Source: Raoultibacter phocaeensis
Lineage (GTDB): Bacteria; Actinomycetota; Coriobacteriia; Coriobacteriales; Eggerthellaceae
Length of the DNA stretch: 64,000 nucleotides
Assembly (NCBI RefSeq): GCF_901411515.1
Contig: NZ_CABDUX010000002.1
Coordinates: 1,736,001 to 1,800,000, forward strand
Direction of reading: 5' to 3'
Shown one piece after another: positions 1-64,000 of this stretch (within the stretch, counting starts at the first letter, position 1; the number at the start of each line of letters is the position of its first letter). Made by a program: the position numbers and the translations under genes. The notes under the pieces are model-generated. The model was not told where the DNA came from. It saw nothing but the letters and a program-made list of their open reading frames with translations, and searched no databases.

Positions 1-594
1 TCCGTAATCGCTCCCATGCGCATGGGCCGGCACGATGCCGACGACCGCAAGCGTGTACAGAAGCGCGTTGAACGGCTTGTTGAGGTGAAGCTCAACCGTT
101 GTATCATCGAGCACGACCGCATCGTCCACCATGCTCAGGTCCGCCTCGGCCGCATCGGCGGTACGGATTCCATTGATGGTGAAGGCCACGTCTTCGGCGG
201 TAAGCGCCTCGCCGTCGGTGAACTTCACATCGTCGCGAATCGTGAACGTCCAGGTAAGCCCATCCTCGCTGATCTCGTAGGAGGTTGCGAGATCGTTCAC
301 GAACTCCATGTTCGTGTTCGTCGTGATGAGCGTCGACTGGATGAGCGGCTCATGAACATGCTCGCCGCATCCCCAGGATACAAACGGATCGAAGCCCGCC
401 GCAGGCTCGCTGCCCGTGTTCATGGCAACGATGACCTCGTTTTGCGCATTCGCGTTCCCGCCTTGGCTGCCTTGGCCTCCCGTCGCAGAAGTCTCCTCAC
501 CCGAAGCGCACGCCGAGAGCACTCCCCCGAACGTTGCACCCCCAGCTGCGATGCCCGCCAGCTTGACGAATGTACGACGCGTGTAAACAGCCAT
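1..594 (-). CDS. ABC transporter substrate-binding lipoprotein, solute-binding family 5 (partial)
   Basis: The gene runs off the left edge; the first 198 codons are visible. It starts at the ATG complementary to 592-594, with GGGAG 7 bases upstream. The N terminus has a twin-arginine-like RRTF (residues 6-9), a hydrophobic stretch and a lipobox LSAC (Cys29), so the protein is probably an exported lipoprotein. After a Gly/Ser/Asn linker the sequence follows the oligopeptide/nickel-binding family 5 pattern: the FDPF segment, the LATSYEISEDGLTWTF-type motif, then FTDGEALTAEDVAFT. In this family the protein binds peptides, nickel chelates or similar solutes and delivers them to an ABC permease. 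The permease and ATPase genes would lie beyond the left edge. The solute cannot be told from this part. Two operator-like dyads lie 50 and 102 bases upstream. Confidence 0.9.
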   Translation of the reverse strand, partial: MAVYTRRTFVKLAGIAAGGATFGGVLSACASGEETSATGGQGSQGGNANAQNEVIVAMNTGSEPAAGFDPFVSWGCGEHVHEPLIQSTLITTNTNMEFVNDLATSYEISEDGLTWTFTIRDDVKFTDGEALTAEDVAFTINGIRTADAAEADLSMVDDAVVLDDTTVELHLNKPFNALLYTLAVVGIVPAHAHGSDYG

Positions 595-643
595 GGTTTC
601 GCTCCCATCCTCACACCGACGCGATCGGCTCCGCATCGATATG

Positions 644-670
644 GTGTTACGATTTAGATTTGCGTAACAC
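644..670. promoter_or_regulatory. Operator-like dyad GTGTTAC-N13-GTAACAC (copy 1)
   Basis: A perfect 7-bp inverted repeat with a 13-base AT-rich spacer lies 50 bases upstream of the ABC lipoprotein gene. A second copy lies at 696-720, about five helical turns away. This arrangement is typical of a dimeric repressor or activator binding on one face of the DNA. The regulator is not identifiable. Confidence 0.5.
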
Positions 671-695
671 AGGATAACAGACAACCGGCGCTCTG

Positions 696-720
696 GTGTT
701 ACGATTTCAGTTTCTGTAAC
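696..720. promoter_or_regulatory. Operator-like dyad GTGTTAC-N13-GTAAC (copy 2)
   Basis: This is the second copy of the dyad at 644-670. The 13-mer GGTGTTACGATTT is identical in both, the right half is shortened to GTAAC, and the spacer is again 13 bases. The distance between copies is 52 bp, close to five turns of B-DNA. It probably serves the minus-strand ABC lipoprotein gene. Confidence 0.45.
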
Positions 721-920
721 TTTTCTTTTCCGCGGACGGCGGGATACGTTACTCGCACGGCGTACGGCGCTCGCACAAGCGCCGCATGGCAACAGCGCCA
801 CCAGCTGCGCGAGGATCGCACAGGTAACCGCGCTGCCAGGCGCGCAAGGATCGCGGGGGCAACAAAGCCGGCGAGCATCGCGGAATCGAGCACCACTTTG
901 CCTTGATCGATGTCCTTGCG

Positions 921-1143
921 CAGAAAAGAAGCCCGTGTATACCAGATTTTTTCGACTTGTGCACGGTTTCCGTGTCGGGAAAGGCGCAACTGCACCCCTT
1001 CTCAGCGGGTCGGAGAGTGTGCATCCTGAGCGCAATCTTCTGACCAGGCGTTATCGAAACATCACATCGAACTTTGCGCTGCCTGCGCGGCCCAGCTTAA
1101 CACAAGTCGAAAAAATCTGTTACCGGAAGCGCTTTTTCACGCC
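921..1143. repeat. Inverted-repeat element, copy A
   Basis: This is a non-coding element of about 220 bp. Its ends carry a module of about 40 bp in inverted orientation. The perfect part is 19 bp (943-961 against 1101-1119), with core GATTTTTTCGACTTGTG. The outer flanks are also related: GAAAA, then GC(C/T), then GTA on each side. The interior (965-1100) has no convincing ORF. The same two-ended structure recurs at 59632-59845 with a different interior. It could be a REP/BIME-like or MITE-like family; no transposase is attached. Confidence 0.6.
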
Positions 1144-1255
1144 CTGAGGATCCGAATAGGCTCAACCGCACAGACGCACCGGCCCCTCGCAGGGAAACGC
1201 CCCTCGCTTCAGCCCGGGGACCCGAGACCCGAACCCGTTTTGCCTTCGGGGCGTC

Positions 1256-3775
<2,520 letters not shown>

Positions 3776-6532
3776 ATGAGCACCGTGAGAAACCACATGC
3801 AGCGTGCGCTCGGCTTGGCGCTCGCAGTCTTCCTGCTGGTGGGATTGTGCGCACCTTCGTTCGGTTTCGCCCTCCCAGCGCATGAGGCGGTGGACGGCAA
3901 AACCGAAGGGCCCTCGAGCACGCAATCTGACGAGCTTGGTCGATCGCCTGAAACCGACCGAGAAAACGAAAGCGAAAGCATTTCCGATAGCACCGAACCA
4001 GCTCCTTCGGATACAGCGGACGAAGGAGGGGCCGACAACGGGCCTTCCGTATCGGGCATACCGAACGAAACCGATATAACAGCCTCGAATGCAGCGGAAG
4101 CTGCGATACGGGAAGAGGCGAAAGAGGATCTCAAGGCCTCGCGCACAAGCTCGCTTGTTGCGTCGTTCGAAGATCTCGCCCAAGCGATTGCCGCCCCGGA
4201 TATCGACACCATCACACTCGGCGGCGATATCGTGATGACGTCTGGCATCTCGATTCCCAGCACCAAACAATCCCTCACGATCGACGGACAGGGACGCTAT
4301 TCGCTTGAACAGCAGCACAGCGGTGCCTGGATCACTTCATCTTCAACTGCGCAAGCGGTATACACGCTGAAAGACATGACGATCATCGGCCGTTCCTACT
4401 ACGGCGTGATAGCGAGCAGTGCCACTTCGGGCGCTCCGACCATCGTATTCGATTCCGTTTCCTATAGCGGCCCCCAGCTCATCTACAACCGATACGGCAA
4501 CGCGCTGTTCACAGGAGAGAGCACCGTCTCGATCCGCAAGAACGGCAGCACCTCGAACAATGCCGAAGAGGTCGGCGAGGTGCACGGCGTCACGATTGCC
4601 AGCACGGTGCAGGTCGAGTCGACCTCGGTTGGGAGCTCGTTTTTCTGGATGTTCGGAGCTGCATCGGAAAAACCGTATCTCACCGTCGAAAACGGGGCGC
4701 AGGCCACGTTCAGAACCTCGGTCAACATGAGTGCGCGCGGGTTCTTCTGGGTGGAAGGCACCACGTACAATGTCGTGCTTTCGGTTGGGGACGGCGCCTC
4801 GCTCCTCGTCGATATCACCGGGTACAACCCCTTGAGCACGGCCGAAGACCACCGCGTGGATTCGATCTACATCGGCAAAAGCGCTTCGGCCACCTTTAAC
4901 TTTGCGGGCGGCATCGCCCTTTCGAACTCACTTGTCGTCGACGAGGGCGCCACGCTGCGCATGAACTACCTTTCCAAGCCGGGCACGAACGAATCCGCAT
5001 ACGCGTATCCCCTGTTCCGGTTTTTAAAAGCTTCGGGCGGGGCTCCGGTGGTACAGGTGAATAGGGCGAAGGCGGTCGTGTTTTCCGTACAGCCCGCCAA
5101 CCGCCCGATCTTCGGTCTCGCAAACGCAAACACCCTGCAGTTCGCCACAACCGATTTCAATTATTGGACGACGTACACCTCGGCCGCCTCGCAGGAGAAA
5201 CCCGCGCGCATGTGGTCTTCGGAAGCCGACAACGGTTTCACGGCGACCCTTAACCTGAACGCGGGGCAAGACGATATGGGCTCGATCGTATCGAACCAAA
5301 GCGGTTTCGCCGATGAATTCGAACTTAAAAAGGCACGCGTGATACAGGTGGGAACCGAGCCGATAGCGCTGATTCCCGATGAGTATTGGGCTTCGATGTC
5401 ATCTGCCTCGGGAACCACCGCGCCCGAAGCGAACGTATACATCGATTACACGGGAACCGATGCTTCGGCGCAGAGCTTCTCGGGCGCAAGCGATCAGGAC
5501 GGGAGGTATTCCGTGGCTATCGAGACCAGCGCCGTCGATGCTTCGACCGTGCTTTCGGTTACCGCGGTACGGGATTTCGTAGCCCTCAGACGGTACAGTG
5601 CGGTGCGCGAACCTGCTACTCCGGCAGCTGATGGCGTGCTGCAGGTGATCGAGCAAGGAAGCGTTTTTCCGACCGATGCCTTAAGCCTCATCACCAACGT
5701 CGAGATAGGCGACGAAGGCCCTTTAGAAGCCTCGATCGCCTCGATACCTGACACCGGCACGGTCGGCCCGACGCACGCGACGGTTCTCATCGCCAATGCT
5801 TCGGGAAAAAGCGCCCAGATCACGGTCCCCGTCTTCATTACCGATGCGAGCACAACCGTTGACACCGAGAGGCTCGTCGCCCTTCGGGCAGAGGATTTCT
5901 CGCTGTATGCAAACGAGTTTCCAAGCGAAAACGCACAGGAATTCGTCTTGGAGAGAAGCCGCGCCCGCGCATGGAACATGCTTTCAGGCGAGGATATATC
6001 CTCTCGCATAGCGATGCCCGACAATCCGCTTTCCGAAACGCAGCAGACCCAATCCGTCATGCTGGCCGTCGAGGGGGTCGAGCGCTCGATCATCGTCACA
6101 ATCCTCGACGACTCCGCGTGGGTCAACGTACGCATACCGACGAAGATGCTGTTCGGCACCCTCGACGCATACGAAAACGGAACCGTAATCTCGCCTCGCT
6201 ACGAGATCGAGAACGGCTCCGACCTTCCTCTTGCCGTATCGCTTGCAGAATTCACCGTCCTCGAAACCGATGGCATCACCCTGCTGAGCGGACCCGATGC
6301 ACCCGCAGATGAAAGCGCCCTCAAACTCAGCCTCGACGTCGACGGGACAACGGCGGTTGAATACCTCCATCCCTTCAATGGCAACGACTCGCACGAAATC
6401 CCGCTGACGACGCTCGGATCCGCGCAGCGCAACTACCTCACCCTTTCCGGCACGTATTACGGAGCATTCCAGCCGGAAACGGTATACCGACCGACCTATT
6501 CTCTGGTGTGGTCTTTCGCACCTGTCACCTAA
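3776..6532 (+). CDS. Large secreted beta-helix-like protein with C-terminal WxL-like domain
   Basis: This 918-residue protein has a signal peptide (hydrophobic stretch about residues 12-30, ending near FGFA). An acidic Ser/Glu-rich linker follows (about 35-115). The central region (about 125-480) has short repeating strand patterns (LTIDGQG, YTLKDMTIIG, VTIASTVQVES, LTVENGA) like right-handed parallel beta-helix surface proteins. The last 140 residues form a domain starting WVNVRIPTKMLFGTL and ending YRPTYSLVWSF. This domain closely resembles the body of the small secreted protein at 7182-7844 and recalls WxL-type surface domains. ATG 3776 was chosen, although the ribosome site is weak; an in-frame ATG seven codons on also leaves a signal peptide. 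I see no LPxTG. It is the first gene of a three-gene operon. Function unknown; a surface adhesin or scaffold is likely. Confidence 0.75.
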   Translation: MSTVRNHMQRALGLALAVFLLVGLCAPSFGFALPAHEAVDGKTEGPSSTQSDELGRSPETDRENESESISDSTEPAPSDTADEGGADNGPSVSGIPNETDITASNAAEAAIREEAKEDLKASRTSSLVASFEDLAQAIAAPDIDTITLGGDIVMTSGISIPSTKQSLTIDGQGRYSLEQQHSGAWITSSSTAQAVYTLKDMTIIGRSYYGVIASSATSGAPTIVFDSVSYSGPQLIYNRYGNALFTGESTVSIRKNGSTSNNAEEVGEVHGVTIASTVQVESTSVGSSFFWMFGAASEKPYLTVENGAQATFRTSVNMSARGFFWVEGTTYNVVLSVGDGASLLVDITGYNPLSTAEDHRVDSIYIGKSASATFNFAGGIALSNSLVVDEGATLRMNYLSKPGTNESAYAYPLFRFLKASGGAPVVQVNRAKAVVFSVQPANRPIFGLANANTLQFATTDFNYWTTYTSAASQEKPARMWSSEADNGFTATLNLNAGQDDMGSIVSNQSGFADEFELKKARVIQVGTEPIALIPDEYWASMSSASGTTAPEANVYIDYTGTDASAQSFSGASDQDGRYSVAIETSAVDASTVLSVTAVRDFVALRRYSAVREPATPAADGVLQVIEQGSVFPTDALSLITNVEIGDEGPLEASIASIPDTGTVGPTHATVLIANASGKSAQITVPVFITDASTTVDTERLVALRAEDFSLYANEFPSENAQEFVLERSRARAWNMLSGEDISSRIAMPDNPLSETQQTQSVMLAVEGVERSIIVTILDDSAWVNVRIPTKMLFGTLDAYENGTVISPRYEIENGSDLPLAVSLAEFTVLETDGITLLSGPDAPADESALKLSLDVDGTTAVEYLHPFNGNDSHEIPLTTLGSAQRNYLTLSGTYYGAFQPETVYRPTYSLVWSFAPVT

Positions 6533-6542
6533 GGAGACATGC

Positions 6543-7142
6543 ATGAATAACACTGAAACGAACGCCTCCGGTTCCCCATCGGGGACCGGACGGCCAAGCC
6601 CACCGGCGACTTCAAAGGATGCCAAAGAGCAGTCCCGTAAACGAAAGAGGATCGCTCTTGTACTGCTCCTGCTGCTTTTGCTTGCCCTCGGCAGCTGCAC
6701 GACGTTGCACTTTTGCGGCAACCAACGCGCCGAAGAGGCAACCGTTGCCGTCATGCCCGACCTCGATGCGAACGCAGAAGATATCACCGACCGGGAAGGC
6801 CTCGAATCGGCCATGCAGCAAAAAGCCGACGCGAACTATTTTTCGCTGCAGGTGAACCCCGATGCCTTCTTCTCGTCGCAGTCGGGCGAAGGAGCGTTCG
6901 AGCTGATCAATCCCGAAACAAACGTCTACCCGATATCCTTTTCCATCGTTCTCGATGGAAGCGGTCAGCGCTTGTATCAGTCGGGAACGATCATGCCGAA
7001 CAAGCAGATCAGAAGCATCACCCTCGACCAGCCCCTGGACCCGGGCGACCACCCGGCTACCGTCATCATATCGATCTACAACCAGGATACCCACGAGAAG
7101 GAAGGAGAAACGCGCGTGAAGACAACCCTTCATGCCAGCTAG
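6543..7142 (+). CDS. Membrane-anchored protein of the surface-protein operon
   Basis: This 199-residue protein starts 10 bases after the preceding stop, with an AAGGAG overlapping that stop. It has a Ser/Pro-rich cytoplasmic head of about 35 residues, then RKRKR and one Leu-rich transmembrane segment (about 40-57). The extracytoplasmic domain contains a beta-sandwich-like segment (YPISFSIVLDGSGQRLYQSG, then IRSITLDQPLDPGDHPATVIIS). I know this pattern from single-pass proteins encoded beside Gram-positive surface-protein loci. A CGN just after the membrane segment is not a clear lipobox. It probably helps anchor or assemble the two secreted neighbours; that is inferred from context only. Confidence 0.7.
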   Translation: MNNTETNASGSPSGTGRPSPPATSKDAKEQSRKRKRIALVLLLLLLLALGSCTTLHFCGNQRAEEATVAVMPDLDANAEDITDREGLESAMQQKADANYFSLQVNPDAFFSSQSGEGAFELINPETNVYPISFSIVLDGSGQRLYQSGTIMPNKQIRSITLDQPLDPGDHPATVIISIYNQDTHEKEGETRVKTTLHAS

Positions 7143-7181
7143 ACATTCATCGATTACCGTTTATCTACCGAGGAGACGACC

Positions 7182-7844
7182 ATGACCACAGAAAGAAAAC
7201 TCGTATCCGCGTTCTTGGTGCTCATCGTGGCTCTCGCGCTCGTAGCGGCACCTATGACCGCCCTTGCATGGGACAGCAGCACCGAAGGCAATAGCGATAG
7301 CACTAACAGCAGCGATGTACAAGGCGAAACATCCGGTGAAACCAGCGTCGAAGGCTGGATCGGAACCTTTGACGGCGGCGAGGACCCCAACCGCCCCGAT
7401 CCTCCGGCTCAATCATGGATCAATGTGAAGATACCCGCCACAGCCCTGTTCGGTTCGCTGGCAAGCGATGAAGGCGCGGTGTATTCGCCGGTCTACCATA
7501 TCTACAACTACTCCGCACGAGACGTAACGATAACTCCGACCAGCTTCACCAAGATCACGGAGCCCGCAGAGCTCTCGGGCATGACATTGAACCTTACCTT
7601 CACGTCGCCGAGTTCTCTGACCGTGCCGCTGAGGGCAAGCGACGACTCGTTTCTCGGCGTCGGGCTGACGAACTCCGAAGCCGTGAACTTGGCTGCTGGT
7701 TCAGCATCAGCACCGACAAGCGCCACGTTCTCGATGAGCGGACGTTTGGCGGAGGGCTTCGCCTATCCGAGCGATGCTCCCTATCAGCCGACCTACGGAC
7801 TCGTACTCAGCTTCGAGGCTGCATCGTCCCCTGCCGCTTCGTAA
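7182..7844 (+). CDS. Small secreted protein, paralogous to the C-terminal domain of the large protein
   Basis: This 220-residue protein has a clear signal peptide (residues 1-29, cleavage near ALA). A Ser/Thr/Glu linker follows, then a domain beginning WINVKIPATALFGSL and ending YQPTYGLVLSF. The same landmarks (W-NV-IP, LFG-L, SP-Y-I-N-S, Y-PTY-LV-SF) appear in the last 140 residues of the 3776-6532 product, so the two are paralogous modules. GAGGAG lies 6-11 bases before the ATG. It is the last gene of the operon and is followed by a strong hairpin terminator. It is likely a pilin-like or surface subunit, but nothing here proves assembly. Confidence 0.75.
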   Translation: MTTERKLVSAFLVLIVALALVAAPMTALAWDSSTEGNSDSTNSSDVQGETSGETSVEGWIGTFDGGEDPNRPDPPAQSWINVKIPATALFGSLASDEGAVYSPVYHIYNYSARDVTITPTSFTKITEPAELSGMTLNLTFTSPSSLTVPLRASDDSFLGVGLTNSEAVNLAAGSASAPTSATFSMSGRLAEGFAYPSDAPYQPTYGLVLSFEAASSPAAS

Positions 7845-7870
7845 AGCCGCGTGACAACCGTGGGGTTGCA

Positions 7871-7940
7871 AAGCGCCCTACCCCGAAGCAGAAAGCCGAT
7901 CGGACCACATGGTTCGATCGGCTTTTCTGTCGGGGCGCTT
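7871..7940. terminator. Bidirectional terminator
   Basis: A long hairpin (AGAAAGCCGATCG at 7890-7902 pairs with CGATCGGCTTTTCT at 7915-7928) is extended by outer pairing of CCCCGA with TCGGGG. The TTTT run serves the plus-strand surface operon. The opposite face can end the minus-strand flavoprotein gene, which stops at 8014. Confidence 0.75.
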
Positions 7941-8013
7941 TCGGCTCATCTCGCGCGGGCGGCGGCAAAGCTATGCGCGGAGCCGCGCGACGAGGCCGCC
8001 TGCGCATGTACGC

Positions 8014-9543
8014 CTATCCCTGTTCGCCTTCGCCGCCTTTCTGGGCAGCAGCCTTACCGGCGGCGTAGCCGAAGCAGCAGCCCGCGCCCGTAGCGGCTCC
8101 CTGGCAGTACACGTTGCCGAGCGAGGGGCGAAGCGCTATCTCGCCGACCGCGTATACGCCTTCGATCGGATCGCCGTACTGGTCGAGCAGCTGCGCATCC
8201 TCGTTGACGATGAACGTCGTCACCGGGTCGTAGGCGAGCCACGGTACGTTTGCGAATGCATAGAACGGCGGGGTATCGAGAGCGAACGGCTCTCCCGTTC
8301 CCTGCCCGTAGAGCACATCGCGTCCGAACGAAGAATCGATGCCGGTAGCGTTCATATCCTGGTTGTACCGCTCCATCGCCGCAGGAAGATCGGGGGCACC
8401 GATCAGTTCGGCAAGCTCTTCATAGCTGTTCGCCTCGACGAAGAGACCCTTGTTCTCCTCGAATACGCCGAGCGGCTTTCCCGCTGCCGCAGCCAGGTCG
8501 TAGGCTTTCTTGTCCATGATCTGGTAGTTGAAGTACTCGCCGTCCTTCATCGGTTGATCGAGCAGCGCGCGCGTCATGGCATTGCCGATGAACGTGCCTT
8601 CGTTCACATAGCGCTTGCCGTCGGCGTTCACTTTCACCGCACCGTACACGAATAGGTTTGCGTACCCGTTCATATCGGTCGCCGTCGGATGCATGCCTTC
8701 GTTTGCGTAGATCCAGGGGATACCGTCGAACTGCGCTCCCAGATTGAACGCGGCGTAGTGCATGAGGCCCGTATGGGCGGGGCATGCCATGCTCTTGATT
8801 GCCGAGAGGCCCTTCATGCATTTCTCAAGCAGATCGGGACAGCTTGTGAATCCGCCCGTTGCGAGAATCACACCGTTTTTGGCGTGAATCTTCGTCTCCT
8901 TGCCGTTCGCGCTGCCGACGACCCCAACGACGCGGCCGTTGTCCACGACGAGGCGGGTTCCTTCGGTGCCGAAGCGGTAGTCTGCGCCGGCAGCCTGTGC
9001 ACCGTCGGTGAGCTTTTGCTGATGGTCTTTCGGATCGAGCGTGAGCGTGCGCGGGATGCTCGATCCCGGAGCTTTCGTGATGGCGTCGGTCAGCTTCGCC
9101 ACACCGAGCTCCTGAAGCACCAGCGAATACTCGTGTCCCAGCTCGCCGTAGCGGCGCACAACCGCTTCGTCGATGTCGACACCCCACGTTTTCAGGTCTT
9201 CGACCAGCTTCTCGGGGGTATCCTCGATGCCCTCGGCTCGCTGCTCCTCGGAATCAACGAGGGTCATGTAGCCGCCGCAGAGGGCTGTCGACGAAAACGC
9301 GGTGTTCTTCTGACTTTCGAGCACGATGACGCTCGCGCCTTCTTTCGCAGCCGCATACGCCGCAGCACCGCCCGCCCCGCCTGCACCGACGACTACGACA
9401 TCCGCCTCGTCGTCCCAGTTTATGTTTCCCGCACTCGATGCATCGGCCGGCTGTCCCGGTGCGCATCCGAACAGGGTCGCCCCCATGGCGGCAACGCCCA
9501 AAGCTGCCGCACCTGTGATGAAATTCCTCCGTGTCGTTTCCAT
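8014..9543 (-). CDS. Tat-exported FAD-dependent reductase (fumarate reductase flavoprotein family)
   Basis: 509 residues. The Tat signal has RRNF at residues 5-8 and a cysteine (LFGC, Cys27) that could be lipidated. The dinucleotide-binding motif VVVGAGGAGGAAAYAA begins about residue 49 and the FAD contact E/S about residue 75. GKRYVNEG contains the Arg that acts as acid in FccA/FrdA-type reductases. The usual C-terminal HPT-GG segment reads YDPVTTFIV instead, so the acceptor is probably not fumarate. A perfect GGGAGGA lies before the ATG. Eggerthellaceae encode many such reductases, each for a different organic acceptor (urocanate, cinnamate and the like). The LuxR-type gene just upstream on the same strand is its probable regulator. 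Substrate unknown. Confidence 0.88.
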   Translation of the reverse strand: METTRRNFITGAAALGVAAMGATLFGCAPGQPADASSAGNINWDDEADVVVVGAGGAGGAAAYAAAKEGASVIVLESQKNTAFSSTALCGGYMTLVDSEEQRAEGIEDTPEKLVEDLKTWGVDIDEAVVRRYGELGHEYSLVLQELGVAKLTDAITKAPGSSIPRTLTLDPKDHQQKLTDGAQAAGADYRFGTEGTRLVVDNGRVVGVVGSANGKETKIHAKNGVILATGGFTSCPDLLEKCMKGLSAIKSMACPAHTGLMHYAAFNLGAQFDGIPWIYANEGMHPTATDMNGYANLFVYGAVKVNADGKRYVNEGTFIGNAMTRALLDQPMKDGEYFNYQIMDKKAYDLAAAAGKPLGVFEENKGLFVEANSYEELAELIGAPDLPAAMERYNQDMNATGIDSSFGRDVLYGQGTGEPFALDTPPFYAFANVPWLAYDPVTTFIVNEDAQLLDQYGDPIEGVYAVGEIALRPSLGNVYCQGAATGAGCCFGYAAGKAAAQKGGEGEQG

Positions 9544-9670
9544 GTGTTCCTCCCTTGCCAGCTGTACTGAGGCCGAGTCGATCGGCCGCTTCGAACCTAC
9601 CGAAAGCGACGGGGGGCAACAAGGAGCAGACGGGGGTGATTAACGCCGAGCACCTCTACGCCAAAAAGGG

Positions 9671-11038
9671 TTACAAGTCTCTCAACAGGGATTCTATATC
9701 GCTTCGGGAGTGGACGCCGAGTTTGCGATAGATGTTTCGCGTGTGGGTTTTCACGGTATCCTCGCTGATGTAGAGCTCTTGGGCAATAGCTCTTCGCTGC
9801 TTACCGCTCGCGATGAGCACGAGTATTTCCCGCTCCCGTTCGGTAAGATCGAGTTTCGCTACCGCCTCTTCGAGCGCTATGCGAAAGGCCCGCTCGCCGC
9901 TCGGCACGTCAACGGACACAGGCGTTCTTCTCTGAAAGCCGCTCGACACGAGGAAGAACACGTATACCGCCACAAGCGCGATGGTGAAGAGCATGCTGCT
10001 TGGAATCTCGTCGATCGGAACCCGTCCGATGGCGAACGACGAGACGAACTCCGATGCGGCAAGCAGAAAGTAGAACAGCGAAAACGAGCGCAGGGTCGAA
10101 TTTTCCCCTGCGCGTTTTGCTGCGAAATACGCGATCATGGCGTAATAGAAGTAGAAGAAGCCCGTGATGCTCAGCGCGTTTGTAACCGAAGCGGGCAAAG
10201 AGGCGAACGGAAGCAGCAGATACGCAGCCGCTACGATGGGCAGGGCGAAGCGCGTAAGCGCCGAACGAAAGCCTCTCCGTTCGACAAGCGGTGCCGAAAC
10301 GGCGAGCGCGACGAACAGGATGAGCAATGTCGCAACGAGGAAGTAGTCGTTCGTGCGCGAGGGATGCTGGACGGAAAGCCCGCTCATGAGTCCGAACGCG
10401 CAGCCCATGACAACGGCAAGCAGCCGATACCCCGCAACGTCCATCGCAGGAGAGCCCGCTTCCTCGCGAGGCGTTTCCAGTCCGCGCCGCATTACCCACA
10501 CGGTGAAGAGAGCGGGCGAAGCAAGCGGAACGAGCACCATGAGCGATGCGATAAGCCGATCCGGAAGCAGCAGGATGAGACCGTCGATGACCGAAAGAGC
10601 GAGCGCGGCAAGCGCGAGGCTAACCATAACCTGGGAAGCCCTCATGCCGAAAAAGGCCGAGAACCACAAAAGCAGAAATCCGGCGTTCGCGCAGCCGATG
10701 AGGAAATATCCCCCCAAAGCCGCCGCTCCCCCGTCGAAGCTTCCGATGAGCACAAAGCCTATCGAGGCACCGAGCCCGATGGCAAATGCGATGCCCGCGA
10801 GGGTCTTTCGCTTTCGCAAGCTCACGATCCTTCGATACAGAAGCAGCGCGGCTAGCAGCACCAGAGCCGATCCGAGCAGCTGGTAGACCCCGAATTGATG
10901 GTACAGTTCGAAAAACACGCTTGTACGCGGCATATAGCGAACGGGCCACATAAACGCGAACCCGAGCCATAAAGGCCAGCAGGTAAGGGCGACTTCGCGC
11001 ATGTCGCCCACCGTCTGCCTGAGTACGTTTTCAGCCAT
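9671..11038 (-). CDS. LuxR-family regulator with N-terminal polytopic membrane domain
   Basis: 455 residues. About 380 N-terminal residues form roughly 12 hydrophobic segments in paired halves, resembling a transporter fold. The C-terminal 61 residues (395-455) are a LuxR/GerE helix-turn-helix (LTEREREIL, IAQELYISEDTVKTHTRNIYRKL). This class is abundant in Coriobacteriia beside reductase genes and is thought to sense the substrate in the membrane domain. The start has GGGAGGA five bases upstream. It ends 127 bases before the flavoprotein reductase gene on the same strand, its likely target. Confidence 0.88.
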   Translation of the reverse strand: MAENVLRQTVGDMREVALTCWPLWLGFAFMWPVRYMPRTSVFFELYHQFGVYQLLGSALVLLAALLLYRRIVSLRKRKTLAGIAFAIGLGASIGFVLIGSFDGGAAALGGYFLIGCANAGFLLLWFSAFFGMRASQVMVSLALAALALSVIDGLILLLPDRLIASLMVLVPLASPALFTVWVMRRGLETPREEAGSPAMDVAGYRLLAVVMGCAFGLMSGLSVQHPSRTNDYFLVATLLILFVALAVSAPLVERRGFRSALTRFALPIVAAAYLLLPFASLPASVTNALSITGFFYFYYAMIAYFAAKRAGENSTLRSFSLFYFLLAASEFVSSFAIGRVPIDEIPSSMLFTIALVAVYVFFLVSSGFQRRTPVSVDVPSGERAFRIALEEAVAKLDLTEREREILVLIASGKQRRAIAQELYISEDTVKTHTRNIYRKLGVHSRSDIESLLRDL

Positions 11039-11126
11039 GATCCTCCCGAAGATGCCGACAGCCCGATCGTGGGTTCAGCCCTTCGACGCCCCAAAGACGC
11101 TCCTGAAGCATCGCCGATTGCTTGTG

Positions 11127-11648
11127 CTACGCCATCGCGCGCGTCGAACCCCCGTAGATCGCCAGCGATACGCCGCGCATGATCACGAACACCGCCATAT
11201 AGATGACGAAGCTCGCAGGGAACACGAAGAACAGCACGCCGCACAAAGCACCGACGATACCGGAGAACAGCATCCAACCCCAAAGACCCGAACCCGTTTT
11301 CTTAATTCTAAACGATCCCACAATCTCGAACACGCCGAATATGATGAAAAAGAGTCCGATGACCCAGGGGATGACGGCCGCAAGCGCAAGCGGATGAAGC
11401 AAGAACATGAGGCCCACGATGATATCGAGGATAGCATAGGCGAGCGCCCAACCCGACATGTTCGCAACCTTCCTGAACCTGATGTAGGAAATAATGTCGA
11501 ATACACCCGATACGAGGAACGCAGCGCCCGCGAACGCCGTCATCGTGATGAGCGTCAATCCCGGCGCGAAGACGAAGAACACCCCGCACAGCACGAGCAA
11601 TATGCCCGCAATAACCAATCCCCAATCGCGCTTTTTCGTCGTCTCCAT
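11127..11648 (-). CDS. DUF308/HdeD-family membrane protein
   Basis: This 173-residue protein starts at the METTKKRDW ATG (11648), with AAGGAG nine bases upstream. The frame stays open 40 codons further but without a ribosome site. It has six hydrophobic segments in three hairpins (WGLVIAGILLVLCGVFFVF, then repeated pairs each ending in a small basic loop). This is the short-repeat pattern of HdeD/DUF308 proteins, which E. coli induces under acid stress. The biochemical role is unknown. It seems to stand alone, upstream of the LuxR gene on the same strand with an 88-base gap. Confidence 0.82.
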   Translation of the reverse strand: METTKKRDWGLVIAGILLVLCGVFFVFAPGLTLITMTAFAGAAFLVSGVFDIISYIRFRKVANMSGWALAYAILDIIVGLMFLLHPLALAAVIPWVIGLFFIIFGVFEIVGSFRIKKTGSGLWGWMLFSGIVGALCGVLFFVFPASFVIYMAVFVIMRGVSLAIYGGSTRAMA

Positions 11649-12355
11649 AACCCAAGCTCCTTCGTTTCCTGTGTGGCCGCCCAAAGCAAGCGCCCGATCT
11701 GCCTTTGAATGGGACAATTGTACTGCGGCGGGACGCTCGTCTGCGGAAAAGCGGGTTTCGTGAAACAACGGTTACGTTTGCGCTACCACCGTGAAAACGA
11801 TGACGAAATTGCTCGCGAACGATGCGGCTCCCAACAGGGGACACCCGTGCTCGAAGCACAGCATGACTCACCGTGGCGGCACCTGCGCTCGAATCACGGC
11901 ACGACCCGCGGTAACGAAACCTGCGGTCAAACCACGGCACGACTCACGGTAACGGAACCTGCGCTCGAACCGAACCGAAGGTTTTGTCGGAAAACGGCCT
12001 CGAAATGGCTGCGAACCCTCGCTTTGCGACGTGCGAACACGCCCAAACGACCTTCTTAGGACACAAAAGTTACCTCAAGAAAACCTCCACCTGGCGCTTC
12101 GCTGGAAGGCAATGGATTGAATAACCTCAAGAACCTCGCAGCATTTCGCAAAGCGGGCCTTCGCAACCACTTCGAGGCCGTTTTCGCGCAGAAAAGCATT
12201 ATCAATAAAGCGTTCGGCACCATGTCGGTTCACAGCAAACAGCGGACGCAACCCGCACAACCGTCGCGATTAACCCCGCGTCCGTTGCTGGCTCAACGAG
12301 AAACGTGGGCCCTTGCCTCCCCATCGAGCTGTCGTGGCGCCAACCGATTGCTGGC
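11649..12355. other. Long intergenic region with repeats, no supported gene
   Basis: About 700 bases lie between the DUF308 gene and nnrD. The region holds a 38-bp tandem repeat (11866-11975) and the first copy of a 36-bp direct repeat (12285-12320) shared with the nnrD tail. The open frames on either strand are Arg-rich, lack ribosome sites and show no family signature. Confidence 0.6.
11866..11975. repeat. 38-bp tandem repeat, almost three units
   Basis: The units begin at 11866, 11904 and 11942. Each reads roughly ACTCACGGTAACG then AACCTGCGCTCGAA then CACGGCACG. The third is truncated near 11975. Only a few positions differ between units. The unit length is not a multiple of three and the region is non-coding. 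Confidence 0.75.
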
Positions 12356-12383
12356 TCAGCGAGAAACGTGCGCCTTTGCCTCT
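12285..12383. repeat. 36-bp direct repeat spanning the nnrD 3' end
   Basis: The copies lie at 12285-12320 and 12348-12383 (32 of 36 bases match). They are 63 bp apart, start TTGCTGGCTCA and run through ACGTG to TTGCCTC. Copy 2 contains the last codons and stop of nnrD. Copy 1 encodes the same C-terminal residues and a TGA in the same frame downstream, so the gene's tail has been duplicated. Confidence 0.7.
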
Positions 12384-13249
12384 GTTGCAACCATATCCTT
12401 GATCGCATGGGGCAGATAATCGATGACGTCTTCGGCAATAACGCAGATCGCCGTAAGCTCGTCGGCGGCGATGCGTGCGGCGCGAGCATGGAGCGTCGCG
12501 GCGAGCAGGCAAGCGTCTACCGGGTCGAGCCCCTGGGCCAGAAGCGATCCGATCATGCCCGCGAGCACATCGCCCGTTCCCGCCTTAGCGAGCGCCGATG
12601 TGCCCTCGTCCATGCACACCTCCTTCTCGCCGTCTGAAATCCAGGTGACCGGCCCCTTCAGCGCAACGGTTACGCCGTACGCGAGGGCAAGCGCATTGGC
12701 AAGCGCAGGCGCGTCATCGGTTGGAAGCCCGAGCGGCTTGGCCAGACGCGCCGCTTCGCCTCCGTGGGGCGTGATGACCGTCGGCCTTTTGGCGGCGAGC
12801 CGTTTTGCACATCGTTTGCGGCCCTCATCGGTCGCGAGCGCCGTAAGCGCTCCCCCGTCGACGAGCACGGGCGCATCGGCGGTTTCGAGCGTATGGAACA
12901 AGAGGCATTGCGATCGCTCGTCATCGGGATCGAAACCCGGACCCACCACGCATGCGCTCGGATGATGCGCCGATGATACGAGCGGTTCGCGCGAAAGCCA
13001 TGCTTCGTCATCCGTGACTACGAGCGAGGGGCGCAACGCACGCGCGAGCGGAGCCGCCGAAGGATCGGTGGCAACCTCGGTGTAGCCTGCACCCATGCAC
13101 TGCCCCGCCATACTCGCAAGGCACGCGGCTCCGGGATAGGTTGCACTGCCCGCCACGAGCACGAGATGCCCGCGCGAGTACTTGTTCGCATCGCGCTTCG
13201 GAAACGGCAAGAGCCCGCGAAGCGTTTCGTTATCGTATGCGGCAGTCAT
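12356..13249 (-). CDS. nnrD: ADP-dependent NAD(P)H-hydrate dehydratase NnrD
   Basis: This 297-residue enzyme of the YjeF C-terminal/ribokinase-like fold repairs the S form of hydrated NAD(P)H using ADP. Visible motifs are the N-terminal KYSRGHLVLVAGS (about 23-35), the substrate segment PGAACLAS, the nucleotide site HGGEAARL, and the catalytic AKAGTGDVLAGMIGSLL (about 220-236, with the conserved GTGD). The N-terminal epimerase domain (NnrE) of fused homologues is absent. The ATG at 13249 lies inside the acpS 3' end, a 20-base overlap that suggests translational coupling. The C-terminal tail sequence is duplicated just downstream. Confidence 0.93.
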   Translation of the reverse strand: MTAAYDNETLRGLLPFPKRDANKYSRGHLVLVAGSATYPGAACLASMAGQCMGAGYTEVATDPSAAPLARALRPSLVVTDDEAWLSREPLVSSAHHPSACVVGPGFDPDDERSQCLLFHTLETADAPVLVDGGALTALATDEGRKRCAKRLAAKRPTVITPHGGEAARLAKPLGLPTDDAPALANALALAYGVTVALKGPVTWISDGEKEVCMDEGTSALAKAGTGDVLAGMIGSLLAQGLDPVDACLLAATLHARAARIAADELTAICVIAEDVIDYLPHAIKDMVATEAKAHVSR

Positions 13250-13844
13250 CGTCGGGAGCTTCCGTTTTGCCGGCTGGACCTTCCGCCGCTTGAGGCTTTA
13301 CATCCATTTCGTCGAGCAGGGCGCGGGCTTCTTTGAACTGCTTTGCCAGCTCCTCCATCGGATCGATGCGCTTTTCGGCAGCCTTCACCGAATCAGCGGT
13401 GATCGCCATGGCGCAGGCCACGGCTTCGGTATGGGTGTAGGAGAGCGAAAGCGGCAGTTCGACCACGCCCATTTCGGCAGCGACCTCTTTGGCGCGCCTG
13501 TGCAGCACTACCGTCGGCTTGCCCTTCGCGTTGCGCACGACCTCGACGTCACGCACTCCGATACCTTCGGAAAATCCGGTGCCGAGCGCCTTGAGCACCG
13601 CCTCCTTGGCCGCAAAACGCGTTGCGTAATGAATTTCGGGCATGCCCTTGGAATCGCAGTAGGCCTGCTCGTCTTCAGAAAACACTTTCTTCCTGAAACT
13701 CGGGGTTCGGGCAATGATGGCCCGCATGCGCTCGATCTCAACGATATCGACGCCGAGACCCACCTCTTCAAGGGTGCGCATGCGGCGCTCCTCGGTGGCT
13801 TCGCCCTGCGAGCCCGGTGTCGTTTGCTCTTGGGTTTCGGTCAT
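13230..13844 (-). CDS. acpS: Holo-[acyl-carrier-protein] synthase AcpS with C-terminal extension
   Basis: AcpS transfers 4'-phosphopantetheine from CoA to apo-ACP. The signature GVDIVEIERM carries the Mg-binding Asp, and RFAAKEAVLKALG the catalytic Glu/Lys; LSYTHTEAVACAMA closes the core. With ATG 13844 the protein has 204 residues. A second ATG at 13781 has a stronger GAGGAG site and gives 183 residues, closer to the normal N terminus. Either way a charged tail of about 55 residues (EKRIDPMEELAKQFKEARAL onward) follows the usual 120-130-residue enzyme, and its function is unknown. It begins 8 bases after glmS and overlaps nnrD by 20 bases. The three genes form an operon. Confidence 0.92.
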   Translation of the reverse strand: MTETQEQTTPGSQGEATEERRMRTLEEVGLGVDIVEIERMRAIIARTPSFRKKVFSEDEQAYCDSKGMPEIHYATRFAAKEAVLKALGTGFSEGIGVRDVEVVRNAKGKPTVVLHRRAKEVAAEMGVVELPLSLSYTHTEAVACAMAITADSVKAAEKRIDPMEELAKQFKEARALLDEMDVKPQAAEGPAGKTEAPDDDCRIR

Positions 13845-13852
13845 GCGCTTCC

Positions 13853-15676
13853 CTATTCGACCGTTACGGATTTTGCGAGGTTGCGCGGCTGATCGACGTC
13901 GCAGCCGCGGGCCACCGCAATGGAACGGGCGAACAGCTGCAACGGCACGCTCGCCGTGATCGGCGAGAAGCAATCGCGCACCTTGGGGATGTAGATGACG
14001 TAGTCGGCGTAGTTCTTGATATCGGCATCGCCCTCGGTTGCAACGGCTACGATCATCGCACCGCGCGCACGACTCTCCTGCAGGTTCGAGAGCGTCTTTT
14101 CATATGTGGGGCTCTGCGTAGCTACGGCAACCACCGGGAAACCGTCATCGATAAGCGCGATCGGGCCGTGCTTCATCTCGCCCGCAGGATACGATTCGGC
14201 ATGCAGGTAGCTGATCTCCTTGAGCTTCAAGGCGCCCTCGGCGCAGATAGCAGCACCGAACCCGCGACCGATGAACAGCGACGAGCACGCATCCTTGCAC
14301 GCAAGCGCCGCTTCATCGATGGCGGAGGTGTCCGACAAGATGATCTCGATCTGCTCAGCGGTGTCGGCGAGCTCCTTGAACAGAAGTTTCACCTGGCTCG
14401 TTGTGAGCTTGCCCTTGGCCTGCGCAAGCAGCATAGCCAGAAGCGTCAGGCTCACCACCTGGCCGAGGAACGACTTCGTGGAAGCCACGGCGATTTCCTT
14501 GTTCGCCTTCGTGTAGATTACGCCGTCGCTCTCGCGGGCGACGGGGCTTCCCACGACGTTCGTGATGCCGAACACCTTCGCACCCCGCACGCGCGCATCG
14601 CGAATGGCAGCGAGGGTATCGGCCGTCTCTCCCGATTGGGATACGGCGACTACGAGCGTGGTAGGCGTGATGATGGGGTTGCGGTAGCGGAATTCGCTTG
14701 CAACCTCGACCTCGGTGGGAATGCGCGCCCAGCCCTCGATGAGCTGTTTGGCAACGAGCCCCGCATGGTAGCTCGTCCCGCAGGCGATCACGTAGATGCG
14801 GTCGATCAGATTGAGCTCGTCGTGGCTCAAATCGAGCTCGTCGATCGTAAGCGCGCCGCCCGTCAGACGCCCGGCGAGCGTATCGCGCACAACGCGGGGC
14901 TGCTCGTGGATCTCCTTCATCATGAAATCGGGGTAGCCGCCCTTCTCGGCGAGATCGACGTCCCAATCGATATGGGTTATTTCCGGCTCGAAACGCTCGC
15001 CGGGCTCTTTAAAGTATTCGATGGAATCGGGCGTGAGCTTGGCGAACTGATGGTCGCCGAGGATGACGACGTCGCGCGTCGCATCGATGAGCGCGATGAT
15101 GTCGGAGGCAACGTAGGAGCCGCTCTTCCCCCTGCCGATGACGATCGGCGAATCCTTGCGCGTGGCCACGATCGTGCCCGGCTCGTCTGCGGCGACGGCA
15201 GCAAGGCCGTACGCGCCGATCACCCGCTGAGCAGCGGCGTGGACGGCATGGAGCAGATCGCCTTCGTAGGAATCCTCGATCAGATGCGCAAGCACTTCGG
15301 TGTCGGTATCGCTCGTGAACACGTGGCCTTGGGCTATGAGCGATTCACGCAGTTCGGCGAAGTTCTCGATGATGCCGTTGTGAACGACCGCGATGCGCCC
15401 GTCGCAGGAGGTGTGCGGATGGGCGTTTTCCTCGCTCGGGCGGCCGTGCGTGGCCCAACGGGTGTGTCCGATGCCGCAGGTGCCCGGCATATCCCTTTCG
15501 GCAACCTTCTCGGCAAGCCCCTCGACCTTGCCCACGCAATGCACGACGTCGAGTCCGTTCTCGCTCTCGACCGCGATGCCGGCCGAATCGTAGCCGCGGT
15601 ATTCGAGGCGCTTCAAGCCCTCGATGAGGATATCCTTGACGGGCTCGGTACCCGTATAGCCGACAATTCCGCACAT
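13853..15676 (-). CDS. glmS: Glutamine-fructose-6-phosphate aminotransferase (isomerizing) GlmS
   Basis: GlmS makes glucosamine-6-phosphate from fructose-6-phosphate and glutamine, the entry to UDP-GlcNAc and peptidoglycan. The 607-residue length is normal. MCGIVGYTG supplies the N-terminal nucleophile Cys1 after Met removal. The glutaminase domain has the RLEYRGYDSAG and GHTRWATHG motifs. Two SIS sugar-isomerase domains follow (CGTSYHAG, SQSGETADT, GRGFG, ESYPAGEMKHGP), and the terminus DQPRNLAKSVTVE is canonical. AAGGAG lies eight bases before the start. It is the first gene of glmS-acpS-nnrD. I see no glmS ribozyme upstream. Confidence 0.97.
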   Translation of the reverse strand: MCGIVGYTGTEPVKDILIEGLKRLEYRGYDSAGIAVESENGLDVVHCVGKVEGLAEKVAERDMPGTCGIGHTRWATHGRPSEENAHPHTSCDGRIAVVHNGIIENFAELRESLIAQGHVFTSDTDTEVLAHLIEDSYEGDLLHAVHAAAQRVIGAYGLAAVAADEPGTIVATRKDSPIVIGRGKSGSYVASDIIALIDATRDVVILGDHQFAKLTPDSIEYFKEPGERFEPEITHIDWDVDLAEKGGYPDFMMKEIHEQPRVVRDTLAGRLTGGALTIDELDLSHDELNLIDRIYVIACGTSYHAGLVAKQLIEGWARIPTEVEVASEFRYRNPIITPTTLVVAVSQSGETADTLAAIRDARVRGAKVFGITNVVGSPVARESDGVIYTKANKEIAVASTKSFLGQVVSLTLLAMLLAQAKGKLTTSQVKLLFKELADTAEQIEIILSDTSAIDEAALACKDACSSLFIGRGFGAAICAEGALKLKEISYLHAESYPAGEMKHGPIALIDDGFPVVAVATQSPTYEKTLSNLQESRARGAMIVAVATEGDADIKNYADYVIYIPKVRDCFSPITASVPLQLFARSIAVARGCDVDQPRNLAKSVTVE

Positions 15677-15831
15677 AGGCTGACTCCTTCGTCCATTTCG
15701 CAGACGCTTGCTGCCTGAGCAGGGCTCGAAGCGCCCGATTCAATGCCGAGTATTGTAGCGCAGCGCCGCATGAAAAAAAGATGCCCCGCTCAATCAACAA
15801 AACCGCGTTAACGCCCCGTTGACGAGAGCAC

Positions 15832-15871
15832 GGAACACAAAGGGACACAAAGGGACGGTCCTTTTGTGTCC
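15832..15871. repeat. REP-like hairpin, left of the transposase
   Basis: The imperfect palindrome GGACACAAAGGGAC / GGTCCTTTTGTGTCC (15843-15871) is preceded by a partial direct copy (GGAACACAAAG, 15832-15842). Related hairpins lie on the other side of the transposase at 16689-16719 and 16742-16772. Such ACACA(A/G)-containing hairpins are typical substrates of REP-associated tyrosine transposases. Confidence 0.65.
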
Positions 15872-15889
15872 TCCCTCCGCTTCGAAAGT

Positions 15890-16657
15890 CTATCGCGTTC
15901 TCACCACGCCAAAAGATACCCCCGTAAGCCGTACTATCTGACGAATTGACGCACCTTCCGCCTTGAGCAGGCGAATAGCATCGTCACGTTTCTCTTCCGG
16001 AAGCAATTGAATTTCTGTAGCGGTGTCGACTCCGCAAGAACGCTTAAGCATCTCCTTGCATGTTCGGTCGGAAGGGCGCTTTATCCCCTCGTCATCCAGG
16101 TGAGCCGTCTCATCGCTTACTTTTACGAATTCCTTAAGCAGCGCCGGCTGTTCCGCCTCGTTTGACGAGAGCATGGAAAGAATCCTCGCAGTATCGGTCA
16201 AATACGGACCATCGCCCGTCCGCATGTAGTCTCCGTAGCTGCTCCACCGATAGCACCCCAACTCCTTTTCCAATCCCGCCTTTTGAGGGTTTTGGAGGAT
16301 GTAGCGCAAAACGCTCAGCAACTGGCGATCGTCGTTGACCGGTTCGCTTTTGTACCTGTCCTGAAACAGGTGCCCGCTCCGCTCGTATTTCTTGTTGAAA
16401 TAGATGGCGTATCGGGTTGCTATCCGCCTCATGACGGTACTGAGCGGCTCTTGCTCGACTACGATAAGCAGGTGAACATGGTTGCCCAGAAGGGCGTACC
16501 CCAGCAGGTAAAATCCGCTGGTCGTTTTACAAGCACGCAAGATCTGAAGAAACTGCTCGTAATCGGCATCCTCTTCGAAGATCGTTTGCCGATTGACCCC
16601 ACGCAGCATTACGTGGTAGCAGCCTGCACTGCTTTGTTGTCGAGCTGTTCTCGTCAT
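15890..16657 (-). CDS. REP-associated tyrosine transposase (RAYT, Y1/TnpA-like)
   Basis: 255 residues. The N-terminal half has the Y1 HUH-nuclease pattern: YHVMLRGVNRQTIF at the start, the HUH motif NHVHLLI (about residues 58-64), RSGHLFQDRYKSEPV, then RYILQNPQKAGL near the catalytic tyrosine, and YRWSSYGDYM. The C-terminal part (about 165-255) ends in a helix-turn-helix-like segment (ASIRQIVRLTGVSFGVVRTR). RAYTs are domesticated single-strand nucleases that act on REP hairpins. Hairpins of that type flank this gene on both sides. There is no clear ribosome site. It is a single-copy gene here, without insertion-sequence ends. Confidence 0.9.
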   Translation of the reverse strand: MTRTARQQSSAGCYHVMLRGVNRQTIFEEDADYEQFLQILRACKTTSGFYLLGYALLGNHVHLLIVVEQEPLSTVMRRIATRYAIYFNKKYERSGHLFQDRYKSEPVNDDRQLLSVLRYILQNPQKAGLEKELGCYRWSSYGDYMRTGDGPYLTDTARILSMLSSNEAEQPALLKEFVKVSDETAHLDDEGIKRPSDRTCKEMLKRSCGVDTATEIQLLPEEKRDDAIRLLKAEGASIRQIVRLTGVSFGVVRTR

Positions 16658-16688
16658 GGGAAGAAGATAGCAGGCGCATTTCCGATTT

Positions 16689-16792
16689 GCAACACAAAAG
16701 AACCGCGCCTTTGTGCTGCCCCCTTCGCGCTGCCTTGATTTGCAACACAGAAGAACCGTCCCTCTGTGTTCCCTCTGTGTTCTCTGTGTTCC
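16689..16792. repeat. Two REP-like hairpins, right of the transposase
   Basis: GCAACACAAAAGAACC / CGCCTTTGTGCTGC (16689-16719) and GCAACACAGAAGAACC / GTCCCTCTGTGTTCC (16742-16772) are two versions of one hairpin. A short CTCTGTGTT tandem run follows to 16792. They mirror the hairpin at 15843-15871 across the RAYT gene. Confidence 0.65.
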
Positions 16793-16794
16793 TC

Positions 16795-17424
16795 TCAGGC
16801 GTTTTGCACGTTGGCGTGGCGGACGAAGTCGATGATGTTGGCGATGAATGTCTCTTTGCTTACCGCCGCTTTCTCATCGATGTAGTAGAGCGAAGTCGTG
16901 AGCACCATCCCCACGAGCGCGACCGCCTCGAAATCGACATCTATCTTTGGCCGGATCAAACCCTCGTCCTTCGCCCGCTGCAGCTGAGCGCGGATGAGGC
17001 CGAGCAGCCGTTCCTCGTTCTCGCGCATGCCGCTCGACCAGACGCGGCCCTCGCGCCAGAGCTCGGACACGAAGAAGCGCCCGAATTCCTTGTTCTCGAA
17101 TATCTTCACGGCGAAGCGCTCGATCATGCCGACGAGCGCCGCAGGACCGTTTTCCGCATGCGCCGCTATCTCGACGAATTCGTCGGCAAGTTCGCCGATA
17201 CCGTCATCGAGTATGCTCTCGGCGATCTCGGCCTTGCTTTTGAAATGGTAGTACGCAAGCCCCTTCGACACACCTGCTTCCTCGACGATCTCGTCGACGG
17301 TAGCGCCGGTGTAGCCCTTGCGACCGATCACTTTCACCGCTGCGTCGAGCAGCAAGGCGCGCGTCGCCCGCGCCTTGCTGCCCTTTTCGCCCTGGGCTGA
17401 AGCGGATGCTTTTCTTAGAGCCAT
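16795..17424 (-). CDS. TetR-family transcriptional regulator
   Basis: 209 residues. The N-terminal helix-turn-helix is typical of TetR (ATRALLLDAAVKVIGRKGYTGATVDEIVEEAGVSKGLAYYHFKSKAEI, about residues 19-65). The C-terminal two thirds are the helical ligand and dimer domain. It is the last gene of a probable operon with the ABC ATPase (19955) and YhgE/Pip protein (17451), 26 bases after the latter. A perfect 14-bp palindrome at the operon promoter (20619-20632) is its likely operator, giving autoregulation. The inducer is unknown; such regulators often answer to drugs or membrane-active compounds. Confidence 0.9.
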   Translation of the reverse strand: MALRKASASAQGEKGSKARATRALLLDAAVKVIGRKGYTGATVDEIVEEAGVSKGLAYYHFKSKAEIAESILDDGIGELADEFVEIAAHAENGPAALVGMIERFAVKIFENKEFGRFFVSELWREGRVWSSGMRENEERLLGLIRAQLQRAKDEGLIRPKIDVDFEAVALVGMVLTTSLYYIDEKAAVSKETFIANIIDFVRHANVQNA

Positions 17425-17450
17425 GATCCGTCCTAACTGATGGTGCGCAC

Positions 17451-19952
17451 CTATCCGAGCTGGAGAACCGGATGTAGATCATCCATGCGTACGGTGCGCT
17501 TCCGATATGCTACCACGCTCGTGAGCGCAAAGCACACGGCGCCGATGGCGAAGAGCACGAAGCAGTCGAAGGCGACAACCGAATAGTCGAGTCCGGTCAT
17601 GATCTGCCGCATGGCTTCGACCACGTAGGTCATGGGCATGAACGGGTTGATGGCCTGGAAGAACGGGGGCGTCGTCTGTATGGGGAACGTACCCGCGCAC
17701 GCCGTCAGCTGCAGCATAAGCAGGATGATGGCGACGAACTTGCCGGGGAACCCGAACGCGGCCATGAGAAACTGCATGATCGCGGCGAACACGATCGCGG
17801 TCAAGTAGCCCATCGCATAGAACGCGGGAACGTTGTCGATCTGCAGCTGCAACCCGAACTGGAGCACGACCATAAGAAGCGTCGCCTGGATGAGAGCGAA
17901 TATCGCCATCGGCATGAAGTTCGCGAATGCCACCATGACGGGGTTGCCACCCGAAAGGATGAGGCGCGAATTGAGCGGTTTGAACACGAACCCGGCAACC
18001 AGACCGCCGACCCAGAGGCCGAGCGCCATGAAGTACGGGGCGAACCCCGTGCCGTAGTTCTTCACGGTCGTGTAGTACTCGTTCGCCAACTCGACGGGAT
18101 CCGCCATCGCATCGGCCTTAGCGCTGATGTTCGTCGCCTGCTCGGCTGCGGTCTTCGCGCCTTCGGCAAGCTTCTCGGAAAGCTCGCCTGAACCGTCTAC
18201 CGCATCGGACAAACCGTCGGTCAGCGTAGAAGAGCCTTCTTCGAGCTGCGAGGCGCCGTCGGCTATCTGGGCCGATCCGTCCTTGGCAGTGCCCGCACCA
18301 GCCGAAAGCTGCGAGGCGCCCGCGTTGAGCTGGTTGGCCCCAGCAACCGCCAAAGAAGCCCCATCGTTCACCTGATCCGCACCTACGGCAACCTCCGATG
18401 CGCCGGATACGAGCGCGCCCATGTTGCGGTCGACCTCGCCTGCGCCCGCATCGAGCTTGCCGATGCCGTCTACGAGCGACGGAGCAGCGGCCGCAAGCGA
18501 AGCAGTGCCGTCGGTAAGCGCGGTGAGCTCGGGCTGGCTCGCCTCGATCTGGTTGCGCGCGGCAGACAACCCGCTCTTGATGCCGGCGAGTCCGCCTGCA
18601 AGCTGCGAGCCGCTGCCCGTCTGCTGAGCAATGGATTGCGCCGCGGCGATCGCTCCGGGGTTCGCGGGATCGGTGCTCGTCAGCTTCTGCTGCAGCTTGG
18701 CCGTGCCCACGGCTAGGTCGGACGAGGAATCCGTTGAACCCGCAATGCCGTTCAAATACTGCGTCGCTATCGCTGCCTTTTCGGCATCGGTGGAAGCGCT
18801 CGCCATCGCCGTAAGCCCGGCGTTCGCCGCTTCATTAACCTTCCTGATGCCGCCGCCCACCTGCGCGACCCCCGCCGAAGCTTCCTCCAGCCCCGACGCC
18901 AGCGCCGAAGCACCCGAGGACACCTGGGAAAGCCCGCCCGACACGAGGTTCACCCCGCCGATGAGCTCGCTTTGCGATTGCGAGTCGTCGGCGCCGATGG
19001 AGCCCGCAAGCGCATTCATGCTGCCGACGACCTGCTGCACCCCGTCGTTCAGTTGGGTTGTTTGCGCGGGAAGGCCTGCAGTCTGCTGCGCGAGTTCGCG
19101 TGCGCCCGCAGCTACGGCGCTCGTGCCGTCGCCCTTGAGTTTCGATGCCCCCGCAGAAACAGAATCGGCTCCGCTCGCAAGACGCGAGGTTCCCGACGAA
19201 AGTTCGCTTGCACCCGACACGAGCGACTGGGTTCCGTTCTCGAGGGCGCTCGCCCCGTTCGCGAGCGCAACAAGACCGCTGTCGAGCGCGAGCGCTCCGT
19301 CTTTGAGCGTGCCGAGGTTCACCGTAATAGTACGGCTGCCGTCCTGTGCGGTAACGAGGCCGTCTTCAAGCGTGCCGGCACCCTCGGCCGCCGTCTGGAT
19401 ATCCTTGCCCGAATCGGCCACACGGTCGAGCACCGTGGTCCAGTACTCGGTGGCGATAGTGTCGCTCACCCGCGTGCGCACTTCCTTCCATACCGTCTCG
19501 CCGATCTGCGATGCGAGCATGTTCTCGCTCTGATTGTACTGAACCTTGAGCTGCGCGCGACGCGGAGCATCACCGTCCACCGACGCAACGCTCGCAGAGA
19601 AATCAGATGGAATCGTGCACACCATGAAATACGTGCCGTCCTCGAGTCCGCGCTCGGCTTCTTCGGCCGAAACGAAATTCCATTGCAGGCCATCGTCGGT
19701 TTTCTTGAGCTCGTCGACCACGTCGTTTCCGAGCGTGCGGCTCTCCCCTGCGATCACTGCGCCCGCATCTTCGTTCACCACGGCAACGGGCACGGTGTTA
19801 AGACGCGCGTACGGATCCTGAAATGCCGCCAGATACAGGGCTCCGTACAGAAGCGGCATGATGGCGATAGCCGCGATCACCACCCACATCACTTTGGATG
19901 CCGTGACGTTCTTCCATTCGAGCCCCGCAAAGCGCAAGCCTTTGAATGCCAT
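17451..19952 (-). CDS. YhgE/Pip-family membrane protein (ABC-2-type)
   Basis: 833 residues. One N-terminal transmembrane segment (VMWVVIAAIAIMPLLYGALYLA, about 22-43) is followed by the Pip signature PYARLNTVPVAVVNEDAGA. A very long extracytoplasmic region (about 170-640) is built from repeats of the ASxLxxGAxxLxxG type. About six transmembrane segments (640-825) form an ABC-2-like C-terminal domain. Related proteins include the phage-infection protein of lactococci and YhgE. Several work as export systems with an ABC ATPase, consistent with the ATPase gene ending 2 bases before this start. The transported molecule is unknown. Confidence 0.88.
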   Translation of the reverse strand: MAFKGLRFAGLEWKNVTASKVMWVVIAAIAIMPLLYGALYLAAFQDPYARLNTVPVAVVNEDAGAVIAGESRTLGNDVVDELKKTDDGLQWNFVSAEEAERGLEDGTYFMVCTIPSDFSASVASVDGDAPRRAQLKVQYNQSENMLASQIGETVWKEVRTRVSDTIATEYWTTVLDRVADSGKDIQTAAEGAGTLEDGLVTAQDGSRTITVNLGTLKDGALALDSGLVALANGASALENGTQSLVSGASELSSGTSRLASGADSVSAGASKLKGDGTSAVAAGARELAQQTAGLPAQTTQLNDGVQQVVGSMNALAGSIGADDSQSQSELIGGVNLVSGGLSQVSSGASALASGLEEASAGVAQVGGGIRKVNEAANAGLTAMASASTDAEKAAIATQYLNGIAGSTDSSSDLAVGTAKLQQKLTSTDPANPGAIAAAQSIAQQTGSGSQLAGGLAGIKSGLSAARNQIEASQPELTALTDGTASLAAAAPSLVDGIGKLDAGAGEVDRNMGALVSGASEVAVGADQVNDGASLAVAGANQLNAGASQLSAGAGTAKDGSAQIADGASQLEEGSSTLTDGLSDAVDGSGELSEKLAEGAKTAAEQATNISAKADAMADPVELANEYYTTVKNYGTGFAPYFMALGLWVGGLVAGFVFKPLNSRLILSGGNPVMVAFANFMPMAIFALIQATLLMVVLQFGLQLQIDNVPAFYAMGYLTAIVFAAIMQFLMAAFGFPGKFVAIILLMLQLTACAGTFPIQTTPPFFQAINPFMPMTYVVEAMRQIMTGLDYSVVAFDCFVLFAIGAVCFALTSVVAYRKRTVRMDDLHPVLQLG

Positions 19953-19954
19953 GA

Positions 19955-20602
19955 TTACTCGCCTTCTTTCGCAAGGTAGATCGCTGTATCGGCCATGTCC
20001 GCAAGCTCCCGTTCGACAACGCCCACCACAACGGCCGCATCCTGTTCTTTCGCGGAACGGCGCAAAAGCTTCATGAGCCCCTCTGATTGGGACATCGTGA
20101 GCTGGTCTTCGACATCGTCAATCACGACCGCCTCCGGCTCGCCGACGAACGCGAGCGCTATTCCGAGCTGCGTGCTCTTTTCCGCCGTCAGATCCTTGAT
20201 GCGCACGTCGGAAACGTCGCCGATGTCCCAAGCGCGCAGATACGCCGCGATTTCCTCTCGTCTAGGCTTGCGCCCGAACAGCTCGAATTCGGCCTCGACC
20301 GCATAGGCGGCCGTCAGGCTGTCCTGCAAATCGTTCAACCCTGCAAAGATTCCGAGGCCCACCTTTCGTGCAACCTTCGACCGGTGGCGCGGCAGCTCGA
20401 TACCGCCGACCGTGAGCGCTCCGCCCGTCGGCTTCATGCGACCCGCGAGCGTTAGGAGAAGCGCCGTCTTGCCGCTTCCGTTGCGACCGCGCACGCACGC
20501 GAGCTCGCCGCGTCGCACTTCGAGGTCGACGCCTTGGTATGCGTAGCCTGCAAGCGTTTTGAGTTCGAGGCCGTGTGCCTCAATGTACGGTTGCGTCAGC
20601 AT
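19955..20602 (-). CDS. ABC-transporter ATPase-like protein with degenerate catalytic motifs
   Basis: 215 residues. Walker A is intact (GRNGSGKT, about 39-46). The ABC signature reads LTAEKSTQLGIALAF instead of LSGGQ. Walker B is VVIDDVED, with Asp where the catalytic Glu belongs. The switch His is not found (VVVGVVEREL). It therefore probably binds nucleotide but may hydrolyse it slowly or not at all. AAGGAG lies seven bases before the ATG. It is the first gene of the operon with the YhgE/Pip protein and TetR. Regulated by TATAAT/TTGCGC and a TetR-type operator just upstream. Confidence 0.85.
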   Translation of the reverse strand: MLTQPYIEAHGLELKTLAGYAYQGVDLEVRRGELACVRGRNGSGKTALLLTLAGRMKPTGGALTVGGIELPRHRSKVARKVGLGIFAGLNDLQDSLTAAYAVEAEFELFGRKPRREEIAAYLRAWDIGDVSDVRIKDLTAEKSTQLGIALAFVGEPEAVVIDDVEDQLTMSQSEGLMKLLRRSAKEQDAAVVVGVVERELADMADTAIYLAKEGE

Positions 20603-20618
20603 GCTTTGCTCCTTTTTG

Positions 20619-20632
20619 ACTGACTAGTCAGT
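20619..20632. promoter_or_regulatory. TetR-type operator ACTGACTAGTCAGT
   Basis: A perfect 14-bp palindrome lies between the promoter and the ribosome site of the ABC ATPase gene. TGACT/AGTCA half-sites are common for TetR regulators of YhgE/Pip and efflux operons. The operon's own TetR gene is the likely binder. Confidence 0.7.
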
Positions 20633-20646
20633 TTTAATTCTCAGGA

Positions 20647-20674
20647 ATTATACCACCGAGAAGATCCCGCGCAA
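20647..20674 (-). promoter_or_regulatory. Promoter of the ABC/Pip/tetR operon
   Basis: On the minus strand, a perfect -10 TATAAT (20647-20652) sits 16 bases from a -35-like TTGCGC (20669-20674). The start site would fall near 20640, placing the palindrome at about +8 to +21, where a bound repressor blocks transcription. Confidence 0.6.
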
Positions 20675-20800
20675 GCCCTGTTCCCCTTCTGTTGAAAAAG
20701 CTTCAACCAATACCTTCATTTGGAAACTCTGTGGGTCATATATGCGGATCGGTACTTTATACTGAGCAAGGGGTATAAGTTCATTCGTCGGAGGAAGCAC

Positions 20801-22597
20801 GTGAAACGGAGAAACCTGTTCGTCATCGCCGCCTGGTTTCTGGGAGCCATGCTTCTTCTGCTTCTCTTCTTCCAAATGCAAAGCTACGCGGGCATCATCA
20901 ACGATTCGGGCGTAGTAAGGGGCGGCACGCAGCGCGTGGCTAAAATGGAACTCGCAGGTGAGCGGGCCGATGAGACAATCGAGCGCGTCGAGTCGCTGCT
21001 TGAAAAGATCGAGGCGAACGAAGAAGGCCGCTTCATCAAAAGCCCCGCAACGCTCGACTTTCTCAATAAAGTGCATGCCACGCGAAACCAGTGGCACCTT
21101 ATGCTCGACGAGATCGCAGCCCTCCGCGAAAGCACAGGTTCACCCGAGCGCCTGCTCGAGCTGAGCGAGCGGCATTTCGAGCTCGCCGATGATATGGTGT
21201 TCGCCGCTCAAGTGCGCGCCGAGCAGGAATTCGCGGCATCGTTCTTCATCGGTCTCGTGCTCATCCTCGCCGTCACCACGCTCGTCTTGTTTCTCGAACG
21301 CAACGGCATGCGCCAAGAAAAGCGGGCCTATCACACCGATCTGCTCACGCACGGCAAAAATCTGACGGCGTTCGAGGAGGAAGCACGCGCCGTTTTGGAC
21401 AACGCCAAAGACGAACGCTACCTCATCGCCTACAGCAATATCTTCAACTTCCGACTCGTGAACGAATCATACGGCCACGAAACCGGCAATCGGTTCATCG
21501 TTTCAACGGGAAAGATCCTCGAAGACCATTGCGAACCGGGAGAAATCTGCGCCCACGCGAACGCCGACCACTTCGTTTTGCTCCTCAAGAACCGAAAGAA
21601 CCGCATGCGCGATCTCATCGACGAACTTCGCAAGCACCTCGACGAGCAGATCGGCTCCGCATTTCCCAACGTGCTTCGTCACGGCTTCGGGGTTTGCGAA
21701 GCAACAAAGGGCGCTTCGGTAGCCGAGGCCATCAGCAATGCGACGGCCGCGCTCAAGGAGGGGACGCTCGTCAAAGGCGTCGCTTGGTACGACAACGCCT
21801 TCAAAATCGAGGTCAACCGTCGCAACACCATCGTCAAGCATATGGCGCAGAGTCTATCGGACGGCGAGTTCAAGGTGTACTTCCAACCGCAGATCGATCT
21901 CGAGACCAACAGGATCGTCGGTGCCGAAGCGCTCTGCCGCTGGAACTCCGAAGCGCTCGGATTTTTGTCTCCCGACAGCTTCATTCCCCTGTTCGAGAAG
22001 AACGGGCGGATTGTCGATCTCGACTATTACATGCTCGAACGAGCATGCGAAGCGTATGCCTCCTACGAGAAGGCGGGGTGCGCGCCGAACACGTTTGCCG
22101 TGAACTTCTCGCGCAGCACGATCATCCAACGCGATTTTTCCGACCGCATCGCCCGCACGGTCGCCCGGTTCGGCATCGACCGCGGACGTCTCGAGATCGA
22201 AGTGACCGAGACGATTTTCTCGGTCGATGAGAACGCCGTCGTGCGCATCGTCGATTCGCTCGTGAACGCTGGCTTCCGCATTGCCATGGACGATTTCGGC
22301 ACCGGATATTCATCGCTGAGCCTATTGTACAAACTGCCGATCGACGTGCTTAAACTCGATCGCAGCTTCATTTCGCAGGAGCAGGCGACCGAGCGTGAGA
22401 TCAGAATCCTCCAAGGCGTGATCGATCTGGCGAACGACCTCGGCATGGCGACGGTATGCGAAGGCGTCGAAACCGCCGAGCAGGCGAAAGCGCTCAAAGG
22501 GCTCGGCTGCGCGATCGGCCAAGGCTACCTCTATGCACGTCCGATGCCCGCTGAGAAGTTCGAGGAGTTTCTCCGCTCGTGGAACTCCGGGGTATAG
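20801..22597 (+). CDS. Membrane GGDEF-EAL protein, probable c-di-GMP phosphodiesterase
   Basis: The GTG at 20801 was chosen because CGGAGGA lies seven bases upstream, giving 598 residues; the frame is open 27 codons further but without a site. Two transmembrane segments (about 7-27 and 148-166) bracket a sensor of about 115 residues. That sensor starts with a PilJ/NIT-like SGVVRGGTQRVAKME motif. The GGDEF domain is degenerate: the signature is NADHF (254-258), so cyclase activity is unlikely. The EAL domain looks intact (EALCRW at 376, the DDFGTGYSSL loop, DVLKLDRSF, CEGVETAEQA), so c-di-GMP hydrolysis is likely. It is monocistronic and ends in a strong hairpin. A -10-like TATACT is at 20758-20763. 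Confidence 0.9.
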   Translation: MKRRNLFVIAAWFLGAMLLLLLFFQMQSYAGIINDSGVVRGGTQRVAKMELAGERADETIERVESLLEKIEANEEGRFIKSPATLDFLNKVHATRNQWHLMLDEIAALRESTGSPERLLELSERHFELADDMVFAAQVRAEQEFAASFFIGLVLILAVTTLVLFLERNGMRQEKRAYHTDLLTHGKNLTAFEEEARAVLDNAKDERYLIAYSNIFNFRLVNESYGHETGNRFIVSTGKILEDHCEPGEICAHANADHFVLLLKNRKNRMRDLIDELRKHLDEQIGSAFPNVLRHGFGVCEATKGASVAEAISNATAALKEGTLVKGVAWYDNAFKIEVNRRNTIVKHMAQSLSDGEFKVYFQPQIDLETNRIVGAEALCRWNSEALGFLSPDSFIPLFEKNGRIVDLDYYMLERACEAYASYEKAGCAPNTFAVNFSRSTIIQRDFSDRIARTVARFGIDRGRLEIEVTETIFSVDENAVVRIVDSLVNAGFRIAMDDFGTGYSSLSLLYKLPIDVLKLDRSFISQEQATEREIRILQGVIDLANDLGMATVCEGVETAEQAKALKGLGCAIGQGYLYARPMPAEKFEEFLRSWNSGV

Positions 22598-22651
22598 CAC
22601 CCCGAGCACTCGTCGAGCCGAATGTCGATACCGCGCGAGTTCCCACAAACG

Positions 22652-22690
22652 AGACGGCACCTGGGTTTGGCTGCCCCGGGTGCCGTCTTG
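22652..22690. terminator. Terminator between the EAL gene and fixX
   Basis: AGACGGCACC (22652-22661) pairs with GGTGCCGTCT (22679-22688), and TT follows. It sits between two convergent genes and can serve both. Confidence 0.7.
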
Positions 22691-22712
22691 CATGCAGACA
22701 TTCGGAAAAAGC

Positions 22713-23006
22713 TTAGCCGAAGCGGTACGATACCCCCATGCCTGCCTGCGGATATTCCCATTTCTCAAGGATGGTCGAGCCGCAGAGCATCCTGCACGTG
22801 CCGCATTCGAGACACCCCGCGTAGTCGAAGCTCGTCTGCCCGTCGGCCTCGCGCTTGTAGAGCCCCGCAGGGCAGCACAGAATGAGCTTATCGAATTCGG
22901 CAGGGTCGGGATCGTCCTTCAAAACGATATGGGGCGTTGTCTCATCGACGTTGAATTTGTCGACGGCAAGCAATTCGTCAACGTTGACGGTAATCTCATC
23001 GATCAT
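22713..23006 (-). CDS. fixX: FixX-type ferredoxin
   Basis: 97 residues, the normal size for FixX. It carries a CCPAGLYK segment (about 44-51) and a CLECGTCRMLC cluster motif (about 65-75), the usual FixX cysteine set. FixX passes electrons with FixC between the Etf-like FixAB pair and a quinone or another carrier. It overlaps fixC by four bases (ATGA) and is the last gene of the nine-gene operon that starts at 32022. Confidence 0.93.
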   Translation of the reverse strand: MIDEITVNVDELLAVDKFNVDETTPHIVLKDDPDPAEFDKLILCCPAGLYKREADGQTSFDYAGCLECGTCRMLCGSTILEKWEYPQAGMGVSYRFG

Positions 23007-24289
23007 AGGGCACCCATCCCCTTCCGCACGTCCTTGAACATGTTCATCAAGCCGATGTTCTTAACCGGATCCATCACCTTGCGCTTCATAGGCTCAACGG
23101 GCCTTCCGTCCACGGTAAACATCGAACGCAGAATATCGGCGGCCATCTGAGGATACCCGTTGAAAATGCGCGTTGTCTGCTCCATGAACGATGGGAAATT
23201 CCGATAGGCCTTGAGGTCTTTCAGGATGAAGCTCTGCTCGAGCTTCGTGCGATACGCTGCAAGCTTGGCCGCCGACGTGTCGCCCGCATCGAGCGCCTCG
23301 ATGGCCGTTTTCGCCGCAAGCTCGCCCGCTGCAACCGCATAGTCCATGCCGCGCACCTGATATCCTAAGTTGATGCACAGCATGGCGGCATCGCCCGTAA
23401 GCAGGCAGCCGTCGCGATACAGCTCGGGTATCATGTCATAGCCGCCCTCGGGAATGAGGTGCCCGGAATACTCAACCGTCTTGCCGCCGCGCAGCACCGG
23501 AGCCACCATCGGATGCTTTTTAAAATCGTCAAGCATCTGGTACACCGGAGTCGATGAAGTGCACAGATCCGAAAGCGTCGCTACGAGCCCGATCGAGATT
23601 GACGTGCGGTTCGTATAGAGAAACCCGCCGCCCACGTGCCCGTGCGTAGCCGCACCCGCGAAAAGCCACGCGGCCCCTTCGCCCGGCATCGTCTGGAAGC
23701 GGTCGCTGATCGTCTCTTCGGGAAGCTCGATGACCTCTTTCGCGCTCACGGCGAGCTGATGGGCGGAAGGTCGCTTCGCGAGCTTCGCCTTCTCGGACAG
23801 AAGCGAGTTCACGCCGTCGGCCAGGATGGTCACTTCGGCGGTTATCTCGTCTTCGCCCGCCCGCACGCCGACGATGCGCTCGCCCTCCCACACAAGGTCT
23901 TCGACCGTGATGCCGAAGATGCACTCGGCACCGGCCTCTTCCGCCTTCGCAGCGAGCCAGCGGTCGAACGGCCCGCGCAGCACGGTATACGAACTCACCT
24001 CGGGTGCACCCAAGCGCTCAGAGCCGAATTCCACGGTCGTATTCTCGTCTTCGGTGAGAAGCGAGATCCGCTCGCGGATGACTTTGCGCTCAAGCGGGGC
24101 ATCCTCTTCGAAATCGGGGAATATCGGCCTGAGCGAGTGGGTGTATATACGCCCCCCTGTCATGTTCTTCGAGCCGGCGTCGCCGCCCCGCTCTATCATG
24201 AGCACGCTTTTTCCTTCGCGCGCCAAGACGCAAGCCGCCACCGAGCCGGCACATCCGGCTCCCACGACTATCGCATCGAAATCCGCCAT
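23003..24289 (-). CDS. fixC: FixC-type flavoprotein (Etf:quinone oxidoreductase family)
   Basis: 428 residues. The N-terminal FAD motif is FDAIVVGAGCAGSVAACVLA (about 4-23), followed by the GGDAGSKNMTGGRIY loop that is highly typical of FixC. The GDAAMLCINLGYQVRGMDYA segment is the second FAD contact. In the Fix complex FixC works with FixX to move electrons to or from FixAB; in diazotrophs it belongs to an electron-bifurcating complex. The four Fix subunits and a CaiA-like dehydrogenase in one operon suggest it drives acyl-CoA reduction here. Confidence 0.94.
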   Translation of the reverse strand: MADFDAIVVGAGCAGSVAACVLAREGKSVLMIERGGDAGSKNMTGGRIYTHSLRPIFPDFEEDAPLERKVIRERISLLTEDENTTVEFGSERLGAPEVSSYTVLRGPFDRWLAAKAEEAGAECIFGITVEDLVWEGERIVGVRAGEDEITAEVTILADGVNSLLSEKAKLAKRPSAHQLAVSAKEVIELPEETISDRFQTMPGEGAAWLFAGAATHGHVGGGFLYTNRTSISIGLVATLSDLCTSSTPVYQMLDDFKKHPMVAPVLRGGKTVEYSGHLIPEGGYDMIPELYRDGCLLTGDAAMLCINLGYQVRGMDYAVAAGELAAKTAIEALDAGDTSAAKLAAYRTKLEQSFILKDLKAYRNFPSFMEQTTRIFNGYPQMAADILRSMFTVDGRPVEPMKRKVMDPVKNIGLMNMFKDVRKGMGAL

Positions 24290-24302
24290 GGTTCATCCTT
24301 TC

Positions 24303-25841
24303 CTATACGAGGTTCTTAAGCTTCTCGAGCTGCTCTTTCGGGATCTTTCCCGAGGCGTTGCGCGCAAGTCCGTCCACAAATCGGACGATGCGCGGTTTCT
24401 TGTAGCCGCCGAGTTCGCACGCGCACCGCTGAGCGATGTCGGCCTCCGTCACATCAGAGCCCGGTGCGCGAACCGCAAACGCCGCAAGCGTCTCGCCCCA
24501 GTGCGCATCGGGAACCCCCATCACCACCGCATCCTCGATGCCGTCCATGCGCACGATGCACCGCGCGACTTCGAGCGGATAGACGTTCTCGCCGCCGGTG
24601 ATGACCATGTTGTCTTTGCGGTCGACAAGCGTGAGGAACCCGTCCTCGTCGAAGTGCCCGATGTCCCCCGTTCGGTACCATCCGTCGACGAAGACCTCGG
24701 CTGTGCGCTCCGGATCCCGAAAATACCCGCTCATGAGCGTATCCGATTTCACGAACACCTCGCCGCACTGTCCAACGGGAAGCGCCCGTCCGTCCTCGTC
24801 GACGATTTTGAGCTCCATACCCCGAACCGGCGTACCCGCTGTAGCGAGAAGCGCCGGATCAAGATGATGCTCGGGCAAGAGCATCGTAATCGCCGCCGTA
24901 GTCTCGGTCATCCCGTAGCCCTGCAGGTATCCGCAGGGAAGAGCTCGCTGGCACCGCATGAGCAGCTCCGGTGCCACCGGTTCCCCCCCGTAGATGATGA
25001 GCTTGAGATCGTTGAACGACATGCCGTTCTGCTCAACGAGTTCGGCGAGACCCCGCATGAGATACGGCACGAGCGCCGTGCGCGTCGCGCGGTATCGTAC
25101 GAGATCAGACGCGATATCGGCAGGTTTGTGGGATTCCGCTATCACAAGCTCGCCGCCGACCGCAAGCGTCGCGAGCGTCGAGACGAACGTAACGTGAAAC
25201 AGCGGAAGCTCGCACAGAAGGATGTCGTCGTGCGCAAAGCGCATCTCTGCGATATCGGTCTCAATACGGTGCATAAGCGCCCCATGGGACAAAAGTACCC
25301 CCTTGGGCATGCCCGTCGTGCCGCTCGTATAGAGCAGCAGCGCCGGATCGTCCGGTTCGGTATCGCACGTCTCGAGATAAGGTTTCGCCGAGTCAAGCAC
25401 CCCTTCGTAAGCAAGGGCGCCGAAGCGCTCCTTCGCTTCTCCCCCGTCTACGTCCACGAGTACCTTGACCGCAGATCGGCCACCGTCTCTCCCCCACGGC
25501 CCGAGCGCATCGAGCTGGTCGGCTGAAGCGAAAACCACCGTAGCCTCAGAGCGTTCGAGCAGCGTCGAGATCACCTGCGGCGAAAACCGCACGTTCAGCC
25601 GTGCGCACACTGCACCGATGCGCGCGCAGGCGAACAGCACTTCGATCGACGCGTTCGTGTTCGGACTCACGACCGACACGCAATCACCCTTCGACACGCC
25701 GAAGGAGGCCAAAGCGCCGGCGAGCGCATCAACCCGGCGCTTCAGCTCTGCATACGAATACGACCTGCCCGCAAAGCGCAGGGCGACCTTATCGGGGTAC
25801 GCCCGCGCCGACTCGTCAAGTATGCTGACGAGAGAGACCAT
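24303..25841 (-). CDS. Acyl-CoA synthetase, AMP-binding family (CaiC-like)
   Basis: 512 residues. The start is the ATG overlapping the previous stop as TGATG. The AMP-binding motif LLLYTSGTTGMPKGVLLSH is present at about 168-186. Further motifs are YGMTETTA, the GWYRTGDIGHFDEDGFLTLVDRKDNM hinge segment, and the C-terminal catalytic Lys in NASGKIPKEQL. It activates a carboxylic acid to its CoA thioester through an acyl-adenylate. Its place beside a CaiB-like transferase matches carnitine-type operons, where the ligase primes the CoA cycle. The acid is unknown. Confidence 0.92.
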   Translation of the reverse strand: MVSLVSILDESARAYPDKVALRFAGRSYSYAELKRRVDALAGALASFGVSKGDCVSVVSPNTNASIEVLFACARIGAVCARLNVRFSPQVISTLLERSEATVVFASADQLDALGPWGRDGGRSAVKVLVDVDGGEAKERFGALAYEGVLDSAKPYLETCDTEPDDPALLLYTSGTTGMPKGVLLSHGALMHRIETDIAEMRFAHDDILLCELPLFHVTFVSTLATLAVGGELVIAESHKPADIASDLVRYRATRTALVPYLMRGLAELVEQNGMSFNDLKLIIYGGEPVAPELLMRCQRALPCGYLQGYGMTETTAAITMLLPEHHLDPALLATAGTPVRGMELKIVDEDGRALPVGQCGEVFVKSDTLMSGYFRDPERTAEVFVDGWYRTGDIGHFDEDGFLTLVDRKDNMVITGGENVYPLEVARCIVRMDGIEDAVVMGVPDAHWGETLAAFAVRAPGSDVTEADIAQRCACELGGYKKPRIVRFVDGLARNASGKIPKEQLEKLKNLV

Positions 25842-27082
25842 CACAGCCCGCCGATGTAATCGCTCTTGCGGATGACCTTCTTCTCGTACAGCGCTTCGAT
25901 ATCCTCCGCGTCAAACCCGATCTCCTCGAGCACGTCGTCGTTGTCCATGCCCTGCGACGGGCAGCCGCGCCAGATTTGGGAGGGGTTGTTCTTAAACTGC
26001 GGCACCGAGGTGACACCCTTGACCGTTTTGCCGTCGACGGTATCCCATTCGACCCAGGTGTTGCGGGCGAGGTAGTGCGGATGGGCTTCCATCATCTCGT
26101 AGTTCATGACGACCGAGCACGGGATGCCGATCTTCGCCATGGCGTCGGCGAACTCGGCTGCGGTATGCTCGGCGCAGTACGCCTCGATCGCCCCGTCGAA
26201 CACCGGAGCTCCCGCGGTGTTGATGCCGACCGACGGAATGCCCTCCGGGAAAAGATCGCTTCCGTATTCGAGCCCGAAGAACTGAAGCGCCTTCTTCGTC
26301 GGACCCTGCCCTGCGGTGAAGAGGTACACGCCTTCGCCATCCTTGCATTCGTAATAGCCCGCGCCAGCCGAGATGTTATCGCGAGGCGCGCCGGCTCCGC
26401 GCTCTTCCTGTATGCCTTTCTCGAACCACTTGCCGAAGAGGCCGCCTTGGCAACGCACGGCCGCTTCGAACTGAGCGAGGTCGAAGCTGTCTCCCTTGCC
26501 CGTGCGCAGGGCGCCCACGTAGGCGGCGAGCGCCGATCCGTAGGCGAACAGACCCGCGTAATAGTCGGTCACAAACTTCTGGATCATGTAGGGCGGACCG
26601 TCTTTGTATCCGTTCAGGTACATGAGCCCCGAAAACGCGTTCACCGTGAAATCATAGCCGGGAAGGCTCACGTAGGCGGGATCACCCGTCGAGCCGTAGC
26701 CCGACATGTGGCCGATGACGAGCTTCGGGTTGTGTTCCCACAAAAGCTCGTCGGAGTAACCCCATTTCTCCCATTGGCCGCCGCGCGATGCCTCGATGAA
26801 AATGTCAGTGCTCTCGATGAGCTTCAAGAACACCTCGTGGCCCTCTTCAGATACGACGTCGAGCATGAGCGTACGCATGTTACGCCGCTCGTTCTGCACG
26901 CCCCATCCGTCCTGGGTCCACCGCAAAGGGTCGATGCCCTTAGGCGACTCGAGCCAGATCACATCGGCGCCTTGCTCGGCGAAGAGTTCGCCCGCGAACG
27001 GACCCGCTGTCGATACGGCAGATACGACAACCTTGACTCCCTGAAGGTTGCCGAACGCCGGAATATCTGCATGTTTTGCCAT
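25841..27082 (-). CDS. Class III CoA transferase, CaiB-like
   Basis: 413 residues from the ATG at 27082; a GTG two codons earlier is possible. The fold signature is clear: AGPFAGELFAEQGADVIWLESP near the N terminus, then SGYGSTGD, and the Asp-containing active-site region VTDYYAGLFAYGSALAAYVGALRTGKGDSFDLAQFE. The C-terminal stretch PQFKNNPSQIWRGCPSQGMDNDDVL is very close, from memory, to CaiB of E. coli. That enzyme swaps CoA between butyrobetaine-CoA and carnitine. Here it would recycle CoA from the reduced product to the incoming acid. The operon lacks a CaiD-like hydratase and CaiT, so carnitine is not proven. Confidence 0.9.
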   Translation of the reverse strand: MAKHADIPAFGNLQGVKVVVSAVSTAGPFAGELFAEQGADVIWLESPKGIDPLRWTQDGWGVQNERRNMRTLMLDVVSEEGHEVFLKLIESTDIFIEASRGGQWEKWGYSDELLWEHNPKLVIGHMSGYGSTGDPAYVSLPGYDFTVNAFSGLMYLNGYKDGPPYMIQKFVTDYYAGLFAYGSALAAYVGALRTGKGDSFDLAQFEAAVRCQGGLFGKWFEKGIQEERGAGAPRDNISAGAGYYECKDGEGVYLFTAGQGPTKKALQFFGLEYGSDLFPEGIPSVGINTAGAPVFDGAIEAYCAEHTAAEFADAMAKIGIPCSVVMNYEMMEAHPHYLARNTWVEWDTVDGKTVKGVTSVPQFKNNPSQIWRGCPSQGMDNDDVLEEIGFDAEDIEALYEKKVIRKSDYIGGL

Positions 27083-27115
27083 TGCCACCCATCCCTTACG
27101 TGTAAGAGTACTCGT

Positions 27116-28483
27116 TTACGCTCCGTACGTGTCGAAGAATTCAATAGCGCTGTTCGCTGCGAGCTCGGTTCCCACACCCGCTCCGCCCGCTTCCGCACCG
27201 ACGATGTAGAGGCCCTCGATCGGCGTCTTGATGGACGGACGGTCTTTGCCCGCCTGCCCTGCCTGCTGGGCGATGCCGATGCCCGCACCGTCTTCGCCCA
27301 TGATGCGCGCAGCATCGGCCGGGAACACCTTCTCGACGAACAGGGCATGCTCGCGCAAACCCGGGAAGCTTTCCTCGGCTATGTCGATGAGCGCTTCGAG
27401 GATCGCCGGGCAGTACTCGTCGGGAATGCCGGCGGGAACGGCCGTGGTCATCATGACGAGCTGCTTGCCCTCAGGCGCCACCGACGGATCGAACGCCGAA
27501 GGCACGACGATGAAGGAGTTGAGCTCCTCGGGAACCTCGCCTGCCATGAGCTTGTCGTTGTACTCCTTCACGGGAACCGACGAGAATCCCGAAAGCATCT
27601 TGATCTCGGGACTCAACACCGTATCGAGCGCGAAGCGTGCGATGATAGAAACGAACGAGATCTCGAGATCGGACACGTAATCGACGTAATCCCGTTCGAA
27701 ATGCTCGGGTCCCACAAGATCGATGACGGTTTCCTTGATGCCCGCGTTCGACACGATCATATCGGCGCAAAACGATTCGCCGTCAGCCTCGACACCCACA
27801 GCCCGGCCGCCTTCGACGATGACCTTGTCGACCGGTTTGCCGAAGTAGGTCTCGACGCCGTACTGCTCGAGACCTCCCATGTAGGCAGCGAGTATGGCTA
27901 CGCAGCCGCCCGAAGGATACCCCGATGCATGCGCTTCGGCCTCCCACTTGAGACAGCGGGCGAATTCGCCTGCGGACAGGCGGTACTCAGGAATGCAGCA
28001 GTAGATGAAGCCGATCTGGCTTACGCAGGCATGCACGAACGGATCGGTCGTGTAGGCGTTGAGGAATTCTTCGAGCGTTTGACCGTCGAAGGCGCTTGTC
28101 TCCTCATCGCTCATATTTTTCACGTCGGTGACCATCTTGATGACGGCCTCGAAATCCTCGTCGGCAACGCGGCCTTTGAGGTCTTGCGGAAACTTGAACT
28201 TCTCGCCTCCCGTAGACTGGATGGGACGCACTTTGGTGAACTCGATGTTCTGCTCGACGCCGCAGCGATCCAAGAGCTGGATGAGCGGTCCCTTCTCGCC
28301 GCGCGAGATGAGGTGCACGCCGAAATCGACGGTGAAATCATCGCGCTTCGACGAACCGATGCGGCCGCCGGGCTGCACACGTTTTTCGAAAAGGGCGACA
28401 CGCTTGCCGCTTTCGGCCAACAAGAGCGCCGAAGCGAGGCCGCCGACGCCCGCTCCGATTACGATCGCGTCATACTGTTTCAT
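27116..28483 (-). CDS. Phytoene-desaturase-like FAD/NAD(P)-binding oxidoreductase
   Basis: 455 residues from the ATG at 28483 (AAAGGAGA seven bases upstream). The N-terminal motif YDAIVIGAGVGGLASALLLAESGKRVALFEKR and a GGRIG segment match the CrtI/amine-oxidase superfamily. The C terminus has IEGLYIVGAEAGGAGVGTELAANSA, the second FAD-binding motif. CrtI homologues desaturate or saturate polyenes, but many bacterial members have other substrates. Carnitine-type operons normally lack such a gene. Here it sits between the thioesterase and CoA transferase genes, so it may modify the same substrate. Confidence 0.85.
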   Translation of the reverse strand: MKQYDAIVIGAGVGGLASALLLAESGKRVALFEKRVQPGGRIGSSKRDDFTVDFGVHLISRGEKGPLIQLLDRCGVEQNIEFTKVRPIQSTGGEKFKFPQDLKGRVADEDFEAVIKMVTDVKNMSDEETSAFDGQTLEEFLNAYTTDPFVHACVSQIGFIYCCIPEYRLSAGEFARCLKWEAEAHASGYPSGGCVAILAAYMGGLEQYGVETYFGKPVDKVIVEGGRAVGVEADGESFCADMIVSNAGIKETVIDLVGPEHFERDYVDYVSDLEISFVSIIARFALDTVLSPEIKMLSGFSSVPVKEYNDKLMAGEVPEELNSFIVVPSAFDPSVAPEGKQLVMMTTAVPAGIPDEYCPAILEALIDIAEESFPGLREHALFVEKVFPADAARIMGEDGAGIGIAQQAGQAGKDRPSIKTPIEGLYIVGAEAGGAGVGTELAANSAIEFFDTYGA

Positions 28484-28537
28484 GAGCGTTCTCCTTTTAC
28501 TCGGTGCGCACTGCGCACGCATGAGAATAGCGAGCGG

Positions 28538-28996
28538 TTATTTCTGTGCAGGAAGAGCGTAGTAGTTGAAGTCGAACTGCGCAACCTGTTCTCCGTCCAC
28601 ATCGCAGACGGGTACCGTAAGGAAGTAGTTGCCGCGCCCGCGCTCTTCGACTTCCTTGATCTTATCGGCCGCCTCTTCCTCGGTAAGCGCGATGTCGACC
28701 ACGAGGTCCTTCGTGCCCGGCTTGAGGAACTTGATGTCAACGCCCTTGAGGATGGGAACGTAGGTATCGGTGCCGTACGTAGCCATGAACAGCGTGCCGC
28801 CTGATATTTCGGCGAGCACGAACTCGCTGCCGGCGTACGCGATGCCCACGTGGTTCAAGTGACGCTCGGCCACGGGAAGCACGAGGCGCACGTGGCGCTC
28901 CTCGACAACCTCAGCTTGCAGATCCGCCATGTTCACATACGGCGTCGGCCCGTCGTTCACGCTTTTCGCCAATCCCTCGAAAAACTCCTGATCCAT
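28538..28996 (-). CDS. Hotdog-fold acyl-CoA thioesterase-like protein
   Basis: 152 residues. NHVGIAYAGSEFVLAEISGGTLFMA (about 47-71) fits the hotdog helix of PaaI/YbgC-type thioesterases, with N-HVG at the position of the usual HG/NH motif. A beta-rich second half follows (VDIKFLKPGTKDLVVDIAL). Proteins of this type hydrolyse CoA esters. In this operon it could release the reduced acid or clear dead-end CoA esters. GGAGGA lies before the ATG. Confidence 0.8.
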   Translation of the reverse strand: MDQEFFEGLAKSVNDGPTPYVNMADLQAEVVEERHVRLVLPVAERHLNHVGIAYAGSEFVLAEISGGTLFMATYGTDTYVPILKGVDIKFLKPGTKDLVVDIALTEEEAADKIKEVEERGRGNYFLTVPVCDVDGEQVAQFDFNYYALPAQK

Positions 28997-29079
28997 TGAG
29001 AATCCTCCTCGATTCGCATTCGCTTGCTCGAAAGCCGGCGGCTTCCCGCCGCCGGCCCATGCATCCTCTATCCGTGCGG

Positions 29080-30027
29080 CTATGCGGTAAGCGCCGCTGT
29101 CAGTTTCGGCACGACCTCGTACAGATCGCCCACAATGCCGTAGTCCGCCTGCTTGAACACCGGCGCGTTCTTATCCTTGTTGATCGCAATGATGGTCTTC
29201 GCGCTGTTGGCGCCGACCATATGCTGGATCTGCCCCGAAAGCCCCACGGCCACGAACAGGTCGGGCTTGAGCATTGCGCCCGACACGCCGATGTAGCGCT
29301 CGCGCGACATCCAGTTCGCGCCTTCGGCGATGGGACGTGTGCAACCCACTTCGGCTTCGAGAGCACAGGCGAGCTCGTCTGCAAGCGCGAGGTCCTCTTC
29401 CTTTTCGATTCCGCGCCCCACGCTCACCACGTGACGCGCTGCTGCCAAATTGACCGATTCGACGGTGCGGGGCTTACGCTCGATGAGCTTGATTGCCGAA
29501 GGAGCGCCGCTTGCGGGGATTTCGACAACGGACGCCTCGGCAGTATCAGCCTCGGAAACCGGCTCGTTTAAAAGCAGGCCATCGGACAGGAGGGCTACAG
29601 CGGTTTCGCCCGTCACCCGCTCGACCGCAAGGGCCTTGCCGCCGTACACCATATGCTCGGCCGCCAAGTGGCCGTCGTCTTCGACCCAGATGCGTCCGAC
29701 GTCGTTCAAAACGCGCGTACCGAGCGCGGCAGCGATGCGGGCAGCTAAAAGCCGCATGCGTTTGGACGTCGCAAACAGCACGGCATCCGGAGCACTTTCT
29801 TTGATTGCCTCGATCACCGCGTCGGCGCAGTCTTCAACCAACCCCCCTTGGGATACTGCCGCAAACTTCACGCCTTCGACGCCCGATGCGGCCGCAGAGC
29901 GAACATGATCCTTGTCGCCGACGACGATCGCGTGCACCTGCGCGCCGAGCCTTTTCGCCGCAGCGGCCAAAGGACGGTAGCTTTCAGGGGATTCGCCGAT
30001 CACCCATACGTTGTTCAGTGTGCTCAT
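29080..30027 (-). CDS. fixB: Electron transfer flavoprotein alpha subunit (FixB)
   Basis: 315 residues from MSTLNNVW at 30027, 17 bases after the fixA stop. The C-terminal FAD-binding motif is intact: VVSVGRGIEKEEDLALADELACALEAEVGCTRPIAEG, then YIGVSGAMLKPDLFVAVGLSGQIQHMVGANSAKTIIAINKDKNAPVF. It pairs with FixA as a dimer holding FAD and AMP or a second FAD, and exchanges electrons with the acyl-CoA dehydrogenase next door. Confidence 0.95.
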   Translation of the reverse strand: MSTLNNVWVIGESPESYRPLAAAAKRLGAQVHAIVVGDKDHVRSAAASGVEGVKFAAVSQGGLVEDCADAVIEAIKESAPDAVLFATSKRMRLLAARIAAALGTRVLNDVGRIWVEDDGHLAAEHMVYGGKALAVERVTGETAVALLSDGLLLNEPVSEADTAEASVVEIPASGAPSAIKLIERKPRTVESVNLAAARHVVSVGRGIEKEEDLALADELACALEAEVGCTRPIAEGANWMSRERYIGVSGAMLKPDLFVAVGLSGQIQHMVGANSAKTIIAINKDKNAPVFKQADYGIVGDLYEVVPKLTAALTA

Positions 30028-30044
30028 ATCGTGTTCCCCCTGCC

Positions 30045-30806
30045 TTACCACGAAGCCCGGATGTTGGAGACAAGCTCGGCGATGTTCTCGTCGGTTGCCC
30101 CTTCGTATATGACCGTCTTGCGCTCGATGCTTTCCGGGGCCTTCACCGAAACCGTCTCGACCGGGCTTGCGGACAGCGGGGCGACTTCGTCCAAAGACCA
30201 GGTGACGACTGGCTTCTTACCTGCAGCAAGAATATCTTTGAGCTGCGGTATGCGCGGCAGTACCGCATCGCTCGTCACCGATACGACGGCGGGCAGCGCC
30301 ACTTCGAGCACCTCGATTTCGTTTTCGAGCGTGCGCTCGACCACGATGGTATCTCCCTGTACCTCGATACCGCTCACCGCGTTCACCACAGGCAGATCCA
30401 GAAGCGATCCGGTGAGCAGACCCACTTGCTGCGCATACAGATCGGCTGAGCCCTCACCGCAGATCGCGAGGTCGAAACCGATCTTCTCGAGCGCGGCCGC
30501 AAGCGTGCGGGCGGTTTGGAACGCATCCGCCTCATCGAGGACGGGGTCCACCACACGGTAGAGCTCCGCAGCACCGCGCGAGAGCGCCGCTTTCACAAGC
30601 TTGGTATCGTTGAGCTTCTCGCCGCCGGCCGAGAGCAAGACCGCCGTGCCGTCCGTTGCTTCGGCGAGCTGAGCCGCTTGCTCGATGGCGACGAGATCGT
30701 ACTCGCCGAGCACCGTTTCCGCCCGATCGAGATTCAAAGACCCATCGGCGTTGGCTTCGATGTCCTGTGCGTCGGGAACCGCTTTGTAGCAGGCAACTAT
30801 CTTCAT
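30045..30806 (-). CDS. fixA: Electron transfer flavoprotein beta subunit (FixA)
   Basis: 253 residues, the normal length. It starts MKIVACYKAVPD with GGAGGTG upstream. The EtfB pattern is clear: LSAGG, the LAAALEKIGFDLAICGEGSADLYAQQVGLLTGSLLDLPVV nucleotide-binding segment, and LPAVVSVTSDAVLPRIPQLKDILAAGKKPV. The DLYAQQVG segment corresponds to the part that, in bifurcating Etfs, binds the second FAD; I cannot decide from sequence alone whether this pair bifurcates. Confidence 0.95.
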   Translation of the reverse strand: MKIVACYKAVPDAQDIEANADGSLNLDRAETVLGEYDLVAIEQAAQLAEATDGTAVLLSAGGEKLNDTKLVKAALSRGAAELYRVVDPVLDEADAFQTARTLAAALEKIGFDLAICGEGSADLYAQQVGLLTGSLLDLPVVNAVSGIEVQGDTIVVERTLENEIEVLEVALPAVVSVTSDAVLPRIPQLKDILAAGKKPVVTWSLDEVAPLSASPVETVSVKAPESIERKTVIYEGATDENIAELVSNIRASW

Positions 30807-30876
30807 CGTACATGCACCTCCTTACCTTCGCGGACGCCTGCGGGTCTTACCCCGAGCGTCCGCCTGATCTGATCGG

Positions 30877-32022
30877 TTACTGGGCTTCTTTGATGAGCGC
30901 GCGTCCGGCCGTGTGCACCATGATCTCCTCGGTGCCGGCCATGATGCGATACACGCGCTGATCGCGCCACAAACGCGCGATGCGGCAGTCGTTCGTATAG
31001 CCGATGCCGCCCATGATCTGCATCGCGTCGTCGATGACCTCGAACGCAGCTTGGCCGGTGTAGCGTTTCACGAGCGACGAATCGATCTGGATCGACTGGC
31101 CGCTTTGCTTCTTCCACGCAGCCTTGTACAGCATGTTCTGCATGTTCTCGATCTTGATCTTCATATCGACGATCTTTTCCTGGATGAGCTGGAAGCTGCC
31201 GATGGTCTTGCCGAACTGCTCGCGCTGCCCCGCGTACTTCACCGCTTCGTCGTACGCGCAGCGTGCCATGCCCACGTTCGCGGCGCAGATGGTAAGGCGC
31301 TCAACCTCGAAATTCTTCATGAGCTGGTAAAATCCTTTGCACTCCTCGCCTACGAGGTCGGTTTCCTCGCACTCGACGTCGTTTAAGTGCACCTCGTAGG
31401 TGCCGCACATGTTGTTGCCGATCTTGTCAAGCTTCTCGATCGTGATGCCCGGGCGGTCCATCGGGAACAGGTACATGCTGAAGTCTTTATAGGGGCTCTC
31501 GTTGATGCCGCTGCGGCACACGCACAGCATGAACGGGGCGCGATCGGCGCTCGTGTTGAACGTCTTGTTACCGTTGATGTACACCTTGCCGTCGCGCTTG
31601 GTGGCGGTGGTGGCCATGGCGGCCGAATCGGAGCCGGCCTGGGGCTCGGTGAAGCCGAGTGTGAACGGCTTGATGCCCTGGAGCGCGTAGCCGAGCACGG
31701 CCTCCTGCTGCTCCTTGTTGCCGAATGTAAGGATATCGTCGACTTCGGTGGCGAAGTTGATCCAGCACAGCGACGGGTAGCCGAGCGCATGAGCTTCTTC
31801 GGCGAGCATGATCTGCGTCGTGATGTCGGTGGGCGTTCCGCCGAACTCTTCGGGTATGCCGAGCGTGGAAAAGCCCGCCTCGACGAGCGCATCGACGGCC
31901 TTCTGAGGGTACTCGTGGTTTTTGTCGCACTCTTTGAAGTACGTGTCGAAATCACCGCGTTCCATCACGGTATGCAAGCTCTCAAGCAGAAGTTCCTGTT
32001 CCTCGGTCTTACTGAAATCCAT
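30877..32022 (-). CDS. CaiA-like acyl-CoA dehydrogenase/reductase
   Basis: 381 residues from MDFSKTEEQ at 32022 (AAGGAG seven bases upstream). It has the acyl-CoA dehydrogenase fold: LGIPEEFGG, LGFTEPQAGSDSAAM for FAD and substrate, QLIQEKIVDMKIKIENMQNMLY, and QIMGGIGYTND. From memory it follows E. coli CaiA (crotonobetainyl-CoA reductase) along its whole length. The catalytic Glu found in the YEGT motif of medium-chain dehydrogenases is Ala here (IMAGTEE), as the same spot is Gly in CaiA. That fits a reductase. It is the first gene of the operon, fed by FixAB electrons. Confidence 0.92.
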   Translation of the reverse strand: MDFSKTEEQELLLESLHTVMERGDFDTYFKECDKNHEYPQKAVDALVEAGFSTLGIPEEFGGTPTDITTQIMLAEEAHALGYPSLCWINFATEVDDILTFGNKEQQEAVLGYALQGIKPFTLGFTEPQAGSDSAAMATTATKRDGKVYINGNKTFNTSADRAPFMLCVCRSGINESPYKDFSMYLFPMDRPGITIEKLDKIGNNMCGTYEVHLNDVECEETDLVGEECKGFYQLMKNFEVERLTICAANVGMARCAYDEAVKYAGQREQFGKTIGSFQLIQEKIVDMKIKIENMQNMLYKAAWKKQSGQSIQIDSSLVKRYTGQAAFEVIDDAMQIMGGIGYTNDCRIARLWRDQRVYRIMAGTEEIMVHTAGRALIKEAQ

Positions 32023-32126
32023 TGCGTGCTCCTTGTCGTTCGGCTGACGGCAGATTTGCGTGTGGCGGATACTGTGCGGATGACGGCGAGTTTCGGATGC
32101 GTCTGCTCGAAGACCTGCCGCGACCA

Positions 32127-32165
32127 CCTTTCGCCATTATAGAAAGGCGCATCGACATGATCCAA
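32127..32165 (-). promoter_or_regulatory. Promoter and dyad upstream of the cai/fix-like operon
   Basis: On the minus strand, a -10 TATAAT (32136-32141) and a -35-like TTGGAT (32160-32165) are 18 bases apart. The -10 lies inside a dyad CCTTTC-N9-GAAAGG (32127-32147), a possible operator. The start site would be near 32128, about 105 bases before the CaiA-like start codon. Confidence 0.5.
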
Positions 32166-32199
32166 ATACGTATGTTGTACAAGGTATTCCCAGCGATGA

Positions 32200-32215
32200 A
32201 TGCATACCCATGCAT
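32200..32215. promoter_or_regulatory. LysR-type binding-site candidate ATGCAT-ACCC-ATGCAT
   Basis: A 16-bp dyad in the divergent region between the CaiA-like gene and the LysR gene, about 60-75 bases upstream of the operon promoter. LysR activators usually bind there. The shape is suggestive, but it is not the usual T-N11-A box. Confidence 0.4.
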
Positions 32216-32280
32216 CTTCTGGTATCCTATTTTTCATATTCCGAATAAACCAAGATAAGCGCATGTAAGGAAGGCCGTCG

Positions 32281-33249
32281 ATGGACATCGAGATCTACCG
32301 GGAATTCATGGCGCTCGCCGCCCATAAGAGTTTTGTGTCCGCTGCGCGCGATCTCAACATGTCGCAACCCTCGTTAAGCCGCCACATGAACGCACTCGCA
32401 AACGATCTTGGCTGCCAGCTGTTCTACGATACGCGGCCTTTGAGCCTAACGGCAGCAGGGGAAGTGGTCTTAAAGCACGCAGGCAAGATCATCGGCGACC
32501 AGGCGAACATGCTCGCCGAGCTGCAAGCGTTGCCCGCAAGCAGCAACAACCGCATCCTCATCCTCGACCTTCTGCACACCAACGCCCTGTACGTCGGCAT
32601 CAACGAGGCCGCCGCACAGGCGAAGGAGCGCTTCCCGGGCCTTCGCATCGAGTTCGTCAACATGGACAATTCCGGCATGGGCGGCCAGCAGATGATCGAT
32701 GCGAAAAAGGTCGACATCTCGTTCGAAACCATCATCTCGGAAGCCCCCACGACCGAACTCGAGCTGTCCGATTCAGTTGAGGCCATCTGGGTACCCGAGT
32801 TTCACGGCGAACTCGTGGCAGGGGTCTCCCGCACCTCCCCGCTCGCTGGGCGCGAAAGCCTCACACTCAAAGAGCTTTCACAATCGCGCTTCATCCTCCA
32901 GGCGAACCGCTACTCGGAACGCTTCCGCGAAGATTTCATCGCCATGTGCCGCGAAGTGGGCTTTTACCCCAACATCACGCTCGTGCCCGCCGACAACCCC
33001 CTCGAGTTCTACGCAACCGATCCAGGCGACGGCATCCATCTTCTCACCAAGGTTGACCGCAAGTACAAGCCACTGATATCCGATCTGCTCAAGCAGCACG
33101 TCGAGATCGTTCCCTTCGCGGATAAGAAGCGCTACGTCGACGCGTTCGCGCTCATGAAGAGCTTCCCCGACAGGCCGGATCTCGAGTTCTTCTCCGAGCT
33201 TTTGGTCGAGCACGCCAAGCGCCTGCAAGCGGAGATGTTCAAAGGCTAG
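32281..33249 (+). CDS. LysR-family transcriptional regulator
   Basis: 322 residues. The N-terminal winged helix-turn-helix is standard (IYREFMALAAHKSFVSAARDLNMSQPSLSRHMNALANDLGCQLF, about 4-47). The rest is a periplasmic-binding-like effector domain. AAGGAAGG lies before the ATG. It is divergent from the nine-gene acyl-CoA operon and shares its 258-base regulatory region, so it is very probably the operon's regulator. The effector is presumably the acid or its CoA ester. It ends in a strong terminator at 33259-33286. Confidence 0.93.
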   Translation: MDIEIYREFMALAAHKSFVSAARDLNMSQPSLSRHMNALANDLGCQLFYDTRPLSLTAAGEVVLKHAGKIIGDQANMLAELQALPASSNNRILILDLLHTNALYVGINEAAAQAKERFPGLRIEFVNMDNSGMGGQQMIDAKKVDISFETIISEAPTTELELSDSVEAIWVPEFHGELVAGVSRTSPLAGRESLTLKELSQSRFILQANRYSERFREDFIAMCREVGFYPNITLVPADNPLEFYATDPGDGIHLLTKVDRKYKPLISDLLKQHVEIVPFADKKRYVDAFALMKSFPDRPDLEFFSELLVEHAKRLQAEMFKG

Positions 33250-33258
33250 CCCGAAACG

Positions 33259-33286
33259 GAAAGGGCCGCCCGTGGGCGGCCCTTTC
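33259..33286. terminator. Terminator between lysR and the DASS transporter
   Basis: GAAAGGGCCGCCC (33259-33271) pairs perfectly with GGGCGGCCCTTTC (33274-33286). It lies between convergent genes and can work both ways. Confidence 0.75.
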
Positions 33287-33325
33287 GCATGTATCCGTAT
33301 CGCAGGGCTTCGAGCTTTGCGCCCA

Positions 33326-34767
33326 CGCGCCCTATATCCCCATGACCCCCACGATGAAGGGCATCCAGGCGGCCATGATCAGCACGAGCGCGACCGCGGG
33401 CACGAGGCCGGTCTTGAACATGTCGCCGAAGGTGTAGTAGCCCTCGCCGTAGGTGAGCATGACGGTGGGGTTCACCGGCATGAGGTAGTTGCCGGCGACG
33501 ACCACGGCGAGCGCGATCGTGGGCACGGCCGGGCTCACGCCGAAGCCGGCGCACAGCGTGATCATGATCGGCAGGAAGATGCCGAGGATGGCCACGCCGA
33601 TGGGGCACACGGTGTGGAGCAGGTAGATGAGCGCGAGCATGAGCGCGAAGGCCGCGAAGAAGCCGAGGTCCATGACGCCGGAGCCGGCGATGGCGCCCGC
33701 GAGGAAGGCCGCGCCGCCCGTGGCCTCGACGACCCCGCCCATCGACATGATGGTGCCGCACATGAGCACGATGCCCCAGGGCACGGAGGTCTGGAACTCC
33801 TTCCAGGAAAGCAGGTTCATGCCGGGCAGGAACATGACCGTGAGCCCGATGAGGGCGACGACGGTGGCGTTGAGGACCGGCACCCAGTTGCCGAGGATCC
33901 ACAGGGCCAGGAGGCCGAGGATGACGACGAGCGCCTTGACCTCGTGGGGCTCGACCTTCTTGGCGCCGGCGGCCTGGTCGCGGATGCCCTGCAGCGCCGA
34001 GTCGGCGATGGGCTCGGGCTTGATGAGCTGCGTGATGAAGAACCACGTGATCGGCGTCATGACGATCACGACCGGCAGCGCGACGACCACCCAGTCCAGA
34101 AACGAGATCGAGGTGCCCGTGGCCTGCTGCAGGATGTTCATGGCCACGACGTTGAACGACGAGCCCGCGGGCGTCGCCATGCCGCCCGTGACCGCCGCGA
34201 TCGGGATGCCGATCATGAGGCAGCGCCCGAGGTTGGACTGCAGGGGCTTGGCGCCCGTGGCGTTGAGGATCGTGAGCGCGAAGCCGAGGAACAGCACCGT
34301 GCAGGGCACGTCGGACATGACCGTGGACACGAGGGTCGTGGCGACCATGAAGCCGAGCACGAGCATGCGCGAGTTCGCGCCGGTCCGCTTGACGATCATG
34401 TTGATGAGGCGCACGCCCCAGTTGGTCTTGAGCATGATGACGGGCAGCGAGAACACCGCGATGATGAAGAAGAGCGCGGGGCTCGCGAAGCCCTTGATGG
34501 CGTCGCCGAGGCTCGGCACGATGCCGAGGACCGGGCACATGACCACGACGAAGAGCGCCGTCACGCCGAGCGGCATGGCGGACGTGACCCACAAAGACAC
34601 GAGCGCGAGCATGAGACCTAAGGTCTTCACGCCCTCGGCGGGCAGCTGCTCGGAGCCCGGGATGAGCATCGAGGCGACGATGCAGAGCGCCGCGAGCCCG
34701 ATGCCGACGAGGCGCTTGGACAGCGGGACGTTGGTGTTTTCCATTACCTTGTACCTCCTTGAAACGA
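33326..34767 (-). repeat. Large inverted repeat, left copy (1442 bp)
   Basis: This block reappears inverted at 42517-43958. It contains a complete transporter gene, its ribosome site and six bases after the stop. The match ends abruptly on both sides (before TCGTTTCAAGG and after TAGGGCGCG). Translations of the two copies agree in more than one frame, so they are essentially identical in bases. I see no transposase or insertion-sequence end. Confidence 0.9.
33332..34744 (-). CDS. DASS/SLC13-family anion symporter, copy 1
   Basis: 470 residues with about 11-12 hydrophobic segments. The pattern is that of divalent-anion:sodium symporters (SLC13, CitT/SdcS-like): an N-terminal TLGLMLALVSLWVTSAMPLGVTAL segment, a first SNN-type hairpin (GGMATPAGSSFNVVAM) and a second (MPVNPTVMLTYGEGYY). 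The family moves di- or tricarboxylates, sulfate or similar anions with Na+. GGAGG lies 10 bases before the ATG. The product is identical to that of 42540-43952. Codons end almost always in G or C, unlike the LysR and MFS genes beside it, a possible sign of transfer. It is the last gene downstream of the MFS gene on this strand. Confidence 0.9.
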   Translation of the reverse strand: MENTNVPLSKRLVGIGLAALCIVASMLIPGSEQLPAEGVKTLGLMLALVSLWVTSAMPLGVTALFVVVMCPVLGIVPSLGDAIKGFASPALFFIIAVFSLPVIMLKTNWGVRLINMIVKRTGANSRMLVLGFMVATTLVSTVMSDVPCTVLFLGFALTILNATGAKPLQSNLGRCLMIGIPIAAVTGGMATPAGSSFNVVAMNILQQATGTSISFLDWVVVALPVVIVMTPITWFFITQLIKPEPIADSALQGIRDQAAGAKKVEPHEVKALVVILGLLALWILGNWVPVLNATVVALIGLTVMFLPGMNLLSWKEFQTSVPWGIVLMCGTIMSMGGVVEATGGAAFLAGAIAGSGVMDLGFFAAFALMLALIYLLHTVCPIGVAILGIFLPIMITLCAGFGVSPAVPTIALAVVVAGNYLMPVNPTVMLTYGEGYYTFGDMFKTGLVPAVALVLIMAAWMPFIVGVMGI

Positions 34768-34823
34768 TGAGACAATACTTCGATCAGAAAAAGCCGTCGA
34801 ATACCCCCTTATCTCTTTTCCCC

Positions 34824-36161
34824 TTATCGTTGAGAGTTTTTGGGAATCTTCACCAACAAGCCGCACACGGCGCATACTGCGACGATGGCAGCGGTGATGT
34901 AGAACGCAAGTGAGCAGGTGCCGGTAGCGTCGAAGATCGCACCGCTCATGATGGGCAGCGTCGAGGCGACCACGGTGGTGATCATGATGCCGGTGCCGAG
35001 GTTCTTCGAGAACGACGATGCTCCGAAATAATTGGCCATGGCCGTGGGAAACACGGCGTTCACGCCCCCTAATCCGAAGCCGACGCAAAGGAAGAACGCA
35101 TAGACCATGGCGTCGTTTTGGGCAGCTGCGCCGGCGAGGATGCCAACGAACAGGATGACGGTCGATACGACGATGAGTCTGACAGGTTCGATGCGATCCG
35201 ACACCATGCCCAAAAGCAGCTTGCCCAAGAGGCTGATGCCCCCCATGATGGCCACCCCGGCAACAATGAGCCCATGATCGAATCCGAGCGACGAAAAATG
35301 GATGACACCTTGCGACGTGGCGAGCGTGTACGAGGCGAACCCGCCCGTTGCGGCAAGCGAGATCAGCCAGAAGTACTTCGACTTCACGACCTCTTTGAAT
35401 GCGACCTGCGCTGTATTCTTGTATACCTTGAAGTTCTTGCTCTCCCCCGCAAGCGCACCCGCATCGGCAGCTCCGTCGGGAAACTGTCCGATGTCAGCCG
35501 GCTTATTCTTGATGAACAGCAACGCAACCGGGATGAGGACGATGCTCAGGGCAACGAGCAGATACCAGCCGCTGCGCCAGCCACCGCCCGTTGCGCCGAT
35601 GATGGCGTTCACGACAGGCGGGCCGACAAACGACGCGCTCGCGCCGATGACCATCATCGCGGTCATAGCCATGCCGCGCCGCGCGATGAACCAATCGCCT
35701 ATCGTGCTCTGCACGGCAAGTTGGCCAACCATCATGGTTGCCGCGCTTGTCACGATACCGAACACGATGAAGTACGCGATCGGCGATGACACGAAGAAGA
35801 TCAGCGTAAGCATCGCGGCAAGCATGACGACCGCACCGAGAGTCATGCTGAACCGAGCTCCTTTACGGGAGATGAGCGCACCCACGAGCGGTGCCGAAAT
35901 CCCCTGCACGAGCACGAACAGCGAGAATCCCGTACCGAGGATCGTCGCATTCATGCCGAGAGACTGGTCTTCGAGCATGAGCGGATTGACAATCGTCGCT
36001 GTCGGCAGCACGATCCCCGAAGAACAGAAGTACATGAAACCCAACACGACGATCAGCACGTACCCGTAGAACAGCTTCTTCGGCTTCGCAGATGCGGCGG
36101 ATACACTCGCCTCCGCATCCGAGCCGAGGCCCGCTTCTTCTTGTAAAACCCTTTCGCTCAT
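34824..36161 (-). CDS. MFS transporter (OFA/monocarboxylate-type)
   Basis: 445 residues with 12 predicted membrane segments. The first segment is FYGYVLIVVLGFMYFCSSG. The loop after segment 2 carries GALISRKGARF, an MFS motif A variant. IGDWFIARRGMAMTAMMVGAS-like sequence near segment 4 and LLGKLLLGMVSDRIEPVR between the halves fit the oxalate/formate and monocarboxylate antiporter groups. It lies between the transhydroxylase small subunit (115-base gap) and DASS copy 1 (79-base gap), all on the minus strand. It probably carries substrate or product of the transhydroxylase. Confidence 0.88.
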   Translation of the reverse strand: MSERVLQEEAGLGSDAEASVSAASAKPKKLFYGYVLIVVLGFMYFCSSGIVLPTATIVNPLMLEDQSLGMNATILGTGFSLFVLVQGISAPLVGALISRKGARFSMTLGAVVMLAAMLTLIFFVSSPIAYFIVFGIVTSAATMMVGQLAVQSTIGDWFIARRGMAMTAMMVIGASASFVGPPVVNAIIGATGGGWRSGWYLLVALSIVLIPVALLFIKNKPADIGQFPDGAADAGALAGESKNFKVYKNTAQVAFKEVVKSKYFWLISLAATGGFASYTLATSQGVIHFSSLGFDHGLIVAGVAIMGGISLLGKLLLGMVSDRIEPVRLIVVSTVILFVGILAGAAAQNDAMVYAFFLCVGFGLGGVNAVFPTAMANYFGASSFSKNLGTGIMITTVVASTLPIMSGAIFDATGTCSLAFYITAAIVAVCAVCGLLVKIPKNSQR

Positions 36162-36185
36162 GCGTTTACTCCATACGTATCGTGC

Positions 36186-36219
36186 GGTCCCGCCCTGCCG
36201 GGTGCGACCGGGCGGGACC
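36186..36219. terminator. Hairpin between the transhydroxylase and the MFS gene
   Basis: GGTCCCGCCC (36186-36195) pairs with GGGCGGGACC (36210-36219) around a 14-base loop. On the minus strand no T-run follows, so it may be a weak terminator or an mRNA-stabilising hairpin that lowers MFS expression relative to the enzyme. Confidence 0.4.
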
Positions 36220-36276
36220 TTCTCATTACAAACTTCCGAGCTTGCGCGAACCGTTTTGCGTACAAGCTCGCTCGAA

Positions 36277-37101
36277 TCACCCGATCTGGTTCGCGAACAG
36301 CTCGACGGGCCCGACGTTCACGTCCCTTTCGGTCGCGTCGGCCTCGACGGCGCGGGTGAGGTAGCCGTCGGCCTCGACGTACACGCGGTAGGGCTCGGCG
36401 GCCACCTGGTCGAACCAGAAGTCGCCGAACTCGTCGGTCTCGAGGGAGGCGACGCTGCCGCTCGAGAGGCCCTCGAGCGTGACCCTCGCGCCGGAGACGA
36501 CCTCGTCGGCCTCGAGGTCCACGGCGATCCCCGCCACGAAGCGCCTGGGCTTGTTGAGGTAGTAGACGCGGGGTCCGTCGGATGCGCGGCCGGGGTCGAT
36601 GCACTCGGCGGCCGCGATCTCGGCGGCGAAGTCCCCCTCGTCGCCGAAGCGGATCGCGCCGTGGGGGCAGACGTCCACGCAGTGCGGCAGCTCGCCCGCG
36701 TCCACGAGGTGCGCGCACCCCGTGCACTTCTGCGGCAGGCCGAGCTCCTCGTTGTAGAAGATCGCCCCGTAGGGGCAGGCCTCCACGAGCCCGCGCATGC
36801 CCCTGGCCTTCTCGGGATCGATTATGACGAGGCCGTCTTCCCGGCGGCACACCGCTTCGGGCGCCGCCTCCATGCAGGGCGCGCTCGCGCAGTGGTTGCA
36901 CATGCGCAGGGTGTAGGACACCTTGACCTTCGGCACGCTGCCGCGCACCTCCTCGTCGATGCGGCACCAGAAATGGCCGGTGTCGGGCTGGGGCGCGGCG
37001 TACGGCGCCCAGTCGTTGTCGACGTGCTCGTCCTTGCAGGCGATCTGGCAGTTGCGGCAGCCGTTGCACTTCGCGTGGTCGTATACGAATACCTTGCCCA
37101 T
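36277..37101 (-). CDS. athB: Pyrogallol-phloroglucinol transhydroxylase-type enzyme, Fe-S beta subunit
   Basis: 274 residues from MGKVFVYDH (AAGGAG upstream), the length I recall for the Pelobacter acidigallici beta subunit. Cysteines support three [4Fe-4S] clusters: CNGCRNCQIAC near residue 13, CNHC-x4-C, and CTGCAH with PHCVDVC. The third of the four cysteine groups normal for DmsB is lost (GMRGLVEACPYG keeps one Cys), as in the Pelobacter protein. After VYYLNKPRRF the last 90 residues form a beta-barrel domain (AGIAVDLEADEVVSGARVTL, DEFGDFWF), also a mark of this family. It ends 2 bases from the large-subunit start region as a tight operon. Codon use is extremely G/C-ending, like the DASS copies. 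Confidence 0.88.
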   Translation of the reverse strand: MGKVFVYDHAKCNGCRNCQIACKDEHVDNDWAPYAAPQPDTGHFWCRIDEEVRGSVPKVKVSYTLRMCNHCASAPCMEAAPEAVCRREDGLVIIDPEKARGMRGLVEACPYGAIFYNEELGLPQKCTGCAHLVDAGELPHCVDVCPHGAIRFGDEGDFAAEIAAAECIDPGRASDGPRVYYLNKPRRFVAGIAVDLEADEVVSGARVTLEGLSSGSVASLETDEFGDFWFDQVAAEPYRVYVEADGYLTRAVEADATERDVNVGPVELFANQIG

Positions 37102-37103
37102 GT

Positions 37104-39716
37104 TTACGCTCCTTCCACGATGCGGGCTGCAGCCACGAGGCCGCATCCCTCGTCGTACGCGCGGCCGAAGGCTTCGGGGTGCTCTTTGGCGAGCGCAAAG
37201 ACATCGACCTTCTCGACGTTGACGAGGAATCCGCTCGTTACCTCGCCGACGGTGTTTTTCGATGTGGTGGGAATCGGCGCGATGAGGTTGTTTGCACCAC
37301 CGCGGTCGAGCCCGCCCTTGCCCATGACGATCGAATCGACGCGCGATCCGTGATCCTGATAGACTGCACCGGGCATGATGCGCTCGGTTACGATGACGCC
37401 GCCGAGCACGCCGCCGCGCTCGTTGTAGATATTGGCAACATCGCCGGTCTTGAGGCCGAGCTTGCCCGCATCGATCGGGTTGATCCACAGAGGCTCGTAC
37501 TTGTAGCCGTCGGGGCCGACCACCTTGCAGGTCTCGATCTCACGCAACCACGTCACGTCGTCATGCTGGGCGTGCACGCGGAAGTGCGGATGGTTCGACA
37601 CGAGCAGGAACGGATAGGCGCGTCCGCGCTCCAGGTACTGGCGCTCCTGATGCGCCGGGCTCTCGTCGATCCAGTGCGGAACCATGGGACGCTCTTCGTC
37701 GTCGGGGAACGTCGCTGAAAGGCCCGTCGAGTAGTACTCGAGCTTGCCGGTAGGCGTGCGCAGAGGATGACCCTCGGGATCCTCGTAGAACTCGCGCAGG
37801 CCTGCGGGGATGTCCTTCCAATCCTCGCGCGTCGGGAACGGGTAGTACTTCTTCTCCTTGAATTCCTCGAAGCTCATGTCTTCGGGTGCACCGCTCGTCT
37901 TGAACCCGATCTCGATCCACTCTTCGTCGGTCTTGCCGCCGAGGTAGCGGTCGTAGAGGTTCTCGTAGATGCCGCCGAACTTCTCGAGGGCGCGAGCCAC
38001 TTCGGCCACGGCCTCCTTATCGGACTTCGACTCGCCGACGGGTTGGATCGCCCGATCCTCGTAGAAGATGACGTTCCACTGACCCGAATCGTTGTCGGTT
38101 CCGATGTCGGCGGTTTCGAACTTCGTGTTCGTGGGTAGGATCACGTCGGCGAAGTAGCAATCGTTCTCCATCCACGGATGCTGCACGACCACGCACTCGA
38201 TCGACTCGTGGCGCAGCGCGTCCTGCATGGCGTTGCCGCCGTTCCAGCACGTTTCCCAGCACGGCGAGTCCGACCAGATCATATGCAAGCGTTCCTGACC
38301 TTCGATCGGGAAGGTGAAGGGCCCGGTGAACTGGTCTTCGCGCGGAAGGCCCGCCGATACGTGGCCGTACCACTGCACGGGCGGATCGGTAATGGCTTCG
38401 GGGATCATGGTTTTGGGGATGAAGCTCTCCACCGTACCCGTTACCCAGCCGCGGTACGCTTCGCTGATGGACGGGATGCAGGTTGAAGGCGGCAGCGGAT
38501 CGAGTGTCGGGATGCCGAACAGCGTCCACTCCATGAACTTGAACTGGTTCGCACCCGGCTTGCCGACTCCCTGCATGCCCAAAAGCGCCACTTCGAGGCG
38601 GGCGGGCTCATGAGCGAAGCAGGAGCGGATGAAGCTGCCGCCGTTGCAATGCGCGATCGACACGGCGTGCTTGGCCCAGTAGCGGGCGAACGCCTTGATG
38701 GTGTAGGAGGGCACGCCGCAGATCTTCTCGGCCCACTTCGGGGTCTTCGGCACGCCGTCTTCGCCGCCGAGCACGTAGTAGCGGAAATGGTCGAAGCCGA
38801 CGGCGTGGGTGTCGAGGTACTCTTTGTCGTACGTTTCTTCGGTGATCCACGTGTAGGCGATCGCGAGCTGCAGCGCCGCATCGGTGTTGGGGAGCACGGG
38901 GATCCACTTATCGGCGTGCACGGCGTTGGTGTAGTTCACGTCGGGCGAGATGTGGATCTGCTTCACGCCGAGTTCGGTGAACCAGAAGCACAGGCGGCTC
39001 GCCATGTAACCGCCCCAACCGAGCGGGGTGGTCTCAGGATCGCAGCCCCAGAACAGCACCGCATCGCCGTTCTCGGAGATGTCCTTGATCACGTTGTTCT
39101 GCAGGTTCTGCTGGCCGAGCGGGTCCATGCCCCAGATGTGCTTGGCCCCCCAGTACCAGCCCTCCCAGCTGTCGGGCTGACGGGACTGCAGCGTGAAGCC
39201 TCCGCACTGCTCGAGCATCTTGGTCACGCAGCCGTGCGCGGCATGCACGACCTTCGTCTCACCGTGGCCGTCGACCTCGCACAGTATCGAGTACGGACCG
39301 TACTCGTCGTGGATGCGCTTGATCTCCTTGGCGATGATCTCGGAGGCTTCATCCCACGAGATGCGCACATAGCCGCTCGTGCCGCGGGTCTCGGGATGGC
39401 GCTCGCCTTCCGGATCCCAGTCGACGCGCTTCAGCGGATAGGGGATGCGGTTCTTGGAGTACACGCGCTTCTTGTAGCACAAAGACAGCGGAGACATGAG
39501 CGTCTTGAATCCCGGCTCGAAGGTCTTGCCGCGCGCCTCGATCTTCCAAGCGTTGAGATCTTCCGGCGTGTAGTGCTCGTCGAAATGGAAGGGCCTGATG
39601 CGGAGAATCTTGTCGTTCTCCTCGTCGATGTCGACGGTGCAGGCGTTGCTTCCCAGGCCGAAGCTATCGAAGCCGAGGCCCTTGATTATAGGTTTACCGG
39701 TAACGTCTTTTCCCAT
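37104..39716 (-). CDS. athL: Pyrogallol-phloroglucinol transhydroxylase-type molybdoenzyme, alpha subunit
   Basis: 870 residues, bis-MGD molybdenum enzyme without a Tat signal and without the N-terminal Fe-S cysteines of most DMSO-reductase relatives. Matches remembered from the Pelobacter enzyme (about 875 residues) include AWKIEARGKTF, RIPYPLKR, RISWDEA, PDSWEGWYWG and HPHFRVHAQHDD. In that enzyme the Asp-Ser-Trp holds the Mo-ligand Ser and a catalytic Asp (here Asp182, Ser183). A His in VDGHGE (His151) fits the active-site His. The known reaction converts pyrogallol to phloroglucinol by intermolecular hydroxyl transfer, with no net redox change. Gut relatives also act on other phenols, so the exact substrate is inference. 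The context of transporters and regulator supports a dedicated aromatic pathway. Confidence 0.88.
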   Translation of the reverse strand: MGKDVTGKPIIKGLGFDSFGLGSNACTVDIDEENDKILRIRPFHFDEHYTPEDLNAWKIEARGKTFEPGFKTLMSPLSLCYKKRVYSKNRIPYPLKRVDWDPEGERHPETRGTSGYVRISWDEASEIIAKEIKRIHDEYGPYSILCEVDGHGETKVVHAAHGCVTKMLEQCGGFTLQSRQPDSWEGWYWGAKHIWGMDPLGQQNLQNNVIKDISENGDAVLFWGCDPETTPLGWGGYMASRLCFWFTELGVKQIHISPDVNYTNAVHADKWIPVLPNTDAALQLAIAYTWITEETYDKEYLDTHAVGFDHFRYYVLGGEDGVPKTPKWAEKICGVPSYTIKAFARYWAKHAVSIAHCNGGSFIRSCFAHEPARLEVALLGMQGVGKPGANQFKFMEWTLFGIPTLDPLPPSTCIPSISEAYRGWVTGTVESFIPKTMIPEAITDPPVQWYGHVSAGLPREDQFTGPFTFPIEGQERLHMIWSDSPCWETCWNGGNAMQDALRHESIECVVVQHPWMENDCYFADVILPTNTKFETADIGTDNDSGQWNVIFYEDRAIQPVGESKSDKEAVAEVARALEKFGGIYENLYDRYLGGKTDEEWIEIGFKTSGAPEDMSFEEFKEKKYYPFPTREDWKDIPAGLREFYEDPEGHPLRTPTGKLEYYSTGLSATFPDDEERPMVPHWIDESPAHQERQYLERGRAYPFLLVSNHPHFRVHAQHDDVTWLREIETCKVVGPDGYKYEPLWINPIDAGKLGLKTGDVANIYNERGGVLGGVIVTERIMPGAVYQDHGSRVDSIVMGKGGLDRGGANNLIAPIPTTSKNTVGEVTSGFLVNVEKVDVFALAKEHPEAFGRAYDEGCGLVAAARIVEGA

Positions 39717-39769
39717 CTTCCAATCTCCTCTCGAATGGTGTGCGACTCGTCTTGCCCGATGTCGCCCTT

Positions 39770-39824
39770 GAAGCCGCAGCCGCTCTTGGACGCTGCGGCT
39801 TCATGCCGGGGGCTTACGCCCCGG
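39770..39824. promoter_or_regulatory. Intercistronic hairpins between the zinc-ribbon gene and athL
   Basis: GAAGCCGCAGC (39770-39780) pairs with GCTGCGGCTTC (39792-39802). A second hairpin CCGGGGGC / GCCCCGG (39806-39824) covers the zinc-ribbon stop codon. On the minus strand no long T-run follows. They may adjust read-through or mRNA processing before athL. Confidence 0.4.
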
Positions 39825-40056
39825 GTGTCGGAGGCTTCGGGGAACCGGGGGCTTTCGGCGCGCCGGGCACGCCAGGGGCCTTCGGAACGCCGGGGGCTCC
39901 GGGAGCCTTGGGTGCGCCGGGTGCTCCGGGGATGCCGGGCATCGGAGCGGCCTTCGCGCCGCAGCTCGGGCACTGATCAAGCGTCGGGTCGACCTCGGCG
40001 CCGCATTGGGGGCACTTCACCGGTCCTGCTTCTACGGTAGGTGGTCTGAAGCACAT
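39814..40056 (-). CDS. Small zinc-ribbon protein with collagen-like Gly/Pro/Ala tail
   Basis: 80 residues from MCFRPPTVEAG (AAAGGAT six bases upstream). A zinc ribbon uses CPQC (15-18) and CPSC (29-32). The rest is a low-complexity tail of G-x-P/A-P-x triplets (GIPGAPGAPKAPGAPGVPKA and so on) with regular lysines. It is the first gene on the strand leading to athL, 97 bases away, and faces the LuxR gene. The tail recalls collagen-like or polyproline helices. A role as chaperone, scaffold or substrate-binding accessory for the molybdoenzyme is conceivable but unsupported beyond position. Confidence 0.75.
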   Translation of the reverse strand: MCFRPPTVEAGPVKCPQCGAEVDPTLDQCPSCGAKAAPMPGIPGAPGAPKAPGAPGVPKAPGVPGAPKAPGSPKPPTPGA

Positions 40057-40197
40057 GATTGAAATCCTTTCTCTTATGCATATGCGTGTTCGTCTGCTCG
40101 GGGAAAAAGCGTTGCCTGAGCGCACTCGCCGCGCAACCGAGACCTTGCAGCCGGACTTCGGCCGTCCCCTTGTCTCATGGAACTCAGTATTTTTCGA

Positions 40198-40227
40198 TTG
40201 ACCCCGATAATCTACAACTGCTAATGT
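40198..40227 (+). promoter_or_regulatory. Candidate promoter of the membrane-LuxR gene
   Basis: TTGACC (40198-40203) is 18 bases from TAATGT (40222-40227), about 57 bases before the ATG at 40284. The opposite-strand promoter for the transhydroxylase genes should lie in the same 227-base gap (40057-40283), but I could not pick it out. Confidence 0.35.
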
Positions 40228-40283
40228 TGAATTCGGTTTTTTTGGAAATCCCGTATCATACTCAGATGTTGAGAGGCCGTGTA

Positions 40284-41801
40284 ATGGGCGAAGAACACGA
40301 CGCGAGCGTTCCGGAACAGTCGAGGACTCCCGGGAACCTCTTGAATACCTACATTCTTGCGGGCATCGGATTCGCCTGCCTCATCGGATGGGAGCTGTCG
40401 GCTGTGTTCGGCCCGGCGCTGCCCCTGCTCGCTTTCTGCGGCATCCAGGAGGCGACGTTTCTGCGCATCGTATCGGTATTCACCACCGCAGGAGCGCTCG
40501 TGTTCTTCGTCGTCAAGCAGGATTGGGTGTTTGTGCACCGCAACCGCCTGTTGACGCTCGGATCGCTGCTCGCCCTGTTCGCGGTCGCTAACACGATGGC
40601 GAATCTGCCCGGGCAGTGGATTCCCTTGTGGGTGTCGGTCGTTGCGTGGGGCCTGTTCGGCATAGCGCAGGCAAGCGTCATGCTGTACTGGTGCATCTTC
40701 TTCAGCCTCATCCCCACGCGTCGCACCGCCATGACCATCAGCATCGGCGCGATTGGGGGTACCGCGCTCTACATCTTCGCGAATTCGAGCGGAACGGTGT
40801 GGCTCAGCCTCGTCGAAATCGCGGTGCTGATCGTCGGTTCGGTAGGTATCGCCGCATTCCTCTCGACCCACGCCCCCATCGAACGCGTTTTACCGGTCGA
40901 GGAATACCACAAAAGCGCCCCGCTTACCGTTCCTGCCACGTTCTCCGTTGCGTGCCACGGCGCGGTATACGGGTTCATGTCGATCCTGATCTGCACCATG
41001 GGGCTCGTGCCCGCCATCATTGTGGGGGCAAGCGGGTTTTTTGGAGCGCTCCTTGCCGTGGTATGGGCTTATCTCGGCTCGAAAGTGGAAATCGATACCG
41101 GCATCGTCCAGCGTATCTCCCTGCCCATCATCGTGGCGGGGCTTCTGCTCTTCCCCTTCTTCGACGAAACGGGCAAGATCGTCTGCGGGTGCCTTGTCAA
41201 CATCGCACTCGCTCATTCGTCGATCGTCACTTGGTGCTCGACAAGCGTGGATAACGCCGAATTCCAGCTCCACCCCGTTCGCTTCGCCGCCCAGCAGGCG
41301 CCGAACTGGGTGGGCTTTCTCGTCGGGGCCGTCTTCGCCTTTGCGCTCACCTTTGCACTCGCCCCGTCGGGCAGGCTGTTCGAGCTGATCATGGTGCTGT
41401 TCGCCGTACTGGTCATCGTCGTGTTCTCCATTTACGGCGGTAACGAGTCCAGCACAAAAAAGCGTCTGAACGAGCTTCTGACCTCATCTGTCGCACCGGC
41501 AATCGACAAAGCTCTGCTGCCTGACGATCAGCATGCCGAAACCGCACGGGCGAACAACTTCAGGCAGCGGTGCGACCGCGTTGTGGAGAAATACAAACTG
41601 ACGCCGCGCGAGACCGAGGTGTTCTACCTTCTGGCCAAAGGCCGCAATGCCGAATACATCAGCCAGCAGCTCGTCGTCAGCAGCGCTACGGTCAAATCGC
41701 ACATCTACCACATTTACCGCAAGCTCGGAATCAATTCCCAGCAACGGCTCATGACCATCGTCGACGACGAGACGAGCGCCCCGATCGATGAGGGGCGCTA
41801 G
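40284..41801 (+). CDS. LuxR-family regulator with N-terminal polytopic membrane domain
   Basis: 505 residues from the ATG at 40284 (GAGAGG upstream); an ATG six codons earlier lacks a site. About 11-12 hydrophobic segments fill residues 20-400. A linker follows, then a LuxR/GerE helix-turn-helix (LTPRETEVFYLLAKGRNAEYISQQLVVSSATVKSHIYHIYRKLGI, about 438-483). It has the same architecture as the 9671-11038 product. It is divergent from the zinc-ribbon/transhydroxylase operon, so it is the likely phenol-responsive activator. No phosphorylation domain is present. Confidence 0.9.
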   Translation: MGEEHDASVPEQSRTPGNLLNTYILAGIGFACLIGWELSAVFGPALPLLAFCGIQEATFLRIVSVFTTAGALVFFVVKQDWVFVHRNRLLTLGSLLALFAVANTMANLPGQWIPLWVSVVAWGLFGIAQASVMLYWCIFFSLIPTRRTAMTISIGAIGGTALYIFANSSGTVWLSLVEIAVLIVGSVGIAAFLSTHAPIERVLPVEEYHKSAPLTVPATFSVACHGAVYGFMSILICTMGLVPAIIVGASGFFGALLAVVWAYLGSKVEIDTGIVQRISLPIIVAGLLLFPFFDETGKIVCGCLVNIALAHSSIVTWCSTSVDNAEFQLHPVRFAAQQAPNWVGFLVGAVFAFALTFALAPSGRLFELIMVLFAVLVIVVFSIYGGNESSTKKRLNELLTSSVAPAIDKALLPDDQHAETARANNFRQRCDRVVEKYKLTPRETEVFYLLAKGRNAEYISQQLVVSSATVKSHIYHIYRKLGINSQQRLMTIVDDETSAPIDEGR

Positions 41802-42516
41802 CCGAAGAAGCCCACAGTGCTCACGCGAAGCGCTTTCGGCGGCCGCGTGCAACCGCAAGAACGGCTTTACGCGCGACGCCGCGGCCGCATCGCGAACGTG
41901 CATCCTGCGCCTGCAGAAGCGTCGGTCAATCCCACCTTGCTTTATTTGCTTTTCGTATACAGGGGCACCGATTCGCGTATCGGAGGCAGACACGGCCCCG
42001 CATCGAGGCTTGCAACATACGTATTTGCTACCCTTCAATGCAGGTATCTATAATGCGGGGCAAGCAGCGTGAGCGCGATTCGAGTCGGAAGCCTCGTCTG
42101 CGATCCTTACGGATCTTCAAGCGAAAGGGGGTACACGGTCAGACGGGTTGAGCTTCCGTGTGACGCACGCACGATCGGTCCGTACACCGGGAACCCATCG
42201 GCGGACATCACGCGGATTCGCTCTTCGACCATCGCCGCCCATGCTCTCTCAAGCGTCGTCCCTGCGCAATCATCGACGATAGAGGGCGTCAACCATCGGC
42301 GGAGTCGTTACTGGGGGTAAGGCTTACGTTTGAGAACGAAGATTTGGCAAGCGGTTTTCATCGATCACGGAACCACCGGGCGCATGGCCGATGCGGTACG
42401 CAACGATCCGAACGGCACACGAACTTCCCGATTTACGTGATCCGCGTGCAAAGTCTTCAAACTCCAAAGAGGTGCCTCGCACGTTCATGCTTCTGAAGCG
42501 CGCAGGCACACGGATT
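41802..42516. other. Intergenic region between LuxR and DASS copy 2, no supported gene
   Basis: About 715 bases. A minus-strand frame of about 61 codons at 42107-42292 has protein-like composition (ERAWAAMVEERIRVM, then VYGPIVRASHGSSTRLTVYP). It lacks a good start and ribosome site and could be a gene remnant. No promoter for DASS copy 2 is evident here. Confidence 0.45.
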
Positions 42517-43958
42517 TCGTTTCAAGGAGGTACAAGGTAATGGAAAACACCAACGTCCCGCTGTCCAAGCGCCTCGTCGGCATCGGGCTCGCGGCGCTCT
42601 GCATCGTCGCCTCGATGCTCATCCCGGGCTCCGAGCAGCTGCCCGCCGAGGGCGTGAAGACCTTAGGTCTCATGCTCGCGCTCGTGTCTTTGTGGGTCAC
42701 GTCCGCCATGCCGCTCGGCGTGACGGCGCTCTTCGTCGTGGTCATGTGCCCGGTCCTCGGCATCGTGCCGAGCCTCGGCGACGCCATCAAGGGCTTCGCG
42801 AGCCCCGCGCTCTTCTTCATCATCGCGGTGTTCTCGCTGCCCGTCATCATGCTCAAGACCAACTGGGGCGTGCGCCTCATCAACATGATCGTCAAGCGGA
42901 CCGGCGCGAACTCGCGCATGCTCGTGCTCGGCTTCATGGTCGCCACGACCCTCGTGTCCACGGTCATGTCCGACGTGCCCTGCACGGTGCTGTTCCTCGG
43001 CTTCGCGCTCACGATCCTCAACGCCACGGGCGCCAAGCCCCTGCAGTCCAACCTCGGGCGCTGCCTCATGATCGGCATCCCGATCGCGGCGGTCACGGGC
43101 GGCATGGCGACGCCCGCGGGCTCGTCGTTCAACGTCGTGGCCATGAACATCCTGCAGCAGGCCACGGGCACCTCGATCTCGTTTCTGGACTGGGTGGTCG
43201 TCGCGCTGCCGGTCGTGATCGTCATGACGCCGATCACGTGGTTCTTCATCACGCAGCTCATCAAGCCCGAGCCCATCGCCGACTCGGCGCTGCAGGGCAT
43301 CCGCGACCAGGCCGCCGGCGCCAAGAAGGTCGAGCCCCACGAGGTCAAGGCGCTCGTCGTCATCCTCGGCCTCCTGGCCCTGTGGATCCTCGGCAACTGG
43401 GTGCCGGTCCTCAACGCCACCGTCGTCGCCCTCATCGGGCTCACGGTCATGTTCCTGCCCGGCATGAACCTGCTTTCCTGGAAGGAGTTCCAGACCTCCG
43501 TGCCCTGGGGCATCGTGCTCATGTGCGGCACCATCATGTCGATGGGCGGGGTCGTCGAGGCCACGGGCGGCGCGGCCTTCCTCGCGGGCGCCATCGCCGG
43601 CTCCGGCGTCATGGACCTCGGCTTCTTCGCGGCCTTCGCGCTCATGCTCGCGCTCATCTACCTGCTCCACACCGTGTGCCCCATCGGCGTGGCCATCCTC
43701 GGCATCTTCCTGCCGATCATGATCACGCTGTGCGCCGGCTTCGGCGTGAGCCCGGCCGTGCCCACGATCGCGCTCGCCGTGGTCGTCGCCGGCAACTACC
43801 TCATGCCGGTGAACCCCACCGTCATGCTCACCTACGGCGAGGGCTACTACACCTTCGGCGACATGTTCAAGACCGGCCTCGTGCCCGCGGTCGCGCTCGT
43901 GCTGATCATGGCCGCCTGGATGCCCTTCATCGTGGGGGTCATGGGGATATAGGGCGCG
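42517..43958 (+). repeat. Large inverted repeat, right copy (1442 bp)
   Basis: Inverted copy of 33326-34767 with the same sharp edges. The two copies enclose 7749 bp (34768-42516) that carries the MFS, transhydroxylase, zinc-ribbon and LuxR genes. Confidence 0.9.
42540..43952 (+). CDS. DASS/SLC13-family anion symporter, copy 2
   Basis: 470 residues, identical to the product of 33332-34744 and with the same G/C-ending codons and ribosome site. Unlike copy 1, it is not behind an operon: about 740 bases of apparently gene-free DNA precede it. Its expression may depend on read-through from the LuxR gene or on a promoter I cannot see. A terminator follows at 43993-44017. Lack of any difference between copies implies a very recent duplication or ongoing gene conversion. 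Confidence 0.9.
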   Translation: MENTNVPLSKRLVGIGLAALCIVASMLIPGSEQLPAEGVKTLGLMLALVSLWVTSAMPLGVTALFVVVMCPVLGIVPSLGDAIKGFASPALFFIIAVFSLPVIMLKTNWGVRLINMIVKRTGANSRMLVLGFMVATTLVSTVMSDVPCTVLFLGFALTILNATGAKPLQSNLGRCLMIGIPIAAVTGGMATPAGSSFNVVAMNILQQATGTSISFLDWVVVALPVVIVMTPITWFFITQLIKPEPIADSALQGIRDQAAGAKKVEPHEVKALVVILGLLALWILGNWVPVLNATVVALIGLTVMFLPGMNLLSWKEFQTSVPWGIVLMCGTIMSMGGVVEATGGAAFLAGAIAGSGVMDLGFFAAFALMLALIYLLHTVCPIGVAILGIFLPIMITLCAGFGVSPAVPTIALAVVVAGNYLMPVNPTVMLTYGEGYYTFGDMFKTGLVPAVALVLIMAAWMPFIVGVMGI

Positions 43959-43992
43959 CAAACCGTACGCAAACCGCACGCTCCGTATGTTC

Positions 43993-44026
43993 GGAAGGCC
44001 GCTGCAAGCGGCCTTCCTCATATTAT
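43993..44026 (+). terminator. Terminator of DASS copy 2
   Basis: GGAAGGCCGCT (43993-44003) pairs perfectly with AGCGGCCTTCC (44007-44017) over a 3-base loop, followed by the T-rich TCATATTATT. Confidence 0.75.
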
Positions 44027-44066
44027 TCCGCTGAAAATACTGGCAGTTTGCAACTATTTATGGGAT

Positions 44067-44078
44067 GATAATCTTATC
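44067..44078. promoter_or_regulatory. Operator-like palindrome GATAATCTTATC before padR
   Basis: A 12-bp near-palindrome (GATAA-TC-TTATC) 24 bases before the PadR-type start codon, next to a -35-like TTGCAA at 44048-44053. It may be the autoregulatory site; spacing to a standard -10 is short, so this is tentative. Confidence 0.35.
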
Positions 44079-44101
44079 GAATTCAACCGGAAGGAAAACC
44101 T

Positions 44102-44533
44102 ATGTGGCATAGCTGCAACCCAAAGTCGGACGATGATCTGAAAGAGTGCGCGGAGCTCGGCAAATCGCTCAACCGCCTTTCCCAGCCCACCATCCTTACG
44201 CTGCTCGCGCAATCCGACGAGCCCTTGCATGGCTACATCATCGTGCAGCTCGCTGCGCAGTCGCCCATGTTCGGCGGGAAGAAGCCCGATGCGACGGGCA
44301 TATACCGCGCCCTCAAGCGCATGGAGGAAAACGAACTCGTCACCTCGAAATGGGATACGCCCGAAGAAGGCTCTGCAAAGCGCATGTTCTCGCTGACCGA
44401 CAAGGGCCGCGGATGCCTGCGGCGCTGGATCGATGCGCTCGCCTGCTACGAACTCACGCTCGAAGAGCTCAGGGCCGATGCCGCAAGCGCCTTAGGGATC
44501 GATCTTCCAGAAACGCCAAGGTGCGCAGGATAG
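44102..44533 (+). CDS. PadR-family transcriptional regulator
   Basis: 143 residues. The winged-helix PadR core runs about 22-110: LSQPTILTLLAQSDEPLHGYIIVQLAAQ, TGIYRALKRMEENELVTSKWD, AKRMFSLTDKGRGCLRRW. A short C-terminal helix completes the dimer arm. GGAAGGA lies before the ATG. PadR proteins are usually repressors, first known for phenolic-acid responses. Neighbours are the DASS copy 2 (upstream) and the CCG Fe-S protein (238 bases downstream, same strand); the target is unclear. Confidence 0.9.
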   Translation: MWHSCNPKSDDDLKECAELGKSLNRLSQPTILTLLAQSDEPLHGYIIVQLAAQSPMFGGKKPDATGIYRALKRMEENELVTSKWDTPEEGSAKRMFSLTDKGRGCLRRWIDALACYELTLEELRADAASALGIDLPETPRCAG

Positions 44534-44771
44534 CTTTCGCGCTGCCGTATAGCAGCCGTTCGGGTGTCGCGTGCACGCTGCGGGCACACCCTTGCCGGAC
44601 GACCAACCGATTGGGCGGATACGGTCTGCCAAAGCAGATCCCCTTACCGCAATCGATCGCCCGCACCCCTGCGCAGCCATGCATCGATGCTTCTGCTCGC
44701 CTACCCGTTTTCTGCTCCGAACGCGGGCACCTGCGCTACACTGAAACCCTGAGAGATGGGAGTTTTCGAAG

Positions 44772-46088
44772 ATGAAGCCGCAAAAACTCAACGACGAGGA
44801 ACTCGCTTCCGTAGCAGAGCTCGATTCGCCTATCCTCACCGCTTTGGCCGAATGGGCGAACAAGCGTCTCACCTGTTCGCACTGCAAGCGCTGCACGATC
44901 AGGTGCGAGGTGCTGGACCAACCCGGTCTCGATGTAGGCCTTGTCGAAGAAAGCTACCGCGAAATCACCGCCGTGCCCTTCGACGACCAGCCGGCAGCGG
45001 TCATCGAGCTCGTGCAGGAGCGCCCCGAGCTGTTCATTGCGCTTCGGCGCTGCTGCTTCTGCGGCTATTGCACGGCCACCTGCCAAACCCATGTGCTCGC
45101 AGCCGACCGGATGCGCGATTGGCGCGAGCTGTTCATGAGGGCGAACTACATGCCCCCCGACGATTCGCGCCTTGTCATGGTCGATAACGAGTGGCATATC
45201 TTCAGTGCGTACCGTGCCGTTTACGGCATCGGCTATCCCGAGTTCACCTCCTTGCCGCAAGCGGCCGAAGCGGGACCCGGCACCGTCGACACGCTGTTCT
45301 TCCCCGGCTGCTCGCTCGTCAGCTACACGCCTCATCTTGTACGCGCAGCGGGCCAATGGCTCACTGACGCCGGCATTTCCTGGGCGCTTTCCGACGAGTG
45401 CTGCGGAAGCCCCCTTATGAGCGCCGGGCTGTTCGACCGAGCGGCAGCGCTTCGCCAGCGCGTCATCGACCAGATGCACGAGGCGGGCATCACCCGTATG
45501 ATCACGGTGTGCCCCGGCTGCGGCGACGAGTTTTCTGAATACCTCGAAGGCAGCGGCATCGAGATCGTCCCGCTGCCCGAAGTGCTCTACATTGAGGCGC
45601 GGCGGCGCGAAGCTGCAGGTAAACCGAGCGGGTTTTCACCGCTTGGCGAGACCAGCCTCACGTTTTTCGATTCCTGCCACGACCGCGCAGACAACCGCCA
45701 CGGTAAGGCTATCCGCGCGCTCGCGAAACGCTATCTGCCCGATGCGACGCGCGTCGAGCTCGAGCATCACGGACGCGGTACGCTTTGCTGCGGAGCAGGC
45801 GGAGCCGTGGCCTCCTACGACGAGGACATCACGAACCGCCGCGTGTGGCGCGTGATCGAAGAAGCCCGGGCGACCGGCGCCGAAACGCTCGTTACCGCAT
45901 GCCCCACCTGTACCTACACCGTTGCCCAAGCGTGTTTGGGCGTTTCGCCCGAATACGGCATCGGCAACCGCCACTACCTCGAGCTTCTGTTTGGCGAACC
46001 CATCGACTGGCCGCTCATATTCGACCAGCTCGGCTCTATGTGGACCGGCGAATACGGCCCGTGGCTCAACCAGACGTTCTTCGGGTAG
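44772..46088 (+). CDS. Fe-S oxidoreductase with two CCG domains (HdrB/GlpC/LldE-like)
   Basis: 438 residues. Two N-terminal cluster motifs are CSHCKRCTIRC (about 35-45) and CCFCGYCTATC (about 94-104). Two cysteine-rich CCG domains follow: FFPGCS, DECCGSP, CPGCG; then DSCHDR, LCCGAGGA, CPTCTYT. In heterodisulfide reductase and glycerol-3-phosphate or lactate dehydrogenases such subunits pass electrons or hold a non-cubane cluster. It faces the minus-strand molybdoenzyme cluster, and the 52389-53408 product carries a second pair of CCG domains, so the two may serve the same electron chain. Confidence 0.85.
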   Translation: MKPQKLNDEELASVAELDSPILTALAEWANKRLTCSHCKRCTIRCEVLDQPGLDVGLVEESYREITAVPFDDQPAAVIELVQERPELFIALRRCCFCGYCTATCQTHVLAADRMRDWRELFMRANYMPPDDSRLVMVDNEWHIFSAYRAVYGIGYPEFTSLPQAAEAGPGTVDTLFFPGCSLVSYTPHLVRAAGQWLTDAGISWALSDECCGSPLMSAGLFDRAAALRQRVIDQMHEAGITRMITVCPGCGDEFSEYLEGSGIEIVPLPEVLYIEARRREAAGKPSGFSPLGETSLTFFDSCHDRADNRHGKAIRALAKRYLPDATRVELEHHGRGTLCCGAGGAVASYDEDITNRRVWRVIEEARATGAETLVTACPTCTYTVAQACLGVSPEYGIGNRHYLELLFGEPIDWPLIFDQLGSMWTGEYGPWLNQTFFG

Positions 46089-46149
46089 GCGCACGGCGCG
46101 TTTCGAAACCGCAATCTGCCAACCGATGCGGCGATTCGGAGTCTGGCCG

Positions 46150-46587
46150 TCAGATACAGGGCGCTTTCTTCCTCATCGGAAGCGGGCTGCATTCGTCGAA
46201 GAGTTCGCACTCGTCGCATTCCTCGACGATGGGGGGATGGATGTCATCCCACGGGATCGCCTCGAATCCGAGCGCTTCGTAAAACGCACGGCTCGTTCCC
46301 CGCGATACGAGCCGAAGCTCCCCGAACTCTCCGAGGGCGCCTTCGACAAGCGCACGTCCCACACCGAATCCGCGCCACGTCGAGTACACGACAACGGGAT
46401 TGATGTGGCACACGCCTGCGCTATCGAACACAAGGCGGATGAAGCCGACGATATCGCCGTCATCGCTCACGGCAACGCGCACGGTATCGCCCGGCTCGAT
46501 CGGCCCCATGCCCTCAAGCGACGAATAAGCGGTAAGCGTTGCGCAATCGCCCGGCTCGGCATGTCTGATGGTGAACAGTTCGCTCAT
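46150..46587 (-). CDS. GNAT-family N-acetyltransferase with Cys-rich tail
   Basis: 145 residues. The GNAT core has INPVVVYSTWRGFGVGRALVEGAL (acetyl-CoA binding, about 62-85) and SRAFYEALGFE (motif B). The C terminus ends EECDECELFDEC, four cysteines that could bind metal and are unusual for GNATs. It starts 9 bases after the DUF169 gene stop, so the two are co-transcribed. The acetyl acceptor is unknown. Confidence 0.87.
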   Translation of the reverse strand: MSELFTIRHAEPGDCATLTAYSSLEGMGPIEPGDTVRVAVSDDGDIVGFIRLVFDSAGVCHINPVVVYSTWRGFGVGRALVEGALGEFGELRLVSRGTSRAFYEALGFEAIPWDDIHPPIVEECDECELFDECSPLPMRKKAPCI

Positions 46588-46596
46588 GACGCAATC

Positions 46597-47580
46597 CTAA
46601 AACGGGGGCAGGTATATTTTGTCGCGCGACTGCGGGATGGCCTTCTTGCCGAGCTCGGTAAGCCCTTTGACGACCTGCGGCATGAGCGAGACGGGAATGC
46701 CCATCATCATGCAATCGTCGCCCACATCGGAGCTTGCGCGGCACCCGTAGCATCCGAACGAGATGTTGATCTCGCCCGAGGTCATCGGCAAAAGCGTGGT
46801 CTCGACGCACTGGGCGTTGTATCCGCTTGCATGGAAGTCATGGCGATGGCCCGTGTAGTACGAAGTGGCCATCGAAAGCCACATGATCTGTTCAGGCTGA
46901 GCCACGATGGCGACGACCTCGGCTTCGCACGCCGCATCGGAAAGCGGCGTGACCACCGTCGCGTCTACGGTACGCGGCTCCAGGCACGGGCGCTCAAGCA
47001 CCATCCGCTTGGCAGCCTCCACCGAATCGAGCTTATGGAACAGGATGTACAGCTCGCCCGACGCAAGCTTCTCCGGCATCTCCGTAAGACCCAGGATCGA
47101 CGTTCCGTCAGGGCATGCGTGGCGGTTCGCCGGCATCATGAGCGAGCGCCCCCGCCGAGCTGCCATAAGCGACTGGCAGTACCGCAGCCTCTCTTCGGGA
47201 ATCGGCACATCGGGAACCGGATCGCCCGCCTTGACGAGCGATATCGCCACCGGATGCCACCGAAGCCCCAGCACCTCGGTCAAAACGCGCGACCACTCGG
47301 CGTAGAGCGCCTTGGTCTTGGGATCGAGCGGAGCCGCCTTCTCGCGATCGGCGAACACCGATGCCGCCGCAGCCGACGCCTCGATGCGGATCGCATGTTC
47401 CGGGCACTGCCCCGCGCATGTCTCGCATCCCCAGCAATCCTCGGCTCGAACTGCTTGAGGGCAGTCATCCATCACGAATACATTGACCGGGCAGAACGCC
47501 TCGCAGAGCCCGCAGGACGTGCAGGCCCCCCTATCGATATGCACCGTATAAGCGACTTCTGCCGCTTTGCCGTTTTCCAT
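46597..47580 (-). CDS. Ferredoxin-DUF169 fusion protein
   Basis: 327 residues from MENGKAAEV at 47580 (AAAGGG upstream). Two [4Fe-4S] motifs occupy the N terminus: CTSCGLCEAFCPVN (about 20-33) and CWGCETCAGQCPEHAI (about 50-65). Residues 90-327 are a DUF169 domain: WHPVAISLVKAGDPVPD, then RYCQSLMAARRGRSLMM, FGCYGCRASSDVGDDCMMMGIP. DUF169 proteins hold conserved cysteines and are found mainly in anaerobes; their reaction is unknown to me. It belongs to the minus-strand molybdoenzyme neighbourhood. Confidence 0.85.
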   Translation of the reverse strand: MENGKAAEVAYTVHIDRGACTSCGLCEAFCPVNVFVMDDCPQAVRAEDCWGCETCAGQCPEHAIRIEASAAAASVFADREKAAPLDPKTKALYAEWSRVLTEVLGLRWHPVAISLVKAGDPVPDVPIPEERLRYCQSLMAARRGRSLMMPANRHACPDGTSILGLTEMPEKLASGELYILFHKLDSVEAAKRMVLERPCLEPRTVDATVVTPLSDAACEAEVVAIVAQPEQIMWLSMATSYYTGHRHDFHASGYNAQCVETTLLPMTSGEINISFGCYGCRASSDVGDDCMMMGIPVSLMPQVVKGLTELGKKAIPQSRDKIYLPPF

Positions 47581-47744
47581 TAAAAAGCCCTTTCTATCAC
47601 TCAAAAAGCCAGGAAGTCAGGTGATCGCGCAGGACGGTGCCCACAAAACGAGTGCAGGATCGCAACCAGCCCACAGGGTTGATTCGCGCGACCCAGGGAT
47701 CGTCTGAGCGACCAGACGCCGCCTGCGTGCCCGCCGCCGCAGGT

Positions 47745-49067
47745 TTACCGCAGCTCTTCTTTCCCCCAAGGAGGATACACCCTTCTCCCCGAATCGTCCG
47801 TCAAATGATACGAACAGAACGGGATGGCGCGCCCATCGGGCACCGTCACCATCATAGAGCATTCGCGCAGCCGCTGCACGTCCATCGACGTGGCATCCAT
47901 ATAGTTCATGATGACGATCGAAAGCCCGCTCGATACGTCGTGACCGCGCGCCGCGAGTATGTCCAGAAACACCGAGCCTTGCGGGCTGTCCGGACTGTAT
48001 CCCGCTCGATATTCCTCATCGGTCAGAAGCTTCGTAGCCGGCACGAACCCGCTCGGGTGTTCGGCCTGATCGCTCTTTAGCAGAAAGACGCCGGTGTCGC
48101 ACAGCGGGTTCGAGCAGCCGAGCGGCCAGATGTCGTAGGGATCGAGCAGACCGTCCGACTGCTCGGCGAGCCCGAACGCCACGTCGCCCGCCGACATGGG
48201 CATGGCCCGCGTCGCATCGAAACGTCCCGAGGTAAACGCAGGCTGCAGCGCTAGACCCGCCACCACATCGGCGTTATCCAGGCAGAAACGCAGCAGATCG
48301 CCGAGCTGCTTGTCATTGGATCCCGCGACCACGGCCACCGACAGCACCACCTGGATGCCAACCTCGCGACACCGTTCGATCACCTTCATCTTGATATCGA
48401 GGATATCGCGCCCGCACGTTGCTTCGTACACATCGCCTGTCAGGCCGTCGAACGAAAGGTACACGCCCGTGAGCCCCGCGAATACGAGCTCTTCCAGATA
48501 CCCGTCACGCGCCGCGATCACGAGGCCGTTCGTATTGACCTCGATACCCCAGAAGCCTTTGTCCCTGCCCATGCGGATGATTTCGGGCAAGTCTTTGCGA
48601 CACGTCGGCTCGCCGCCCGTGATCTGCACGGCGCCGTCTGTTCCCACGGCGTTCGCGATCACCTCGTACATGGCGTCGATCTCCGCAAGCGTTGGATCGC
48701 CCTCGCCGGTCTCGGCGCTCATAAAGCATACCGGGCAGTGCAGGTTGCAGTTGCGGGTGACCTCGATCTCAAGCAGGGTACCTCGGCGCTCATGGCGCGA
48801 GCAGGTGCCGCACCCGTAAGGGCACGCGGCCCCGGCCGGTATCGTGTTTTCTGGCTTGGTCTTAGGAAACGCATGGTTCCTCAACCAAAGGTAATGGTCG
48901 GCGTCGGGCCACATGCGCGTGGCGAGCGGCCCGTGCTCTGAGCAGGTGCGCTCCATCCACACCACGCCTTCACCGTCGGCGTACACTTCGGCGGGAAGCT
49001 CTTTCAGGCACGTCGGGCAAAGCGCGATCGTCTTGTGGAGCGGGGTTTTCGCAACAGATGTGCTCAT
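47745..49067 (-). CDS. Radical SAM protein, MJ0619/Tes-like architecture
   Basis: 440 residues from MSTSVAKTP at 49067. An N-terminal cysteine-rich part (ALCPTC, TCSEHG, then ACPYGCGTCSRHE near 81-93) precedes the radical-SAM motif CNLHCPVC (Cys107, 111, 114). GGEPTCR and EVNTNGLVI follow in the SAM barrel. This N-terminal layout is known from archaeal MJ0619-type methylases and tetraether lipid synthases, and from uncharacterised bacterial homologues. It starts 7 bases after the DUF2064 gene, a partner often named rSAM-associated transferase 1. The substrate is unknown. Confidence 0.87.
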   Translation of the reverse strand: MSTSVAKTPLHKTIALCPTCLKELPAEVYADGEGVVWMERTCSEHGPLATRMWPDADHYLWLRNHAFPKTKPENTIPAGAACPYGCGTCSRHERRGTLLEIEVTRNCNLHCPVCFMSAETGEGDPTLAEIDAMYEVIANAVGTDGAVQITGGEPTCRKDLPEIIRMGRDKGFWGIEVNTNGLVIAARDGYLEELVFAGLTGVYLSFDGLTGDVYEATCGRDILDIKMKVIERCREVGIQVVLSVAVVAGSNDKQLGDLLRFCLDNADVVAGLALQPAFTSGRFDATRAMPMSAGDVAFGLAEQSDGLLDPYDIWPLGCSNPLCDTGVFLLKSDQAEHPSGFVPATKLLTDEEYRAGYSPDSPQGSVFLDILAARGHDVSSGLSIVIMNYMDATSMDVQRLRECSMMVTVPDGRAIPFCSYHLTDDSGRRVYPPWGKEELR

Positions 49068-49074
49068 GGGATTC

Positions 49075-49932
49075 CTATTCGTCGATGTACTGACGGGGAT
49101 CGTGATTGTCGTTGGGAGGCGTAGTGATGCGCAAGCCGATGAAGTCGACCCAGTCGAGCACACGCTGCGGCACGTAGATGCCAGGCTGCGCCTTGGCCGC
49201 TTCGGCAATCGCGCGGATGCACGATACCGTATGGGCCAGATCCGTCATCTCGTCGACATCGGACACCGGCGACAAGAACGCCGAGGGGATGTTCTTGTCC
49301 TGCAGCTTCTCTACGTACCCGTCAAGAGCGGGACGGCCGCCCGTGTTGTAGTACACGCCTTGATGGTCGATCGGCGTGTTGTAGCTGAAGCCGACGAGCG
49401 AGGTTCCGCATTCCTGACACGGCGCCTGTACGAAACCGGGAGTACCGAGCGCCTGATAGTAATCGAGCCAGCCGAACGCTTGCGATACATGCGAGCGCGG
49501 CATGGTGGGAATATCGCCGCCGACCGAAACGATGCTCTCGTAACCGAGCGCGAAAATCTGGGCGAACGCATCGTCGAAATGGTCGTCGAACGTGGCACCC
49601 TTGTCGGTGATGTAGTGGATCTCCATGGGCCACGGGCCTATTTCGTCGTAGGTTGCCTTCATGACCTCGACGTTTTCGGCCGGCGTAGTCGATACGAAGA
49701 AGTCGTAGGTGATCTTGGTCGCTTTGGGGTCGCTTTCCACAAGCGCATCGTTTTCCGCCTGAAGCTCAAGCAGCACCTGCATGCACAGCTCCGATACGTC
49801 GAACAGGCTCCGCTTGAAGAACTCGGCAGCCTGTTCGTCGGAGAACGGACCGCTCGCCACAAGACGCGTCTTCACCATCCCGGGAACCGGGGGCTTGCTG
49901 AACAAGAGCAGGGCGTGTTTCTTTTCCGCCAT
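49075..49932 (-). CDS. DUF2064 / rSAM-associated glycosyltransferase-like protein
   Basis: 285 residues. LLLFSKPPVPGMVKTRL (about 8-24) is the nucleotide-binding hallmark of DUF2064/TIGR04282 (CofC-like GT-A fold). SVGGDIPTMPRSHVSQAF matches the metal-binding GxDxP region. Members are called rSAM/selenodomain-associated transferase 1; their acceptor is generally unknown. It ends 7 bases before the radical SAM start, an operon pair. Confidence 0.85.
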   Translation of the reverse strand: MAEKKHALLLFSKPPVPGMVKTRLVASGPFSDEQAAEFFKRSLFDVSELCMQVLLELQAENDALVESDPKATKITYDFFVSTTPAENVEVMKATYDEIGPWPMEIHYITDKGATFDDHFDDAFAQIFALGYESIVSVGGDIPTMPRSHVSQAFGWLDYYQALGTPGFVQAPCQECGTSLVGFSYNTPIDHQGVYYNTGGRPALDGYVEKLQDKNIPSAFLSPVSDVDEMTDLAHTVSCIRAIAEAAKAQPGIYVPQRVLDWVDFIGLRITTPPNDNHDPRQYIDE

Positions 49933-50095
49933 TCGATATCTCCTCGTCTATCGTGTCGTACCGAGCAGCGCTGCGCTCTCGGCCTTTTTCGTTGTTCTGT
50001 TCGGCGCTTTCGCCGATGTGCCTCGTACGGCTTTTACCGAGGCAATCGGCTTTCCGCCGCCGTACCCGGCAGCCGACCGCGCCTTTGGCCTTCGC

Positions 50096-52402
50096 CTACG
50101 TCGCCCGATCATCCGCCTTTTGAATCGTGCACTGAATCGCGTTGTACGCCCAGGTTCCGATCATCGCTTCGCCGTCTGCAACCGAGCAGTCGGTCAGCAG
50201 ATTGATGTTCGACTCGAACATCCCGCCGAACCCGGGAGCTCCCGGCACGCGCTCGGGAAACCACCATCCGTAATCGGCGCTCACGATGTCGTCGCGCATG
50301 GGCGCGGTTTTCAGTATAAAGCTCGCCGCGCCCTTGCCGTTCGAAAGCACGACCGGATCGCCGTCGGAAAGCCCGAGCCGCTCGGCCGTTTGCGGGCTCA
50401 CCTCAGCCAAGGGATGAGGATAGCTCGCACGGAAATCCGGGTTGGAAAGGAACATCGAGGCGTTGTAGGGCTGCTTGCGCGCTCCGGTTATGAGCATGAG
50501 GCACTCGCCCGCCTGGCCGCGTACTCCAACGTCCGAAAGCGCTTTGCCGCTCGCCGCGACCTCGTCCGGAATCGCACCGCCCGGTACAGCTACAGTCTGC
50601 GCCGCACCGCTCGCCGCATCGCCGATCGCCGCGCGCGACGAAGGTGTCGGCAACCGATCGCCACCGTGCTCGCCTAAGATCTCGCAGGCAAGCTCGATTT
50701 TACCTGTGGTCGTCGCGAATCCCACAGGCTCGCCGTCCGCACCTGCCGCCTCGTGCTTTTCGAAAGCGGGCGGGCGCCAGTACAGACCCGTCTGGCAGTA
50801 CTCATCCCAACTCATAGCGGCATCGGCAAGCGTGCGGGCGTAGGCCCCCTCGAGCGTCTCGTCGGGCCAATCCTCACCTTGCCCGAGGCGAAGGCCCAGT
50901 TCGCGGAACACGTCGTAATCGACCTTGCGCTCGTAGTAAGGTGCGACCGCGGCAGGTCCGCCGTAGGCGATGTTCGCCACACCGCCGTGAGCCTGAAACG
51001 TCGGACGCTCGATGGCGCCTGCGGCGGGCAGCACGTAATCGGCGATGCTCGCCGTGGGGGTCAAGTAGTATTCGAGCACCACAAGCAGGTCGAGCGAGGT
51101 GAGCGCCTCGAACACGCGGTTGGTGTCGGCGTAGGTCACAAGCGGGTTCGTAGCTTCAACGATGAGCGCCCGCACCGGATACGGATCGGATTCGAGCATG
51201 GCTTTGAGCACGAGATCGGGATGGGCGGATGTCAGATAGCGAACCGGAAGCCTGCGCCCGAGCCGCTCGGTCAACGCGCGCACTTTCTCGTATCCCTCGT
51301 AGCACTGCAACGGGGTATAGGGCGTATTGAGGCACGACGCCTTCTGCGCGTCGGTCATGCGGGCGGAGAGTTCGAGATCGACCTCGGGCGTGAAATCGCT
51401 CATCTCGGCGAGTACGCAGGCGCCGGGCTTGTCGACGTTGCCTGTGATGGCGCGCAGACAGCAGATGGCGCGATGCGTCGGGGCTACGTCAGGGCCGATC
51501 TGATCGACGCCGCGGCCCGACACGAGCGCCGCCGCGCGTGCACGGCCGAATATCCGCGCTGCGCGCACGATATCGGCAGCCTCGAGCCCGCATACCGCAG
51601 CAACCGCTTCGGGGGTGTAGGCCCGCACGTGTTCGACCAGTTCGTCAAAGCCGTGACACCAGCGCTCGACAAAGGTACGGTCGATGAGGTTCTCTTCGAC
51701 GATGACGTGGATCAGTCCGAGCGCGAGCGTGCAGTCGGTACCGGGTTTCACGGGCAGCCACAGATCGGCGCGGGCGGCAACCTGCGTGCGCCTCGGGTCG
51801 ATCACCACAAGCGGCACCTCGCTTTTCGAAAGGGCGATAAGCGAGCGCCAGAACGCGGAGTTGTCGGATTGCGCCGGATTCGTCCCCCAGATAAACACCG
51901 CCTCGGTGCGCGTGGGGTCGATATCCGCCTCCACGGTCCATCCGAACGTGAGCGCATCCATCCAAATGCGCGGGTTCCAGCATATCTGACCGATGCCCAT
52001 GTTGTTGGGAGATCCGAACAGGCTCATGAACCGATGGAGCGGCCAGAACGACGCATGGGGACCTCCGATGGCGCTGGCAAGCGTCGCAGGACCGTGCTTT
52101 TCTGCAAGAGCACGCAGGCGCGCCGCGATGTCGTCGAGCGCTTCGTCCCAGCTTATGCGCTCCCACTGGTTCGAACCGCGCTCGCCGATGCGGCGCAGCG
52201 GGTAGTTGATACGGTCGGGATCGTCGAGCACCTCAAGGTTCATGCGCCAGCGCCGGCAACCGCGGACGATCTTCTCGTCGTAAGGATAGCGTGACGTATC
52301 GGGCTCAAGGTCGACCACGCGCCCGTCTTCAACCGTTGCGGTAAACGCGCACAAATATCCGCAAAAGTGGCAGTTCGTGGGTTTCAGCTCACGCACGCTC
52401 AT
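50096..52402 (-). CDS. Cytoplasmic molybdopterin (bis-MGD) oxidoreductase
   Basis: 768 residues from MSVRELKP at 52402 (GGGGAG upstream). The N-terminal [4Fe-4S] motif is CHFCGYLC with a distal Cys in RGCRRW. The bis-MGD signatures are present (WERISWDEALDDIA, FIWGTNPAQSDN, VVIDPRRTQVAARADLWLPVKPGTD, GATNPL-like, VLPAAGAIERPT). The probable Mo ligand is the Cys of GQICWNP. No Tat signal. The C-terminal GWWFPER...NINLLTD is shared with the 55088-58009 enzyme, so they are paralogues. It overlaps the upstream CCG gene by 14 bases, so that protein is its likely electron partner. Substrate unknown. Confidence 0.9.
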   Translation of the reverse strand: MSVRELKPTNCHFCGYLCAFTATVEDGRVVDLEPDTSRYPYDEKIVRGCRRWRMNLEVLDDPDRINYPLRRIGERGSNQWERISWDEALDDIAARLRALAEKHGPATLASAIGGPHASFWPLHRFMSLFGSPNNMGIGQICWNPRIWMDALTFGWTVEADIDPTRTEAVFIWGTNPAQSDNSAFWRSLIALSKSEVPLVVIDPRRTQVAARADLWLPVKPGTDCTLALGLIHVIVEENLIDRTFVERWCHGFDELVEHVRAYTPEAVAAVCGLEAADIVRAARIFGRARAAALVSGRGVDQIGPDVAPTHRAICCLRAITGNVDKPGACVLAEMSDFTPEVDLELSARMTDAQKASCLNTPYTPLQCYEGYEKVRALTERLGRRLPVRYLTSAHPDLVLKAMLESDPYPVRALIVEATNPLVTYADTNRVFEALTSLDLLVVLEYYLTPTASIADYVLPAAGAIERPTFQAHGGVANIAYGGPAAVAPYYERKVDYDVFRELGLRLGQGEDWPDETLEGAYARTLADAAMSWDEYCQTGLYWRPPAFEKHEAAGADGEPVGFATTTGKIELACEILGEHGGDRLPTPSSRAAIGDAASGAAQTVAVPGGAIPDEVAASGKALSDVGVRGQAGECLMLITGARKQPYNASMFLSNPDFRASYPHPLAEVSPQTAERLGLSDGDPVVLSNGKGAASFILKTAPMRDDIVSADYGWWFPERVPGAPGFGGMFESNINLLTDCSVADGEAMIGTWAYNAIQCTIQKADDRAT

Positions 52403-53408
52403 CGGCGCTCCCCTCGTCGGTCGGCGCACTGTTCGCGCCCGGAGATGTCTGCGCGCAATCGGCATCCGGCACAGCAGACGCGCCGCAGCACGCACCGCCC
52501 GAAAGTCCGTCGTAGTCCCGCCTGCCCGACCGCGCCTCGAACAAGAACCTCATCTGAAGGTACGGCGGTAACCCGTCCCAGTCGATGCGCTCGTCGCACA
52601 GAAGTTCGAGATAGTGCATCACCGGCAGGGTATCCTGAAAGCTCGAAAGCTGCGACGAGCAGCTCATGCACACGGTTACGAGGCCGTCGGCTCCCGCCGA
52701 CTTGCCCTCTTCGCCCCGCCGCTTCGCCTGACGCGTTGCCGCATCCGGCTTGCCCGCCGCCTTTGCGAGCGAGCCGCAGCACAAAGACGATGCGCGGTTG
52801 TGCTCCATCTCGACAAGCAAGTCGCCTGCGATGAGGCTGCGCACGCCGCGGGCAAATTCGCCGATCGTGCGGTCGGGGCAGGAATCGTGTACGGCGAGCG
52901 TCGGCGCATCGCCCGCGTACGCGATGCCGTTGCGCTCGAAGAACGTACGCACGCGCTCGGGCTCAAGCGCGATTCCGTGTGCCGCGAGCACCTCGGGCAG
53001 CACGATCACCTCGACATCGGACACAGCCGGATCGAAGCTGAGCATACGGCGCACTTCAGCCGTACAGTTCGGGCATGCCGTAACGATGCGGCGCACCCCC
53101 GCCTCGGCAACCGAGCGCGAAAATTCCGAGCGGAAAGCCGGGCAGAGCACATCGGCATCGGGTTCGAACGAAAGCAGCTTGCCGCAGCACAGAAGCGAGA
53201 TGCCGTCCACTTCGCCCAGATCGGTCAGCATTTCGTACACCTTGCTCATAAGCGGTTGCGCGAAGTTGATCACCGAACAACCCGGGAAGAAAACGGAGCG
53301 CGCGCCATGGCCATGCTTACGGTCTGCCCGCCCGAGCAGTTCGTAGGCATACCCATCGAGCGCGATTGCGCTATTCGTCAACGCATCTTCATACACAACC
53401 CGACCCAC
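52389..53408 (-). CDS. CCG-domain Fe-S protein (HdrB/DsrK-like)
   Basis: 339 residues. Two CCG domains: FFPGCSV, SLLCCGKL, CPNCTAE (about 40-125), then HDSCPDR, SLCCGSLA, CMSCSSQL (about 170-260). No ferredoxin motif precedes them. An unusual Ser/Ala/Asp-rich tail with a CC pair ends the protein. Its stop overlaps the molybdoenzyme start, so the two are translationally coupled. In related systems such subunits carry electrons between thiols, ferredoxin and a catalytic enzyme. Confidence 0.85.
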   Translation of the reverse strand: MGRVVYEDALTNSAIALDGYAYELLGRADRKHGHGARSVFFPGCSVINFAQPLMSKVYEMLTDLGEVDGISLLCCGKLLSFEPDADVLCPAFRSEFSRSVAEAGVRRIVTACPNCTAEVRRMLSFDPAVSDVEVIVLPEVLAAHGIALEPERVRTFFERNGIAYAGDAPTLAVHDSCPDRTIGEFARGVRSLIAGDLLVEMEHNRASSLCCGSLAKAAGKPDAATRQAKRRGEEGKSAGADGLVTVCMSCSSQLSSFQDTLPVMHYLELLCDERIDWDGLPPYLQMRFLFEARSGRRDYDGLSGGACCGASAVPDADCAQTSPGANSAPTDEGSADERA

Positions 53409-53480
53409 GCCTGACTCCTATTCGCCAGAAGGCACCGAAACCATCCGGCGCCTTCGTCGTTGCTCTATGCCGTTCTCAAT

Positions 53481-53511
53481 CGGCCGTCGCACCTAGAAGC
53501 TGCGACGGCCG
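53481..53511. terminator. Hairpin between the NrfD and CCG genes
   Basis: CGGCCGTCGCA (53481-53491) pairs perfectly with TGCGACGGCCG (53501-53511), loop 9. No T-run follows on the minus strand. It probably separates the Mo/FeS/NrfD operon from the CCG/Mo operon or reduces read-through. Confidence 0.5.
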
Positions 53512-53532
53512 TAAGGATCTTACGAGAACATA

Positions 53533-54507
53533 TTAGTACAGATTCTCCTTGCCCCGCCACTTCGATACGAACGTTTCGTCGCCCTTGGCGATGCGGTTGT
53601 AGTAGCGGTTCTCGCCGGGGATCTCGGCGCGCTCGTCGGAGTACACGCACAGATAGCGAAGAAGCAAGCCGCCGAGCAGCACGAGCACCGGCGCCACGAT
53701 CGTTGATGCCGCAGAATGGCCGCCGCCGATGTAGAGGATGAGCGGGATGACCAAGCCGAAGCCAATCATGCCGATCCAGAACAAGGGAGCGGTCTTGCCC
53801 TTGACCCAGCGCGTGGCGACGGCTTTTGCCGTCTGGTTGCCAGCACCCAAGAACGAGAGCACCATGATGAGCAGCACCACGATCTCGGCGCACACGAGCA
53901 CGATGTCGATAACGTGCACGATCTCGTGGATGATCTCGGTGACGACAACGGCTTCAAGGCTGAACTCGACCGGCCAGCCACCGAGGCTGAGCGCGATGGC
54001 TGCGCACGCCGTGGAGATGGCCGATATAGTGAACAGCACCGGAAGCGCTGGGGTCGCCCAAAACGCATGCGCCTTCAGCGTGGAGAGCATGACGCCCGTG
54101 TACACCATGATGCCGAAGCCCGCGAGGCCCGCAAGAGCGAGGAACACGCCGCGCCCGCCAGCCAAAACGCCGGCAAGCCCGCTGATCCATTCCCAAGGCA
54201 GATACGACGCCCACCAAAGCGCGCCGAACACCATGGCGATTACGAGCAGCGTTGCACCCCACTTGATAATGGCGGTCGCCGTGGTCCATACGCGCCAGAA
54301 CACAAGCGGCTGCCCCAGCTCGAACACCAGAAAGAAGCATCCGACGGCAAGGGCTGCGAGCGCCAGGAACATCGGCCACGCGAACAGGACGCCCGCACCC
54401 GGGGTGATGAAGAAGTCGAAGATGGCGGAAAGGAACATGATGCCGCCGCCAAGGCCACCCAAGAACAGATAGATGACGATGGGCATCTCCCAATAATGAT
54501 GTTTCAT
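53533..54507 (-). CDS. NrfD/PsrC-type membrane subunit
   Basis: 324 residues with about nine hydrophobic segments. The start HYWEMPIVIYLFLGGLGGGIMFLSAI is the classical NrfD signature. GQPLVFWRVW, FGIMVYTGVMLST and TEIIHEIVHVIDI mark the quinone-site helices. It anchors the ferredoxin and molybdoenzyme to the membrane and exchanges electrons with menaquinone. It overlaps the ferredoxin stop by one base (TAATG). With a cytoplasmic catalytic subunit, the complex would act on an intracellular substrate. Confidence 0.93.
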   Translation of the reverse strand: MKHHYWEMPIVIYLFLGGLGGGIMFLSAIFDFFITPGAGVLFAWPMFLALAALAVGCFFLVFELGQPLVFWRVWTTATAIIKWGATLLVIAMVFGALWWASYLPWEWISGLAGVLAGGRGVFLALAGLAGFGIMVYTGVMLSTLKAHAFWATPALPVLFTISAISTACAAIALSLGGWPVEFSLEAVVVTEIIHEIVHVIDIVLVCAEIVVLLIMVLSFLGAGNQTAKAVATRWVKGKTAPLFWIGMIGFGLVIPLILYIGGGHSAASTIVAPVLVLLGGLLLRYLCVYSDERAEIPGENRYYNRIAKGDETFVSKWRGKENLY

Positions 54508-55085
54508 TACGCCTTACCTCCCAACTCGGGAATATAGTATATCTGCGGGTCGGTTCCCAGTTCGGTGAACAGACGCTCGGTCTTCACCGAACCGATGAGC
54601 TTGGAAACCTCGCTCTCGGGATCGTCGAGATCGCCGAAGATACGGGCCTTCTGATGGCAGGTGTCCACGCAGTAGGGTTTCGCGCTCGGATCCATCTGGC
54701 GGCGATCGCGGCAGAACGTGCACTTGCGCACGAATCGGTGCAGACGCGGCTCAAGATGCGAGGCGTCGCGCATGCCGTAGGGGCACGCGTTCACGCACAC
54801 CTTACACGCCATGCATTTCTTCGAATCGATCCAGACGGTGCCGTCCTCGTCTTGCTGGCTCGCACCCGTGGGGCAGCAGGGAACGCACTCGGGGTTCGCG
54901 CAGTGCATGCACAGAAGCGGCGTCCAGTCGCGGTGGACGTTGGGCCAGGTTCCCTGGGTTCCCTCGGTGACAACCGGGTTGTATACGATATCCAACGGAA
55001 GGTCGTTCCATGTACGACAGGCAACCGTGCACGACTGGCAGCCGATGCAGCGACGCTTGTCGATGACCATCACGTACCGTGTCAT
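54507..55085 (-). CDS. DmsB/NrfC-like four-cluster ferredoxin subunit
   Basis: 192 residues with all four [4Fe-4S] cysteine groups: CIGCQSCTVAC (about 14-24), CMHCANPECVPCCP, CMACKVCVNACPYG, and CTFCRDR with CVDTC. It passes electrons between NrfD and the molybdoenzyme. It starts 2 bases after the molybdoenzyme stop. Confidence 0.94.
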   Translation of the reverse strand: MTRYVMVIDKRRCIGCQSCTVACRTWNDLPLDIVYNPVVTEGTQGTWPNVHRDWTPLLCMHCANPECVPCCPTGASQQDEDGTVWIDSKKCMACKVCVNACPYGMRDASHLEPRLHRFVRKCTFCRDRRQMDPSAKPYCVDTCHQKARIFGDLDDPESEVSKLIGSVKTERLFTELGTDPQIYYIPELGGKA

Positions 55086-55087
55086 AT

Positions 55088-58009
55088 CTATTCTCCTTCC
55101 TCGGCCGCTTGGGCACCTTCGGCTGCGGCCTGATCGCTCGGCTCGCTTTCCTCGGCGGGCTGCTCGGCAACGAGCTCGTTATAGCTCATGTCGAAGCATC
55201 TGCCGCTCGCCTCGTCGACGAGGCACGCACGTTCGGCATCGTAGAGCCAACCGTAGTAAGCATCGTGGAACGCGCCGGTTTCCGGATCGATGAGCCACCC
55301 TGAGTTGGGATCGTAGATGTAGACGAACTCGCCGAGCACGGCATGGCCTCGCGCAGGATCCCATGCAAGCTGCTCGGGCACCTCGTAGGGCGCCGCTTCG
55401 GCACCCGGGTAGCAGCGGATACCCGCAACGAAGGGGATCTCTTCGCGGTCCATCGTGTACATCTTGCCGGTCTCATCGTCGACCAGACACTCGTTTGCGG
55501 CATCGTAGCGCCATCCGGTGTAAGCGTCGTGGTAGCCCTTCGTCTTCGGGTTGATGAGCCAGCCCGACTCGTCGAGGCGGAAGTGCGTATCTTTCGTGTA
55601 CAGGTTTCCGCTCTGCCAGACCCATTCGTAACCCTCGGGAACGTCCTCGGGCGGTGCGGGCACCTCAAACGGAATGGGCTCGCGGGCAAGGTGCTGATCG
55701 CTCGGCATAACCGTGACGCCCGGCTCCTTCGACGAACCTGGAATGGAGAACTGGGTGTCGGCGGCTTTGTACTCTTTGTCGAACTCACCGCACTTGTACA
55801 CCTTGCACATGAGGCCGCGGTTCGCCCACGAGCCGCCCATGGGATCGCAATCCCAATCGTCGACCGAGGTGAGCACGTTGACGTTGGACTCGAGGCAGCC
55901 GAACGGGTTGTCCAGGTTGGCGGAGCCGTCACGCTCGGGGAACCACCAGCCGCGCGGCGCGAACACCACGTTGGGAGCCACTTCGGGCTCAACGTTCGCG
56001 CGCATCTTGATGCGTCCGCGACGGGTTTCGATCCAGCACCAGTCGCCGTAGGCGATGTTGAGCTTTTCGGCGAGCTCGGGATTGAGCGAGAAGTACGGAT
56101 CGGGATAGAGGAAGCGGATGCCCTCCATCTGGAAGTGCTCGGAATGGTGGTACGGCATGAAGCCGCCGCCGGTGGTGAGCACGACCGGGTACTCTTCGGC
56201 GATCTCAGGCGTATCGATCTCGTTCTCGATGCAACCGATGTAGGTGGGCATACCCGAGTAACCGAGCTGGCGCAGGATGGAAGAGTTGCACTCGACCTTG
56301 CCCGAAGGCGTCCAGAAGCCGCCGTTCGTGATGAACTTGTTCTGATGTAGCGGCGGATAGTACATGCGGTAGAAGTCAACGAAGTCGTTGTACTTCTCGA
56401 CGCCGGGCAACGCGAGCGGCTCGAGGATGTGCATGTACGCTTCTTCCTCGGTCTCCCACGGCCACATGGCCGGATCCTGGCCGCATGCAAGGCCGAGCTT
56501 GCGCCAGAACGTCATGTCGGTATGGCGGTCGTACTTAGGCTGGATAGCGCGCCTGCCGCCCATGAACGAATCGGTAGCGCCGTAGTGGGTGACGATGGTG
56601 GGACGCTCGAGGGCGCCTGCTGCTGGGAACACGTAATCCGAGAACAGCGCTGCGGGCGTCATCCAGTAATCGACGGTGACCAAGAACTCGCACTGCTTCA
56701 GGGCTTCGAGCGTCATCTTGGCATCGCCGTAGGAGTTGACCGGGTTCGTGGCGTTCACGATGAGTGCACGCACCTTGTACGGATCGCCCGTGATGATAGC
56801 CTTGAACACGCTCGGGCCGTGGGCTTCGCAGAACCATTCGGTCGGAAGCGACTTGCCCCACGTGCGCTTGGCATTATCCGAAATGAGCTGATAGCCGGGC
56901 CACGAGGTGAGCTTGAACTTGTTGGAGCCGATCTGCTTGGACTTCTGCTCCTCGGGTAAGCACTCGTTCGCCTCCATCTCTTCGTCGGTCAAGAAGCCGA
57001 GCGAGGGACCGGGCATGCCGTCGCCGCCGGGAACGTCGAGGTTGCCGCAGACCGCACGAATGAGCGCGATGGCGTGGCTGCCCGTGGTGGAAGCGCGGCC
57101 GATCTGATCCCACGTGCAGCCCCATTGGATGCAGCCGGGACGGTTCATAGCATACATGCGAGCGACTTCGCGGATCTGCTCGGGCTTGAGCCACGTGATG
57201 GGCGCCGCCCACTCGGGCGTGTACTCCTTCACGTGCTCACGCAGCTCGTCGAACCCGTCGCACCAGTCGTTCACGAACTGGTAGTCGTACAGACCTTCGT
57301 AGATGATGGTGTGAAGCATGGCGAGCGCGAGCGCCGCATCGGTGCCGGGACGCAAGGGAACCCAAAGGTCCGCCTTGGAAGCCGTCTCGGAATAGCGCGG
57401 ATCGACGACGATGATCTTGAGGCCGGCTTTCTGAAGATCGGTATAGCCGTCCATGCCGCCGAGCGTTGAAGCACCCGGGTTCATGCCCCAGAGGATGAGG
57501 CACTTGGCTCCGGCCAGATCGGTCTCGAACGGCGACCAGCCCGCAACGCAGGTCTCAGCCATGAACGTCGGGATCCAGCACAGAAGCGCGTTATGGAAGC
57601 CGTTCGGCGTGCCGAACTGGTTGAGGAAACGACGGCGCGCCCAGTCATCGGTACGCGTGGTACCGCCGGCTGAAGCCACTGCCTCCGCCCCGCTCTCGGC
57701 TTTGATCTGGTTGAGCTTCTCGGCAACTTCCTGGATCGCCTGATCGTATGGAATCTGCTCCCACTTGCCCTCGCCCTTCTCGCCCACGCGCTTGAGCGCA
57801 TGGTTGATGCGGGCGGGGTGGTTGACATGCAACAGCGCGCTCGTACCGCGGCAGCACAGACCGCCGTGGTTCGAGTAATCAGGATCGCCTTCGATCTTGA
57901 TCACATCGCCATCCTTGACGTAGGCAAGGACGCCGCAGTTCGCATGGCAGAAATAGCAGAGCGACTTTACCATCTCGACGCCATCGGCATGGATATCGAT
58001 TTCTGTCAT
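55088..58009 (-). CDS. Cytoplasmic molybdopterin oxidoreductase with duplicated C-terminal module
   Basis: 973 residues, about 200 more than its paralogue at 50096. The N-terminal cluster uses CYFCHANC and a Cys in GGLCCRG. Bis-MGD signatures are intact (LILWGMNPGAS, VVDPRYSETASKADLWVPLRPGTD, NATNPVNSYGD, VFPAAGALERPT); the Mo ligand is probably the Cys in ALLCWIP. The catalytic part ends near GWWFPER...NVNVLT. Then come two 40-residue repeats at 816-855 and 904-943 (GWLI-P-T then HDAY-GW-YDA, CLVD, G, M), unusual for this family, and an acidic tail. No Tat signal. It forms an operon with the ferredoxin and NrfD genes. Substrate unknown. Confidence 0.92.
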   Translation of the reverse strand: MTEIDIHADGVEMVKSLCYFCHANCGVLAYVKDGDVIKIEGDPDYSNHGGLCCRGTSALLHVNHPARINHALKRVGEKGEGKWEQIPYDQAIQEVAEKLNQIKAESGAEAVASAGGTTRTDDWARRRFLNQFGTPNGFHNALLCWIPTFMAETCVAGWSPFETDLAGAKCLILWGMNPGASTLGGMDGYTDLQKAGLKIIVVDPRYSETASKADLWVPLRPGTDAALALAMLHTIIYEGLYDYQFVNDWCDGFDELREHVKEYTPEWAAPITWLKPEQIREVARMYAMNRPGCIQWGCTWDQIGRASTTGSHAIALIRAVCGNLDVPGGDGMPGPSLGFLTDEEMEANECLPEEQKSKQIGSNKFKLTSWPGYQLISDNAKRTWGKSLPTEWFCEAHGPSVFKAIITGDPYKVRALIVNATNPVNSYGDAKMTLEALKQCEFLVTVDYWMTPAALFSDYVFPAAGALERPTIVTHYGATDSFMGGRRAIQPKYDRHTDMTFWRKLGLACGQDPAMWPWETEEEAYMHILEPLALPGVEKYNDFVDFYRMYYPPLHQNKFITNGGFWTPSGKVECNSSILRQLGYSGMPTYIGCIENEIDTPEIAEEYPVVLTTGGGFMPYHHSEHFQMEGIRFLYPDPYFSLNPELAEKLNIAYGDWCWIETRRGRIKMRANVEPEVAPNVVFAPRGWWFPERDGSANLDNPFGCLESNVNVLTSVDDWDCDPMGGSWANRGLMCKVYKCGEFDKEYKAADTQFSIPGSSKEPGVTVMPSDQHLAREPIPFEVPAPPEDVPEGYEWVWQSGNLYTKDTHFRLDESGWLINPKTKGYHDAYTGWRYDAANECLVDDETGKMYTMDREEIPFVAGIRCYPGAEAAPYEVPEQLAWDPARGHAVLGEFVYIYDPNSGWLIDPETGAFHDAYYGWLYDAERACLVDEASGRCFDMSYNELVAEQPAEESEPSDQAAAEGAQAAEEGE

Positions 58010-58382
58010 CTACCTTCCCCTCTACTCGTCTTCTCTCACAATGAATGCAATTCTCACATCGGGACTTCCGTGCAATGTGGAAAGAGCAACCTTGAAACGG
58101 ATCGCAAGCAAGTCTACGGGAGCCCCGATGCGCGCACATCACACCGAAAGATTTAATCTTGTGTGCGAGGTAAGCCTATCGGTACTAAATCGGAATCCCC
58201 CGTTTTTCGACTCCGCCGCTGACGGATGAGACCGACCGCTCGCCTGCACAACCTGCGATGGGCGCGCACGCCGTATGCTCGGTCCCTCGGCCGGATTGCC
58301 GGCCGTCCCCCGTCGATCGGACTCGCAAAGCGGTCTCGCCTTCGGTATCCTCCTGACACATTCGCCATTATCCATTATGCGA

Positions 58383-58436
58383 CCAATACTTCTATTGGAC
58401 GGCATCCATTATATAGTAGTACATGACAATTGGGAA
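58383..58436 (-). promoter_or_regulatory. Candidate promoter and operator of the molybdoenzyme operon
   Basis: On the minus strand, TATAAT (58408-58413) is 17 bases from TTCCCA (58431-58436). A perfect dyad CCAATA-CTTC-TATTGG (58383-58398) sits just downstream of the expected start site, as expected for a repressor site. Confidence 0.4.
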
Positions 58437-58440
58437 ACAT

Positions 58441-58470
58441 TTGCACGAATCATCCTGCGACTGGCATAAA
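58441..58470 (+). promoter_or_regulatory. Candidate promoter of the PhnP-like gene
   Basis: TTGCAC (58441-58446) and CATAAA (58465-58470) are 18 bases apart, about 70 bases before the GTG start. A second -10-like TATACT lies at 58501-58506. Confidence 0.3.
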
Positions 58471-58540
58471 CCGTCCGCCTACAGGCCGCACGACAACCTT
58501 TATACTAGTGCATACCGACTGTAAGGAAAGAGAGCGAACC

Positions 58541-59512
58541 GTGAGCGAACAGCGAAACGAAACAGACGCGCCGAGCGGCACTGTCCCCCGAAAGCGCGCT
58601 GCGGCGCGCACCGAGCCCGAAGGTGCGCCCCCCATGTCAGGCGATGCGCCCCGCGAGCTAGACGATGCGCCCCCCGTGCCAAACGATGCGCCCCGCGAGC
58701 CAGAAACCGCACCCGGCAAACGCTCGATGCACACCTTCACCTTCCTCGGTACGGGCGCAGGATGCGGGGTGCCCGCGTTCTTCTGCGAATGTCCTGCATG
58801 CGTCGAAGCGCGCAACGATCCGCGCGCCCGGCGCGGCGACTGCGGCGTCATGATCGAGGGGGCCGAATGCCTCGTAATCGATACGCCGCCCGATATTCGC
58901 CATCAGCTCATCAGGGAGGGCGTACGGACAATCGACAGGCTTTTGTACACGCACGGTCATTTCGACCACCTCGGCGGCCTCGGCGAACTCGAATACATGG
59001 TGCAGCTTGTCACGAAGGCCGAGCTTCCCACCTTCGCGAGCGCCGCCACGTTCGAGGGCGTCGAGCGCGAATTCGGTTACATGACATATTGCCTCGGCAT
59101 GCACGAGCTTGCACCCTTCGAGAGCTTCGAGTTCGACGGTGCCCGCTACACGGCGCTTCCCGTAACGCACGCCCCCGGCACGTTCGGCTATCTCATCGAA
59201 ACGCCGCGCACAAGCCTGTTCTACGCTTCGGATACGGGCAGGCTTCCCGATGAGACCGCCGAGCGCGTGCGCGGCGTCGACGTACTTGCCCTCGATGCGA
59301 CGTTTTGGAAGCGCAACTGGAGCCCCGATGCGCACCACAGCGTTCAAGAGGCGATCGAGGAGGGATTAGAGCTCGGCGCGGGCACGATCTACCTCACCCA
59401 TCTTGCCATGCACTACGACGAGCCGATCACGCTTTGCGAGCTCGAAGCGTACGTCGGACAGTACGACGGACGCGTAAAGGTCGCCCTCGACGGCATGAAA
59501 ATCGCCCTCTGA
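58541..59512 (+). CDS. PhnP-like metallo-beta-lactamase phosphodiesterase
   Basis: 323 residues from the GTG at 58541; an internal ATG at 58727 would remove the N-terminal 62 residues. Those residues are disordered and contain 7-residue repeats (DAPRELD, DAPPVPN, DAPREPE) from a 21-bp tandem repeat. The enzyme core begins MHTFTFLGTGAGCGVPAFFCECPAC, the PhnP-like start with its zinc-binding Cys. The metal motif is HGHFDHLGGL, followed by THAPGTFGYL, YASDTG and LTHLAMHYDE. PhnP hydrolyses cyclic ribosyl phosphates; homologues without phn genes nearby, as here, may act on other cyclic phosphodiesters. Confidence 0.88.
   Translation: MSEQRNETDAPSGTVPRKRAAARTEPEGAPPMSGDAPRELDDAPPVPNDAPREPETAPGKRSMHTFTFLGTGAGCGVPAFFCECPACVEARNDPRARRGDCGVMIEGAECLVIDTPPDIRHQLIREGVRTIDRLLYTHGHFDHLGGLGELEYMVQLVTKAELPTFASAATFEGVEREFGYMTYCLGMHELAPFESFEFDGARYTALPVTHAPGTFGYLIETPRTSLFYASDTGRLPDETAERVRGVDVLALDATFWKRNWSPDAHHSVQEAIEEGLELGAGTIYLTHLAMHYDEPITLCELEAYVGQYDGRVKVALDGMKIAL
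58626..58712. repeat. 21-bp tandem repeat inside the PhnP-like gene
   Basis: Units of 21 bp begin GATGCGCCCC at 58640, 58661 and 58682, with a divergent partial unit before them. They encode DAP-containing heptapeptides. Being a multiple of three, unit number can change without breaking the frame. Confidence 0.65.
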
Positions 59513-59631
59513 GATGCACCGTTAGTTTAGGCGCTATGGGCGGAGATTCGGCTCCTGCCGAACGACGCGAACGCTGCGCCCCGAAAGCGAGCATGCACCT
59601 AGCCTCAATTCCAACGAGGCAGGGCGGGCTC

Positions 59632-59845
59632 GTCGGAAAAAAGCCGTCTCGGTAACGGATTTTTTCGACTTGTGCACGTTCGAGGCCCCGTTAAGCACAC
59701 CTCGCGGCAACAAAACGCCGCTTGCGTGGTTACGTCATTGGGTTTTGCCTGATGATGAGAACGGATATCGCTCCAAAGCCGCACGGCGAAGCCATAAGGC
59801 GTGCACAAGTCGAAAAAATCTGCTGTCGAAGGCGTTTTTCGTGCC
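59632..59845. repeat. Inverted-repeat element, copy B
   Basis: Same structure as 921-1143. The ends hold a perfect 21-bp inverted repeat (59658-59678 against 59800-59820, core GATTTTTTCGACTTGTGCAC). Related outer flanks are GGAAAAAAGCC on the left and GGCGTTTTTCG on the right. The interior has no supported gene and does not match that of copy A. It lies between the PhnP-like gene and the MerR-type promoter at 59943. Confidence 0.65.
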
Positions 59846-59942
59846 GGAATCTAAGCCCTACGCGCGGCAGCCAAGCGCAGGCCCCGATCGCATCGGATAC
59901 GGCGGGACCTGCGCTGCCGGCAAAGTTTTCCCGAAGTTTCTC

Positions 59943-59973
59943 TTGACTTGGAGTTTGCTCCAAGGTCTACCAT
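59943..59973 (+). promoter_or_regulatory. MerR-type promoter/operator of the aldo/keto reductase gene
   Basis: -35 TTGACT (59943-59948) and -10 TACCAT (59968-59973) are separated by 19 bases. The spacer contains a perfect dyad CTTGGAG-TTTG-CTCCAAG (59947-59964). The long spacer plus central dyad is the hallmark of promoters untwisted by MerR-family activators. No merR gene is in the window. Confidence 0.85.
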
Positions 59974-60001
59974 GATGGCGAACCTAAACGAGAGGAGCTC
60001 C

Positions 60002-61126
60002 ATGAGAGAAGAGTTCGAATCCACGCCGAAGTTCGGTTTCGGCTGCATGCGCCTGCCGCTTACCGACCCCGAAGACCAGACGAGCATCGACATCGAGCAG
60101 TTCAAGCAGATGGTCGATACGTTCATCGAGGCGGGCGGCACGTACTTCGACACCGCTTTCGTCTACCACCAGGGTGCATCGGAAACCGCCCTCAAGCAAG
60201 CACTCGTCGAGCGCTACCCGCGCGACGCCTACACCGTCGCCACCAAATGCCTGGCTTGGGCAGCCGAAAGCGAAGAGGAGGCGAAGGGAAACCTCGCCAT
60301 CTCGCTTGAGCGCCTCGGCCTCGACTACGTCGACTTCTACCTCCTGCACAACGTCGGAGGCACCCGCACGGCGAAGTTCGACGAATACGGCATGTGGGAG
60401 TTCGCCCAGGAGAAGAAGCGCGAAGGCCTTATCAAACACGTGGGCTTTTCCATGCACGACGGAGCCGACGCGCTCGACGAGCTGTTAACCGCGCATCCCG
60501 AGATGGAGTTCGTGCAGCTGCAGGTGAACTACCTCGACTGGGACGATCCGGTTGTCGAGGCGAAGCGGTGCATGGAGGTTGCCGAGCGCCACGGCGTGCC
60601 CGTCATCATTATGGAGCCGGTTCGCGGCGGCCGCTTGGCCGACTTACCCGAGCGTGCAGCACGGGTGCTGCACGATGCCGCACCCGACGCGGGACTCGCC
60701 TCGTGGGCGTACCGCTTCTGTTGGCATCTGCAAAACGTCGTGACCGTGCTTGCCGGCATGTCGACGCTTGAGCAGGCGAAGGAGAACGCGGCGAGCTTCA
60801 AGGCCGACAAGCCCTTCACCGCCGAAGAGCAAAAAGCGCTCGATGAGGCCATCGCAGCGCTCAAGAGCGTACCTACCGTGCCGTGCACGAACTGCCGCTA
60901 CTGCGTGAAGGAGTGTCCGCAGAACGTGAAGATCCCCGAGATCCTCGGTCTTGTGAACCTCGAGCTTATGGTGGAGGATCGGGAGTTCGTGAAGGGTTTG
61001 TACTCATGGCAGGCAGCAGGCGGCCGCGCATCGGAGTGCATCGCGTGCGGCGCATGCGAAGACATGTGTCCGCAGAGCATCGACATCATCGACCAGCTCG
61101 CACGTGCTGCCGAACACTACGAATAG
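60002..61126 (+). CDS. Aldo/keto reductase with C-terminal [4Fe-4S] domain
   Basis: 374 residues. ATG 60002 was chosen because GAGGAG precedes it; earlier in-frame starts lie inside the promoter. The barrel has the catalytic tetrad Asp50, Tyr55 (FDTAFVYH), Lys82 (VATKC) and His116 (YLLHNV). The C-terminal part (about 300-374) has CTNCRYCVKECP and CIACGACEDMCP, two [4Fe-4S] clusters. This ferredoxin-tailed subfamily is common in anaerobes; its electron donor and substrate are mostly unknown. MerR-type control suggests response to electrophiles, metals or redox stress. Confidence 0.92.
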   Translation: MREEFESTPKFGFGCMRLPLTDPEDQTSIDIEQFKQMVDTFIEAGGTYFDTAFVYHQGASETALKQALVERYPRDAYTVATKCLAWAAESEEEAKGNLAISLERLGLDYVDFYLLHNVGGTRTAKFDEYGMWEFAQEKKREGLIKHVGFSMHDGADALDELLTAHPEMEFVQLQVNYLDWDDPVVEAKRCMEVAERHGVPVIIMEPVRGGRLADLPERAARVLHDAAPDAGLASWAYRFCWHLQNVVTVLAGMSTLEQAKENAASFKADKPFTAEEQKALDEAIAALKSVPTVPCTNCRYCVKECPQNVKIPEILGLVNLELMVEDREFVKGLYSWQAAGGRASECIACGACEDMCPQSIDIIDQLARAAEHYE

Positions 61127-61143
61127 AAAGCGAAAGCGCACCC

Positions 61144-61175
61144 TCGCGCTTGCACCTCTCTAGCTGCAAGCGCGA
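61144..61175 (+). terminator. Hairpin after the aldo/keto reductase gene
   Basis: TCGCGCTTGCA (61144-61154) pairs perfectly with TGCAAGCGCGA (61165-61175), loop 10, 18 bases after the stop. No T-run follows, so it may be a Rho-assisted or weak terminator. Confidence 0.5.
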
Positions 61176-61248
61176 TAGCGCACACGCACCTGCACCGCCC
61201 TGGCACCGCCCCGGCTGCAAGGTTTTCGACCATAGCACCGCAAGGCTC

Positions 61249-61334
61249 TTGCCAACTACTAGATTATGTCTTATAATTGTCGAGGTCTGAAACACAGCGG
61301 GTTCCGTGAAGGCACACACGGGACCCGCATTTTT
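61249..61334 (+). ncRNA. Candidate small RNA: promoter followed by terminator
   Basis: TTGCCA (61249-61254), a 17-base spacer and a perfect TATAAT (61272-61277) make one of the best promoters in the window. The transcript would start near 61284 and run about 50 bases to an intrinsic terminator: GCGGGTTCCGTG (61297-61308) pairs with CACGGGACCCGC (61317-61328), then ATTTTT. No ORF fits between. It could be a short regulatory RNA or a leader whose terminator controls something I do not recognise downstream. CCCGC (61324-61328) could also pair with GCGGG at 61341-61345. Confidence 0.4.
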
Positions 61335-61494
61335 ACATTTGCGGGCAAGCAACCGCTTTCGCCTATGTTCTCTTGGATACCTCGATGAGAGAACCCAGCA
61401 TGCATGTGTCGTTCTCGGTGCGACTGCGGTACCACCAAAGTCCTTCACGGGCTTTCACAAAGGGCTCCCAGAAGACAGCCATACGGCTAAACGC

Positions 61495-61545
61495 AAAAAG
61501 GCTCCTGCGCCTCGCGGCAATCGAACCGCACGTCGCAGGAGCCTT
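61495..61545 (-). terminator. Terminator of the EF-G-like gene
   Basis: Read on the minus strand, AAGGCTCCTGCG (61534-61545) pairs with CGCAGGAGCC (61500-61509) and TTTTT follows. It begins 26 bases after the EF-G-like stop. Confidence 0.8.
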
Positions 61546-61570
61546 GCATACGAAAAGCCTAGTGAACCTC

Positions 61571-63637
61571 TTAGTTGCCGGCTGCCCTCGCCGCCTGGTA
61601 CGCTTCGACGAGCTTCTTCTGCACGTCGTGCGGAGCCTCTTCATACCCTTCGATCTCGATGTAGTACGAGCCGCTGCCGCGCGAGATGGAGCGCAGGTCT
61701 TTCGTGTACGTGACCACTTCGGCGTACGGCACGCGTACCATGATGACCGTCTCGCCCGCATCGTTGGAATCGGTGCCGACTATGCGGCCGCGTCGCGTCG
61801 ATATATCGCCCATGACCGCACCCGCGTACTCCTCGCCTACGACGATGTCCATGTTGGCCATCGGCTCGAGCAGTACCGGATCGGCCTTCTCGCACGCAGC
61901 CCGAAAGCCGATGCGCGCCGCCGTTTTGAACGCCATCTCGTTGGAGTCGACCGCATGGTAGGAGCCGTCGAATACCGCGCATTTGATATCGACCATCGGG
62001 TATCCCGCCAAGAAGCCTTCAGTCATCGCATCCTGCACGCCCTTATCGACTGCCGGAATGTAGCTGCGCGGGATCTTGCCGCCCACGATCTCATCCAGAA
62101 ACTCGTAGCCGCCGCCCGGGTTGGGCTCGAGGCGCAGCCAGCAATCGCCGAACTGCCCGGCACCGCCCGTCTGCTTCTTGTGGCGGCCCTGGGCTTCGGC
62201 GGTCTTGCGGATGGTCTCGCGATAGGGAACGCGCACCGGCACGAGCACCGCATCGACGCCGTTTTGCTCTTTCATGCGTGCAAGGATGGTATCGACCTGC
62301 GTGTCGCCCATGGCGGTAAGCACAGTCTGATGCGTTTCCTCGCTGCGGGTGATGCGGATGGTCGGATCGTTTTCGGCAACGCGGGCGAGCGCGCTTCCCA
62401 GCTTGTCTTCGTCCTTCTTGTTCGCCGCTTCGATGGCCACAGGGTACTGGGGCGTGGGCATGGGCAGAGGATCAATGGCGAGATCGCCCGACTTGGACAG
62501 CGTGTCGCCGGTTTTCGCGTCGGTGAGCTTCGGCACGACGATGATGTCGCCCGCCTTCGCGCTCTTCACGTCGTTGGATTCTTTGCCCATCATGACGTAG
62601 AGGTGGCCGAGGCGGTCTTTCTTGCCCGTGCGCGAGTTGATGAGCTCCATGCCCGGTTCGAGCACACCCGAGATAACTTTCACGAAACTCATGCGGCCCA
62701 CATACGGGTCCGACAGCGTCTTGAACACAAAGCAGGCAGGCTCGCCCTCTTCATCGATGAACGTCTCTTCCCCGTTGGCCAAACGGAAACGCCCGTGTGC
62801 GCGCGGCGACGGGAAGTACGTGGCGATATCCTCCATGAGGCCCTGCACACCCTGCTTGATGATGGTCGAACCCACGAACACGGGGATGAAGAGCTCTTGG
62901 GCGATGGCCTTGTCAAGCAGATCCTCGAGTTCGGCCTGGGTGAGCTGCTCTTCGCCGTCGAGATATTTCATCATGAGCTCGTCGTCGGCCTCGGCCACCA
63001 GATCGCAGAGTTTGTCGCGCGCAACGATGGCGGTATCGGCGAACTCGGCCGGGATATCGTCCACATGCTCGCTTTCACCCTCAAAATAGCGGGCCTTCAT
63101 GCGGATCACGTCGATGACGCCCTTGAAGTCGGCATCGACGCCCATGGGAATAGTAACCGCTCCCAACCGCGAACCGAAGCGCGCATGGAGCGTTGCCATG
63201 GCAGAATCGAAATTCGCGTGCTCACGGTCGATATGATTGATGAACACGGCGCGGGACAGGCGCATATCCTCGGCTTCGTTCCACAGCTTGGTGGTCATAA
63301 CCTGCGGACCCGCAACGGCGTCGACGACGAACAGAGCCATTTCGGCAGCTTGCATCGTAGCGAGCGTATCACCGATAAAATCGGGATGACCCGACGTGTC
63401 GAGCACGTTGATCTTGAAGTCTTTGTACGGGATAGGTGCGATCGAGGTCCCGATCGTGAACTTGCGCTTGATTTCCTCGTCGTCGTAATCGAGGTAGGAC
63501 TTGCCGTCGTGGGTTGTGCCCATACGGGGCGTTTTTCCAGAGACGTGCAGCATCGCTTCTGCAAGAGAAGTCTTGCCAGCGCCGTCTTGCCCCACGAGCA
63601 CAATGTTGCGCACGTGTTCGGTAGCAGGAGCTGCCAT
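61571..63637 (-). CDS. Elongation factor G-like GTPase (FusA2/EF-G-like family)
   Basis: 688 residues from MAAPATEHV at 63637; a GTG at 63670 (11 codons earlier, AAAGG close by) is possible. EF-G domain order is kept: G domain, domain II, III, IV (QTGGAGQFGDCWLRLEP) and V (ISTRRGRIVGTDSNDAGETVIMVRVPYAEVVTYTKDLRSISRGSGSYYIEIEGYEEAP). The GTPase motifs differ from translation EF-G: P-loop GQDGAGKTS instead of AHIDAGKTT, DTSGH for DTPGH, and NHID for NKMD. These are marks of the EF-G-like paralogue group of actinobacteria. It is probably not the essential translocase; its role is uncertain. Confidence 0.9.
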   Translation of the reverse strand: MAAPATEHVRNIVLVGQDGAGKTSLAEAMLHVSGKTPRMGTTHDGKSYLDYDDEEIKRKFTIGTSIAPIPYKDFKINVLDTSGHPDFIGDTLATMQAAEMALFVVDAVAGPQVMTTKLWNEAEDMRLSRAVFINHIDREHANFDSAMATLHARFGSRLGAVTIPMGVDADFKGVIDVIRMKARYFEGESEHVDDIPAEFADTAIVARDKLCDLVAEADDELMMKYLDGEEQLTQAELEDLLDKAIAQELFIPVFVGSTIIKQGVQGLMEDIATYFPSPRAHGRFRLANGEETFIDEEGEPACFVFKTLSDPYVGRMSFVKVISGVLEPGMELINSRTGKKDRLGHLYVMMGKESNDVKSAKAGDIIVVPKLTDAKTGDTLSKSGDLAIDPLPMPTPQYPVAIEAANKKDEDKLGSALARVAENDPTIRITRSEETHQTVLTAMGDTQVDTILARMKEQNGVDAVLVPVRVPYRETIRKTAEAQGRHKKQTGGAGQFGDCWLRLEPNPGGGYEFLDEIVGGKIPRSYIPAVDKGVQDAMTEGFLAGYPMVDIKCAVFDGSYHAVDSNEMAFKTAARIGFRAACEKADPVLLEPMANMDIVVGEEYAGAVMGDISTRRGRIVGTDSNDAGETVIMVRVPYAEVVTYTKDLRSISRGSGSYYIEIEGYEEAPHDVQKKLVEAYQAARAAGN

Positions 63638-64000
63638 AATGACCACCAACTTTCCTGTTGCGTGGCCCACGCCTTTTGTTTATTCCCAAGGCGCGAACCA
63701 CTGTCGAGCCTTACACAAACAAAGCAACCTGGAAGTACAAAACCAGTACGGCATCTAGTGTAACCCAAATGACGCTCGCAACAAGCGAGAAATAAGACCC
63801 GTGACAAGCCATGACAAGCACAACCGAATGAATGCAGGCGGCACGCGCCCACGGGAAGGCACCCCGGGTATGCAGCCGAACGAGGGTTCGGGCAAGCGCC
63901 CTTCGGAAACAAGGGGCGCTTCGGAGGCGGGGACGCTTCGGAAGCAGACGCTCTCAAGAAGCTTTTATGTTCCGGGGTTCGCGGATTCTGGCACAAATTT
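63638..64000. other. Right-end intergenic region, no supported gene
   Basis: 363 bases upstream of the EF-G-like gene. A weak hairpin AAGCGCCC (63894-63901) / GGGCGCTT (63914-63921) has no T-run. CTTCGGA occurs three times around it. The promoter of the EF-G-like gene should lie here, but I cannot place it. Confidence 0.4.

What the first reader, a model, noticed from the sequence alone, without database searches (positions are those of the whole stretch)
46150..53408. Radical SAM, DUF2064, CCG, ferredoxin-DUF169 and GNAT genes packed around an orphan molybdoenzyme
Tight spacing (14-base overlap, 7-base and 9-base gaps) links poorly known families to a bis-MGD enzyme that has no NrfD or DmsB partner of its own. 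The CCG protein overlaps its start and is the likely electron donor. The radical SAM and DUF2064 pair belongs to a class seen with unknown modified products. Together they could make or use a modified small molecule or cofactor for the reductase.
Basis: partly seen in the sequence, partly recalled or inferred. Interest (0 to 1): 0.55.

Follow-up and report, generated by a model that had tools for sequence, protein, structure and literature searches.

The report
Conserved radical-SAM / molybdoenzyme gene cassette
A gut bacterium and its relatives carry a long, conserved block of genes in which a radical enzyme related to an archaeal lipid-coupling enzyme almost always accompanies an acetylene-hydratase-like metal enzyme; the block looks like a real but undescribed metabolic system of unknown product.

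Summary
The genes lie where stated (14-base overlap, 7- and 9-base gaps), but are the downstream half of a nine-gene block (46150-58009, minus strand) that starts with a second acetylene-hydratase-like bis-MGD enzyme plus its FeS and NrfD subunits. Order is kept across Coriobacteriia; a core recurs in Bacillota. In 138 Eggerthellaceae genomes the radical SAM gene occurs in 62; all 62 have DUF2064 and 60 the same molybdoenzyme (two misses sit at assembly breaks). The radical SAM protein has the full fold and metal ligands of archaeal tetraether synthase (GDGT-MAS) but lacks its insertions, and is a distinct clade beside TrsS. TrsS itself mostly sits beside xanthine-oxidase-type molybdoenzymes. 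DUF2064 models as a CofC/FbiD-like guanylyltransferase, not an arsenosugar glycosyltransferase. Best reading: a dedicated system in which the radical SAM enzyme and the nucleotidyltransferase make or modify a small molecule (cofactor or substrate) used by the tungsten/molybdenum enzyme next door. That they work together is well supported; whether the product is a cofactor or a substrate is not settled. Product, substrate and metal are unknown.

The parts
55088..58009 (-). Mop1: acetylene-hydratase-like bis-MGD enzyme, 973 aa, with a C-terminal extension matching OCRE repeats
   Evidence: Pfam PF00384/PF01568/PF04879/PF17780; best PDB 2E7Z acetylene hydratase E 6e-110
54507..55085 (-). FeS: DmsB/NrfC-type ferredoxin subunit
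   Evidence: TIGR03149 158 bits, Fer4_11
53533..54507 (-). NrfD-type membrane subunit
   Evidence: PF03916 E 1e-24
52389..53408 (-). CCG1: HdrB-like cysteine-rich protein (GTG start), overlaps Mop2 start by 14 bases
   Evidence: PF02754 two stretches; sequence
50096..52402 (-). Mop2: acetylene-hydratase-like bis-MGD enzyme, 768 aa; C11/C14/C18/C49 [4Fe-4S] and C141 metal ligand
   Evidence: PF00384; best PDB 2E7Z E 1e-87; conservation in 43 sequences
49075..49932 (-). DUF2064: CofC/FbiD-fold nucleotidyltransferase-like protein
   Evidence: PF09837; fold 3CGX Z 23.9, CofC-type 2I5E/7P97/6BWH Z 18.5-20; KTRL and GGD(I/L)P motifs
47745..49067 (-). rSAM: Tes/TrsS-type radical SAM enzyme, 440 aa, rubredoxin site plus three Fe-S cluster motifs
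   Evidence: NF045646 333.6 bits; ligands; fold 7TOM Z 41.1; tree
46597..47580 (-). Ferredoxin-DUF169 protein
   Evidence: PF02596 E 1e-54, Fer4
46150..46587 (-). GNAT acetyltransferase with C-terminal Cys motif (C-x2-C, then a third Cys)
   Evidence: PF13508; motif in 31 of 32 rows
44772..46088 (+). CCG2: ferredoxin-CCG (HdrD-like) protein, convergent with GNAT
   Evidence: PF02754/PF12838; near rSAM in 10 of 33 Coriobacteriia loci, fused to GNAT in L097
44102..44533 (+). PadR-family regulator near the block
   Evidence: TIGR02719 59.8 bits; within 12 kb of rSAM in 17 of 33 Coriobacteriia loci
58430..59512 (+). MBL-fold metallohydrolase (PhnP/GPMC-like), divergent from Mop1
   Evidence: within 12 kb of rSAM in 16 of 33 Coriobacteriia and 1 of 9 Bacillota loci
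58408..58436 (-). promoter-like TTCCCA-17-TATAAT upstream of Mop1; weak, not above chance
   Evidence: 1 found, 3.7 expected in shuffles

Best explanation
The block is a dedicated radical-SAM/bis-MGD system. SHOWN: rSAM and Mop2 are inherited together, with DUF2064 always present in the Eggerthellaceae genomes that have rSAM; rSAM is predicted to be a complete Tes-fold enzyme with all metal ligands; DUF2064 is predicted to have the CofC/FbiD fold and carries nucleotidyltransferase motifs; Mop1 and Mop2 are acetylene-hydratase-like, with a Cys metal ligand. INFERRED: rSAM does C-H radical chemistry on a small molecule; DUF2064 guanylylates (or otherwise nucleotidylates) it; Fd-DUF169 and GNAT assist; the product is a cofactor or cofactor modification that Mop2 (and Mop1 where present) needs. 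Mop2 draws electrons from, or is kept reduced by, the CCG protein in the cytoplasm; Mop1 connects to menaquinone through FeS-NrfD. Of cofactor and substrate I commit, narrowly, to the cofactor reading (about 0.45 against 0.35 for the substrate reading).
For: Co-inheritance: rSAM in 62 of 138 Eggerthellaceae genomes; DUF2064 in 62 of 62 of these and 5 of 76 others; Mop2 in 60 of 62 and 1 of 76 others, the three exceptions being an assembly with Mop2 in pieces (G067, L072), a hit at a contig start (G121) and an rSAM cut at a contig end (G049/L028). Linkage: Mop2 within 12 kb of rSAM in 32 of 33 Coriobacteriia and 9 of 9 Bacillota loci; the exception L099 has Mop2 on another contig. Cassette rSAMs are one clade, 100/99. 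Electron partners vary while rSAM-Mop2 stays: no second Mop at E 1e-80 in G127, G033, G034, G051. Cofactor link: the same rSAM family sits beside two unrelated molybdoenzyme folds that share the pterin cofactor: of 37 family hits in 398 Bacillota genomes, 24 lie beside xanthine-oxidase-type and 5 beside bis-MGD enzymes; the xanthine-oxidase-type operon read in detail (L145) also carries a MocA-like NTP transferase and XdhC; Moco-synthesis genes follow the block in 4 of 9 Bacillota loci. Dedicated, not global: G054 has 112 Mop candidates and no Mop2 or rSAM hit, G073 has 7 and a full block.
Against: No product, substrate or metal is known. 8 of 37 Bacillota family hits and both archaeal TrsS loci read (L093, L094) show no molybdoenzyme nearby. 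TrsS operons also contain a CoA ligase and a methyltransferase, which fit substrate metabolism as well. The nearest functional relatives of DUF2064 by fold act on phospho-acids in F420 synthesis, not on molybdopterin (pathway recalled). DUF2064 was found beside only 3 of 9 Bacillota blocks, two of them divergent (28-29%). The earlier pterin-methylase role of MJ0619 could not be corroborated (PMC9433317, passages), so the family gives no pterin precedent. DUF2064 has a second copy elsewhere in most of these genomes without a shared neighbourhood.
Confidence: 0.45

Rival explanations
1. Catabolic or respiratory pathway: rSAM, GNAT and DUF2064 act on an imported substrate, which Mop2 and Mop1 then hydrate, dehydroxylate or reduce as electron acceptor.
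For: Transporters near some blocks: DASS in the window, YnjBCD-type genes beside or near it in L023, L097, L081, L082, L087 and the own genome, with an APH-type kinase in L023, L097 and the own genome, MFS in L136 (by sequence only). Old-yellow-enzyme gene in L133 and L136. Acetylene-hydratase-like enzymes of Eggerthella and Gordonibacter are catechol dehydroxylases (PMC7028382, passages). The TrsS operon has CoA ligase and methyltransferase.
Against: Transporters differ between lineages, while rSAM-Mop2 stays. No degradation enzyme is common to all loci. The kinase is in only 29 of 62 rSAM genomes.
Confidence: 0.35
2. Lipid system: rSAM couples or alters hydrocarbon chains like archaeal GDGT-MAS, and the molybdoenzymes act on the lipid or its precursor.
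For: Fold match to 7TOM Z 41.1, rmsd 2.4, 405 aligned; all GDGT-MAS metal ligands kept, including Met387 at the place of Met439 (ligands from PMC9433317, passages).
Against: The two insertions seen in the archaeal relatives are absent; no lipid gene recurs among the genes compared; molybdoenzyme linkage is unexplained.
Confidence: 0.1
3. The genes are only neighbours in molybdoenzyme-rich genomes, without joint function.
For: Own genome has 110 Mop candidates, so any gene may lie near one.
Against: Orthologous pairs, order and co-occurrence kept across genera and two phyla; full block in a genome with only 7 Mop candidates (G073).
Confidence: 0.02

Closest known systems
TrsS (NCBIfam NF045646) and its DVU_1551-1559-type operon
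   Same: Same radical SAM family and length; sits beside a molybdoenzyme, a CCG-containing oxidoreductase and an NTP transferase.
   Different: Cassette rSAM scores 333.6 against a cut-off of 490 and forms its own clade; bis-MGD enzymes replace the xanthine-oxidase-type one; DUF2064 replaces the MocA-like protein; no CoA ligase, methyltransferase or XdhC found at cassette loci. TrsS and cassette rSAM coexist in G138, G139, G141.
GDGT-MAS / Tes (MJ0619; 7TOL, 7TOM)
   Same: Whole fold and all metal ligands.
   Different: 32% identical over the structural alignment, lacks the archaeal insertions, no lipid genes seen beside it.
Acetylene hydratase (2E7Z)
   Same: Best solved structure for Mop1 and Mop2; Fe-S cysteines and Cys metal ligand kept.
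   Different: The Asp next to the second Fe-S cysteine (Asp13, recalled as catalytic) is His in 32 of 32 Mop1 and Gly in 43 of 43 Mop2; the residue after the Cys ligand is Trp.
CofC / FbiD guanylyltransferases of F420 synthesis
   Same: Fold (2I5E Z 20.0, 7P97 Z 19.9, 6BWH Z 18.5) and KTRL, GGD(I/L)P motifs (motif meaning recalled).
   Different: 15-18% identity, extra CxxC (PCQECG) and C-terminal part; no F420 gene recognised in the block.
Catechol dehydroxylases of Eggerthella/Gordonibacter
   Same: Reported as closest to acetylene hydratase, same bacterial family, some with FeS and membrane subunits (PMC7028382, PMC11574389, passages).
   Different: 'Radical SAM' has 0 occurrences in PMC7028382; no direct sequence comparison made here.

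Membership tests
TrsS (NF045646) | Score above curated cut-off of 490 bits | tested here: not met
   333.6 bits; six cassette rSAMs score 325-358, true TrsS in the same search 521-636
TrsS (NF045646) | Falls inside the TrsS clade | tested here: not met
   Cassette clade 100/99 and TrsS clade 100/98 are separate
Tes / GDGT-MAS (NF045702) | Score above curated cut-off of 450 bits | tested here: not met
   288.7 bits
Tes / GDGT-MAS (NF045702) | Rubredoxin site, N- and C-auxiliary clusters, labile Met ligand | tested here: met
   C17 C20 C42 H45; C82 C86 C89 H92; C107 C111 C114; C323 M387 C403 C418 invariant or at least 90% in 18 sequences
Tes / GDGT-MAS (NF045702) | Couples isoprenoid lipid chains | not testable with these tools
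   needs biochemistry
Acetylene hydratase | Closest relative among solved structures | tested here: met
   2E7Z ranks first for Mop1 and Mop2
Acetylene hydratase | Catalytic Asp beside the second Fe-S cysteine (role recalled) | tested here: not met
   His in 32 of 32 Mop1, Gly in 43 of 43 Mop2 (aligned)
TIGR04282 arsenosugar-type glycosyltransferase | Score above curated cut-off of 134 bits | tested here: not met
   59.7 bits
CofC/FbiD-type guanylyltransferase | Fold | tested here: met
   2I5E Z 20.0 rmsd 2.2 over 201; 7P97 Z 19.9 rmsd 2.5 over 198; 6BWH Z 18.5 rmsd 2.7 over 198; next group Z 15.2 or less
CofC/FbiD-type guanylyltransferase | Activity on a phospho-acid with GTP | not testable with these tools
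   needs enzyme assay
Catechol dehydroxylase | Falls in the dehydroxylase clade | not tested
   no dehydroxylase sequence was fetched

The most novel reading that the evidence does not exclude
Some tungsten/molybdenum enzymes of anaerobes carry a covalently modified pterin (or a second nucleotide-linked cofactor) made by a GDGT-MAS-type radical SAM enzyme and a CofC-like guanylyltransferase. TrsS (xanthine-oxidase type) and the cassette (bis-MGD type) would be two branches of one molybdoenzyme-cofactor modification chemistry, which would also explain what many bacterial GDGT-MAS homologues do.
Probability: 0.2. Interest if true: 0.9.

Novelty: new variant of a known kind. Interest (0 to 1): 0.6.

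Why it matters
The 2022 GDGT-MAS paper states that homologues exist in bacteria not known to make such lipids and leaves their role open (PMC9433317, passages). Here 29 of 37 Bacillota relatives found lie beside a molybdoenzyme, and the cassette clade is tied to one particular bis-MGD enzyme in two phyla. That makes the open question testable with two or three genes. The block is common in Eggerthellaceae (62 of 138 species genomes), a family whose molybdoenzymes are known to transform catechols from diet and host (PMC7028382, abstract).

Tried and rejected
Arsenosugar synthesis (suggested by the TIGR04282 name): rejected on score. Global Moco modification for all Mop enzymes: rejected, since the block does not follow Mop number. 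Pterin precedent from MJ0619: dropped after reading PMC9433317 passages. Second DUF2064 copy as a clue: neighbourhoods differ in the seven loci read (htpG, NCS2 permease, MoeA-like, others; names by eye from sequence), no conclusion. Chance neighbourhood: rejected. MobA and MocA structures did not appear among the 50 rows of the DUF2064 fold list; that excludes nothing. Literature: PMC searches for TrsS+radical SAM+selenoprotein, DUF2064+radical SAM, a tetraether/TrsS/DUF169 mix, acetylene hydratase+radical SAM+Eggerthella, DVU1551-1559, radical SAM+molybdopterin+gene cluster+Gordonibacter, DUF169, and a GDGT-MAS+molybdenum mix gave no listed paper whose title or abstract start describes this block; most subscription papers, and the 2025 TrsS paper (Haft and Tolstoy, mSystems), are not held, so it may be described there. 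Of papers I saw search listings, and passages of PMC13188914, PMC7028382, PMC9433317, PMC11574389 and PMC4001038 (one table line on DUF169, not used). The promoter/terminator scan found nothing above chance.

Count caveats: the 33 Coriobacteriia loci include two pairs that carry identical rSAMs (L013/L079, L015/L088) and the close pair L082/L087; L009, L010, L014 and L028 (short contigs) were left out of that count. In the tree I left out L009, L028, L072, L160, L168, L169, trimmed N-termini, cut rows at 520 residues and labelled L099 'cassette' by hand although it has no Mop2 at the locus. In one search, KTRL was found in 38 of 41, the G-G/A-D-x-P motif in 40 of 41 and the D-x-D..DL motif in 37 of 41 DUF2064 rows. 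Fisher p-values ignore shared descent. The genome lists were typed. The Mop-load medians printed came from a hand-picked subset and are not used.
Full report
WHAT IS THERE. The block continues upstream: Mop1 (55088-58009), FeS (54507-55085) and NrfD (53533-54507) are nearly contiguous with each other (2-base gap, then a 1-base overlap) and on the same strand.

FAMILIES. rSAM's best NCBIfam match is TrsS (333.6 bits, cut-off 490), then tetraether synthase Tes (288.7, cut-off 450); Pfam adds the zinc ribbon of the same group. Mop1 and Mop2 both find acetylene hydratase 2E7Z first among solved structures (E 6e-110 and 1e-87). DUF2064 reaches only 59.7 bits against TIGR04282 (cut-off 134). CCG1 and CCG2 hold CCG domains as in HdrB/HdrD (likeness recalled).

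CONSERVATION. tblastn of window proteins against 22 named contigs and further genome stretches shows the order Mop1-FeS-NrfD-CCG1-Mop2-DUF2064-rSAM-DUF169-GNAT across Eggerthellaceae. Of 33 Coriobacteriia loci: Mop2 near rSAM in 32, DUF2064 in 33, DUF169 in 29, GNAT in 28, CCG1 in 28, Mop1, FeS and NrfD in 27 each. Of 9 Bacillota loci: Mop2 in 9, NrfD in 8, Mop1 and FeS in 7, DUF2064 in 3, GNAT in 2, DUF169 in 1. In L135 the DUF169 protein carries its ferredoxin at the other end, and in L097 GNAT and CCG2 are one 582-residue frame; both suggest joint function.

CO-OCCURRENCE. In 138 Eggerthellaceae genomes rSAM occurs in 62, DUF2064 in 67, including all 62, and Mop2 in 61, 60 of them with rSAM. 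G067, G121 and G049 are the three rSAM/Mop2 mismatches and each lies at an assembly break (L072 and L028; the G121:C243 hit starts at base 126). In ten chosen genomes every one has Mop2, and four (G127, G033, G034, G051) have no second Mop at E 1e-80, so Mop1 is dispensable there, as far as these partly incomplete genomes tell. p-values from the counts are tiny but ignore shared descent.

THE RADICAL SAM FAMILY. A tree of 87 rows puts the 44 cassette proteins in one clade (100/99), next to two Eggerthellaceae proteins that also lie near a bis-MGD enzyme (L095, L096), with TrsS as a separate clade. In 398 Bacillota genomes 32 had 37 family hits: 5 cassette type, all with Mop2; 24 beside a xanthine-oxidase-type enzyme; 8 without a detected molybdoenzyme, one of them on a contig of only 4.8 kb. 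The 24 sit in the operon type that NCBIfam names after DVU_1551, DVU_1553 and DVU_1556 (scored on one locus, L145; the others by similarity to it). In G138, G139 and G141 TrsS lies beside a bis-MGD enzyme and FeS protein instead.

STRUCTURE. The rSAM model (mean pLDDT 83.7) matches GDGT-MAS 7TOM at Z 41.1, rmsd 2.4 over 405 residues, with MoaA next at Z 20.3, rmsd 3.3 over 267. All ligands described for GDGT-MAS (PMC9433317, passages) are kept; the labile Met439 aligns with Met387, invariant in 18 of 18. The cassette proteins lack two insertions of the archaeal relatives. The DUF2064 model (mean pLDDT 84.8) matches 3CGX (Z 23.9, rmsd 2.2 over 224) and then CofC/FbiD-type guanylyltransferases (Z 18.5-20.0), ahead of TarI, IspD and GlmU (15.2 and less).

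ACTIVE SITE OF THE MOLYBDOENZYMES. The Fe-S cysteines and the Cys ligand (C141 in Mop2, C144 in Mop1) are invariant in 43 and 32 sequences; the residue after the ligand is always Trp; the acetylene hydratase Asp beside the second Fe-S cysteine is always Gly (Mop2) or His (Mop1). That this Asp is catalytic in acetylene hydratase is recalled. So Mop1 and Mop2 are acetylene-hydratase-like but probably not acetylene hydratases. Mo versus W cannot be told.

FURTHER LINKED GENES. Moco-synthesis genes follow the Bacillota block in 4 of 9 loci (names by eye from sequence, not scored). A YnjBCD-type ABC transporter is near the block in L023 (Bacillota), L097, L081, L082 and L087, and with an APH-type kinase (thiamine-kinase-like, weak, 32.7 bits for the L133 copy) about 10 kb beyond Mop1 in the own genome. 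The kinase occurs in 29 of 62 rSAM genomes and 8 of 76 others. Old-yellow-enzyme and trigger-factor genes flank two Bacillota blocks (L133, L136).

INTERPRETATION. rSAM-Mop2 is the near-invariant pair; electron-transfer partners, transporters and helpers vary. A radical SAM family that accompanies two molybdoenzyme folds sharing the pterin, together with nucleotidyltransferases in both settings, favours a cofactor role. Against it stand the loci without molybdoenzymes, the CoA ligase and methyltransferase of TrsS operons, and the phospho-acid specificity of CofC relatives. I put joint function at about 0.95, cofactor role 0.45, substrate pathway 0.35, lipid role 0.1.

Noticed in passing
window 55088-58009 (C-terminal ~230 residues of Mop1): Two stretches match the OCRE domain (PF17780, E 6e-13), a repeat I recall mainly from eukaryotic proteins; unusual on a bacterial molybdoenzyme. 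Peptococcaceae Mop1 (about 747 aa) is too short to have it.
   Followed up: no
window 37104-39716 (-): A further large frame (870 aa) that reads like a molybdopterin enzyme lies beside a LuxR-type membrane regulator (40059-41801); one of many in a genome with 110 Mop candidates.
   Followed up: no
L170 (G000:C2:1794001-1812000): YnjBCD-type transporter, APH-type kinase and an amidohydrolase (deaminase-like, by eye) about 10 kb beyond the block in the own genome; a similar amidohydrolase lies near L098's block.
   Followed up: partly
G000:C1:661988-662848 (L171): Second DUF2064 copy (44% identical); most cassette genomes have such a second copy, with no constant neighbours in the loci read.
   Followed up: partly
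L090, L091, L092: TrsS frames of 716-733 aa, about 270 residues longer than the 441-position family model, beside a PhsA-like bis-MGD enzyme.
   Followed up: no
L142 (G503): Three TrsS-like matches in a row with a CoA ligase and no molybdoenzyme detected on the 12-kb contig.
   Followed up: no
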